In this document: positions 1 to 38,245 of the stretch, in pieces | Numbering within the stretch: position 1 is the first letter of the stretch | How the letters are laid out: the number at the start of each line of letters is the position of its first letter | IMG/VR virus record: IMGVR_UViG_3300035670_007423 | Coordinates: 1 to 38,245 of that record | Direction: 5' to 3' (one strand) | Length of the DNA: 38,245 nt | DNA from: a virus | Made by a program: the position numbers and the translations under genes | Notes under the pieces: model-generated | What the model saw: the letters and a program-made list of their open reading frames with translations, nothing else | Told to the model about the DNA's origin: nothing | The model's database searches: none

Positions 1-631
1 GCGCATACCAGGTATTCTTATTCACCATCACCTTTCCGCCTCCTAGCCACGTTTTGAGGGCAATTTCGACACCTTCCTGGGTGAACGGGCCATAATTCAC
101 ATCATCCAGTGGTCCGATACGTTCCCAGTGCTCCCGATGGAGGAGATAGAATGACCCCTGGATGACCATGGTCTCGTCTACCATGACGTGCGACCGCTTT
201 CTCCCCCTGCTTCTCCACGTCGCACCGCCGATCTTGTCGGGGCTGTCGATGACCAGGCGCTCATAGTCGATAGGATCCGTGTCGCGTTCGTATATCTCCC
301 ACTTTACCGGGTCCAGTTGGAAGCGACGCGGGACCGATACCCAGTCCTTCTCCATTGGGGCAAGCATGACTTCATCCCATCCATCAGCGAGCATACAGTG
401 GTCGTCGAGCTTCATGAGCCATTCACCGGAGGCGAGGGACATGCCCTTGTTCACGTTCCCCCGAAGCCCCAGCCGCTCCTCATTTTTCACCACCCGTACC
501 CCGGGAAGGTCGATATCCACCGCATCAGCCATGACAATGACTTCCGGCTTCGTGCGGCTCTTTTCGAGCACGTCGGCAACGGTGCGAGCAAGTGCCGGGT
601 CGTTCACTGATGGGATGATGACGGAGAGCAT
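1..631 (-). CDS. Family 2 glycosyltransferase (C-terminal part outside window)
   Basis: The frame is open from an ATG at 631 to the left edge, giving the first 210 residues of a GT-A glycosyltransferase. It starts MLSVIIPS, the usual first beta strand of family 2 enzymes, and has the metal-binding motif Asp76-Asp77-His78 inside KLDDHCM. Later segments (LDPVKWE, DYERL, DETM-x4-GS, KTWLGGGKVMVNKNTW) match the neighbour at 1256-2032 almost block by block, so the two are paralogues. The start lies 1 base after the stop of the upstream gene at 633. Role inferred: transfer of a sugar from a nucleotide donor to a virion protein, DNA base or host surface glycan; acceptor unknown. It is the last gene of the late operon visible here. 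Confidence 0.85.
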   Translation of the reverse strand, partial: MLSVIIPSVNDPALARTVADVLEKSRTKPEVIVMADAVDIDLPGVRVVKNEERLGLRGNVNKGMSLASGEWLMKLDDHCMLADGWDEVMLAPMEKDWVSVPRRFQLDPVKWEIYERDTDPIDYERLVIDSPDKIGGATWRSRGRKRSHVMVDETMVIQGSFYLLHREHWERIGPLDDVNYGPFTQEGVEIALKTWLGGGKVMVNKNTWYA

Positions 632-632
632 A

Positions 633-1268
633 TCACTTGAAGTGAGCGACTAACTCATCGGCCTTTCCCCAATAGGGGATGTCGTATGCCTTGATTGGAC
701 TCATGCGCTTCGTGCGATGCTTTGCTGTTACGTCGAGGCCAAAGGCATGATGAAGTTGGATGCTCGGGATGCCAGCGTAGAGATGGAGGACGGAACTCCT
801 GCGGTCGTAGCCGATCTCCCCTTTGTCGGAGTTCGGGTCTTGGGCGAATCGCTCTTCGAGGATGTCGATGATCATATCCCGCTCGGCGATGAGCGTGGCG
901 TTCGTGATGCGTATCTTATGGTAGTACGTTGGCTTTCCCCAGGTGAGGAGACACCACTTGCTCATGTCGTACCCGATCATCCCTGGAGGGGGACGGAGTT
1001 GAAAATGCTCTTTGGAATAGAGCGTATCGTCCTCTGCCATGGCGATATACTTTGTCTTTGCCTCCTTCGCTCCTCGGAGGATCTGTTTATAGAAATTGGT
1101 TATTCCATACGATTCTTGAATGAGGTTCTTCCCCCAGGAAAGTGGGTGACGGGAGATGGTGATGATTTCCGCGTCCCCTACCGCATTGATGAGAACGGAA
1201 CGGTGGTAATCAGCCCACGTTGGCGGGACGAGTTGTGGAGTGAGGAATAGGACAGTCAAATCTTCCAT
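633..1268 (-). CDS. GT-A type glycosyltransferase-like protein
   Basis: A 211-residue protein lying between two family 2 glycosyltransferases. The segment KYIAMAEDDTLY puts an acidic Glu79-Asp80-Asp81 cluster at the end of a beta strand, which is the expected place of a DxD metal and nucleotide-sugar site. The rest (LLTWGKPTYYHKI, SIQLHHAFGL) is not one I recognise, and it is not a close paralogue of its two neighbours. An ATG at 1268 is chosen over an upstream start at 1304 because the latter lies deep in the upstream gene; even so it overlaps that gene by 13 bases. Inference: part of a three-enzyme sugar-modifying cassette. A conserved phage protein with a degenerate GT fold and no activity cannot be excluded. 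Confidence 0.75.
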   Translation of the reverse strand: MEDLTVLFLTPQLVPPTWADYHRSVLINAVGDAEIITISRHPLSWGKNLIQESYGITNFYKQILRGAKEAKTKYIAMAEDDTLYSKEHFQLRPPPGMIGYDMSKWCLLTWGKPTYYHKIRITNATLIAERDMIIDILEERFAQDPNSDKGEIGYDRRSSVLHLYAGIPSIQLHHAFGLDVTAKHRTKRMSPIKAYDIPYWGKADELVAHFK

Positions 1269-2032
1269 AGCGGTCTGATCTCCTTCTCGTAATAGTCTCC
1301 CCACGTTTGGAGCGCATAGGCGTATCCTTCGTCGTTCCGTGCCGGAGTCTCCGGTGTGCCCTGATTATGCGTTCTGGGGAAAGAGACATGCTTGTGGGCA
1401 AACCACGTCTCCTTGTTCACCATGAGCCGCCCCCCGGCCTTCCAGGTCTTGAACACCATTTCGTGCGAGTCTTGAATGAGCGGGCCATAGTGCTCCGAGT
1501 CGAGTTCCCCGATCACCTTCTCCCACCACGCCTTCGGCATGACCCAGCAGGAGCCCTGCATGGCCATCGTTTCATCTTGGAGGAGATGAGAGCGCTCCCG
1601 TTCCCGCTCCCGCCAGTGGCGACCCTCAAACTTCTTCCCGTCATTGACCATGAGTCGCTCATAGTCCCAGTGGGGAAGATCCATGCGCTCCCACTTCACG
1701 GGGTCGAGGAAGTATCGCCGGGCGGTATAGATGGTGTCCGGCTCACAGACTTTCGTCATGGCCACATCAAACCCCGGATCGAACATACAATGCTCGTCCG
1801 TTCTCATGATATATTCCCCTCTTGCCAGTTTCACGCCAGAGTTGATCGCATTGCGCATCCCGGCGTTCTTCCCCAAATGAAGCACCCGGACCCGTTTATC
1901 GTTCGGGACCGGAGCCCAATACCCATCCATGACCACGATCACCTCAAACTCCCCCTGGAAGTTTTGCAGTATCGAAAATATGGTTTTTTGGAGATATGGG
2001 TCTTTGTAGGATGGGATGATGACCGAGAGCAT
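1256..2032 (-). CDS. Family 2 glycosyltransferase
   Basis: A 258-residue GT-A enzyme. MLSVIIPSYKDP opens the Rossmann-like nucleotide-binding half, EVIVVMDG is the second strand, and MRTDEHCM (Asp79-Glu80-His81) takes the DxD position. C-terminal motifs QDSHEMVFKTWKAGG and WFAHKH resemble the acceptor half of polypeptide or cell-wall glycosyltransferases. There are no membrane segments, so it is cytoplasmic. It starts 1 base after the stop of the small virion gene at 2034, which suggests it is expressed late with structural genes. It is a clear paralogue of the partial gene at the left edge: same N-terminus, same LDPVKWE and DETM blocks. Likely target: a virion protein or a host surface polymer; the sequence does not decide. 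Confidence 0.88.
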   Translation of the reverse strand: MLSVIIPSYKDPYLQKTIFSILQNFQGEFEVIVVMDGYWAPVPNDKRVRVLHLGKNAGMRNAINSGVKLARGEYIMRTDEHCMFDPGFDVAMTKVCEPDTIYTARRYFLDPVKWERMDLPHWDYERLMVNDGKKFEGRHWRERERERSHLLQDETMAMQGSCWVMPKAWWEKVIGELDSEHYGPLIQDSHEMVFKTWKAGGRLMVNKETWFAHKHVSFPRTHNQGTPETPARNDEGYAYALQTWGDYYEKEIRPLWKI

Positions 2033-2033
2033 A

Positions 2034-2300
2034 TCAAGAGATATCGACCCAGAGTTGGTGGAGACACGGATCTGTGGGGGCAGTCGCAGAGACGACGATC
2101 AACACTGGTTGCCAGCATCCGCTGGAGTTCTTGACCTGGATCACGCCGCTACTATCCCGGAAGCCATATCCGCTATCCCCGGCAGCCGCACCGAAGTTCA
2201 AATGCTTGTTCGTTCCACGAATGAGCACGTCCGCCCCTTGCGGATCAGTGGGGCTAATGACCCCATTCTCGCTATCCCATACTTCATCGGTCCGTGCCAT
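2034..2300 (-). CDS. Small virion-like protein
   Basis: An 88-residue protein rich in Gly, Ser, Asp and Asn, with short predicted beta strands (HLNFGAAAGDSGYGFRDSSG, ending LHQLWVDIS). This composition and the phrase about a local 'G..GYGFRDSSGVIQVKN' strand-turn pattern are typical of small fibre or head-surface proteins of phages, but I know no named family for it. It sits between the coiled-coil protein at 2309 (8 bases apart) and the glycosyltransferases. No Shine-Dalgarno sequence precedes the ATG. Inference: minor structural protein, possibly the glycosylation substrate of the genes that follow. Confidence 0.65.
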   Translation of the reverse strand: MARTDEVWDSENGVISPTDPQGADVLIRGTNKHLNFGAAAGDSGYGFRDSSGVIQVKNSSGCWQPVLIVVSATAPTDPCLHQLWVDIS

Positions 2301-2308
2301 ACGCTACG

Positions 2309-3151
2309 CTACCAAGGAATCCCGGCTAATTGGTATTTCTCCTTGAGGAATCGTTCCCGATCATTGAGGGTCTGCTCTCGCTCCACGATCCGGATCCGAA
2401 GTGCCGTGAGATTGCGCAATTCCTCCTCTTCCTTCTCCTTCCCGGCAATCGCATCGGCCATGGCCTTTTTCTCTTCCGCGATCTTCTTGGGGATCTCTGC
2501 CAGCTCCCCCTTCAGGGTAGCGACCTGCTTCTTGATCTCCTCACGCTCTCCCCTGGCTCTCTCGACTTCGGCCCATCGCTCTTTGATCTCTCCGTCACGC
2601 TGCTCTAACGCTTTTCGCGCCTCCGCTTCCTTCACATTGAGATCGATGATCTTCTCTTCTTTGACCTCCACCTCATGCTTCTTCGAAAGGATCGACGCTG
2701 CGATCTTCTTTTCCTCGTTATAGAGCACCGCGATCCTGCTTTTCCCGGCCTCCACAGCAGACTCATTCTCCCGGGACAGCGCCTCCACGGTCTTTTGGAG
2801 CTCCTGGACCGACTGTTCAAGGGCCTTTCTCCTCCCTTCGTACTCTGCGACGACCCGCTTCCCGTCATCCTGGGCAGCAAGGACTTGTCGTTCGAGCCCA
2901 AGAAGGATCGACTCGGTACCGGAAACCTGGCTCCGGATATCCGAAAGCTTCTTTTTCTCCTCCTCCTGCGTTGTGCTGATCGTCTTGACGCTCTCGGTAA
3001 TGGAAGAGAGGTCGCTGCTTGCCTTCTTTGCCCGCTCGATCGCCTCCTCCTCCGAGATCCGCTCCCGGTTGATGCTCGCCATGATCGCTTCGCGCTCCGC
3101 ACGGAGCTTCGCAATGGCTTCTTTCTCCTGCTTGATCGCGTCTGATTCCAT
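2309..3151 (-). CDS. Long coiled-coil protein, probable virion component
   Basis: A 280-residue protein that is almost entirely charged heptad repeats (Glu, Lys, Arg, Ala) from residue 1 to about 265, followed by a short non-coiled end LAGIPW. There is no signal peptide or membrane segment. Such proteins occur in phages as fibre shafts, scaffold-like assembly factors or tape-like rulers. Position downstream of the capsid and beta-helix genes, and upstream of a small virion-like gene, favours an assembly or surface-fibre role. It could in principle be a short tape measure, but it lacks hydrophobic segments. Function not established. Confidence 0.7.
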   Translation of the reverse strand: MESDAIKQEKEAIAKLRAEREAIMASINRERISEEEAIERAKKASSDLSSITESVKTISTTQEEEKKKLSDIRSQVSGTESILLGLERQVLAAQDDGKRVVAEYEGRRKALEQSVQELQKTVEALSRENESAVEAGKSRIAVLYNEEKKIAASILSKKHEVEVKEEKIIDLNVKEAEARKALEQRDGEIKERWAEVERARGEREEIKKQVATLKGELAEIPKKIAEEKKAMADAIAGKEKEEEELRNLTALRIRIVEREQTLNDRERFLKEKYQLAGIPW

Positions 3152-3163
3152 GGTGATGGTGGT

Positions 3164-3796
3164 TTAGTCGTCGGTATATGCCGCCACCCGTGCCCCGAGC
3201 TTTCCCGCGGACCACGCTGTGATAACGACGTTGATCCACCGAAGTCCGTTCACATTCGCCTCGAGGATGCGGTTATCATCTGCCCCGGCGAGGGCGATCC
3301 CGGTGTCTCCGTCGATCGCCGATCCATCTTGAAGGTCCTTCATTTCGATGTAATCCCAGCGATTCGTGGCAGACTGCGCCGCGTTGAAGTTCGGCATCGT
3401 CTCCTGATTCGATCCCTGGAGTTTCCACGTCATATTCGCTGTTCCGGTCGCATTGAAGGTGAGCTCCACGTGCCGGAACCCAACGACCATCTGCACACGG
3501 CCCTTGAGCGTGATCGTATGCGTTCCCGTCCCTGCATCCGTGACATCCACGAATGTCGGGGCTCCCTTCTGCGTCCGGAGCTGGATCGTATTGACCCCAA
3601 GCACATGGACGTAGTAATTCGTCGATGCGGAAAGTCCCGCCGGGAGCGTGGTATCGCTTGAAACCCAAACGAGATCGTCCTCGGAGTATCCGTGCCCGGT
3701 GACGGTGAGGATATCCGTGGCTGCTGTTGCGGTGAACGCGGAGGAGAGGAGCCCCACCCCATCGTAGATCGCGATCTCCGGTAATCTGTTCATCAT
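3164..3796 (-). CDS. Beta-rich structural protein with Ig-like N-terminal region
   Basis: A 210-residue protein. Residues about 18-95 have the pattern seen in many virion proteins and fibres: ILTVTGHGYSEDDLVWVSS, then LPAGLSASTNYYVHVL, then DAGTGTHTITL. Residues about 100-205 form a second beta-rich region ending with a hydrophobic strand (LRWINVVITAW). It starts with two adjacent ATG codons (3796 and 3793) and has no Shine-Dalgarno sequence. A strong hairpin lies just upstream (3826-3870), separating it from the beta-helix gene. Inference: head decoration, head fibre or adaptor protein. The family is not named here because the match is only to general architecture. Confidence 0.7.
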   Translation of the reverse strand: MMNRLPEIAIYDGVGLLSSAFTATAATDILTVTGHGYSEDDLVWVSSDTTLPAGLSASTNYYVHVLGVNTIQLRTQKGAPTFVDVTDAGTGTHTITLKGRVQMVVGFRHVELTFNATGTANMTWKLQGSNQETMPNFNAAQSATNRWDYIEMKDLQDGSAIDGDTGIALAGADDNRILEANVNGLRWINVVITAWSAGKLGARVAAYTDD

Positions 3797-3825
3797 GTTA
3801 TGGTGTAAATGTGTAAGAGGTTCCC

Positions 3826-3870
3826 GGGCTCATCCCGCCCCGACGGTCGAGGTTCGAGGCGGGTGAGCCC
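3826..3870 (-). other. Strong intergenic hairpin
   Basis: The arms at 3826-3839 and 3858-3870 pair over 13 bases with a single bulged base, around an 18-base loop. It lies between the stop of the beta-helix gene (3885) and the start of the 210-residue gene (3796). No T-run follows on either strand, so a standard Rho-independent terminator is unlikely; an RNA-stabilising or processing hairpin that sets different mRNA levels for the two genes is a better guess. Confidence 0.6.
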
Positions 3871-3884
3871 ACAAACGCGAGAGA

Positions 3885-4805
3885 CTATTCTGCGTCGGCT
3901 GCGGGCATGACCATGCCGTTCAATGCTGCCTCTTCGACGACACGGTTCTCGAAGAAGTCCATTCCAGTACCAGCGACGACGTTCGATGCGATCGTCGTAT
4001 GGCGACCTGAAATGTGATTGAAAGACATCACTCCGGTGGTATTCCCGGTCGTGAACGTGACGACTGCGGTTGCCGCCTTCGTGTTCTTGAGCACGTTCGA
4101 TCGGATAAACGCAAGCGTTGCGGTCGCTTCGTCCATGAGCGCTGCCGTGGAGAAGGTCCCCATGACGACGTTATCGCGGATCACCACACGGTTCGCCGCT
4201 CCTTCGAGCGAAAGCCACGATACGCAATCGACTACAGTGTTGTACGCGACACACTGTTCGACACAGGCATCGTGCCCATTCGCCGTGATCGTGATGATAT
4301 CCGTCTTGTTCTTTGCGGTCTGCGACCCGATCGAGTAGAGCTTTCGAAGCGTCACTCCTGCCGCGTCGATGTTCACATCTGCGGTCTGGTTGTCCGTCTC
4401 CGGAGCAGGGAACTGGATGTTCTCAATGAGGACATGCGCTCCCGTGACGTTGATCGCGTCGATCGTTCCGTTCCCGGTGATCGAGGGGCGAAGCAAGCCA
4501 TTCCCGAGGCCGATGATCTGCACGCCCGCCTTCGAAACGGTAATCGCTGCCGTGACCGTCTCCGTATAGCCGGGTAGGACGAACACGGTATCCCCACGGG
4601 AGGCGACACAGGCGGCGAGCGCCGTGGCCATCGTGGTGTAGACCGTGCGCGTTCCGTCCGGGTACGTCGGGAAGAGCGCTTCGACTTCTGCCTTGTACGT
4701 TGCCGATGCCGAGAGGACGAAGAATACTCGCCCTCCGATGATGGTCCGGTTCGCGACTGCCGAGGCAAGCTGCGCACCGATCCCACTGTTGATATTCGGA
4801 TACAT
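3885..4805 (-). CDS. Right-handed beta-helix virion protein
   Basis: A 306-residue protein. Residues about 55-110 (ALAACVASRGDTVFVLPGYTETV, then AGVQIIGLGNG) carry the typical start of a pectate-lyase-like parallel beta-helix, and the remainder is made of short repeated rungs such as VLIENIQF, GVTLRKLYSIG, RVVIRDNVVMG and TLAFIRSNVL. I see no obvious catalytic triad of polysaccharide lyases. Related beta-helix proteins next to the capsid gene are common in phages and may be head-surface or receptor-contact proteins. It follows the major capsid gene after 76 bases. No Shine-Dalgarno sequence near the ATG. Enzyme activity on host polysaccharide is possible but unproven. Confidence 0.8.
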   Translation of the reverse strand: MYPNINSGIGAQLASAVANRTIIGGRVFFVLSASATYKAEVEALFPTYPDGTRTVYTTMATALAACVASRGDTVFVLPGYTETVTAAITVSKAGVQIIGLGNGLLRPSITGNGTIDAINVTGAHVLIENIQFPAPETDNQTADVNIDAAGVTLRKLYSIGSQTAKNKTDIITITANGHDACVEQCVAYNTVVDCVSWLSLEGAANRVVIRDNVVMGTFSTAALMDEATATLAFIRSNVLKNTKAATAVVTFTTGNTTGVMSFNHISGRHTTIASNVVAGTGMDFFENRVVEEAALNGMVMPAADAE

Positions 4806-4881
4806 GAGAGTGAGTTAGGGTTGCGAGTCCACCTCCGACCTAGAGCGGCATAGCCGTCTCATAACTCGTTCCCCGTGCTAA

Positions 4882-5922
4882 TTAGGACGTCGGGCAGGAC
4901 ATTCCGAGGCCACGGCCAGTGACGGCGCGGATCCCGCGGTAGTCACGTGCATGGAACTCCCAGGTGTCAGTATCACCGTTCTTGGTGTTCCCTTCCTCCG
5001 GCGAGCGGAGATGCGGGCGCTGCCAATAGCGGATGTATGCTTGCCATCGGTTGCCACCTGCGCCACCCGTCGCGACCATACCCCACCAGTTGATCTTGGT
5101 GGAATCAGCGACACCGGCTGCGGTCGTCGCGAGGTACGGAAGGACAACGAGCTTGTAGGTGTCTCCGGCAAAGACATTCTTCACTCCGGAGTTGTTCTGC
5201 GTCGTATCCGAAGAAGATTCGAGCGTCTGGCGGATCAAGTCAATGACGACCTGGTTATCCGCGCAGAAGATCGTATCGAACTTCATCATGCGCTTCTGTC
5301 CGAAGTTGGAGAGGATGTTCTGCGAGAGCATCACCTTCATCGCCTGGATCGCTCCCTTCGAAGGCAGCGGATCACCGGAAAGGCGATTCGAGTAGGTGAG
5401 CGCCGAGTGCTTGAGCGTATGCGCTGCGTAGACGAGCGGATTGCTGTCTCCGACCGTCACCGTGATCACTTCGCCGTCCATGTTCGTGTACGTCGAGGAC
5501 GTCGCGAACGTAAGGATGTGCGTAAGATCGAGCTCGATGCGCTCCGGGCCGTAGTTCGCGAGGCCAGTGAAGGCATTGCGAACCTCTCGGTACTTGTTGT
5601 GGATGCGATCCTCTTCGGTGACGACGACCTTTTTGCCGAAGCGAAGCGGGGTCATCGTGACCTGATATCCGAGCGCCATCCGAGCCGCGGTCGTACCCTG
5701 TCCTTCCGACTTGCGGCTGGAGAAGGTATCGACATCGAACTCGTTGTAGATCTCGATATTGGGGCTCGGGATCGGAGCGTCCTCTTCGATGAAGAGCTGG
5801 CGCGCCGCCGGGGTCACACGGTCCATCATCGGAATGAACGAGCGCGAAAGCGCGTCGTAGAGTTCCGGGTACGTGACGGTGTTGAGCAGTACCCCTTGGT
5901 TTCCTGGTGTAGGGACATTCAT
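4882..5922 (-). CDS. Major capsid protein, HK97-like fold
   Basis: A 346-residue protein in the position expected of the major capsid gene: after portal, scaffold and a decoration-sized gene. Recognisable features are the N-terminal helix region (LYDALSRSFIPMMDRVTP), a loop with IPSPNIEIYNEFDVDTF resembling an E-loop strand, the long spine helix region (ERIELDLTHILTFA) and the late segment KFDTIFCADNQVVIDLI followed by YKLVVLPYL, which is a common P- to A-domain pattern in HK97-like capsids. There is no detectable N-terminal delta domain, which fits the presence of a separate scaffold gene (9474-10070). The ATG at 5922 has no Shine-Dalgarno sequence, surprising for what must be the most abundant protein; a leaderless-like or host-specific mode of initiation is implied. 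Confidence 0.85.
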   Translation of the reverse strand: MNVPTPGNQGVLLNTVTYPELYDALSRSFIPMMDRVTPAARQLFIEEDAPIPSPNIEIYNEFDVDTFSSRKSEGQGTTAARMALGYQVTMTPLRFGKKVVVTEEDRIHNKYREVRNAFTGLANYGPERIELDLTHILTFATSSTYTNMDGEVITVTVGDSNPLVYAAHTLKHSALTYSNRLSGDPLPSKGAIQAMKVMLSQNILSNFGQKRMMKFDTIFCADNQVVIDLIRQTLESSSDTTQNNSGVKNVFAGDTYKLVVLPYLATTAAGVADSTKINWWGMVATGGAGGNRWQAYIRYWQRPHLRSPEEGNTKNGDTDTWEFHARDYRGIRAVTGRGLGMSCPTS

Positions 5923-5942
5923 GGTAGGTAGGGATTACTGGA

Positions 5943-6380
5943 TTAGTCAGCGTTCACCGATGCTGCAACACCGGACTTCTTCGAGAGCGAGAAGATCACT
6001 GTGTTCGCGTCAATGTACTGTTCGACCTTGATCACTTCGAGGGAGTTGGCTCCACCGTTGATCGTATCTGCATCTGTGATATCGACAAATTCTCCGTTCA
6101 TCACTTCCGTGCACGAGTGCGCCTCACCGGAAGCGAGGAAGCGGGTATCACCGCTCGTCGGGACGAGGACAGGGACAAGGGTATTCGATGCGTAGTCGTC
6201 ATCCGCCGACGTGATCGTGCGGAGGAGCAGACCAATGATTTCCGTCGAGGTCGCGGTCGCTGGGGTGACGAGGCCATCCGCCGAGAACGACGCAAACGTA
6301 TTTGCGGTCATAGCGGTCGATGCCTTCTTCTTCTTCCATTCGATCGAGTATCCTCCACGGAGGTACTGGATTTGGGACAT
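5943..6380 (-). CDS. Probable head decoration protein
   Basis: A 145-residue beta-rich protein with Thr, Ala and Gly content (FASFSADGLVTPATATSTEIIGLLLRTI, then LVPVLVPTSGDTRFLASGE). Size, composition and position immediately before the major capsid gene (20 bases apart) fit a capsid-cementing or decoration protein. N-terminal YLRGGYSIEWKKKKAS is positively charged, as often seen where the arm meets the capsid. It is the first gene after the promoter proposed at 6518-6546, with a leader of about 130 bases. The family is not recognised with certainty. Confidence 0.7.
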   Translation of the reverse strand: MSQIQYLRGGYSIEWKKKKASTAMTANTFASFSADGLVTPATATSTEIIGLLLRTITSADDDYASNTLVPVLVPTSGDTRFLASGEAHSCTEVMNGEFVDITDADTINGGANSLEVIKVEQYIDANTVIFSLSKKSGVAASVNAD

Positions 6381-6511
6381 GATAGTAAATTACTAGAAAC
6401 AAAACAGGGCGACCACGCTGGGTCGTCCTTCGCGATTTGATCCGGTGCCGCTACACCGATTTGAAGGGTCCGATTTGATCCGGGGTCGGGACCCCGATAG
6501 GTTGTACGAAC
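6381..6511 (-). promoter_or_regulatory. Repeat-rich leader before the capsid genes
   Basis: This untranslated stretch holds an exact 13-base direct repeat, CGATTTGATCCGG, at 6433-6445 and 6471-6483, a third partial copy (CGATTTGA at 6457-6464), and a compact hairpin CGGGGTCGGGACCCCG at 6481-6496. It would form the 5' untranslated region of the capsid mRNA. The repeats could be protein binding sites for translational or transcriptional control. No open frame of interest and no Shine-Dalgarno sequence at the 6380 start. Confidence 0.45.
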
Positions 6512-6517
6512 GTCATC

Positions 6518-6546
6518 ATTATCCTCCCGCGCCGTCAAACATGCAA
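6518..6546 (-). promoter_or_regulatory. Proposed promoter of the capsid operon
   Basis: On the minus strand -35 TTGCAT (6541-6546), a 17-base spacer and -10 GATAAT (6518-6523). A DnaA-box sequence TTATCCACA (6558-6566) lies 11 bases upstream of the -35. The same arrangement is found at 7407-7435, 16767-16795 and 21492-21520, which raises confidence that these are real. Confidence 0.55.
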
Positions 6547-6557
6547 ATTGCGGGGAC

Positions 6558-6566
6558 TGTGGATAA
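6558..6566 (-). promoter_or_regulatory. DnaA-box sequence upstream of capsid promoter
   Basis: Reads TTATCCACA on the minus strand, identical to the consensus DnaA box. The wider 16 bases CTGTGGATAACGGATC (6557-6572, plus strand) recur exactly at 16813-16828 and with two changes at 21527-21542. It could be bound by host DnaA or by a phage regulator with similar specificity. Confidence 0.5.
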
Positions 6567-6570
6567 CGGA

Positions 6571-7050
6571 TCAGAGATCCCGGATCCTCTCCAAAGAAGG
6601 GAAGAAGTGGTCCGATTCCTGCGCTCTCCCATAGAAAAGATAATCCGGTTTCTCGCGTTTCGATTCCTCGAACGTCGGATATTCCTCGTTGTACACTCCT
6701 GCGAGGTTGCTCTCCCGGGGTCCCCATTCGAGCGATATCTCCTTGTCGCGATGCAATGCCTTGCAATGAAACATCAAGCCATGGAGATCCTTTCGGACGC
6801 TCGCTTTGCGCGGCCTTCCTCCCTTCACCCAGCTGATCGCCACATAGGAGTCAGAAACGATGATATCGCCCTTTGCTGCAATCTCGAGAGCACGATACAG
6901 CCCAAGAAGCTCGCCCTCATTATTCGTAAAGCCCGGACGCTTGTAGCACTTCCGTTCAACGACCGTCCCGTTCTCATCCATGATCGTATACCCTCCTCCC
7001 TGTGAGCTCGGATTTGCAACGAGCGTGAAACCATCTGTGAAGTAAAGCAT
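6571..7050 (-). CDS. RNase H-like protein
   Basis: A 159-residue protein of RNase HI-like fold. FTDG gives the first catalytic Asp (Asp6), TNNEGELLGL the catalytic Glu on the first helix (Glu45 or Glu47), and IIVSDSYVAI the third acidic residue (Asp67). The fourth site, usually Asn-x2-Ala-Asp, here reads ESNLAGVYNEE: Gly replaces Asp and the nearest acids are Glu122-Glu123. Expected activity is cleavage of RNA in RNA-DNA hybrids, useful in primer or R-loop removal, though its place among head genes is odd. A 545-base non-coding region lies upstream, so it is likely to be expressed from its own promoter. A similar short RNase H-like family is, from memory, widespread in CPR bacteria, suggesting host origin. 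Confidence 0.8.
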   Translation of the reverse strand: MLYFTDGFTLVANPSSQGGGYTIMDENGTVVERKCYKRPGFTNNEGELLGLYRALEIAAKGDIIVSDSYVAISWVKGGRPRKASVRKDLHGLMFHCKALHRDKEISLEWGPRESNLAGVYNEEYPTFEESKREKPDYLFYGRAQESDHFFPSLERIRDL

Positions 7051-7400
7051 TTTTTTGCGCGTCGTTTGATAACCCTATTGAGCCATATTTTATCTATATA
7101 TTCTCTCTTTGATTAGTTCTTAGAGATCTCATCCTTTGAATCAATCGAAACTGGACGGGAAGAGGAGGAAGATTTGCCTCTTCAAGCGCCCCCCTACCCC
7201 CATACACATTCCGTTTTGCGTCAAAAATGACGTGCAAAACGATGCTTTTGGTGGGTAGGATGGCGGCGAGGACTCCGAAACTGGCGCGGTTGTCGTCGGT
7301 GAGTCTGCCAGGGCATATCCGCTTTCAAGCGGAGCCGCCCTCAGGCCGCTTGTACTGCTTTGTTTATAGACAGCCAGTACATCTAACCCCCACTGTCTTG
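7051..7400 (-). other. Long structured leader with no gene
   Basis: About 350 bases between the promoter at 7407-7435 and the RNase H gene. I see no supported coding frame on either strand. In the minus-strand RNA there are many hairpins: a six-base stem at 7352-7357 with 7375-7380; segment CCGCTT (7327-7332) that can pair either with AAGCGG at 7346-7351 or with AAGCGG at 7319-7324; a 12-base stem with one bulge and loop of four bases at 7212-7241; and GAAGAGG with CCTCTTC around 7160-7180. The last 60 bases before the start are AT-rich. It looks like a cis-acting regulatory RNA or a small RNA gene. Confidence 0.5.
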
Positions 7401-7406
7401 CCTTTG

Positions 7407-7435
7407 ATGATACGCTCACGAAACAAAAACGGCAA
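7407..7435 (-). promoter_or_regulatory. Proposed promoter of the RNase H leader
   Basis: Minus-strand -35 TTGCCG (7430-7435), 17-base spacer and -10 TATCAT (7407-7412). DnaA-box copies sit upstream at 7455-7463 and 7465-7473. Divergent from the plus-strand promoter proposed at 7478-7505, with the boxes between them. Confidence 0.5.
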
Positions 7436-7454
7436 ATGCGCGAAAAGGCAATTA

Positions 7455-7473
7455 TGTGGATAACTGTGGATAT
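7455..7473 (-). promoter_or_regulatory. Tandem DnaA-box sequences
   Basis: TTATCCACA (7455-7463) and ATATCCACA (7465-7473) on the minus strand, starting ten bases apart, thus on the same face of the helix. They sit between two divergent promoters. Confidence 0.5.
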
Positions 7474-7477
7474 CCAT

Positions 7478-7505
7478 TTGTTTACAAAAGAAAATATGGT
7501 ATTAT
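7478..7505 (+). promoter_or_regulatory. Proposed plus-strand promoter of a small RNA
   Basis: -10 TATTAT (7500-7505) with a weak -35 TTGTTT (7478-7483) at a 16-base spacing, in an AT-rich stretch. Transcription would start near 7511 and run into two hairpins at 7532-7594. Confidence 0.4.
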
Positions 7506-7510
7506 CAAAC

Positions 7511-7592
7511 CCTAGCCCCCGCTGGCGGAAGCCACTCTTCGGAGTGGTTTCTGTATTTATACAAAAAACCGCCCTCACGAGCGGCTTTTTGT
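7511..7592 (+). ncRNA. Candidate small RNA of about 80 bases
   Basis: No open frame. The predicted transcript has a CCGC-type GC-rich start, then a hairpin with stem CCACTC/GAGTGG (7532-7537, 7542-7547) and a very stable TTCG tetraloop followed by TTT, then the terminator hairpin at 7563-7594 with a T-run. Promoter, compact hairpins and terminator without a gene are the marks of a small RNA. Alternatively the two hairpins are simply tandem terminators that protect the region from read-through. Confidence 0.4.
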
Positions 7593-7594
7593 TT
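7563..7594. terminator. Bidirectional Rho-independent terminator
   Basis: Stem CCGC (7569-7572) with GCGG (7581-7584), flanked by AAAAAA on the left and CTTTTT on the right, so a T-run follows the hairpin on both strands. On the minus strand it ends the KH gene at 7597; on the plus strand it ends the candidate small RNA. Confidence 0.75.
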
Positions 7595-7596
7595 CC

Positions 7597-7863
7597 CTAT
7601 ACCTTCTTCTCCCCGAACCGTACGCTCACGTGCACGCCGTACTTCTGTTCGTAGAGGTGCATGATCGTCCGGATCGCATTCGCACTCTCCCCTCCGCGTC
7701 CGATCAGTTGCCCGAGCCCTGTTTTCGCATGGACAACGAGGTAGAGCCCACGATCATCCACCTGTGATGTGATCTCCGGCGGGGTGTCCCCGGACCATAT
7801 CGCTTGGATCAAATGTTCGAAGAAGGCAATGGCATCACTATGCGCTTGGTTGTCCTCCTGCAT
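7597..7863 (-). CDS. KH-domain RNA-binding protein, KhpA-like
   Basis: An 88-residue protein that is essentially one KH domain: beta strand LYLVVHAK, then the nucleic-acid-binding loop GQLIGRGGESANAIRTIM with the signature Gly-Arg-Gly-Gly at 55-58, then helix and last strand VHVSVRF. It binds single-stranded RNA through the GxxG loop. KhpA-like proteins act in bacteria as global RNA chaperones; small KH proteins with this same order are common in CPR genomes. The start is ATG 7863, which lies 26 bases inside the upstream gene; a longer start at 7893 is possible. A terminator follows directly. A phage version suggests control of host or phage RNA, and points to the host group. Confidence 0.85.
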   Translation of the reverse strand: MQEDNQAHSDAIAFFEHLIQAIWSGDTPPEITSQVDDRGLYLVVHAKTGLGQLIGRGGESANAIRTIMHLYEQKYGVHVSVRFGEKKV

Positions 7864-8275
7864 ACTCGGGTGGTGACACAATATCCGCTCCATCCTTCAA
7901 TTTCTGGTCGATCTGCTTGATCGTGATCTCGGTATAGTTCTTCACGTCGTAGTTCTTGCACTCGATCGAGCGCATGTTCCTGGCGAGCGAGTTCTCCACG
8001 AGACTCTTCACGTACTGGATGATCCCTGTGAGGTCCCGGAAGATGCTCCCAACCTCGCTGTAGCGAAGATCCTGGTCCATCATGGACTGAAGGAGATCGT
8101 TCGCCACCGCGCCATAGAGCACCTCCTGGTCTGCATCCGTGTTCTTGACCCCTACCTTGAGATCCTCGATCGCAGCGAGCCGTCCCAGGAAGTCGTGCAT
8201 GACCTTCGCCCGGAGCGGATCCCGCTCTGCGAGCTGCTCGATCACCTTCTTTTCGTCCTCGGTGTGGTTTTCCAT
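7838..8275 (-). CDS. Unknown helical protein
   Basis: A 145-residue, mainly helical and charged protein (EDEKKVIEQLAERDPLRAKVMHDFLGRLAAIEDL, then ALRYSEVGSIFRDL-like segments) with a flexible end PPEYAGGQPSA. No membrane segment or metal site. ATG 8275 is chosen because it follows the stop of the upstream gene (8280) by 4 bases; a GTG at 8299 would overlap it. It ends inside the KH gene. No family recognised. Position between the scaffold-side cluster and KH gene suggests either a head completion protein or a non-virion accessory. Confidence 0.7.
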   Translation of the reverse strand: MENHTEDEKKVIEQLAERDPLRAKVMHDFLGRLAAIEDLKVGVKNTDADQEVLYGAVANDLLQSMMDQDLRYSEVGSIFRDLTGIIQYVKSLVENSLARNMRSIECKNYDVKNYTEITIKQIDQKLKDGADIVSPPEYAGGQPSA

Positions 8276-8279
8276 ATGC

Positions 8280-8663
8280 CTAGGAGCCAGAAACGACACC
8301 TGCGAGCGCCTCTTCCGGGGAAAGCTGGACCACTTCCCCGCCGGAGAGCGTGAGAAAGACTGCCTCTACGCCAGTGACAACATTGTGTCCCATCGTGGCC
8401 TTTGTCACCCCCTTCCCCGAGTACGTAGGGTTTGGGATTCCGGCGAGCTTCACCAGCACCTCCGGGACTGCTTCTGCTTCCACCGCTGTGGCCTCTTCCT
8501 GGGGCGCTACGACCTCTTCCACTTCCTCCTGGGGCGTTTCCTCACTTTCGACCGTTTCCTCTGCTACGGGCGCTGTAGGGGCTTCCACGGGGGTATCCTG
8601 GATCGCCTCCCCTAGCGCCTCATCCCCTCCAATAACGACGTCCTGTGTTTGATCTTCGTTCAT
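8280..8663 (-). CDS. Acidic low-complexity protein with C-terminal fold
   Basis: A 127-residue protein. Residues about 10-75 are made of Glu, Val, Ala, Pro and Thr, strongly acidic and probably disordered. Residues about 78-127 (VKLAGIPNPTYSGKGVTKATMGHNVVTGVEAVFLTL, ending with a Pro-Glu-Glu-Ala-Leu run) look like a small beta domain. Its ATG overlaps the stop of the basic protein upstream (ATGA at 8660-8663), so the two are translated together; an acidic protein coupled to a basic one suggests a pair that bind each other. No family recognised. The upstream extension to 8783 is rejected because it lies within the neighbour gene. Confidence 0.65.
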   Translation of the reverse strand: MNEDQTQDVVIGGDEALGEAIQDTPVEAPTAPVAEETVESEETPQEEVEEVVAPQEEATAVEAEAVPEVLVKLAGIPNPTYSGKGVTKATMGHNVVTGVEAVFLTLSGGEVVQLSPEEALAGVVSGS

Positions 8664-8851
8664 GATGCTGTATTTACCTTGTTTTTGAGTAATTTCCGCT
8701 CTCGCACCACGAGTGTCCGTGCATCCACAGGGATGAACACCCGTACCGACACCACCTCTCCCGCTGTTTTCACCTCCTTCCACCCCGGGCGAGCTTTGCG
8801 CCTCGCCTTTTTATCCTTCTTGGGGTTTGGCCTCGCCAGCGTTCGTTTCAT
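8660..8851 (-). CDS. Small basic protein
   Basis: A 63-residue, very basic protein: Lys and Arg dominate residues 1-28 (PNPKKDKKARRKARPG), followed by a beta-strand segment EVVSVRVFIPVDARTLVVRERK. It probably binds nucleic acid or an acidic partner. It starts 2 bases after the stop of the 203-residue gene and overlaps the next gene by ATGA. Function unknown. Candidate for a capsid-internal or DNA-condensing peptide, by composition only. Confidence 0.65.
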   Translation of the reverse strand: MKRTLARPNPKKDKKARRKARPGWKEVKTAGEVVSVRVFIPVDARTLVVRERKLLKNKVNTAS

Positions 8852-8853
8852 GG

Positions 8854-9465
8854 CTAGATATTCACGAAACGATCCGCCACCGTGTACTTCTCCCCGTTGA
8901 TATCCACCACAAACTCTGACCGGGGGATGATCACGCGATCCGCCACCACTTCCTCTGTCTGGACGAACTCATTTTCCTTCTCATTGAACACCGCACGCGG
9001 AACGAGGCCATTGTCAATCACCCGCGCCCCGAGGATCTTCTTCTCTACAATGGGGTAGCGATGCCTTGGGTACTTCATGAAATCTACATAAAGCACCCGC
9101 TTTGGCTCCTTCTCCCCGGTGATAATGAGCTCGATCCACTCTTCAACAAGCAAGCTGTTCGCTGCGTTCCTCGCCGAGTACACGCCACGCTCCGTAAAGC
9201 CGATCACCACCTTGTTCTTGTCCTCCGGGAGATTCGGGAAATTGACGTATCCCGCGGGCTGGATCTTGTCCTCCACCTTCCCAGCAGTATCGATTGCCTG
9301 GTCCACCCGGACGGCTTCGAGCTCTTCGGAGAGGCGCTTATTGCTCTCTTTCAGGGCTTCCACCTCCTTCAAGACCCCACGAATGGCCTTGGCCTCCTCT
9401 GCGGTGAGCGTCACCGTCGGGCTATTCACCTCACCTTCCGTCACTTCATCTTTTGTTTTTGCCAT
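8854..9465 (-). CDS. Unknown head-region protein with short coiled coil
   Basis: A 203-residue protein. Residues 1-25 are acidic and flexible, 22-58 form a coiled coil (AEEAKAIRGVLKEVEALKESNKRLSEELE), and residues 70-203 are a globular alpha/beta region with segments NKVVIGFTERGVYSARNAAN, VLYVDFMKYPRHRYPIVEKK and EFVVDINGEKYTVADRF. No enzyme motif. It sits 8 bases after the probable scaffold gene. A head-completion, protease-like or scaffold-partner role would fit the location, but nothing in the sequence decides. Confidence 0.65.
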   Translation of the reverse strand: MAKTKDEVTEGEVNSPTVTLTAEEAKAIRGVLKEVEALKESNKRLSEELEAVRVDQAIDTAGKVEDKIQPAGYVNFPNLPEDKNKVVIGFTERGVYSARNAANSLLVEEWIELIITGEKEPKRVLYVDFMKYPRHRYPIVEKKILGARVIDNGLVPRAVFNEKENEFVQTEEVVADRVIIPRSEFVVDINGEKYTVADRFVNI

Positions 9466-9473
9466 AGCGTACG

Positions 9474-10070
9474 TTAGTTATTCCCAAGAATATCCCCAAA
9501 GAGTGCGGTATCGATCGCCTTCTGGCGCTCGGTGGACGCTGCGGGCTTTATCCCGGCGTTCGGGACTCGGGATCCCCCGCCTAGCCCTGCCCCGATCCCA
9601 GGCCCTTCACTCACCAGGCCAAGGTCAAGACTCGCGTTCTGCCTGGCATACCGCGCTCTCTGCATGATCTCCTCTTCTGTCTCCTCCGGGAGATTGATCA
9701 GGCCATAGTGCTTGTCGATCTCTTTGCGGAGCTTCTCATCCCCTTGGCTCATCTCCTCGAGGATGCGATTGCGCTTCGAGTCATGCTCCCGGCGCTTGGC
9801 ATCTTCGAGCTCCTCGGTACGCTTCATGAGGGAGATCTGCGCCTCGGAGAGCTTCGCCTTGTCCTCCTCGCTCATGTCGGCGAGCCGCTTCGTCTCCACC
9901 TCGTACTTCTGCCGAAGCCCGGTCAAGTTCCTGCCCTGCTCCTGGATCTTCTCCTCCTTTGCGGCGATCTCTGCCGCCAGCTTCTCCTTTTCCGTGAGGA
10001 TCGGGGTCACTTCGTCTTTCGAATACACCTCGATCTCCTCCCCATTCTCGTCGAACGCCTTTATCGGCAT
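9474..10070 (-). CDS. Probable capsid scaffolding protein
   Basis: A 198-residue protein with the features of a scaffold: N-terminal acidic segment (FDENGEEIEVYSKDEVTPIL), long charged coiled coil from about 28 to 115, then a Pro/Gly-rich linker (EGPGIGAGLGGGSRVPNAG) and a short C-terminal helix that could contact capsid subunits. It is found between the portal cluster and the capsid gene, in the normal order portal - scaffold - capsid. It is separated from the capsid gene by several small genes, which is unusual. No protease motif is visible in it or nearby. Confidence 0.75.
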   Translation of the reverse strand: MPIKAFDENGEEIEVYSKDEVTPILTEKEKLAAEIAAKEEKIQEQGRNLTGLRQKYEVETKRLADMSEEDKAKLSEAQISLMKRTEELEDAKRREHDSKRNRILEEMSQGDEKLRKEIDKHYGLINLPEETEEEIMQRARYARQNASLDLGLVSEGPGIGAGLGGGSRVPNAGIKPAASTERQKAIDTALFGDILGNN

Positions 10071-10072
10071 AG

Positions 10073-10528
10073 TTATGGAATTATCTTATGCTTGTCATAC
10101 GTGCCCTTTGGGGCAAGTCGCGCTTCTCGAAGGACGCTTGCGCGTTCGACCTCCTCTCGAAGTGCCATCAGTGCGTTGAACTGCCCCGCCCCGAACCATC
10201 CGCTCTTTTCGTTCAGGATCACGTTCTGGAGCGTCTCTTTCCCCATCCGGTTCAGCATCCATTCAGTGAGGGAGAGCCACCATCGGGAATGATGCACCGC
10301 ATACCCCCAAAGCTCATACTCCTCCTTCTCATGCTCGGAGAGGGCGGAATAGTGATCCCCTTGGAGAAATACCGGGGAATATCCGCCAATGAGCTGGCGC
10401 ATGATCTCCTTCACGTCGATCCTGGACGCGGCATAGGCGCGGGCCTCGGCTACATTGTGCTCCGCTTCTTTCAGTTCTTCATCGATCGCCGGGTCGAGTT
10501 TCCGGGCGAGCCACCTTCTCCATGTCAT
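10073..10528 (-). CDS. Unknown protein between portal and scaffold
   Basis: A 151-residue helical protein. N-terminal part TWRRWLARKLDPAIDEELKEAEHNVAEARAYA-like is amphipathic; the centre is aromatic (ALSEHEKEEYELWGYAVHHSRWWLSLTEWM) and the end is basic. No membrane helix or metal site. It starts 12 bases after the portal stop and stops 2 bases before the scaffold start. By place it may be a portal-associated connector or a head-assembly factor. Family not recognised; function unknown. Confidence 0.65.
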   Translation of the reverse strand: MTWRRWLARKLDPAIDEELKEAEHNVAEARAYAASRIDVKEIMRQLIGGYSPVFLQGDHYSALSEHEKEEYELWGYAVHHSRWWLSLTEWMLNRMGKETLQNVILNEKSGWFGAGQFNALMALREEVERASVLREARLAPKGTYDKHKIIP

Positions 10529-10540
10529 CGTGTAGACTCG

Positions 10541-12586
10541 TTATGCTTGTAGCGCCTTCTTCATCGTCGGTTTTGTCTTTGTCGCCGGGCTCTTGGTGGT
10601 CGTTGCCTTCTCCTGCGCCTCGGCTTGCATCATGGTCTGCTCTTCCAGCGCCTTATTCTGGAGCTCCTGCTCATCGACGAACCATGTGTCGTAGTCCTCT
10701 CCAATGATCGTTGTGAAGCGCTCTTTCAGCTTCGGGGAGATCGCCTGTGGTCCCCAAAGGTTCACGGCATGGGTGATATTCTCGACGAACAGCATCCTGG
10801 AGAGCGCATCGTCCTTCTTATCGAGCTGCTGCATGGTCACGTACCACATGCCACGCCACGCGGCGAGCGCTTTGGGGTCGAGCATGGAGATCCTGGTATC
10901 CGTCCCCGTTTGCGTCTCCATGTCCACCTCTGCCTGGTGGAGGAGCTCCCCGGAAGGATCCTGCGCGGTGATATCCGCGACATCCGTGCGGAAGATCCCG
11001 ATCTTTCGCTGTGGGCCACTCGCCCCTTGCTTCTCGAGCGTGTACTGGCGGTACTGGTCGCTTACTGCCCTCGTCACTTCATCGATCGAGGAGGAGAGTG
11101 GTTCGGTCCAGTGCTTTAGGATATTGGCGATACGCACATACCAGAGATCCCGGTGGAAACGCATGATCGAGTCCATCCCAAGGCCAAGCTTCAAGATCTG
11201 CTGTTTACGGTTCTCGAGGATCCCGGTGGCGGTCTGCTCCCCGCTCCCTTGCCCTTCATACTGCGCAGAGACGCTCTTATCCTCCATTCCCTGCTTGATC
11301 AGCTCATAGAACGAGAACTCGGCGCTCGTGAGCTGTGGGACGTTCTGGTAGAGGGGATAGACACTATCCTTGGGGATATCGACGTGCGTACGATTCGGGA
11401 GGAAGTCCTCACTGGTCATCCGCTTCCCGCTGTTATTCACCCACGTGGGCTGGCGGGACTGCCGGAAGCCAAGAATGAAGAGCTTGAGCGCCTCATCCTG
11501 GATCGCCTGGTCTACCTTGAGCTTCGCGGGCTGTGACTTCGAGATCGCAAGCCCATCCTGGGGCTCATAGTCTCCCTTTACGACGGGGTACATATTCCCC
11601 GGGGCGATGCACGTGATCGGGTAGCCAGAGACAATGGGCTTATTCCTCGCATCCTTGCGCCCGGTATCCATGACGGGGAACATCTGAACGCCATTTAGGA
11701 ACAGCTGCACCTCCTTTTTGGGAAGATTCATGTAGATATGCCGCTCCACTTGCCCCTTCTCGATCCCAGCGATGCCCCAATTCTCATTGAAATGGTCCGG
11801 CCCGGCCTTGTTCAGGTCTGACATGGACGGGGCTGCGCGTACGAGCTCATAGGGAACATACTTGAACCGATCGAAATGCCCGTAGAATTGCCAGGCATCG
11901 TCATAGCTGATCACGTCCCAAAGATCGATATCCGGCTGTTTTTGGACGTTGAACTGAGCATAATCCCCAAGGAGCACCTTCCGAGGATCCCAAAGGACCG
12001 TCTCGCAGAATCCTTGTCCCTTCTGTACGCGCTCGGTCCAGTCTGCCTTGAGCGACCCCACGGTATGCCCTTTCCCGAGCTCCTTCACCACTTCATTGGC
12101 CTCATTCCATACGTCGAGGACGAAATACGTGCCCCGGGAGAAGATCCCGCGGTACACCAAGGGGAGCTTGTCGTCCAGCTCCTCGATCTCAAACGACTTA
12201 TTCACCATATCCTCCATCTCTTCCCCAAGGCCAACGACGATCTGGTTGTTCTCATCGAACGCCTTGACGCTCCCCGATGCCTTGAGAGAGAGGGCGGTGG
12301 ACACCAGGGACGTATCCTTCTCCCGGGTCATACCCGTCACGATGCGCACATCTCCCTTGTTTCTCGCCGGGGGGATATACGACGAATCGATCTGCTGATT
12401 CACGTCATCCCATTGGGAATACGTCATGTCGTCGAACTGCATCCGGGGACGCTCCCGCTCCTCATACATGGCCTCGATCCTTGCAAGAACCTTTGCCCGA
12501 TACTCCTTTTCCGCGTCCGTGTACTCGAGCTTCAATGCCAGACCTTCCGCTTTTGCTTCTGCGTCGGTCAATAATTGTGCTTCCAT
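10541..12586 (-). CDS. Portal protein
   Basis: A 681-residue protein following large terminase by 43 bases, as is normal for portals. It has an acidic helical N-terminus, a large central region with typical portal phrases (CETVLWDPRKVLLGDYAQFNVQK-like wing segment, ITCIAPGNMYPV, LAISKSQPAKLKVDQAIQDEALKL for the stem and clip), and the C-terminal helical segment LKLGLGMDSIMRFHRDLWYVRIANIL. The last 40 residues are Gln/Lys/Thr-rich. Large portals with this layout occur in podovirus-like phages. ATG 12586 is taken as start; an upstream GTG at 12592 is possible. It forms the dodecameric DNA channel at one capsid vertex. Confidence 0.88.
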   Translation of the reverse strand: MEAQLLTDAEAKAEGLALKLEYTDAEKEYRAKVLARIEAMYEERERPRMQFDDMTYSQWDDVNQQIDSSYIPPARNKGDVRIVTGMTREKDTSLVSTALSLKASGSVKAFDENNQIVVGLGEEMEDMVNKSFEIEELDDKLPLVYRGIFSRGTYFVLDVWNEANEVVKELGKGHTVGSLKADWTERVQKGQGFCETVLWDPRKVLLGDYAQFNVQKQPDIDLWDVISYDDAWQFYGHFDRFKYVPYELVRAAPSMSDLNKAGPDHFNENWGIAGIEKGQVERHIYMNLPKKEVQLFLNGVQMFPVMDTGRKDARNKPIVSGYPITCIAPGNMYPVVKGDYEPQDGLAISKSQPAKLKVDQAIQDEALKLFILGFRQSRQPTWVNNSGKRMTSEDFLPNRTHVDIPKDSVYPLYQNVPQLTSAEFSFYELIKQGMEDKSVSAQYEGQGSGEQTATGILENRKQQILKLGLGMDSIMRFHRDLWYVRIANILKHWTEPLSSSIDEVTRAVSDQYRQYTLEKQGASGPQRKIGIFRTDVADITAQDPSGELLHQAEVDMETQTGTDTRISMLDPKALAAWRGMWYVTMQQLDKKDDALSRMLFVENITHAVNLWGPQAISPKLKERFTTIIGEDYDTWFVDEQELQNKALEEQTMMQAEAQEKATTTKSPATKTKPTMKKALQA

Positions 12587-12620
12587 GCCCACATTGTAAT
12601 CTAATAATCGTCAAATACCC

Positions 12621-12629
12621 TGTGCATAA
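12621..12629 (-). promoter_or_regulatory. DnaA-box-like sequence between terminase and portal
   Basis: TTATGCACA on the minus strand, which fits the relaxed DnaA-box form TTATnCACA. It falls in the 43 bases between the TerL stop and the portal start. A downstream TACAAT (minus strand) is present but not at a good distance from a -35, so a promoter here is not claimed. Confidence 0.3.
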
Positions 12630-14261
12630 CTATTCCCCGATCACGGAAAAGCGATCAAAGGTCCGGTCGATGATCTCTGCCACCCGGATCTGTTCCTCTG
12701 AACGGGTCGGGGTGGAGCTCGGCATGTAGCGAAGGAAGGTCATAGAGAAGGCATCAGCATAGTCCGGGCTCTTCACGCCACGCTTCTTGAGGTCGATCTT
12801 TGGCTCGATCTGGTATCTTCCTCCTTGCCGCCTATACTTGATCGCAAGGAGATCGCGTTTGAGCGCCTCATGCGTCCCTACCTTCCCCCCATGTTTGAGC
12901 CATTCCTGGGAGAGCATGAACGCCTGGGCTCGTTGGTTCAGGTATGTATCCCTATCCCCTTCCATCTCACAGGGGTTCCCGGTGTTCACCTGGGTCACAT
13001 GGCCCTTGCCTTTCGTCTGGATCGCGATCTCCATCCCCACCTTATGCCCCACCCCGAAGCCATCGACCACGATATTCCGGTAGCTATCGAGCGGAATCCC
13101 GTACTTGTGGGCAAGGAGGATGGTCTTGTTTGCGATCGACTTCTCATCAGAGACGAGCTCTTCTGCCACAACAAAGGCCCGGACACGATCCCGGACCACC
13201 CATACGGTCTTGTCATCCCCATCCCCACCGCAGTCCACGCCCATGATCCTTGCCCCAACGAACTCTGGTTCCCCGATCTCATAGAGGATATCGGAGGGCT
13301 CTAGGAGAGGAACATAGCCCTTCTCATCCATGGTTCCCTCGAGTGGGAAGAGGCCACGGACGTTCTCGCGCCATTCCGTGATCTTGTCATAGTCCTTGGG
13401 ATCGACATTGAAACAATAGTTTCCAATGATCTCCTGGACGAAACTCATGTTCACGATCGGGGACTCGAGCGAATCAAAGGAGAGGCAACAGTACGAACCG
13501 CTGTTATTGTGATGCGAATTATAGAAATACCCTTCTGCCCGGGTGCCATTGGAGAACATGAGGAGAAAAGCGTTCCCGGAGGTGAGGATCCCGGTCCCCA
13601 TCTCATACACCTTCTCATCGATCGCTGATGCCTCGTCTACGAGCCCCATGATGTAATCCGCATGGATCCCCGAAAGGGCCTCTGGACGGTCCTTGGAGCT
13701 CGTCCTAGCCCGTGCAAACCATGTTTCCGGGCTCTCGGTCATGCGAATATAGCCGCTGGACCACTGATATTTGGCCTTTACCCCCGGGGGCATGAGATCA
13801 AGCCACTTGGCCGCCTCCTTCCACAAGGCATCGTCGAGCTGCCCGCTTGTGACTGCCGTGGCGGGGATCTGTGCATCCGGAAAGCAGTACAGGAACCACA
13901 GAAGGAGCCAGGCCATCGTGCCAGACTTCCCGATCCCACGCCCAGAGACGACCGTGATCTTCCTTGGGACCTCTTCTTTCAGGGCTTTCTCCACAGAAAG
14001 AAGGATCAGCCATTGCTGCCAGGTGATGTGGGAGCCCTTCACGAACGTCTCAAACCATGAGGGACGAACCGTTTTGCACCATTCGTCCCACTCCTTCCCG
14101 GTGTATGTGAGCCCAATTTTTGCCTCGAGCGCGTATTCTGGGCGGAGTGGCTGTGGGATAAAGCCCCACATGGCCTTGATAAAGGTAATAGGGGAGCTCT
14201 GGAACTCCCGGATCGCGGCTATTTCAGCTTTGTCAAACCGTTTTGGGTCGAGTTCACCCAT
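12630..14261 (-). CDS. Terminase large subunit
   Basis: A 543-residue packaging ATPase and nuclease. The Walker A is SGRGIGKS (106-113), Walker B is IMGLVDE (204-210) with the catalytic Glu, and the coupling motif is MFSNGTRAEG (235-244). The RNase H-like nuclease half shows three acids at Asp343 (MGVDCGG), Asp400 (IVVDGFG) and Asp500 or Asp503 (SPDYADAFSM). All expected motifs are intact, so it should be active. It starts inside the small-subunit gene (8-base overlap), which couples translation. It cuts concatemers and drives DNA into the procapsid through the portal that follows. Confidence 0.95.
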   Translation of the reverse strand: MGELDPKRFDKAEIAAIREFQSSPITFIKAMWGFIPQPLRPEYALEAKIGLTYTGKEWDEWCKTVRPSWFETFVKGSHITWQQWLILLSVEKALKEEVPRKITVVSGRGIGKSGTMAWLLLWFLYCFPDAQIPATAVTSGQLDDALWKEAAKWLDLMPPGVKAKYQWSSGYIRMTESPETWFARARTSSKDRPEALSGIHADYIMGLVDEASAIDEKVYEMGTGILTSGNAFLLMFSNGTRAEGYFYNSHHNNSGSYCCLSFDSLESPIVNMSFVQEIIGNYCFNVDPKDYDKITEWRENVRGLFPLEGTMDEKGYVPLLEPSDILYEIGEPEFVGARIMGVDCGGDGDDKTVWVVRDRVRAFVVAEELVSDEKSIANKTILLAHKYGIPLDSYRNIVVDGFGVGHKVGMEIAIQTKGKGHVTQVNTGNPCEMEGDRDTYLNQRAQAFMLSQEWLKHGGKVGTHEALKRDLLAIKYRRQGGRYQIEPKIDLKKRGVKSPDYADAFSMTFLRYMPSSTPTRSEEQIRVAEIIDRTFDRFSVIGE

Positions 14262-14601
14262 CTTTCTTCAACGCGACAGTAAGGAGATCCTTGTGCTTCA
14301 CCTCGAGCGATCCGGAGAGCTCCATGCTTTCCTTGGGCTTCCCGATACTTTGATGGAAAAGTGAGTCGATCGCTTTATTGTCCGGCTTCTCCCGATAGAC
14401 GACGAGCTTCTCATCATATTCGCCCTCGAGCTTCACTGACTTTGCCACCTGGACACCCCGTGCGAGATCAAGCTGTGCCGCCATGAGCTCGTTCATGTGT
14501 ACGCGCACAAACTCCACCAGCGCCTTGCGCATCTCCTCTGTCTTGATCGTATGTCCTGCCTTTGGCCTTCCGGCTCCTGGTCGTCTACCTCCTAGCGCCA
14601 T
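14254..14601 (-). CDS. Terminase small subunit
   Basis: A 115-residue protein starting GGRRPGAGRPKAGH, the N-terminal basic motif found in many small terminase subunits, then two helical segments (EEMRKALVEFVRVHMNELMAAQLDLARG) and a charged C-terminus. It recognises the packaging site on concatemeric DNA and recruits the large subunit, whose gene overlaps its stop by 8 bases. The promoter at 14630-14658 and the terminator upstream show that a new transcription unit begins here. No Shine-Dalgarno sequence precedes the ATG. Confidence 0.85.
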   Translation of the reverse strand: MALGGRRPGAGRPKAGHTIKTEEMRKALVEFVRVHMNELMAAQLDLARGVQVAKSVKLEGEYDEKLVVYREKPDNKAIDSLFHQSIGKPKESMELSGSLEVKHKDLLTVALKKDG

Positions 14602-14629
14602 AATAATTTCAGTTATTCAATTCGTGCTT

Positions 14630-14658
14630 ATTATCCGACACAAATGAAAACCACGCAA
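14630..14658 (-). promoter_or_regulatory. Proposed promoter of the packaging operon
   Basis: Minus-strand -35 TTGCGT (14653-14658), 17-base spacer, -10 GATAAT (14630-14635). Both hexamers nearly match those of the capsid promoter (TTGCAT, GATAAT). The -35 lies within the preceding terminator hairpin, a compact terminator-promoter joint. Confidence 0.55.
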
Positions 14659-14667
14659 ATGCGTGGT
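14641..14667 (-). terminator. Rho-independent terminator before the terminase operon
   Basis: Stem ACCACGC (14650-14656) with GCGTGGT (14661-14667), loop of four, followed on the minus strand by TTTTCATTTG. It ends the transcript of the small-gene cluster at 16736-14691. Confidence 0.7.
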
Positions 14668-14690
14668 GTTCATAGTCCATCCCAATGGTC

Positions 14691-14882
14691 CTACTCCTCC
14701 ATCTCTTTCCACACTTTCCCACATACAGGGCAAGGTTTCTCGGTCCCTACCACCCCAAGCGGGCAATCATGATCGAGCTTCCAGCGTGCCTCGTACCGAT
14801 CCCACCAATAGAGCCCTCCGTTCTCTCCAAGCCCAAACGTCTTTGTAGCCAGGGCCGATATGCTCACGATCTTTGAATCCAT
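14691..14882 (-). CDS. Small protein with a zinc-ribbon-like end
   Basis: A 63-residue protein. Residues about 5-35 (IVSISALATKTFGLGENGGLYWWDRYEARWKL) look like two beta strands with a Trp-rich turn, followed by PCPVCGKVW with a Cys-x2-Cys pair; a second Cys (DCPLG) lies nearby, so a one-metal knuckle is possible. ATG 14882 is chosen because the stop of the membrane peptide upstream is at 14900. No Shine-Dalgarno sequence. It is the last gene before the terminator at 14641-14667. Function unknown. Confidence 0.6.
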   Translation of the reverse strand: MDSKIVSISALATKTFGLGENGGLYWWDRYEARWKLDHDCPLGVVGTEKPCPVCGKVWKEMEE

Positions 14883-14899
14883 ATGTTTTGCTATTGCTA

Positions 14900-15007
14900 C
14901 TAATCCTTGATCGCCGCCCATGCGAGGACTGCGATGTACACAACGAACAGCCACGGGAACATGAAGCCAAGCCAAGCGAGCGCAATGAGAAAGATGATCA
15001 TTGCCAT
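14900..15007 (-). CDS. 35-residue membrane peptide
   Basis: A very short gene: MAMIIFLIALAWLGFMF then PWLFVVYIAVLAWAAIKD, that is, two hydrophobic stretches or one long one, with a charged end (Lys-Asp). It begins 1 base after the stop of the gene at 15009 and ends 17 bases before the next start, so it is part of the tight operon and not a chance frame. Role unknown; a small inner-membrane peptide affecting host physiology or superinfection is a guess. Confidence 0.6.
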   Translation of the reverse strand: MAMIIFLIALAWLGFMFPWLFVVYIAVLAWAAIKD

Positions 15008-15008
15008 A

Positions 15009-15230
15009 CTATCGTGGGGTTATATCTCTCTGGTAATCCGCCCGGAGGGTCACGAACCGCTCTTTGATCACCGCAAGGAGCTCATGTTTGAGCCACGGGA
15101 TCATCCGGAGGATCCTACTATGCTCTATCCTGGACTCGAGGATCACGAGCCGGGCGTAGTCCCGATTGTACCGATGCAAGCGCCACGTAAAATTATTCGG
15201 TAATTTCATTGTGAAGTGTTCTCGGGGCAT
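15009..15230 (-). CDS. Small basic protein, unknown
   Basis: A 73-residue basic protein with Arg, His and Trp (WRLHRYNRDYARLVILESR then ILRMIPWLKHELLAVIKERF). It is one of the few minus-strand genes with a decent ribosome-binding site: AAGGG lies about 5 bases before ATG 15230, which explains why the start is taken there even though it overlaps the upstream gene by 38 bases. No family recognised. Confidence 0.6.
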   Translation of the reverse strand: MPREHFTMKLPNNFTWRLHRYNRDYARLVILESRIEHSRILRMIPWLKHELLAVIKERFVTLRADYQRDITPR

Positions 15231-15777
15231 AATTCCCTTCGCCGTCGAGGAGGTCGAGCGTATCTGGGAAGTCGCTTACATACCCGCTTTTAGTGACTAA
15301 TCTTTCTTTGGTGAGTCGATTCGTGGTGATCATGAGTGGTCCCTGGATCACCCCCACCAGGAAGCCCTCTGCTCGCTCCATGTGCATCCCGTAGTATGAG
15401 CTTGAATAGGGTTTCCCGGTCCACTTGTTCATCGGTCGATAGATGATCCCGGCGAAACGATCCAAGTGGTTCAAGTTTGCGTACTGGGTATGGTTCAGGA
15501 GCTTCTTGATCTCTCTCGACCGGAACTCATGCTTCCCGGACTGTTTGCACCAGTCATAGATGATCTGGATCACGTCCACCGCCGTTTGCTTCGTGTAATG
15601 AGTGTTCACGTCATCGATCCGTTGGGTACAGAAGGGGCACCGGACGAGCTCATTTCTATGCTTCTGGACAAAGGAGGCGATCACTGGGAGTCGGACACTT
15701 ACCTCCGGGTTCATTGAATGGCTCCGGAGGTATGCCATGGCGCTATCCACCGTGATGTGACGTTGGCGCTTCTTCAT
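15193..15777 (-). CDS. Unknown protein with a Cys-x2-Cys/His motif
   Basis: A 194-residue protein. N-terminal basic segment KKRQRHITVDSAMAYLRSH; then ELVRCPFCTQRIDDVNTHYTKQ with Cys-x2-Cys and a His about 12 residues later, resembling part of a zinc knuckle; then YDWCKQSGKHEFRSREIKKLL, which looks like a winged-helix strand-helix element. The C-terminal third (AGIIYRPMNKWTGKPYSSSYYGM) is unfamiliar. ATG 15777 overlaps the stop of the upstream gene (ATGA), so the TTG at 15792 is not needed. A nucleic-acid-binding role is plausible from composition. No name can be given. Confidence 0.65.
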   Translation of the reverse strand: MKKRQRHITVDSAMAYLRSHSMNPEVSVRLPVIASFVQKHRNELVRCPFCTQRIDDVNTHYTKQTAVDVIQIIYDWCKQSGKHEFRSREIKKLLNHTQYANLNHLDRFAGIIYRPMNKWTGKPYSSSYYGMHMERAEGFLVGVIQGPLMITTNRLTKERLVTKSGYVSDFPDTLDLLDGEGNYAPRTLHNEITE

Positions 15778-15908
15778 GGCTTTTTCTTCCAACGCACGAG
15801 AGCGGCCTTGCGTGCGCTCTCCGATCGGCGCTCCTTACTCATGTTCTTTGCCCTTGCCTTCCCCCCGAGGGAGGCCACTTCCCGGGCTGTTCGTTCCTTT
15901 TTGGTCAT
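15774..15908 (-). CDS. 44-residue basic 'GGKARA' protein
   Basis: A small, very basic protein with VASLGGKARAKNMSKERRSE and ARKAALVRWKKKP. The pattern Gly-Gly-Lys-Ala-Arg-Ala, then Ser-x2-x-Arg, then Ala-Ala-x2-Arg-Trp is a motif of small bacterial proteins thought to bind nucleic acid. It overlaps both neighbours by ATGA (15905-15908 and 15774-15777), so all three are translated in a chain. Being outside standard gene-length cut-offs, it may be missed by automatic annotation. Confidence 0.7.
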   Translation of the reverse strand: MTKKERTAREVASLGGKARAKNMSKERRSESARKAALVRWKKKP

Positions 15909-16213
15909 AGTGATGGGCTATTGCGCTTTGCTTTTGCCTTGGCGAGCAGCTGCTTTCTGTTCTTGTCGTAGTACTCCTTCTGCTGGGCCCGGAACGCCAC
16001 ATAGTTCCTGGCGATCCACTTATTGGTATTCTCCTTGGCTTTTTCCCTCCGGGAGGGGTCCACGTGGTAGAACACTGTGTGCGGATCGATCCCGAACAGT
16101 TCCCCGAGCTCGATCGCGGCTCGTTTCCGACGATAGCCACCCTTGATCCACTCCCGGAACATTCTTTGGAGGCGCGTCACGTCCTCCAAGGTGAGTTTGT
16201 GAGAGCGGGCCAT
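15905..16213 (-). CDS. Helix-turn-helix-like DNA-binding protein
   Basis: A 102-residue basic protein. Residues 7-52 (KLTLEDVTRLQRMFREWIKGG then AAIELGELFGIDPHTVFYHVDP) have the layout of a sigma-type or homeodomain-like helix-turn-helix: a helix, a turn at Phe-Gly-Ile-Asp and a recognition helix. The rest is a long basic helix (REKAKENTNKWIARNYVAFRAQQKEYYDKNRKQLLAKAKAK). It could be a regulator or a small terminase-like protein; the true TerS is more likely the gene at 14254. It begins 1 base after the stop of the membrane-anchored gene at 16215. Confidence 0.65.
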   Translation of the reverse strand: MARSHKLTLEDVTRLQRMFREWIKGGYRRKRAAIELGELFGIDPHTVFYHVDPSRREKAKENTNKWIARNYVAFRAQQKEYYDKNRKQLLAKAKAKRNSPSL

Positions 16214-16214
16214 G

Positions 16215-16736
16215 TTAGTCGAGCTTCTTGATCACGGCGATCTCCCTCTCGAGCCCGAGCTTCTTCTCGCAATTGTACCAATTATCGCTTGCCCCGCTCT
16301 GGATCTCGAAGAGGACCCGCTTTGTGAGGGCGTGCGCCTTCTCGTGGTCGATCGCGATCTTGATCGCCTCGACCCGGGTAATATCCCGCTGTTCGAACTT
16401 CTTGACGAAGTGCTGGACGGTCTTGATCTGGTATTGCCACGCCCCGATCGACGCCTGGTTGTTCGAGTCAAAGATGATCGCGGCATCCGGCTCCTTGACC
16501 CCCTTGGTTTCGCACGCCGCGAGGCGGTTCACGACATCATCCTTCAAATCTTCGATCTTCTTCAATGAGTCGGAGTGGAGGCGCTCGATCTCCCCAGCGC
16601 GCTCCTCCGCGACCGCCTTGTACGATCGGGCTGCCTCGACCCAGCTTTGCGCATCCTGCTTATAATAGAGCATCCCCCCGGCGAAGAGCGCCGAGAGCGA
16701 TACGAGTACGATCACGAACATGAGCATCTTCTTCAT
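16215..16736 (-). CDS. Membrane-anchored protein, unknown C-terminal domain
   Basis: A 173-residue protein. Residues 4-25 form one membrane helix or uncleaved signal (MLMFVIVLVSLSALFAGGMLYY); residues 30-75 are a coiled coil; residues 85-170 form a domain with SIGAWQYQIKTVQHFVKKF, DITRVEAIKIAIDHEKAHAL and NWYNCEKKLGL. The last block reminds me of an uncharacterised extracytoplasmic domain of CPR bacteria, some of which sits near cell-wall enzymes; no catalytic residues are claimed. It is the first gene of the operon starting at the promoter 16767-16795. It could be a phage-encoded spanin- or superinfection-type membrane protein. Confidence 0.65.
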   Translation of the reverse strand: MKKMLMFVIVLVSLSALFAGGMLYYKQDAQSWVEAARSYKAVAEERAGEIERLHSDSLKKIEDLKDDVVNRLAACETKGVKEPDAAIIFDSNNQASIGAWQYQIKTVQHFVKKFEQRDITRVEAIKIAIDHEKAHALTKRVLFEIQSGASDNWYNCEKKLGLEREIAVIKKLD

Positions 16737-16766
16737 ACTTCGGAATGAGCGAATAAATCTATCCCT

Positions 16767-16795
16767 ATGCTAGCAAGCACGCATGATGCTTGCAA
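16767..16795 (-). promoter_or_regulatory. Proposed promoter of the small-gene operon
   Basis: Minus-strand -35 TTGCAA (16790-16795), 17-base spacer and -10 TAGCAT (16767-16772). A DnaA box is 18 bases upstream of the -35 at 16814-16822. The spacer and -35 overlap a direct repeat (16773-16803), likely an operator. Confidence 0.5.
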
Positions 16796-16803
16796 GCACG
16801 CAT
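16773..16803. repeat. Direct repeat within promoter, candidate operator
   Basis: GCAAGCACGCAT occurs at 16773-16784 and 16792-16803. In addition GCAAGCA (16773-16779) and TGCTTGC (16787-16793) form an inverted repeat. The sequence covers the spacer and -35 of the minus promoter, so a bound protein would block it. Confidence 0.55.
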
Positions 16804-16813
16804 AGAAGAAACC

Positions 16814-16822
16814 TGTGGATAA
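16814..16822 (-). promoter_or_regulatory. DnaA-box sequence between divergent promoters
   Basis: TTATCCACA on the minus strand; the surrounding 16 bases CTGTGGATAACGGATC (16813-16828) are identical to 6557-6572. It lies where the plus-strand promoter at 16848 would need its -35, so it may replace it. Confidence 0.5.
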
Positions 16823-16847
16823 CGGATCTGCTCCTCGAGAAACAGCG

Positions 16848-16853
16848 TATACT
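16848..16853 (+). promoter_or_regulatory. -10 element of plus-strand micro-gene operon
   Basis: TATACT. No recognisable -35 at the usual distance; the DnaA-box repeat occupies that place, which suggests a promoter needing an activator. Expected start of RNA near 16860, giving a leader of about 140 bases. Confidence 0.4.
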
Positions 16854-16875
16854 AAAGGGAGGATCGTACATTGAA

Positions 16876-16969
16876 AGGGAATGGTGAGTGGATCCGCGGG
16901 ACTATTCCAGGTGAGGGCAATACCCTAATGTGGCACCTGGTCGCTTCCCTCTCCCGCAGGGATCCCGCG
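16876..16969 (+). ncRNA. Nested-hairpin leader RNA
   Basis: Non-coding and upstream of four micro-genes. Three nested stems can form: outer CGCGGGA (16895-16901) with TCCCGCG (16963-16969); middle CCAGGTG (16907-16913) with CACCTGG (16934-16940); inner AGGG (16914-16917) with CCCT (16923-16926) and a five-base loop. AGGGAA (16876-16881) can pair with TTCCCT (16945-16950) as a competing arm. I match it to no riboswitch class from memory. It may be a cis-regulatory leader or the 5' part of a separate small RNA. Confidence 0.5.
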
Positions 16970-17001
16970 AACCCGCTCATCATCACTGAAAGGAGATCAT
17001 C

Positions 17002-17067
17002 ATGTTCTGGTGGACTTGCTATATTCTTTGGTCTGCGGGCGAGATGATGTACGTCTGCGCCGCTTGA
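17002..17067 (+). CDS. 21-residue hydrophobic micro-protein
   Basis: Starts ATG after a very good ribosome-binding site (AAAGGAG at 16989-16995, spacing 6). The product MFWWTCYILWSAGEMMYVCAA is hydrophobic and aromatic with two Cys, probably membrane-associated. First of four plus-strand micro-genes. It may also serve as a leader peptide whose translation opens the next gene. Too short for normal gene callers. Confidence 0.55.
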   Translation: MFWWTCYILWSAGEMMYVCAA

Positions 17068-17078
17068 AAGGAGATATC

Positions 17079-17186
17079 ATGGACTGGACACTGTTTTGGC
17101 TGAAGTTCTGGGAGGACGTGTTCCGGGACATGAGAACACGCCGCGTCGGGAACGTCATTTTCGTCACCAAATGGAGGAAGAAGTGA
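17079..17186 (+). CDS. 35-residue amphipathic basic micro-protein
   Basis: ATG preceded by AAAGGAG (17067-17073, spacing 5), which starts right at the stop of the first micro-gene. Sequence MDWTLFWLKFWEDVFRDM then RTRRVGNVIFVTKWRKK: an aromatic amphipathic helix followed by a basic tail, suggesting binding to membrane or to a host protein. The next gene begins inside its end by a GTGA overlap. Confidence 0.6.
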   Translation: MDWTLFWLKFWEDVFRDMRTRRVGNVIFVTKWRKK

Positions 17187-17377
17187 AGAAGTACTCTTTC
17201 GAGGAAAAGAAAGCGATGCCTCGTTGCCATCATTGCGGAGATGTGGTGGATGTGTCTCTCCCCCACTTTCGCTTTGCTGGGAACAGACATGAGCTGTACT
17301 GGCACGCCCAACCCCGTCAGTGCATGGGGAAGGATATGGTCTACATCGTCCTCACGGTGAAAGGAGGTGTCACTTGA
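17183..17377 (+). CDS. 64-residue zinc-finger-like protein
   Basis: Starts at GTG 17183, overlapping the previous stop (GTGA), with GGAGG five bases upstream. CHHCGDVVDV is a Cys-x2-Cys knuckle and RHELYWHAQPRQC gives His and Cys ligands, a complete set for one zinc. The rest is a beta strand (MVYIVLTVKGG). An earlier ATG at 17171 lacks a ribosome-binding site. Possible role: small phage protein that binds a host enzyme or nucleic acid. Coupled by overlap to its neighbours on both sides. Confidence 0.7.
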   Translation: MKKYSFEEKKAMPRCHHCGDVVDVSLPHFRFAGNRHELYWHAQPRQCMGKDMVYIVLTVKGGVT

Positions 17378-17559
17378 AACACTACTGCTGCTATTGGTGC
17401 AGCCGCCTGGTCCCGGAAGATCAAGCGGTGAGCGCCCGGCTGAACGGCGGCGTCTACTGGTGGCACCGTGGGTGTCATGACAAGGACCCGTTGTTTCCTC
17501 ATCAACCCCAAAAGAAAGCTGTCCTCGACTATAGCCGGGATAGCTGGCTTGATGAGTGA
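17374..17559 (+). CDS. 61-residue Cys/His zinc-binding-like protein
   Basis: Starts at TTG 17374, overlapping the previous stop (TTGA), with GGAGG six bases upstream; any ATG start would lack a ribosome-binding site. HYCCYWCSRLV gives Cys-x2-Cys and WWHRGCHDK gives His-x2-Cys, a likely treble-clef-like single zinc site, followed by a charged tail ending DSWLDE. Similar in style to the 64-residue neighbour but not a copy of it. A further AGGAG follows its stop at about 17561 with no good start codon behind it, perhaps the remnant of a fifth gene. Confidence 0.65.
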   Translation: MKHYCCYWCSRLVPEDQAVSARLNGGVYWWHRGCHDKDPLFPHQPQKKAVLDYSRDSWLDE

Positions 17560-17629
17560 AAGGAGCGTGATCCCCATCTCTCGGCCCACAGAGGCCCCGT
17601 ATATATCATCGGCTCACAAGGCCACCTGT

Positions 17630-17645
17630 CCCCCTATTCGGGGGG
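17630..17645. terminator. GC hairpin around a stop codon
   Basis: CCCCC (17630-17634) and GGGGG (17640-17644) around loop TATTC. The stop of the methyltransferase gene (minus TAG at 17634-17636) lies in the loop and stem base. Lies where minus and plus transcripts converge. The same hairpin core is at 18260-18273. It has no T-run, so termination by itself is uncertain. Confidence 0.5.
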
Positions 17646-18254
17646 CATTTGTTCCAATAACTCACGAAACAATTGCGCCGGGATGCGCCCCCTATCCTTT
17701 GCCCCGTCTATCCCTTGTGTTCCCGTCCGCGCCCCTCGTGGTGCTGACTCGTGACAAGGCATACCATTCTTGCATATCGGCTTTGGCTTCCACCACGTTG
17801 CGTTTGTCCAAATATCTGTCGGCTTCATGCGCGTATCTCCGTACTGGCAATACGTCACGGTATGTCGCACCCCCCCCATACGTTTCATGAACTCCTCCAT
17901 GAATGGCATCTTGCGGAGTTTACCTCTAGGGTTCTCGATGAACCACCATTTCGGTCCGATCTCCTCGATAAGGTCAATCGTTGTTGTTGCCAGTTCCATG
18001 GCGAGCCGTGCACTGTCGGTCTTGGGTGTGTGATCGTGGTTCCAATTCCGCCCAATGACAGCGACGCTGAACCCTTGGCATGGGGGAGAAGCCCACAGCA
18101 TATCGACCCCCGTTATTGGTTCCCATTTTCGTATATCCACGCACTCATCAGGTTCAAGTGATGGGTCATCGTCTACGGTGTGTGTCGTATGGCCTGCATC
18201 CTCCATGATCTTGCTGAAGGATTTAGTGCCGGAGAATAGTTCGAGAGTTCGCAT
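17634..18254 (-). CDS. DNA (cytosine-5) methyltransferase, compact
   Basis: A 206-residue enzyme. MRTLELFSGTKSFSKIMEDAGH is the S-adenosylmethionine loop (motif I), ASPPCQGFS holds the catalytic Cys59 (motif IV), and WWFIENPRGKLR is motif VI with Glu107-Asn108. RIPAQLFRELL at the C-terminus matches the closing motif. It is only two thirds of the usual length and has a very short target-recognition region, a form known from phages. Expected role: methylation of phage DNA against host restriction, or of specific sites. There is no partner endonuclease in the window, so it is an orphan enzyme. Its stop lies within a hairpin. Confidence 0.85.
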   Translation of the reverse strand: MRTLELFSGTKSFSKIMEDAGHTTHTVDDDPSLEPDECVDIRKWEPITGVDMLWASPPCQGFSVAVIGRNWNHDHTPKTDSARLAMELATTTIDLIEEIGPKWWFIENPRGKLRKMPFMEEFMKRMGGVRHTVTYCQYGDTRMKPTDIWTNATWWKPKPICKNGMPCHESAPRGARTGTQGIDGAKDRGRIPAQLFRELLEQMPPE

Positions 18255-18259
18255 ATTGG

Positions 18260-18273
18260 CCCCTATTCGGGGG
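18260..18273. other. GC hairpin around a stop codon
   Basis: CCCC (18260-18263), loop TATTC, GGGG(G) (18269-18273); the stop of the 83-residue gene (18263-18265) lies in it. The methyltransferase start is 6 bases beyond. Core identical to 17630-17645. Confidence 0.5.
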
Positions 18274-18514
18274 ACTTGTTATCGAATATGCGGAGTGCTT
18301 CCGCAGTTTTCCGTAACTCCGCCCTGTACTCCTCCACCGCTCGCTTCTCTGCCCGTCTTACCACCTCCATGTAATGCTCGTCACATTCGAGCATGGCGGC
18401 ACGGGAGATGTGGAGGGCTTTGAAGCGGGCATACTCGCCTTCGCAGCCTATTGCGGCATCGAACGTCTTTCGCAGACTACTGTCCTCTCCCTCGAAGATT
18501 TCTGATGGTTTCAT
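18263..18514 (-). CDS. Unknown 83-residue helical protein
   Basis: Mostly one charged helix (RKTFDAAIGCEGEYARFKALHISRAAMLE, then EHYMEVVRRAEKRAVEEYRAELRKTAEAL). No motif known. It overlaps the upstream gene by ATGA (18511-18514) and ends in the stop-codon hairpin, 8 bases before the methyltransferase start. It may be a small accessory protein. Both this gene and the methyltransferase end with residues Pro-Glu encoded by the hairpin. Confidence 0.6.
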   Translation of the reverse strand: MKPSEIFEGEDSSLRKTFDAAIGCEGEYARFKALHISRAAMLECDEHYMEVVRRAEKRAVEEYRAELRKTAEALRIFDNKSPE

Positions 18515-18867
18515 TGTGGTTTCTCAATTAGCTCATCGAGGAGGGCGACAGCATCTTCAATCCCCTGATTATATCCGTCTGTGTGCATGGCAAATTGTCC
18601 TGATTCGCTGGGGTGTGGGAAAGTTTCTGCTGTCAACTTCTCTCTCAAATCCACCAACTCCTTTACTCGGAGGGCGAGCCAGTATTCAGCGATAGTTGCG
18701 TCGCTTCGGTCTGTTCTTTCTGGGTCGTGATACCATCTCATCCATTCTCCGACAATCTCAGTTTCGTTCATCCTCGCTGTCTCCTTGTTACAAGTACACG
18801 GCTTCAAGAACCCGCCGTTGTCGGTCACTACTACTTTGTCTTTCTCGCATGAAGGGTCGTGGGTCAT
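18511..18867 (-). CDS. Unknown 118-residue protein with N-terminal Cys residues
   Basis: Begins MTHDPSCEKDKVVVTDNGG then FLKPCTCNKETARM: three Cys and a His spaced like a loose metal site. Residues 35-118 (EIVGEWMRWYHDPE, IAEYWLALRVKELVDLREKL, and end IEDAVALLDELIEKPQ) are helical. Such small proteins with Trp-rich phrases occur in phage early regions. It overlaps both neighbours by ATGA. Function unknown. Confidence 0.6.
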   Translation of the reverse strand: MTHDPSCEKDKVVVTDNGGFLKPCTCNKETARMNETEIVGEWMRWYHDPERTDRSDATIAEYWLALRVKELVDLREKLTAETFPHPSESGQFAMHTDGYNQGIEDAVALLDELIEKPQ

Positions 18868-19070
18868 GATTCCTTGATACTGATAATCTCACTCTCGCAC
18901 CCCTTCCCTTTCAAGAAGCTCTCGAACGCTACTCTTGCGTGTCCCTCGCTGTTCGCCTCTACCCCGAAGATGGCTCGCTCTCCGTCCACCCAGTAGGGCA
19001 GGTGTCCATCAGGGACGATGCCATGCTCGCGGAGGCCGAAGGCGGGGAGTGTGATGGTGTAGTGGGTCAT
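18864..19070 (-). CDS. Unknown 68-residue protein
   Basis: Starts at ATG 19070, overlapping the preceding stop by ATGA. Sequence MTHYTITLPAFGLREHGI, then LPYWVDGERAIFGVEANSE and HARVAFESFLKGKG suggests a small alpha/beta fold. No family recognised. A longer form from 19106 would lie inside the upstream gene, so it is not used. Confidence 0.6.
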   Translation of the reverse strand: MTHYTITLPAFGLREHGIVPDGHLPYWVDGERAIFGVEANSEGHARVAFESFLKGKGCESEIISIKES

Positions 19071-19255
19071 GGGGTCATCTCGCTCATAATCGCCCGGAGG
19101 GACCACTTGGCTGGCTCACATCGGTTCAGTTCCATCAGTTCCTCGATGCTGTAGGATCGGCGACGCTCGACCTGCTCTGTCTTGACTGGCTTCTCGGTCA
19201 TTACCGAGTCGCACATGTGTTTCGCACGCTCGAGGAGGCGAAGGGAGGGGGTCAT
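19067..19255 (-). CDS. Unknown 62-residue basic protein
   Basis: Basic protein (SLRLLERAKHMCDSVMTEKPVK, then VERRRSYSIEELMELNRCEP) with ATGA overlaps on both sides. SYSIEELMELN could be part of a helix-turn-helix. Function unknown. Confidence 0.55.
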   Translation of the reverse strand: MTPSLRLLERAKHMCDSVMTEKPVKTEQVERRRSYSIEELMELNRCEPAKWSLRAIMSEMTP

Positions 19256-19506
19256 AGTTTGCGTTGTTTCTTATATTCCTTATACGTTTTCCACCAGAGC
19301 GCCCCGGGATTGATCTTCCATGCCCGAGCGCGGTCGTTGATGCGCATGATCTCTTCGAGGGGCCATCCTTTCGTCATTCTCCCGACACGGGCGACCGGGA
19401 TCTCTAATATCTCCGCCGCAATCGCCCGCTGTTCTGTGATCGGTCCGTTGATCCCCCCGCGAGTACGTGGCGCTTTCACTGGCGGCTCATACCCGAAGAG
19501 GTCCAT
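19252..19506 (-). CDS. Unknown 84-residue basic protein
   Basis: N-terminal LFGYEPPVKAPRTRGGINGP, then ITEQRAIAAEILEIPVARVGRMTKGWPLEEI, a pattern of a short DNA-binding helix pair, and a basic end WWKTYKEYKKQRKL. It starts 8 bases after the SSB-tail gene and overlaps the next by ATGA. A DNA- or host-protein-binding role is possible; not recognised. Confidence 0.6.
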   Translation of the reverse strand: MDLFGYEPPVKAPRTRGGINGPITEQRAIAAEILEIPVARVGRMTKGWPLEEIMRINDRARAWKINPGALWWKTYKEYKKQRKL

Positions 19507-19514
19507 AGATCAGC

Positions 19515-20387
19515 TCAAAACGGGATTGCATCAGTGTCATCATATGCCTCTGGGTACTCCACCGGGGCATCCTCCTCCGTGATCGCCTTGAACGCATCAT
19601 CTGCTACGACCGCTGCCGCTACTGCTGGGGCAAGCTGGGCCGCTTTCCCGCGAACAAAGGCATCATGCTGCTCGGTAAAGGCATGGAGCTCTCGGATATT
19701 CTGCGCCACGACCATCATCTGCTCCTCGTTCAGTTTCTCTCCTCGGGAGAAGCGGATCGTCCAGTAGTCATTCGCTCCCTCCTCGAACACCGGGCGGAGC
19801 GTTGTGAAGTATTCGTACACGTGTTCGTCACTCGCAAACGAAGAGAGGTACTCATAGAAGCTCATCCCAAGTTTATCCTTCTCTTCCTTTGATACCTTGT
19901 CCCACGCTTGGCTTCCGAGCGCTGTCCCCTTGGCAAGAAGGCGATAGATCCTCCCTTTGTAGCGCACGTAGACCACCTGGACCGTCCGGAGCTGCGGGTA
20001 TTTCTCACGGGCTTCCTCCGCGGTGCAGTATTCGAACTTCTTTGCCAGCACATCATAGACACTCACGACATCCAGTTTGGATGTATGCTCGCTCGTCACG
20101 CGGATCGTCGGGAAGCTATCCCCACCATCTTTCCGTACCTCCTTCTTCTTCTCCACCAATTGCCTCCGGATCTTGAGGAAGATCACAGAAAGCGTCTGCT
20201 CCTTTTCCGTTTCTTCTGTCTCATAGAACCCGGTATCCCGGTCCTTCGGGAGGGTCTTTTTCGTGATCCGGAACATCCCGCCCGTCTTGCGATGCCCGGC
20301 GATACTGATTTCATCGAGCGTCAGCCTGGGGGAGTTTTCAAACGGTCGCTCCCCGCTCATTGCCGACAGTTCTTCGTGGTTCGTCAT
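19515..20387 (-). CDS. Probable single-stranded DNA-binding protein with SSB-type tail
   Basis: A 290-residue protein. Residues 30-200 hold beta-rich segments (GGMFRITKKTL, QTLSVIFLKIRRQLVEKKK, FPTIRVTSEH, VQVVYVRYKGRIYRLLAKG) consistent with an OB-like or annealing fold, residues about 225-245 are helical, then comes an Ala-rich hinge (APAVAAAVV) and an acidic end AYDDTDAIPF. That last part closely resembles the C-terminal tail of bacterial SSB (DDDIPF), which recruits replication proteins. The gene is coupled by ATGA to the nuclease upstream. Role inferred: coating ssDNA and working with the nuclease in replication or recombination. I see no classic SSB domain, so it may be an analogue. Confidence 0.6.
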   Translation of the reverse strand: MTNHEELSAMSGERPFENSPRLTLDEISIAGHRKTGGMFRITKKTLPKDRDTGFYETEETEKEQTLSVIFLKIRRQLVEKKKEVRKDGGDSFPTIRVTSEHTSKLDVVSVYDVLAKKFEYCTAEEAREKYPQLRTVQVVYVRYKGRIYRLLAKGTALGSQAWDKVSKEEKDKLGMSFYEYLSSFASDEHVYEYFTTLRPVFEEGANDYWTIRFSRGEKLNEEQMMVVAQNIRELHAFTEQHDAFVRGKAAQLAPAVAAAVVADDAFKAITEEDAPVEYPEAYDDTDAIPF

Positions 20388-21313
20388 TGTGGTTCAGTTA
20401 TTGTTTTTGTAGTTTTCTTTCGTTTTCTCACTTCGATCCCCGGCACCTGGACCGAGATCATCGTGGGGATCTCCTCGATCGTTGGGTCATAGCTTCCCCC
20501 TTTTACGAAGTGATACAGGTTCTTTGCGTCAAAGAAGCGATCGAAATGCTCGTTGGTCTGCTCCGGGGTCCATGCCTGGAACTCGTACCCCTCCTTCGAG
20601 CGCGCCCCGAGTCGCACCACCCCGGTCCAATACTCCTTTCCTTTCACCGGGATCTCCTCTTTCCAGTAGTCGAGGGCCGCTTCCCGGTATGCTGCGGTCT
20701 GGAGCTTGTACTCATCGTAGATCGCGGCGCTCGTTTTCCAGTCGAGGAGGATATAAAGCGTCTCCCCCTTCCGATCCTTGAGCGCGCTTGTGCGCTCATC
20801 CCCGGGGACTACGATCACGCCGAGAAAGTCCGGGGTGCCTGCGTACGCATAGTCATGCGAGACAACGGGCCGCTCGTAGATCAGTCGCTTGAGCTGGTAC
20901 CGTTCCGCGAAGCGCTTGAAGGCAAGGAGGCGGTCCCATTCATCCGGGTCGAGCGTCCGATTCCCCCCAGTCACTTCATCGGGGTACGGTTTGTACATGG
21001 ATACCGTCTCCCCGTCGATGATCTCTTTGATCGCATTGTGTACCCGGGTTCCGCGATTCCCTGCCACCTTGAGCTTCTCCTTCGATTCCGTCTCGTCCGA
21101 TCGAAGGAGATACTGATTGAACCGATCATCCTTTGGAAAGCCATTGCGGAGGATGTGGTTCACCGCCGCGTAATACTTCCCTCGCTCATCCGGCTTCTCC
21201 TTGTACAAATAATGCGTCCAGTCCCCGTATCGATCGCAGAACCGGAAGATCCTGGGGTCACTCGTCGGGGAGTGGGTGAACTCCGGGACGGTCGCTGGGT
21301 AATTTGGGGGCAT
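20384..21313 (-). CDS. PD-(D/E)XK family nuclease (RecB/Cas4-like)
   Basis: A 309-residue protein with the full core: His92 (GTRVHNAI), Glu147 (IYERPV), Asp162 (GTPDFLG), Asp191-x-Lys193 (LLDWKTS) and the following helix with Gln205-Thr-Ala-Ala-Tyr (YKLQTAAY). This is the arrangement of the exonuclease domain of RecB and Cas4-type enzymes, needing a divalent metal. There are no Cys for an iron-sulfur cluster, so it is not a typical Cas4. Expected job: DNA end processing for replication, recombination or genome degradation of the host. ATG 21313 follows the regulator gene by 1 base; the longer form from 21439 would start within that gene. The SSB-tail gene follows by ATGA overlap. Confidence 0.85.
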   Translation of the reverse strand: MPPNYPATVPEFTHSPTSDPRIFRFCDRYGDWTHYLYKEKPDERGKYYAAVNHILRNGFPKDDRFNQYLLRSDETESKEKLKVAGNRGTRVHNAIKEIIDGETVSMYKPYPDEVTGGNRTLDPDEWDRLLAFKRFAERYQLKRLIYERPVVSHDYAYAGTPDFLGVIVVPGDERTSALKDRKGETLYILLDWKTSAAIYDEYKLQTAAYREAALDYWKEEIPVKGKEYWTGVVRLGARSKEGYEFQAWTPEQTNEHFDRFFDAKNLYHFVKGGSYDPTIEEIPTMISVQVPGIEVRKRKKTTKTITEPQ

Positions 21314-21314
21314 G

Positions 21315-21458
21315 TTAGCGTCGTGACTCGATCTCGTCTGCCCTGTTTCGGAACCATTGAGAGATGGATTCCTTATTGCGCTTGCATACCTTGCGGATCC
21401 GTTCGAGCTGTCGTGGATAAAGTCGCACTGTTCGCCCAACCATCTTCTCCTGTTTCAT
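21315..21458 (-). CDS. Ribbon-helix-helix regulator, 47 residues
   Basis: MVGRTVRLYPRQLERIRKV followed by CKRNKESISQWFRNRADEIE has the Arc/CopG layout: a short basic beta strand (RTVRL), a helix, a turn with Lys-Glu-Ser-Ile-Ser, and a second helix. Such proteins dimerise and bind inverted repeats in operators. It lies next to the promoter at 21492-21520 and to the inverted repeat at 21708-21732, so both could be its targets. ATG 21458 begins 34 bases after the -10; another ATG at 21443 is closer to a purine-rich patch. It is the first gene of the replication cluster. Confidence 0.7.
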   Translation of the reverse strand: MKQEKMVGRTVRLYPRQLERIRKVCKRNKESISQWFRNRADEIESRR

Positions 21459-21491
21459 ACTGCAACAAGATGAACGAATAATATGCTTATC

Positions 21492-21520
21492 ATAGTACAC
21501 GGGTACGCGAACACGCGCAA
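21492..21520 (-). promoter_or_regulatory. Proposed promoter of the replication cluster
   Basis: Minus-strand -35 TTGCGC (21515-21520), 17-base spacer, -10 TACTAT (21492-21497). A DnaA-like box CTATCCACA (one mismatch) lies 7 bases upstream of the -35 at 21528-21536. Confidence 0.45.
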
Positions 21521-21541
21521 CCGCCACTGTGGATAGCGGAA

Positions 21542-21568
21542 CCCCCCATGATCGCCGTTCATGGGGGG
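21542..21568. other. Perfect ten-base-pair hairpin
   Basis: CCCCCCATGA (21542-21551), seven-base loop, TCATGGGGGG (21559-21568). It is placed in the 275-base region between the regulator gene and RusA. No T-run on either strand. The rest of the region (21569-21707) shows no gene or strong signal. It may be a barrier between divergent transcripts or a protein site. Confidence 0.5.
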
Positions 21569-21707
21569 CATGTGTACGCAGCCGTTTGGTGGAGCTCGTT
21601 CCTCGCGTACGATCCGCGATGGACTCATGCGAGATCGTTATCAAGTATTTCTCTAAAGTTCGGCGACGAAATTATAGAAGAACACCTATCCCCAGTGTAC
21701 TCTCTCC

Positions 21708-21732
21708 GTTATCCTGTACAATGGTGGATAAC
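21708..21732 (+). promoter_or_regulatory. Operator-like inverted repeat over the RusA promoter
   Basis: GTTATCC (21708-21714) and GGATAAC (21726-21732) form an inverted repeat with an 11-base spacer that holds TACAAT (21717-21722), a likely -10. The half-sites equal the core of the DnaA-like boxes found at 6558, 7455, 16814 and 21528. No clear -35 is visible. A bound dimer would block RNA polymerase at the -10. Confidence 0.5.
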
Positions 21733-21733
21733 T

Positions 21734-22105
21734 ATGGTCACGCTCACGATCCCCGGGCGCATCCCCTCGAAGAAGAATAGCAAGCAATGGATCATTCGTG
21801 GCTCCAAGCGCTTTCTCGTCCCGAGCAACGAACACCGTGCCTGGCATGACGGGGCGCTGTGGATGCTGAAAGGCGCGGAGAAGGTAGGGGAAACAGAGTG
21901 GATCCGCGCCCGCTTCTTCTTCCCGGATAACCGTGTGAAGGACCTCTCGAACGCATGGGAGTCCGTCGGGGACCTCCTGGTGGATGCCGGGATCCTTGCG
22001 GATGACTGCTGGCAAAAGACCGGGCCGCTCATGCTGGAACCCGGGGGGATCGACAAGGAGAACCCCCGAGTCGAGCTTGAACTCCATGAGAAAGCCCCCG
22101 TCTAG
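21734..22105 (+). CDS. RusA-like Holliday junction resolvase
   Basis: A 123-residue protein. GRIPSKKNSKQWI is the N-terminal RusA motif, and the acidic residues Asp70 (VKDLSN), Asp80 and Asp90-Asp91 (GILADDCW) correspond to the metal-binding Asp residues of RusA; the Lys cluster follows the DNA-binding loop. It resolves four-way junctions in phage recombination and packaging as a dimer. ATG 21734 is chosen as the Met directly before the conserved TIPGRIPSK motif; the longer form from 21548 would include the promoter and hairpin. It is the only large plus-strand gene here and is convergent with the lysis genes. Its stop TAG sits in a hairpin. Confidence 0.85.
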   Translation: MVTLTIPGRIPSKKNSKQWIIRGSKRFLVPSNEHRAWHDGALWMLKGAEKVGETEWIRARFFFPDNRVKDLSNAWESVGDLLVDAGILADDCWQKTGPLMLEPGGIDKENPRVELELHEKAPV

Positions 22106-22110
22106 GGGGC
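22094..22110. terminator. Hairpin between convergent genes, around the RusA stop
   Basis: GCCCCC (22094-22099), loop GTCTA, GGGGGC (22105-22110). Contains the RusA stop TAG (22103-22105). On the minus strand it follows the lysis cassette and is trailed by TTTCTC, so a terminator in that direction is plausible; on the plus strand it is trailed by pyrimidine-rich sequence. Confidence 0.5.
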
Positions 22111-22116
22111 CTCTCG

Positions 22117-22158
22117 TTACTTCTTCTTCCCTCCTCCCTTTCCTTTCTTGCAGGTCAT
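22117..22158 (-). CDS. 13-residue basic peptide, last gene of lysis cassette
   Basis: ATG 22158 overlaps the holin stop (ATGA) and is followed by TCKKGKGGGKKK and TAA. The overlap matches the style of the operon, which is the only reason to list it. If real it is a Gly/Lys peptide that could bind membrane, nucleic acid or the cell wall. Could be chance. Confidence 0.3.
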   Translation of the reverse strand: MTCKKGKGGGKKK

Positions 22159-22337
22159 GCTGGTTTGTTGAGGTACTTCGTAATCTCTCCGAGCGCAAGG
22201 CCAAGGAGGGTCGTCCCCCATACCGGGACCTGGAGATCGACCGCGTTATCCGTCACAAAGACGATCACCGCGGCAGCGATCATGGCTCCAAGCCGCCACC
22301 CGAAAGACTTGAGCCGCTTTACGAGCTGTTCGTTCAT
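22155..22337 (-). CDS. Holin-like protein
   Basis: A 60-residue protein: basic N-terminus (LVKRLKSFGWR), membrane segment 1 at about 16-34 (LGAMIAAAVIVFVTDNAVDL), a short loop, membrane segment 2 at about 38-54 (VPVWGTTLLGLALGEITKYL) and a basic end. Two-helix small proteins next to endolysin are typical holins, which form the membrane lesion that starts lysis. It overlaps the endolysin stop by ATGA. From memory, short proteins ending with a LGLxLGEIxKYLN helix occur in CPR-linked phages. Confidence 0.75.
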   Translation of the reverse strand: MNEQLVKRLKSFGWRLGAMIAAAVIVFVTDNAVDLQVPVWGTTLLGLALGEITKYLNKPA

Positions 22338-23437
22338 GCTGTTTTGAAGATGGTACTAATTCTTGCCGACGGATCGACCTTGAGCTCCGCCGCCACGACC
22401 TCTGCATACCGCTTCGGATCGTTGTGATCCGATGACGGGGCATAGATCGCAAAGAGCTGCTCGATCGTGAGCTCGGAACTGTTCTTGAGTCCAAGTTTCT
22501 GCGCCTCCCGGTTATACGTTGCCGAGGTTCCGTTGATGATGGTCTTGAGGAGATTCCGAAGATAGAGCTCCCCGGTCGCGTAGTCACGGAAGATCGCATA
22601 TCCAGACTGATCCGAGGAGACTCCCTCCCGATCCTCCCCAACCGTGCCATAGATCGCCCGATAGCCGGAACGGGAGAATCTGGCATTCCCGGGATTATTG
22701 TTTCTTTGCGACCGGGATCCCTTCTTCCACCCTTCGTGTCTCCTGATCGCGAGGAGGAGCACAGTGAGCCGTTCTTCATTCATGGCTTTCCACATGGCTT
22801 GTAATGTATCGAGCCGTCGCCAGAACCCTAGGATGATCTCCGTGAGGTACGGTTGTGACACCACCTCGCGCCATGCGTTCCGCACAATAAGCTCCCCGAG
22901 ATTGCGCGCACGATTCCCAGTCATTGAATACGTGTCCATCTCCTGGTCGTACAGGTCCATGGTGTCGTTCGTCATCGCTCCATTTCGCCTGGCGTTCGAG
23001 TGGAAACAGTGGAGGAGCTCATGGGTGAGCACCCGAACGAGATCCTTTTCTCCCCACTCCGGACTTGTTCCAATTTGGACCACGTTCGCCCCCTCCCAGG
23101 GCTCCCAATGGGTCCAATGACGGAGCTGTTCCCTTGCGAACGGTCCATATTCCACCCGGGAAACGTCATACAAGAACACGATCGCATTGTAGAGCTTCCC
23201 GGGGACCCCCTCCTCCTTCATGAGCGTGCGCATACCGTCGAGGCCCGCCAACATCTCCCCGGAGGGGCCTAGAACGTCAAAAGCGGTCAATTTGAAGCTC
23301 CGGGTGGGCGTTATGGACCGTTGGGTAAAGCGCGTCTCCACGGGGCTCCTAGAGGCAAAGAAGGCCGCTGTCTCCTTGAGTGCGTCTCCGATGGGGTAGG
23401 GAACGCCGTTATTGAGGATGAGAACGTCGTATCTCAT
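22334..23437 (-). CDS. Two-domain endolysin: zinc metallopeptidase plus muramidase
   Basis: A 367-residue protein. Residues about 60-200 contain VLTHELLHCFHSN with His139-Glu140 and His143, a zincin signature; the third ligand may be His or Asp nearby (EMDTYSM). Residues about 225-367 form a lysozyme or transglycosylase-like domain: AIRRHEGW with catalytic Glu235, NNPGNARF (247-254), GYAIFRDYATGELYLRNLL and IYAPSSDHNDPKRYAEVV. The pair would cut peptide stems and glycan strands. There is no signal peptide, so it needs the holin. It is joined by ATGA overlaps to the 33-residue peptide before it and the holin after it. A metallopeptidase fused to a muramidase in this order is unusual. Confidence 0.75.
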   Translation of the reverse strand: MRYDVLILNNGVPYPIGDALKETAAFFASRSPVETRFTQRSITPTRSFKLTAFDVLGPSGEMLAGLDGMRTLMKEEGVPGKLYNAIVFLYDVSRVEYGPFAREQLRHWTHWEPWEGANVVQIGTSPEWGEKDLVRVLTHELLHCFHSNARRNGAMTNDTMDLYDQEMDTYSMTGNRARNLGELIVRNAWREVVSQPYLTEIILGFWRRLDTLQAMWKAMNEERLTVLLLAIRRHEGWKKGSRSQRNNNPGNARFSRSGYRAIYGTVGEDREGVSSDQSGYAIFRDYATGELYLRNLLKTIINGTSATYNREAQKLGLKNSSELTIEQLFAIYAPSSDHNDPKRYAEVVAAELKVDPSARISTIFKTA

Positions 23438-23535
23438 GCAATATGCTTTAGTATATAAAGGAAATAGCAGACTGTCCCGACGAAGAGCACCTCATGCTCA
23501 TGCTCCAAATAGAAGTGTTTTATGGCATCTTTCAT
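23434..23535 (-). CDS. 33-residue membrane peptide of the lysis cassette
   Basis: ATG 23535 overlaps the stop of the giant gene (ATGA) and its own stop overlaps the endolysin start (ATGA), so the frame is fixed at both ends. Sequence MKDAIKHFYLEHEHE then VLFVGTVCYFLYILKHIA: a charged head and one membrane helix. It could be a pinholin, antiholin or spanin-like part. It is too short for ordinary gene callers but its placement is hard to explain by chance. Confidence 0.65.
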   Translation of the reverse strand: MKDAIKHFYLEHEHEVLFVGTVCYFLYILKHIA

Positions 23536-26500
23536 TTGATTTGTGACTGTATCTGCTGTCTCCGATATAGCTTCAGGAGCTCTTCGCTGACGAGCTTCGT
23601 CTTACGCGCCTTCGCAAGAAAGACGGAGAACTCCTCCGGACCCATCTCCGAGCGTGCCTCAATGAGGATCTTCACCCTATTTTCGTTCGTTTTCCCTCCA
23701 AGAAGAGCCGTGACGAGCTCGTTGTCGGGACCAAAGGCAGCATAGGAGTCGAACTTTTTGTCGATCGCGGCCTTTTTTTGCGGGGTGAGCTTCTCCCCTG
23801 GGTACACCTCATCCATAAACTGCTTCTTCATGAGGAGCACGCTCTCCCCGGCATGAGCCCGAGCTGCGTACTTCATGAGAGCAGGAGTCTCAATGTAGTC
23901 CTCCACGGGAGTGCTGGTTTCCCCGATCTTGCCCTCCTGCCTTGCCTCCTCTTCGAGATTCCGAGCCCCGGCGACATCCCCGGCGAGGATCCGCGTCTCG
24001 ATCTTCCGTCGGATGATGGATGCTCGCTCGCTCTTTTTCGCTTCCTGGTCGAGCACCTTGCCACGCCTCGCCCATGCGAGATTCTCTTCTGTTGGGGTAA
24101 AGCCAATGCCTCGCAATGCCGCCTCCCACGGCGTGTACTTCATCGGAACACCAGGCGATCGCTCCAAGAGCTTCCCCACCTGTGACCGAACTCCGTAGGT
24201 GTATCCTGCGTACGCCTTGAAGAAGTTACCTCCGAGCCCGTCCGGGACGAGCTTCGCTGCGGCCTCGTAGTACCGCTCCTGCATCGCAAGATCGTAGCCA
24301 CGCGAGAAACGGTCGATCATGCTTGCCCCAGCACCTCCCCACTTCACGATGTTCGTCGGGTCAGAGAGGATGGAATCAAACTGGAAAATGTCGATCGAGA
24401 CACGCCCGGAGAGATCTGCGCCAAAGACCGCAGGGATACCACGTGCCAGCGCAAGCTCCCACGTACTAAGCTCTTTCTTCAATTCATCATCGTCGTCTCC
24501 AACGATCTCGTTGTATATCCGAAGCCAGAGCTTTGCGAACGGTAGCGATAGCGCCCCGCCGAGGACCGCGGTGTAGAACATCTTTTTTCCAAACGCCATG
24601 AACTCCCGTTGAGAGAGATCGCGGGAAAGCTGGTACAGGAACGAACGAGTCCAGTGGGTAAAGACGAAGAGTGCACCAGCACGGCCCCTTTCCATCCTCG
24701 GGCGGTTCTGCTTTCCATAGCGGAAATGTATATCGTCGGAGATAGAGAGTGCTTGCCTATCCACCGTTGCCGGGTCTGCCCCGTTCGCGATGAGTACCCG
24801 TCGAGCGGCAATGAACGCCGGGACGCGGTTCACGTGGGACTCCACGAACGCCGTTGATGAGTACAGTGCCTTTGTCAGGGTATTGCTGATCGTCCGGTAG
24901 ATGGGATTCGATTTGAAGCCCATGAGCTCGGATGTCATTTCCCCACCAAGGCGACCGTTTTTGAGCAAGAACTCGACCGCTCCACGCTCTTCCTTCGTGA
25001 TATTCCCCGTCCACCAGGAGAGCATTGCCTTTGTGAGCGCAGCTTCCGCTCCGGCGATCTTTCGTGCTCCCTTCATGTACTTGGAGAGCTCCCCGGTCCC
25101 AACAGTCATATTCTGCGTCGCGTTCACCATGAGGTACGAGATATCGTTTGCGAGCATCCAAATGAACGCCGCTTGCTTCACGGTATTGAGCTCCGCAGTA
25201 TTCCCCATGTCGTAGGCGATCGCATCGCGCATCCACTTGTAGAACTTCTTTTGCCGTCTCGGGTCGATCGTCTGAAGTGCCTTGAAGTACATGGGAGCCG
25301 CTTCCATTTTAGTGACGTACCCAGCAAGCCCCGAGAAATAGTCAGCAAAGATCTTGTCTAGGTTCTCTGTCTCATACCCGGCGATGTTCATTCTCCGGAT
25401 GTAATACCGCCCAAATCCCTTCTCCTTGGACATATCTCGGATCCCTTGCACCACTTCCTGTCGAAACTCCTCGGGGACCTTCGAGCGGTTGATCGCGGAA
25501 ATGACATTCTCCGCGGTGAGGTGTTGCGCGGTGAAGAAGTCTACGTCTACGGAATCGAGCGTATCGAGGACGAACCGCGTATTGTCAGTGGATTCCAGCT
25601 CTGCGTATGCCTTACGCGCTTGTGATTCGGTCTTGTAGTCCTGCATCGAGACGGTTTTCCACCTCCCGCCTTCGTCCATCTCCTGCGATTTGATGACGTA
25701 CCTTCCATCCCATCGGTGAGGAATATACCCAACGCGGATCTTCCGGAACTGATTGATCTCGTCCTCCTTCACGCCATTCTCCTCCATCTTCGCGATCAGC
25801 ATGTCGTGGGCATACTCGAACGCTTCCCGAGTCTTGTAGTACGCGCCGATCGCTTTTGCAGAGGTGACCCCGAAGGTCGCCAATTCATTCTTGTTCCACT
25901 TGCGTACCTGTCTATCCCCTTCCGAAAGCGCCACATTCAGCACCTTCTTCTCTTCCGAAGGAAGATCGAAATACGGAGAGAGCATGTCTGCGAAGCGTCG
26001 GTCGATGCTCGCCTTCTTGATCCGTCGGGTATCGGCAACGGTCTGATATATATCTGCGCCTTTGAACTCATCTTGATCTTTGAGGTAGATATCCCGTGCT
26101 TGTGCGGTGATATCGTTGAGAAGGTTGATATCCTTCCTTGTAAGGTCCTTCTTGAAGAGATCCATTTCGCCTACGAGATCCTCCGGGACAGTTTTTCGCT
26201 GGTACCCCGCCTCTGCTAACCCGCGGAACCCGGAGAAGTCGAGCGTTAGGCCGTGTTCTCCGACGTAGGTGTACCGTGCGAGGTTCTGCGGGCGCTGGCG
26301 CACCGTGGGGCCAAAGCGCCGCATGTACATGACATCGTAGTAAAACCGCTGGAGCGCTTGTGCCTTCGTGACGTCCATTCCCAGGATCTCTCTGATCATG
26401 GTGGCGAGCTTCTTGAAGAACTCTGCCAATTTGTTCGCAACATCCCCGGACTTCCCAGTTTTCCAAAATGTTTCGAACCCACGGGCGATCGTCTCATCGT

Positions 26501-29500
26501 CTGCCAAGGCGTTCAATTCCGCCTTGGTCACGCCAAACTCCGGAAGCTGGTCGAGGTTATTGAGGACGAAGTGAACGACCTCATGCGCTGGGGTGACATC
26601 GAGCGTCTTTTCCGTGAACGCCATCGCCCCGGACACCGTGACTCCCCAGGCATCGACATCGGACGTACGCCCATCGAGCGAGAAGAGCGCCGGGGCTTTC
26701 TCCCCAGTAAGGATCTTGTCGAAGAAATGTACGTTGAAGTCGATCCCGAGGCGGTCTTTGAATTGCTGGAGGGTTTCCAACGTCTGTTCCTTGGAGATCA
26801 TCCGCGAGGCGATCTTACGTTCGAGCCACGCCTCCACTTCATCGAGCGTCTTGAACGACACTTGCTGGGTGAGCAGTCTCTCTCCAACGGCGTCTTTCGC
26901 CTTTGATCCAGTACTCTTCAGCATTGACGTAGGGACCGCGAGAACATGGATCGTATCTAGATGCCCACGGTCAAGCTGTCGTTCGAGGTCAAGATCCACG
27001 TACTGACCCGCTGCCCCATTGTGTCCGGAGAAGTAGATATATTCTTCTCCCTCCTGCAAGAACGGGATGCTTGTGAGCTGCGGCTCGATATGTTTCCGGT
27101 AGTTCTCCTGCTGCTGTTCGTTGAGTTCGGCAAGGCGCTCTGGACCAATGAGTTGTATTCTATCTTCCGGCGCAAAACGTCCAAGCTCGTCGCGACGCAT
27201 AAACTGTCGGGTATCTACAGCATCCCACTCTGCTTTGAGTTGGGCGCGGGTTTTGAGGATGTCAGGATTGAAAATTATCGTTGTGTCAGGATGTTTTCCA
27301 TTCACAAATGCTTTTTCAAGACCAATTTGCCCCTCAATATTGTTGAGAACATCATCGGTGAATCGGACCCCATCGTATCCTTCTTCTTTGAGTTTATTTA
27401 TCACTGATTCTGCGTTGTACTGCGGGAGTTTATTCAGCACCTTTATCTTCGCTCCCTTTGGCACAACGAACTCAAGGGTGTTTGGTTTGAACTTGCCCAA
27501 AGCACCACTATCTGTTCCATACTTGAACTCATCAGTCTGCATGAAGTTTGCCTGTGATCTTATTCGACTGAACCAGTCTGCGGCAACCCTATTCTCCGTT
27601 AGGTATATCTGTTTCCCTCGATTCCCAAATTGTGCCTTTCCAACATCGAACTTCTCAAAAGAAACACCCTCGCCTGTGCCGTGATAAAGTGTCTCCCCCT
27701 GCCACTTCACCCACTCTTCGAAGGACTGGCCAGATGCTTTGGCTTTGGCGATGGAGGAGGAAAGTGACCCATCTTTTATCTTGAATTGCGGGATCTGTCC
27801 TTCCGCCTGTTTCCTCTTTACCTCCTCCTCTTTAGCACGTTTCTGTGCGTCGATCTCGTCTTGTGTGTATTCTTTGAGATCTGTGGTGTTTGCAAAGAAG
27901 TCATCAAGGTGATCCTGAATGGACTTCCGGTTCCTGATCTCCTCCATGCGCTCGGCGGTGAAGCGCTCCAGGCGCTCGCCGAAGGTGCTATTGAGATCCC
28001 GGATACGCGCTTCGATATCCTCGACCGCCAAGACGAGCTTCTTGATCTCCGCGTCAATATCCGTGATCCGCTTCCTTTCCAGCGATTCTTTCATGCGCTT
28101 TACCTTCGCCTTGGACTTGGCGAGTTCTTTCTTCCATTCCGGGGCATACCGATCATATCCATACGCCTCGGTATCCTTGAGCGATGCCTCGTATCGTTTG
28201 ATGCTGCGTTCCTCTATCTCCATCTCCGATCGCAACGTCTCGAGATTCCGCTGTTCAGTGAGGATCCCAACGCGCTCATTCGCCATCCGCGCATTGTCAA
28301 ATGCGATCTCCAGCGTCGCCTTGGCCTTCGGATCGGTGATCAGCGCAAGCTTCTTCTCCTGTGGGTCTAGCTCATCCGTGTCGAACGTCTCCCCGACATA
28401 GGAGAACAGGTCGTTGATACGACCACCCTTCTGTTCGTACTTCTGATAGAGCACCACGTCCCCGGAGTTTTCCACCAACGGGTAGACGATCGGGGCAATG
28501 TTTCGCTTGTTCCCCTGCCTCCATACCCGGCCTTCCACTTGCTGTGTCTCCGTGGGATTCCATCCCAGAGAGAGGTTGATGGTCGTGTAGCCGCTCCCCT
28601 GGAGATCGATCCCCTCCCGAGTCGGCTTTCCCCCGATCAATATCTTTATCTCACCCTTGTTGAACGATTCCTTGATGTCCTCACGCTCGTCATTGTCCGT
28701 CTCACCGTTGATGATCCCCACCTCGCTCTCCTTGTAGCCAAGATGCTCCACGATGTAGTCCTTGATCATCCCGTGGTACTGCACCCCATGAGCACCGAAA
28801 TACAGGAATGTACCGTAATTCTTGGTCTTTTTGTCTGCCTTGAGCTTCTTGATGAGCTCCATCGAGTACTTGATCTTCGGGCTATTCTCGACAAGCTCCT
28901 CCTTTGTGAAGGTCGTCGGGGCAAACTCTTCGACGAAATACGGGGAGACGCTATTTGCAAGGGCGTATCCCATCGCAACAAGGTACGCTCCCGGGCGCAA
29001 ATCGTTCGCAGAGACAAGCCCTTCCATCTCCGGGTTCGCTTCGATCTGGTCTGCATCAGGGGATTCCTCTCCCTTGAGCATTGCTTGGATCCTGGCATTG
29101 TTCTCCTCCTGCAATTCGCTCATCGAAAGGATCGGGGTCATCACACGACGCTCCGGGCGGATCAGTGTCGGATCTTCGCGTCGGTCGATGTACTCGCGGA
29201 GAAGCGCTTGGAGTGCCGGAAGGTTCTTCCATGACTTCATCACATCTTTTGTGACGACGTTCCCCTTCTGGTCCATCTCCTCACTTGGGACGAAATTGGC
29301 AAACATCGCATAGAAGTCGTTGATGTTCTGGATCCCCATTTCGATCAACTTCGGTCGAGCGATGAATGAGAGGATGTTGTATACCTCGGTCGCATGGTTC
29401 TCGAATGGCGTTGCCGACGCGAGGAACACGTTGCCCCCGTATTTCTTCTGGATGTACTGGGAGGTGAGGAAAAGATGGACCGCCCGCTTCGATGGGGTAC

Positions 29501-32500
29501 CGCCAATAACCGTCGCAAAACGCTTTTTCCCTACATTATTCCCGGCTTCATCCTTCTCTGTCTTTGCTCCCTGGAACACCTTGCGATGGTTGTGCACCTC
29601 GTCGACGGAAATATGATCGAACCCAAGATCGGAGAAGTTGATGTCCCCTGCATACTTGAGTGCCGCGCCCATGATCTCCTGGATCTTCCCTTGCCCTTCT
29701 TCCTCTCCACGCTTTGTTTTGACCTCTTGCCAAAGCGCATCATTGAGATCCTGGGTCAGCTCCTCGATCTCCTTCTGCGCGAATCCTAGGCGGAGGAGCC
29801 CTTCATGCGAGATAAAGGTCACTTCGCCATCCTTGATCCAGTCTTTCGGTTCTCCGCGCTCTGCGTACATCTTTCGTTGTACATCAGCGGTGAAGCCGGA
29901 AAGGTTTACGAGCCCGATATTGGGGAACGCCAGTCTGAATGTTTCTACCCATGTCTGCTCGATCGTCGATTTCGGGACGATAATGAGCGGGCGCTTCGTG
30001 TTCCCGGCTTGCATATTCGCGACCGTCGCCGTTGCAATGCCGAGCGTCTTTCCTACCCCGACCCCCCAAGCGAGCACGCCCGTGCGCTTCTGAACCAGGA
30101 ACGCCACCCCGCGCTTCTGTGTCGGGGACAGCTCCAACGGCTTCCCTCCCTTGAACGTGTCGCTCATCCCGTCGATCTGCACCGGGATATCCTCATAGCG
30201 AGTATTGACGGTGTTGTTCTTCGTCTCGTTGTAGTTATCAACGATCTCCTTTTGTACGTCCTCCGGTAGCCGCTCCTTGATGTAGAGGTTGAAGAGGCGC
30301 TTCGCAGAGTCTCGGATTTGAGGCATGATCTGCTTCGTTCCCTGCCTTGCATTGCTCCCCATCATCACGCGGTCGATGTCGCTCTCATACACGCCATTCG
30401 GGAGCGCTGGCTTGTTGCGATGAAGGTAGTGGAGGAACGAGCGGAGCACCGTACTATCCCCCACCTTTACATTGAGAATGTGGCGGTCCTGTGGGTCAAA
30501 GCTGATATCGTTGATGCTCACCTCTGGCGGTTTGATCGCCAACAGCATCATTTTTTGCCGTTCATACTGCTCTTTTGGCATCTGCACCTTGTCCTCTTCG
30601 AGTTGTGCGAGGCGCTTGACGATGTTTCCGGAGTAGTAAATGGTGTTCGAATACCACTTCCCACCAGCGAAGTTATACTTCTGCTGATCTTCGTTCGATA
30701 TAAAGCCCTTTATCGACCCGTCGTTTGCGGTGTTCGCCCACATATCCAGCTCGGCCTTCGTGTACTGCCGATTCGTCGCGGAGATCACGCGATTCTTGGT
30801 CTTTTTTCCACTGATCGGCTCATAGATCTGCGACAATGAGTTCTTCCGAGTCCCCTTTTTCTTTGTCGTCTTTGCCTTTGCGCTCTTCTTCTTCGCAGGT
30901 TTCGGGTCCTCCTTCGGGGATTGCTTCACTTCGTCCGGGGCTTTATTCTCGACGACGATCTTATCAAGCGCGGAGAGATCTCCCGTCACATACGTCTCTT
31001 CCTTCCCAAAACGATTCTTCCGAGTCTTTGTTTCCCCAAGGATGTTCTGTGTGTTGTGCTCAAAGTACCTGTCCCCGGTAATCAGAGTCATCCTTGCCCC
31101 GTGCCCTGCGACACTATCCGTTGTATCTTTCCGAAATATGACGATATCCGTCCCTATGCTCGTATCCTCAAACGTCCCTTCGGGGAGGCGATACGCCGCT
31201 TCGAGCGTCCCGAGTTTCACGATCGCTTCCTTCCCCTTGCTCGTTTGCTTCTGCAAGAACGACGAGTTCACTACATAGGCCACCGTGCCGCCCTCCTTCA
31301 CTAGATCGAGCCCGCGCTTGATGAAGTATTCCTCCCAGCGGTCGATCTTCTCCTCTTCCCCCTTGCCTTTGATAAAGCCGCCCCGGGCTCCGTACGGAGG
31401 GTTCCCGATAACGAGATCGTACTGCGGCCGCTCCTCCTTCTGGAAGAAGATGTTTTGAAAATCTCCGATCTCAATACTGCTCTCCGGGTTGATGATCTGC
31501 GCGACCGTCCCACTCACAAGGTCGAGCTCTATCCCATCCATCGAAACCCCGTCCGGCTTGAGCATGATGTACCGCCCGGTACCAGCGGAGGGCTCGAAAG
31601 CTGTCTCCACGGTTCCTGCATATTGCAAAGCGAGCTCCCATGTTTTCTGTACCACCTTGTTCGGGGTGTAGAACTCGGAGAGGAGGCCCTTCCCTTCCGC
31701 TCCTGCGCTCTCCTTTCCTCCTGCCCCGGAGTACAGCTTCAAAAGCCCAATCTCATCCTCGGTATAATCCTCTCGGTTCGTAGAATAGCCACGCTCTTCG
31801 AGGAGCGCTTTCACTTGATCGTTGATCGACTGTCGGCCTTTCTTACCGACCTTCTCGACTATGACATCTGTTCGCTCTGCGCTAAGTCCTGCTCCAAGTT
31901 CATCAACACGGTCTGCAAGCTCGCCTGTTCCGAGCTCATGAGTGCCTGTATCTGCGGCACGATCATCTCCTGCGGGTACGTCGAGAGCGTCGGGTACGCT
32001 TCCGGCGTTATCTGGAGGAATATCTCGTCGCTCGTCAGTTTCTTGTTCATTGGTTTCTATTTTACCACGGGTGAATCCTTGGTCAAGTAGATTCTGGGAC
32101 CACACGTCAATGAGCTCATCGTTCGGACGGATCGGCATATCCTTTATCCGTGCGTAGTCATTCGTGAAGGTCTTTGGAACCATCTGCCCATCCACGATTT
32201 CCAGCACGATCTCCGGATCGCGCATCACGTCCCCATTCTGAATACCGATGTGGGAGATAAAGACTTTGTTGCTCTGGCGTTCGATGGAGAGATCCATCCA
32301 TGGGGGATTCTCGACGGACAGGAGCGACTCCCCAACATTGGCATTGAGGTCAAAGTTGTTTGCCTCGGCGATCTGCATGATCACCTTGGCGAGCTTGTTC
32401 TTCTGCTCTGGCGCGATGTCTCCTTGCTTGTTCTCGAACACCTCCGGCGCTATTTCTCTATCTCCAGTATGTCCTGCTCGATCTCCGAAAGGAGCTGCTC

Positions 32501-35480
32501 CTCCGTCTTTTTCGGATTCGCTAACTTCGCTTTGTTGAGCGACTGCTGTATCAGCTGCGGGTTCCTCTCCTGCAATATCGGGTGCTTTTCGAGATTCATA
32601 CGCTGCGCTATTTGATAATGTTCTCTCTCCCTGATCGACAATTTTCGTGAGTTTTTCTGCAAGCTGTTCAACGGTGAGCCCGTCCATCTTCACCCAATCA
32701 TTCGCAAGCCCTTTGTATTTATCTTCCTTGGTCGTCGCTCGGACGAGTGTCCCCATGCCGTATTTATCTCCGGCAATAACTTCGGTTTCATCCTTTCCCC
32801 ACTGTCCCTGGACCTGTACGTAGATCCCGATATTCGTCCCCGGCTTCCAGAAGATCGACGTGACCGCCCCTGCGTCTATCTGTCCACCCGGGTTGTACGT
32901 GACGGAGATATCCTTCCCTTTCTTGTCTGTGTCCGGCTCATAGCCCATTTGCTCACGCACCGCCGTCATGTACTTCTTGATCCCTTTGTAGAAGTCTTTT
33001 CGCACCGGAGCGTGCTCATTTGTCTCCGCTGCATAAGCGGATTCATTCACAAAACGATCCGGAAACACCATCGTGGTGTCGGTCTTTTTCGCTTTCTTCC
33101 CCTTTTTCTCTTCCGGTTTCTTGTTTGGATCAAACTCCGCGATCTCTTGCATCGCCCCTACTGCATTGTCGTAGATCTTCTGTGTTTCATGCCGTTGTGC
33201 GACTTCATACGCCTGATCGTGTGCTTTCTGAAGTTCGACAAATCCCCCTTTTGCGTATGCTTCCTCTATAGATTCTCCCCAGAACTTCCCGAAGTCAGTG
33301 GACCACATTACAGGTGGCTTGTTGTAATCCACCGGAGCAGCAAGGTTCGCTTCATCCCACGCAGCAGTCCACTCCTTCATCGAAGCCATCATCTCCTTAT
33401 GGCTCTTCCCTTCCATCTGCTTCATGAACTCCTGATCCTGCGCTGGAGCTCGGATAACCCCACGCTCAAAGGCTTTTGTCCCTAATACCTTCGCAGAAAT
33501 TGCTTGCGCGATCTTCGTAATTTCCTTCTCTTGCTCCTTCTCATCCGTGCGCTTGGCAAGCTCGGTCTTTATTGCTTCAAGCTCCTTTTGTGTTTTTTCA
33601 ACTGGCGCGACATCGAAGCGATCATTCCGATAAAGCATCGGAAGCCCGGACACTGGCTCCTTTGCAATGATCCCATCTTCCCGCTGTGACACGACTTCCA
33701 CTTGTTCCGATCTATCCCCGTGCTTTGCGGTAACGATCACCTGCGCTCCCTTCTCAATCTTCGGGCCCGGGATGGTCTTTTTCATCTTCTTCTCCGGCTT
33801 CTGTGTAACCTGCTGCTCCAGCTCGGTCACTTTCTTGGCGACCTCATCCGTGCGCTTGGCAAGCTCGGTCTTTATTGCTTCAAGCTCCTTTTGAAGGTAT
33901 TTCTTCTCGGAACCAACAGCTATTTCAATGCTCTCCTGCATCTGCTTCATTTGATCAGCAAGCGCTTGGCTATTCTGTGACTGGAGCCGCGATTCGATCT
34001 CGACCGCCTTTGCAATATCCTCAACCTCCGCCGCAACATCGTCGGCGTTCAGGATGCCGGAAGCATCAGCGGGCTTCACGCCTTTTGCGATATCCATGAT
34101 GGATTGTGCGTGTTCCGCAGTCACCCCTGTCTGATCGACGATCGACCGTTTGACATCCTCCTCTGTGTATACCGAAAGCGCATTGTTGATATCATCCGCA
34201 AGCCCTGACTCAGTAATGACCTTCTCGGTATCCTTCTCCCACTTCATCTGCTTGCCTTTGTTGAGGAGCGCGGCTGTTCCAGCGAACGCCGTACCGGGGA
34301 TAGCAAAGCCCACTAACTCCGTCGATAACTGTTCCGCTGTAGGCCACTTCCACTCCTGATCTGATAGCCCTAACTCCTTGAGCGCTCCGTGCATAACATC
34401 CCCGACCCGCTCTTCGAACATTTCTCCGGCGACACCGTTCCACCCGATCCTCTGAAGCATCGTATTGAGCACCTTGAGCTTTGTCCCCACGGGACCAGTA
34501 TTCGTATTGAAAAATGCCTTCACAAAAGCGCTCTTGAACGCAGTATCTTGTACCTTCGACCCAAGCCCAGTGAGGACACCACCAGTACGCTCGGAGACTG
34601 TCTCGACCCATGCTTCACCAAAGCTTTTCCGTAACGCTTCGCCAAAGTCCTGTCCTGGCCTCTCAATGATCGCCGTGACCTTTCCGGCCTCATCCTCTGT
34701 GAAATTGTAGATCGGCGTCATCTTCTCCACCGTGCTTGCGCCAATATTCACGAACATTGCCGGAGCAGTCTGCGCCGTCGCTCCCGCCGTTACCCCGGCT
34801 GCCTTGAGCGCAAACTTTGCTGCCCGCTTCTCCAATAGGGCTTGCCCTTCCTTCGTCAAAAACTTCTTGAGTACGGTTTCTGCCCCCTCCATCGCCGCCT
34901 TCCTTCCTGCTGTATATATTCCACCAGTAAGTCCAAGCTCTACTGCAAACGGAATCGACTGCGTGACAAGGTTCGCTACGTCATATCCCCATGACGTATC
35001 CTGCTGGCTCCGTTTGATGTAGTCGCGCATGAGCGCAACGTCCCGTGCGCTTGCAGTATCATCTTCCAGTCGTTTCCCGGCATTATAAAGCTCGATCGCG
35101 TGCGCCGCCTCATTCCCACCTTGAAGGAACGGGAGCACTTTTGCTGGCTGATCTTTGATCTCTCGAAACGCTGTGGTGAACGTCTTTTCCGGGAGTGGCC
35201 CGGGGACATTCGTCACATTGAGCTCCTCTTCCGTCTTTACCCCACCAAAAAAGAAGTTCGCGATTCCTTTCCCTGTATTCTTGCTCCAATCGTTGTATTT
35301 CTGAAAAATACTACGAGATTCGCTCGGCTGGATCGGAGCAGGAACAGCAACCTCTTCCACCGCAGTCTCCACCGTCGGGCTATAGAAATGCTGCTCTGCG
35401 CTCGCAGCTTGCAGGAACTTGTTGCCACTGGTCTTTTTTGGTTCGTCTCCTGCGACACTCGAAAGAAAGGTGTTCGGCAT
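23532..35480 (-). CDS. Giant polyvalent virion protein (3,982 residues)
   Basis: One uninterrupted frame of 11.9 kb. Order of domains: unknown N-terminus with hydrophobic helices (about 230-250); coiled coils with an exact 17-residue repeat (530-546 and 631-647) around an SH3-like segment; unknown beta domains at 840-930 and 1040-1110 (PPWMDLSIE...HIGIQNGDVMRDPE); N6-adenine methyltransferase with FEPSAGTGR (1295) and NPPY (1360-1363); SF2 helicase with GVGVGKT (Lys1811), DEVH (1960-1963), SATPFE and QVEGRVWRQG (Arg2318); ADP-ribosyltransferase-like LYHGTG (2598-2603); zincin HEVVH (2966-2970); a GYIPHRWDGRY motif near 3247; LPD38-like C-terminal region (3560-3900) with a membrane-like helix. 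It resembles P1 DarB (methylase plus helicase) and the polyvalent proteins thought to be injected with DNA. Likely job: defend incoming DNA and modify host targets. Confidence 0.85.
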   Translation of the reverse strand: MPNTFLSSVAGDEPKKTSGNKFLQAASAEQHFYSPTVETAVEEVAVPAPIQPSESRSIFQKYNDWSKNTGKGIANFFFGGVKTEEELNVTNVPGPLPEKTFTTAFREIKDQPAKVLPFLQGGNEAAHAIELYNAGKRLEDDTASARDVALMRDYIKRSQQDTSWGYDVANLVTQSIPFAVELGLTGGIYTAGRKAAMEGAETVLKKFLTKEGQALLEKRAAKFALKAAGVTAGATAQTAPAMFVNIGASTVEKMTPIYNFTEDEAGKVTAIIERPGQDFGEALRKSFGEAWVETVSERTGGVLTGLGSKVQDTAFKSAFVKAFFNTNTGPVGTKLKVLNTMLQRIGWNGVAGEMFEERVGDVMHGALKELGLSDQEWKWPTAEQLSTELVGFAIPGTAFAGTAALLNKGKQMKWEKDTEKVITESGLADDINNALSVYTEEDVKRSIVDQTGVTAEHAQSIMDIAKGVKPADASGILNADDVAAEVEDIAKAVEIESRLQSQNSQALADQMKQMQESIEIAVGSEKKYLQKELEAIKTELAKRTDEVAKKVTELEQQVTQKPEKKMKKTIPGPKIEKGAQVIVTAKHGDRSEQVEVVSQREDGIIAKEPVSGLPMLYRNDRFDVAPVEKTQKELEAIKTELAKRTDEKEQEKEITKIAQAISAKVLGTKAFERGVIRAPAQDQEFMKQMEGKSHKEMMASMKEWTAAWDEANLAAPVDYNKPPVMWSTDFGKFWGESIEEAYAKGGFVELQKAHDQAYEVAQRHETQKIYDNAVGAMQEIAEFDPNKKPEEKKGKKAKKTDTTMVFPDRFVNESAYAAETNEHAPVRKDFYKGIKKYMTAVREQMGYEPDTDKKGKDISVTYNPGGQIDAGAVTSIFWKPGTNIGIYVQVQGQWGKDETEVIAGDKYGMGTLVRATTKEDKYKGLANDWVKMDGLTVEQLAEKLTKIVDQGERTLSNSAAYESRKAPDIAGEEPAADTAVAQQSEVSESEKDGGAAPFGDRAGHTGDREIAPEVFENKQGDIAPEQKNKLAKVIMQIAEANNFDLNANVGESLLSVENPPWMDLSIERQSNKVFISHIGIQNGDVMRDPEIVLEIVDGQMVPKTFTNDYARIKDMPIRPNDELIDVWSQNLLDQGFTRGKIETNEQETDERRDIPPDNAGSVPDALDVPAGDDRAADTGTHELGTGELADRVDELGAGLSAERTDVIVEKVGKKGRQSINDQVKALLEERGYSTNREDYTEDEIGLLKLYSGAGGKESAGAEGKGLLSEFYTPNKVVQKTWELALQYAGTVETAFEPSAGTGRYIMLKPDGVSMDGIELDLVSGTVAQIINPESSIEIGDFQNIFFQKEERPQYDLVIGNPPYGARGGFIKGKGEEEKIDRWEEYFIKRGLDLVKEGGTVAYVVNSSFLQKQTSKGKEAIVKLGTLEAAYRLPEGTFEDTSIGTDIVIFRKDTTDSVAGHGARMTLITGDRYFEHNTQNILGETKTRKNRFGKEETYVTGDLSALDKIVVENKAPDEVKQSPKEDPKPAKKKSAKAKTTKKKGTRKNSLSQIYEPISGKKTKNRVISATNRQYTKAELDMWANTANDGSIKGFISNEDQQKYNFAGGKWYSNTIYYSGNIVKRLAQLEEDKVQMPKEQYERQKMMLLAIKPPEVSINDISFDPQDRHILNVKVGDSTVLRSFLHYLHRNKPALPNGVYESDIDRVMMGSNARQGTKQIMPQIRDSAKRLFNLYIKERLPEDVQKEIVDNYNETKNNTVNTRYEDIPVQIDGMSDTFKGGKPLELSPTQKRGVAFLVQKRTGVLAWGVGVGKTLGIATATVANMQAGNTKRPLIIVPKSTIEQTWVETFRLAFPNIGLVNLSGFTADVQRKMYAERGEPKDWIKDGEVTFISHEGLLRLGFAQKEIEELTQDLNDALWQEVKTKRGEEEGQGKIQEIMGAALKYAGDINFSDLGFDHISVDEVHNHRKVFQGAKTEKDEAGNNVGKKRFATVIGGTPSKRAVHLFLTSQYIQKKYGGNVFLASATPFENHATEVYNILSFIARPKLIEMGIQNINDFYAMFANFVPSEEMDQKGNVVTKDVMKSWKNLPALQALLREYIDRREDPTLIRPERRVMTPILSMSELQEENNARIQAMLKGEESPDADQIEANPEMEGLVSANDLRPGAYLVAMGYALANSVSPYFVEEFAPTTFTKEELVENSPKIKYSMELIKKLKADKKTKNYGTFLYFGAHGVQYHGMIKDYIVEHLGYKESEVGIINGETDNDEREDIKESFNKGEIKILIGGKPTREGIDLQGSGYTTINLSLGWNPTETQQVEGRVWRQGNKRNIAPIVYPLVENSGDVVLYQKYEQKGGRINDLFSYVGETFDTDELDPQEKKLALITDPKAKATLEIAFDNARMANERVGILTEQRNLETLRSEMEIEERSIKRYEASLKDTEAYGYDRYAPEWKKELAKSKAKVKRMKESLERKRITDIDAEIKKLVLAVEDIEARIRDLNSTFGERLERFTAERMEEIRNRKSIQDHLDDFFANTTDLKEYTQDEIDAQKRAKEEEVKRKQAEGQIPQFKIKDGSLSSSIAKAKASGQSFEEWVKWQGETLYHGTGEGVSFEKFDVGKAQFGNRGKQIYLTENRVAADWFSRIRSQANFMQTDEFKYGTDSGALGKFKPNTLEFVVPKGAKIKVLNKLPQYNAESVINKLKEEGYDGVRFTDDVLNNIEGQIGLEKAFVNGKHPDTTIIFNPDILKTRAQLKAEWDAVDTRQFMRRDELGRFAPEDRIQLIGPERLAELNEQQQENYRKHIEPQLTSIPFLQEGEEYIYFSGHNGAAGQYVDLDLERQLDRGHLDTIHVLAVPTSMLKSTGSKAKDAVGERLLTQQVSFKTLDEVEAWLERKIASRMISKEQTLETLQQFKDRLGIDFNVHFFDKILTGEKAPALFSLDGRTSDVDAWGVTVSGAMAFTEKTLDVTPAHEVVHFVLNNLDQLPEFGVTKAELNALADDETIARGFETFWKTGKSGDVANKLAEFFKKLATMIREILGMDVTKAQALQRFYYDVMYMRRFGPTVRQRPQNLARYTYVGEHGLTLDFSGFRGLAEAGYQRKTVPEDLVGEMDLFKKDLTRKDINLLNDITAQARDIYLKDQDEFKGADIYQTVADTRRIKKASIDRRFADMLSPYFDLPSEEKKVLNVALSEGDRQVRKWNKNELATFGVTSAKAIGAYYKTREAFEYAHDMLIAKMEENGVKEDEINQFRKIRVGYIPHRWDGRYVIKSQEMDEGGRWKTVSMQDYKTESQARKAYAELESTDNTRFVLDTLDSVDVDFFTAQHLTAENVISAINRSKVPEEFRQEVVQGIRDMSKEKGFGRYYIRRMNIAGYETENLDKIFADYFSGLAGYVTKMEAAPMYFKALQTIDPRRQKKFYKWMRDAIAYDMGNTAELNTVKQAAFIWMLANDISYLMVNATQNMTVGTGELSKYMKGARKIAGAEAALTKAMLSWWTGNITKEERGAVEFLLKNGRLGGEMTSELMGFKSNPIYRTISNTLTKALYSSTAFVESHVNRVPAFIAARRVLIANGADPATVDRQALSISDDIHFRYGKQNRPRMERGRAGALFVFTHWTRSFLYQLSRDLSQREFMAFGKKMFYTAVLGGALSLPFAKLWLRIYNEIVGDDDDELKKELSTWELALARGIPAVFGADLSGRVSIDIFQFDSILSDPTNIVKWGGAGASMIDRFSRGYDLAMQERYYEAAAKLVPDGLGGNFFKAYAGYTYGVRSQVGKLLERSPGVPMKYTPWEAALRGIGFTPTEENLAWARRGKVLDQEAKKSERASIIRRKIETRILAGDVAGARNLEEEARQEGKIGETSTPVEDYIETPALMKYAARAHAGESVLLMKKQFMDEVYPGEKLTPQKKAAIDKKFDSYAAFGPDNELVTALLGGKTNENRVKILIEARSEMGPEEFSVFLAKARKTKLVSEELLKLYRRQQIQSQIK
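33540..33590 (-). repeat. 51-base exact direct repeat, copy 2
   Basis: Identical over 51 bases to 33843-33893 and in the same frame, 303 bases (101 codons) apart. Encodes QKELEAIKTELAKRTDE. No variation even at third codon positions, so recent or gene-conversion maintained. Confidence 0.9.
33843..33893 (-). repeat. 51-base exact direct repeat, copy 1
   Basis: First copy in the direction of translation. The 252 bases between the copies encode a beta-rich segment (GAQVIVTAKHGDRSEQVEVVS) that looks like an SH3 barrel; homologous recombination between copies would remove it precisely in frame. Confidence 0.9.
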
Positions 35481-35483
35481 ACG

Positions 35484-37079
35484 TTAGATTCCCATTTTTA
35501 TTTGTACTGCCCTTGGTAGTTCGTCTTTATATTTTTCAACAAACTCTGGGTTGATGTTATCCAACGGAGGGAACTTCTTGAGGAAGGCAACCTTTTCTGT
35601 TTCTGTCTCCCACCCATTATAGATCTGAATGTACAAATATGGGTCCACATATCCGTCTGCACCACGCCCGTTGAACACCGACCCGTCATTCGCTGTCGCC
35701 CCGGACTCAAGCATCGTCTCTGCTTGCGTCATGAGTTTCTCCTTGCTGGCTCCGGAGGGGTTCTCCTTGCGATCCTGTATCAACGAGTAGTAGTTCGACT
35801 GCTGGGCTCTTTCTGTCTTGATCTGTTCCTGCTTCATCTCCTGTTCGAGCGATGCCTTCGTTGCGTCATCAGAATACTTCAGCATGGACGACTGCACCAT
35901 CTCGAGCGGGATCTCATACTTCTCTGCGAGCTTGGCGATGAACGCCGCTCGCTCTTCCGGGGTATTGAGCGACTGATATGCCCCAAGCGCTGCAGGGGCG
36001 ATAGAGTCTGCGAGGCGTGTCTGATCGAGAATTGCTGCCTTTTCTGCCTTCTGCTTTTCCAGTGCCGCCTTCTCCACATCCATCGACAGCTGGTGGAGTT
36101 TCGTGATCTCGTCGAGTTTCGCCGCGTTCGCCTTCTCCATGAGCTCCATCGACTTGTTGAACAGCGCAATGTTCTTCTCATCCCGCGCTTGCTTCGCTTG
36201 CGCGATCAGTTGGAGCTTTTGTGACTCGATCTCCGAAATCCTCGCAATTCCATCCAATTCCTCCGTCATGAGCCCGCCCTCCTCGATCGACGGGGCATAG
36301 CGGGAACGCCCGGCGGCGATCCCTGCGATCCGCTTCCCTTCGAGCATCCGAGCGTTCGTGTCCATCATCCGCTTGATCCTTGCGTCGTATGTGGCGGTGA
36401 TGGAAGCGATCAGAGCGGCGGTCGTTTCGTCGCTTGTCTGCATCTGCCGAGCGAGCTGCTCCTGGCCAGTGCGAAAATCGTTGAGCTTCTGTTGCGTAAG
36501 CTCGCGAACTTGCCTTGCATACGGATCCTCCATTGCCCCTCCCTGGGCCCCTGTAGCGCCCGTAGCGACCGTTTTCGCGCCAGAGGCCCCATCGGTCGTC
36601 TTTCCGTCCCCGGACACCGTGGCTGCCTCTTTTGGTGGGACAAATGGCTTCCAGTCTGCTGGCATGTCCTCCATCGCTCCACGTATCTCGTCCTCATCTG
36701 GCGCACCATACCCAGTGAACGGATCCTCATTCCTGGAAAAGAGGTATCCGGCTGCTCTCCCGTACTTGCTGTTCGCGTATGGAGCGTTTCCTTCTTCCTG
36801 TGTCTGTGCCAGCATCGCCCGCGTACGAGCTACCTCCTGCGCCAATTTGAGCTCATTCGTGGCATACGATGTCCTGGACGGCGTGCTGGTGGCTACGATC
36901 GGGGAAGTGGCTGCGCTCGCCTTCTTTGGATCATATCCACCAGTCTGTGCGTTGAACGCCTGGATCGGAGCCCCACCCTGCGCAGCGTACGCCGGATTCG
37001 CGACGAACTGCCCGTAGGTGGCGCTTTTGTAGTCCGTGTCTCGGACGATCGGCCCGGCTGTTTGGGTGTTGGGGTTCAT
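35484..37079 (-). CDS. Coiled-coil virion protein, probable internal protein
   Basis: A 531-residue protein rich in Ala, Gln, Glu and Lys. N-terminal 1-60 is Ala/Tyr/Gly-rich and flexible (NPAYAAQGGAPIQAF); 60-200 has Thr/Ala/Gly linkers; about 210-440 is a long helical coiled coil (LTQQKLNDFRTGQEQLARQMQ, MELMEKANAAKLDEITKL), and the end has WETETEKVAFLKKFPPLDN. It stops 3 bases before the giant gene, so the two are made together and may form the internal injected complex. A start at TTG 37085 is possible; ATG 37079 is preferred. The length and lack of enzyme motifs fit an internal core or tail-needle protein. Confidence 0.65.
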   Translation of the reverse strand: MNPNTQTAGPIVRDTDYKSATYGQFVANPAYAAQGGAPIQAFNAQTGGYDPKKASAATSPIVATSTPSRTSYATNELKLAQEVARTRAMLAQTQEEGNAPYANSKYGRAAGYLFSRNEDPFTGYGAPDEDEIRGAMEDMPADWKPFVPPKEAATVSGDGKTTDGASGAKTVATGATGAQGGAMEDPYARQVRELTQQKLNDFRTGQEQLARQMQTSDETTAALIASITATYDARIKRMMDTNARMLEGKRIAGIAAGRSRYAPSIEEGGLMTEELDGIARISEIESQKLQLIAQAKQARDEKNIALFNKSMELMEKANAAKLDEITKLHQLSMDVEKAALEKQKAEKAAILDQTRLADSIAPAALGAYQSLNTPEERAAFIAKLAEKYEIPLEMVQSSMLKYSDDATKASLEQEMKQEQIKTERAQQSNYYSLIQDRKENPSGASKEKLMTQAETMLESGATANDGSVFNGRGADGYVDPYLYIQIYNGWETETEKVAFLKKFPPLDNINPEFVEKYKDELPRAVQIKMGI

Positions 37080-37085
37080 AAACAA

Positions 37086-38245
37086 TTATGGGTTATCGTG
37101 CTTTACAACAAGTTGTGTCGTTGACACTGATACCCCGACCTTCCTCGAGTTCGTTCCAGCGGTGACGGAGATCGTTCCCGTCGCGTTCCCGAGATAGTAC
37201 GTTTTCCCAATTGTAAGACCAGAGAGGCCAGAAACCGCCCCAGTAGTTACAACATTGACCGTACTTCCTTTTGTTGCTGCGTTACTGGCAAAGCCAATAA
37301 AGTTATTGTAGCTACTCGCAATAGCCCCATTTGCGATAGTCGGGAAGATCACGCCAAGTGTACTCGAAGCATTTGCCGCAAACTCAAAGTCATTTCCCGC
37401 AGTCGCAGTCCATGAACTGCCAGAGTCAGCGGAAGTTATGTATTGTCCACCCGCATACGGATTCGTATTTGCGTAATACGCTTTTGCTCCTGTTCCGGTA
37501 CACCGTGCGACAGCCGCGTAAACCGTATTTGGTTCCACTGAAACAGGAGTTGAAAAGGTAACCCAGTATCCTTGTGCGCCAGCAGCGAGAGCGGGAGTCG
37601 TTGCGGTCTTTGATTCTATGTCTGCTCCGGTAGGAAGTCCTGCGGATGTATTGCGAATAGAAGCAGTACACGTCCCACCTCCTGCATCGAGCAATGTCCA
37701 CCGTACAGCAACAACCTGATTCGCCCAATAATCTGTCGTAAACGTCTGCGCAAACCATTTCGTGATCGGATTCGTGTCGTAGGTCACAGCATTATTCGTA
37801 TCCTGTGCAACATCACGGATTTCAAGATCATTGAGAACAAAGACGGCATCCCCGGCAGAGATCGTCCCACCAGCAGTTCCAGAATAACCGTTATCTCCAC
37901 CGGTTACCGTTCCAGCGAATGTCACTGGTCCAGTGAACGTACTCGATGCCTGTGACACGAACCCACCTCCGAAAAGGAAGGTCCGTGCAAGTCCGAGGAA
38001 CGAGAAGTCGAGCGTCCCATCCGCAAGCGTGCGAGGGATCCATGAGCCGGCAAGTGTCGATGATGCCGCGACCATGCTGTTCGGGACTACCAACCGCCGC
38101 CCTGTCTCCCCGAGCGAAACTGTCGTGCTTGCCTGATCTGCCGTTGCGAGCTCGATAATGCCCGCAACTGTCTCCGATGCATCCGCAGCACCAGCGGAAC
38201 CGACCGTGTTCACGTAATTGACCGTTGCAAGCGTCGAAGTCCCGG
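37086..38245 (-). CDS. Tail-fibre-like protein (N-terminus outside window)
   Basis: The frame is open to the right edge; the first visible residues (TSTLATVNYVNTVGSAGAADASETVAG, read in parts) continue naturally upstream, so the GTG at 38213 is not the start. ASETVAGIIELAT is a common fibre linker phrase. Residues that follow hold a carbohydrate-binding-like domain (FAQTFTTDYW, WTLLDAGGGTCTASIRNTS, VSVEPNTVYAAVARC). The C-terminus repeats the pattern GLTIGKTYYLGNATGTISVTAG, typical of fibre and head-surface proteins, and ends LVVKHDNP. It probably binds the host surface. Upstream parts may include attachment to the virion. Confidence 0.8.
   Translation of the reverse strand, partial: GTSTLATVNYVNTVGSAGAADASETVAGIIELATADQASTTVSLGETGRRLVVPNSMVAASSTLAGSWIPRTLADGTLDFSFLGLARTFLFGGGFVSQASSTFTGPVTFAGTVTGGDNGYSGTAGGTISAGDAVFVLNDLEIRDVAQDTNNAVTYDTNPITKWFAQTFTTDYWANQVVAVRWTLLDAGGGTCTASIRNTSAGLPTGADIESKTATTPALAAGAQGYWVTFSTPVSVEPNTVYAAVARCTGTGAKAYYANTNPYAGGQYITSADSGSSWTATAGNDFEFAANASSTLGVIFPTIANGAIASSYNNFIGFASNAATKGSTVNVVTTGAVSGLSGLTIGKTYYLGNATGTISVTAGTNSRKVGVSVSTTQLVVKHDNP

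Follow-up and report, generated by a model that had tools for sequence, protein, structure and literature searches.

A single open frame of 3,982 residues in a late-gene block

The window, by which we mean the whole stretch of DNA analysed here, is a linear IMG/VR virus sequence of 38,245 bases. Its minus strand carries, at 23532..35480, the gene of a giant polyvalent protein (the giant in the following), a single open frame of 3,982 aa that starts with ATG and contains no internal stop. A stop-free run of that length has a probability of about 1e-81 by chance at the base composition of the gene, and codon-position GC is coding-like and even along the whole gene. All motifs named in the initial annotation are present in this one frame and in the order given there: FEPSAGTGR at residue 1295, NPPY at 1360, GVGVGKT at 1806, DEVH at 1960, QVEGRVWRQG at 2314, LYHGTG at 2598 and HEVVH at 2966. 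Compared with PHROGs, the giant matches a DarB-like antirestriction family (3.6e-74; profile length 4,647 positions), phrog_1685 (5.2e-131) and a DNA methyltransferase family.

The genes for the terminase large subunit, the portal, a capsid candidate, a tail-fibre-like protein and a 533-aa protein lie on the same strand as the giant gene, with a muramidase-like gene just after it, a gene order that resembles those of BcepMigl, PEp14, POI1126 and Parlo. The co-stranded terminase, portal and tail-fibre-like genes provide the late, virion-gene neighbourhood by which polyvalent proteins are recognised, and support a late-gene context for the giant. The nearest relatives of the terminase (12630-14261, minus strand) are on three short IMG/VR contigs (L191-L193, 39-43% identity), one of which (L193) also carries an adjacent portal at 25% identity; the phage group looks undescribed.

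The 533-aa protein directly upstream of the giant (35484..37085, minus strand) takes the place of the virion proteins JC1 gp68 and BcepMigl gp68. It has no similarity to these positional equivalents and no match in Pfam, PHROGs and NCBIfam profile searches. The 367-aa protein downstream (22334..23437, minus strand) contains HELLH as well as a muramidase-like half bearing NNPGN, and its residues about 231-361 match phrog_2276 (3.3e-8) and the endolysin family phrog_873 (1.1e-5). Judged from these matches it is probably a lysis or wall-cutting protein, and it may stand in, in trans, for the wall-cutting domain found at the N-terminus of many podovirus giants; no N-terminal transglycosylase was detected in the giant itself.

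Domain architecture of the giant

All features of the giant described below lie on the minus strand. Its N-terminal part contains a small domain of function not known (33330..33497, residues 662-717), which matches phrog_19203 in PHROGs with E 2.7e-4 and recurs in the solo methylase-helicase protein of contig L018 (match E about 5e-4). It is followed by a stretch (32499..32993, residues 830-994) common only to the giants of Pavtok, PEp14 and Stean, with a tblastn match to the phage Pavtok giant (E 2e-4, 29.5% identity) and a blastp match to PEp14 (E 9e-6). A DUF6908 domain occupies 32073..32336 (residues 1049-1136; Pfam PF21849, 1.7e-16, 60.7 bits vs a cut-off of 27). According to Iyer et al. 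(2017, PMC5512222), LPD36 'nearly always' precedes the methylase in DarB-like proteins; Pfam scans of the giant gave no LPD36 match, nor did those of the giants of PEp14, BcepMigl, POI1126 and Parlo, and in our giant DUF6908 stands in that place. DUF6908 also precedes the methylase, by similarity, in the stand-alone methylase-helicase protein of contigs L018/L022, and could be a domain that partners methylase-helicase proteins of this lineage.

The N6-adenine DNA methyltransferase, with its FEPSAGTGR and NPPY motifs, spans 30981..31853 (residues about 1210-1500) and matches Eco57I (3.9e-10) and N6_Mtase (6.3e-8) at about residues 1332-1470. The SWI2/SNF2-type helicase/translocase spans 28119..30254 (residues 1743-2454) and matches SNF2-rel_dom (3.5e-7) and Helicase_C (1.5e-10) at residues 1788-2323. 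All four Pfam matches exceed their cut-offs and the hallmark motifs of both enzymes are intact, so that the methylase-helicase pair (the dyad) initially proposed is recovered, in the arrangement that marks DarB-like proteins, an adenine methylase with an SNF2-type helicase C-terminal to it.

An ART-PolyVal-like domain follows at 27348..27692 (residues 2597-2711; putative H2600, Y2626 and D2703). The slice around LYHGTG matches PF18760 ART-PolyVal with E 1.7e-5 at 26.0 bits, under the cut-off of 31.2. We built an independent ART HMM from six IMG/VR PLxRFG giants with a confident ART-PolyVal domain, leaving out the window, and this profile gives 28.7 bits on the slice from our giant, whereas none of 500 shuffles exceeds 7.3. 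In the corresponding alignment (A5), YHG 2599-2601 and D2703 (of 'YDG') fall in columns that are invariant across the seven sequences, and Y2626 stands at the strand-2 position, completing a putative H-Y-D active site; the H and D agree with the H-Y-D site given for ART-PolyVal by Iyer et al. (2017). The ART-like domain that had been read from LYHGTG is thus supported by two profiles and by its predicted active-site residues, although the structure predicted for it was of too low quality to be of use (pLDDT 44).

The HEVVH motif (26571..26585, residues 2966-2970), with E2996 (26493-26495) as a downstream Glu and candidate third ligand, marks a putative zincin-like metallopeptidase. Because 5.7% of whole-protein shuffles and about 0.9% of shuffles of the 400-aa stretch before the tail module, its usual site in the family, contain an HExxH by chance, the motif by itself is weak evidence. 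As to its placement, 45 of the 75 PLxRFG giants have an HExxH at 250-650 residues before that module, vs 0.9% expected per giant. HEVVH aligns with an HE conserved at least 90% in 37 giants, and the H/E/H/E columns, including the downstream Glu, are invariant in a 39-row alignment whose rows were picked for having HExxH. A peptidase HMM built with the window left out scores 6.4 bits on this stretch, the same as shuffles, and Foldseek gave no fold match for the low-confidence AlphaFold model of the region. Since the placement of the motif fits and the profile and fold tests failed, we treat the metallopeptidase that the initial annotation had read from HEVVH as likely by position but unproven.

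The C-terminal PLxRFG ('tail-700') virion module covers 23955..25730 (residues 3251-3842) and is identified by NCBIfam NF032893 (1.9e-33, 115.9 bits vs a cut-off of 100) and by alignment A2. The C-terminus had been called LPD38-like, and this we reject: Pfam returns zero matches to LPD38 (PF18857) in the giant, while BcepMigl scores 118.5 bits, and a profile comparison of the giant's tail with the BcepMigl LPD38 region gives a probability of only 7.7%. LPD39, found in 36 of 37 alignment members, was not detected in the giant.

Slice-wise profile search and structure prediction had been suggested as checks. The former recovered methylase, helicase and PLxRFG above cut-off and the ART-like domain below it, and returned neither LPD38 nor a peptidase; the latter yielded no confident model for either of the two regions modelled. 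Methylase, helicase and PLxRFG, all above curated cut-offs, together with the ART-like domain place unrelated activities in one chain, as is characteristic of polyvalent proteins, and the combined PHROG, Pfam and NCBIfam profiles bear out the polyvalent, DarB-like reading.

The dyad belongs to a stand-alone lineage

The dyad aligns with a stand-alone protein of Leptospira phage LE1, about 30% of residues being identical across 1,240 aa (E about 1e-147), and with a stand-alone SNF2-related protein of a Treponema plasmid at 36.7% identity over 71%. In a tree of 44 dyads it groups with 16 stand-alone proteins (SH-aLRT 100), a placement in which it forms a long branch and for which the solo dyads were fetched with the giant's own dyad as query, so that the sample is not neutral. 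The AU test rejects a tree that forces the giant's dyad together with the 26 sampled giants. A search of bacterial genome contigs with the dyad alignment gave no match, nor did a comparison of the giant's C-terminal third with contigs of solo-dyad phages.

These comparisons show, at the level of sequence, that the dyad belongs to the stand-alone phage and plasmid lineage of LE1, whereas residues 830-994 and the PLxRFG tail are of the giant type, and the protein is therefore a mosaic. A solo-type dyad set in a giant chassis appears to be the simplest reading. That dyad and chassis come from different lineages is also what an assembly chimera of two phages would produce, and the giant is known from a single metagenomic contig for which we found no close relative. 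However, the coding frame is uninterrupted, base composition is even across all joins, and other giants share the same overall layout, for example that of contig L051; we consider a chimera extremely improbable and reject it on frame continuity and composition. The mosaic giant provides a tangible example of a module exchanged between methylase-helicase proteins that occur free and giants that are ejected from virions, in keeping with the repeated incorporation of free modules into polyvalent proteins already proposed by Iyer et al. (PMC5512222).

Comparison with related giants

Single-sequence scans of viral contigs revealed no close relative of the giant. Viral contigs often encode giants that combine methylase, HExxH and PLxRFG; 39 PLxRFG frames with a detected methylase were found besides ours, near-duplicates included. 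The podovirus giants of Erwinia PEp14 (4,914 aa), Ochrobactrum POI1126 (4,841 aa) and Serratia Parlo (3,764 aa) likewise hold methylase, helicase, HExxH and PLxRFG in one chain, and their genes likewise close the virion block and are followed by a lysis gene; the BcepMigl giant has 4,658 aa and an LPD38 tail. Unlike PEp14, POI1126 and Parlo, our giant has no detected LPD39, LPD37/LPD3 or N-terminal transglycosylase, and has DUF6908, the ART-like domain and a dyad of another clade. The Parlo giant has its helicase before its methylase, the reverse of the order found here.

At least three other IMG/VR giants (L051, L033 and L084) combine the four enzymes with a PLxRFG tail. Only L051 (IMGVR_UViG_3300024239_000003) has them in the same order as our giant, that is methylase, helicase, ART-PolyVal (E 3.6e-16), HExxH and PLxRFG, but it differs in carrying LPD3 and LPD39 and in having a dyad inside the giants' clade; in L033 and L084 these parts are arranged differently, and L084 has HExxxH in place of HExxH. 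The Acetonema longum prophage giant WP_004096050.1, likened here by its description rather than by residue comparison, shares the four enzymes (SNF2 ATPase, adenine methylase, zincin-like peptidase and ART) and adds a GGDEF domain (Iyer et al. 2017, PMC5512222). P1 DarB, of about 251 kDa, is again likened by description and not by alignment, and is the archetype of the dyad as a fusion of methylase and SF2 helicase. The lineage closest to the giant's dyad comprises SNF2-related proteins of plasmids and the LE1 methylase-helicase protein of 1,971 aa; unlike the giant these are stand-alone, and the LE1 protein lacks HExxH and has no detected PLxRFG module.

Since longer relatives and giants with the same enzymes are already on record, neither the length nor the domain set is new, and to place this combination at an extreme of the known range was too strong, the same enzyme set being known and, once, the same order. 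Judged by its sequence, the giant is a DarB-like polyvalent protein and a divergent addition to the known DarB/PLxRFG giants, and its main oddity is its mosaicism, a dyad from another lineage than in its relatives. The initial interpretation is thus partly supported, being right in kind, wrong on LPD38 and overstated on rarity.

Packaging and proposed mechanism

Two homologues are known from virions. JC1 gp69, a Bcep22-like DarB-like giant of 4,515 aa, was found in CsCl-purified virions with 51 unique peptides by mass spectrometry (PMC9144972). P1 DarB is packaged, its N-terminal 30 residues sufficing to send a reporter to the capsid (PMC9024508), and is antirestrictive against type I enzymes, from which it shields DNA in cis (PMC5512222). 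By homology, the giant is likely packaged in the virion.

A packaged and injected multi-enzyme, DarB-like and built on a PLxRFG chassis, is in our judgement probably the best explanation of the locus as a whole. The giant would be a late product that, judging from its homologues, most likely enters the virion and is ejected into the new host before or together with the DNA. On the model of DarB, ATP-driven translocation of the SNF2-type motor along the entering DNA would be coupled to methylation of that DNA by the fused N6-adenine methylase, as a mark against restriction. The ART-like domain may ADP-ribosylate one or more host proteins, and the HEVVH domain, if a real zincin, could split the giant itself into working pieces or cleave proteins of the host.

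All sampled giants have the PLxRFG module in common, including many of 950-2,500 aa in which no methylase was detected, and neither a separate tape-measure protein nor a separate internal virion protein was identified in the window. Both observations would fit a giant packaged mainly for a structural part in ejection, as the internal virion proteins of podoviruses are, helping to form the DNA conduit with its enzymes as minor passengers. The intact methylase and helicase motifs and the conservation of the dyad as a 1,240-aa unit in solo proteins argue against such a role, which we regard as unlikely. The stand-alone phage and plasmid proteins that are the dyad's closest relatives raise another alternative, an unpackaged giant that works intracellularly, in counter-defence or replication, as those proteins would. 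Here, however, the dyad is fused to a virion-type PLxRFG tail, the gene lies in the late block and the Bcep22-like giant is virion-associated, and we judge an intracellular enzyme to be less likely still. The injected multi-enzyme remains the reading that we prefer.

Host and further genes

The gene at 7597-7893 (minus strand), inside the phage structural block, encodes a KhpA/KhpB-type KH RNA-binding domain. At E 0.01 it has matches in 290 of 380 Patescibacteria genomes (35.4 bits at best) and in 123 of 400 Chloroflexota genomes (26.9 bits at best), and at 1e-4 in none of 299 Pseudomonadota genomes; as thresholds and genome sizes differ, bits and not counts are to be compared. The terminase matches 2 of 380 Patescibacteria genomes, which is uninformative for the host, and the tail-fibre-like protein also 2 of 380, at borderline scores. 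The CPR (Patescibacteria) host initially proposed is therefore no more than hinted at by the one KH-domain gene, the terminase and tail-fibre searches being of no help. In a scenario that we hold to be doubtful, a CPR-host phage would have swapped the dyad of a podoviral ejected giant for one of the stand-alone lineage, giving a modular injected multi-enzyme suited to a reduced epibiotic cell. If the CPR host were true, the strategy of an injected multi-enzyme would extend to these minimal bacteria.

Elsewhere in the window, a terminator-like GC stem (17627-17647) lies at the end of about 900 bases without a convincing gene (16737-17633). A RusA-like Holliday junction resolvase gene (21734-22105, plus strand) lies between minus-strand genes, and a stand-alone RNase HI-like gene is found at 6571-7050 (minus strand). 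At the contig end, a run of glycosyltransferase-like genes (2-2032, minus strand), one of them a clear Glycos_transf_2, possibly serves glycosylation of the virion or of the host surface.
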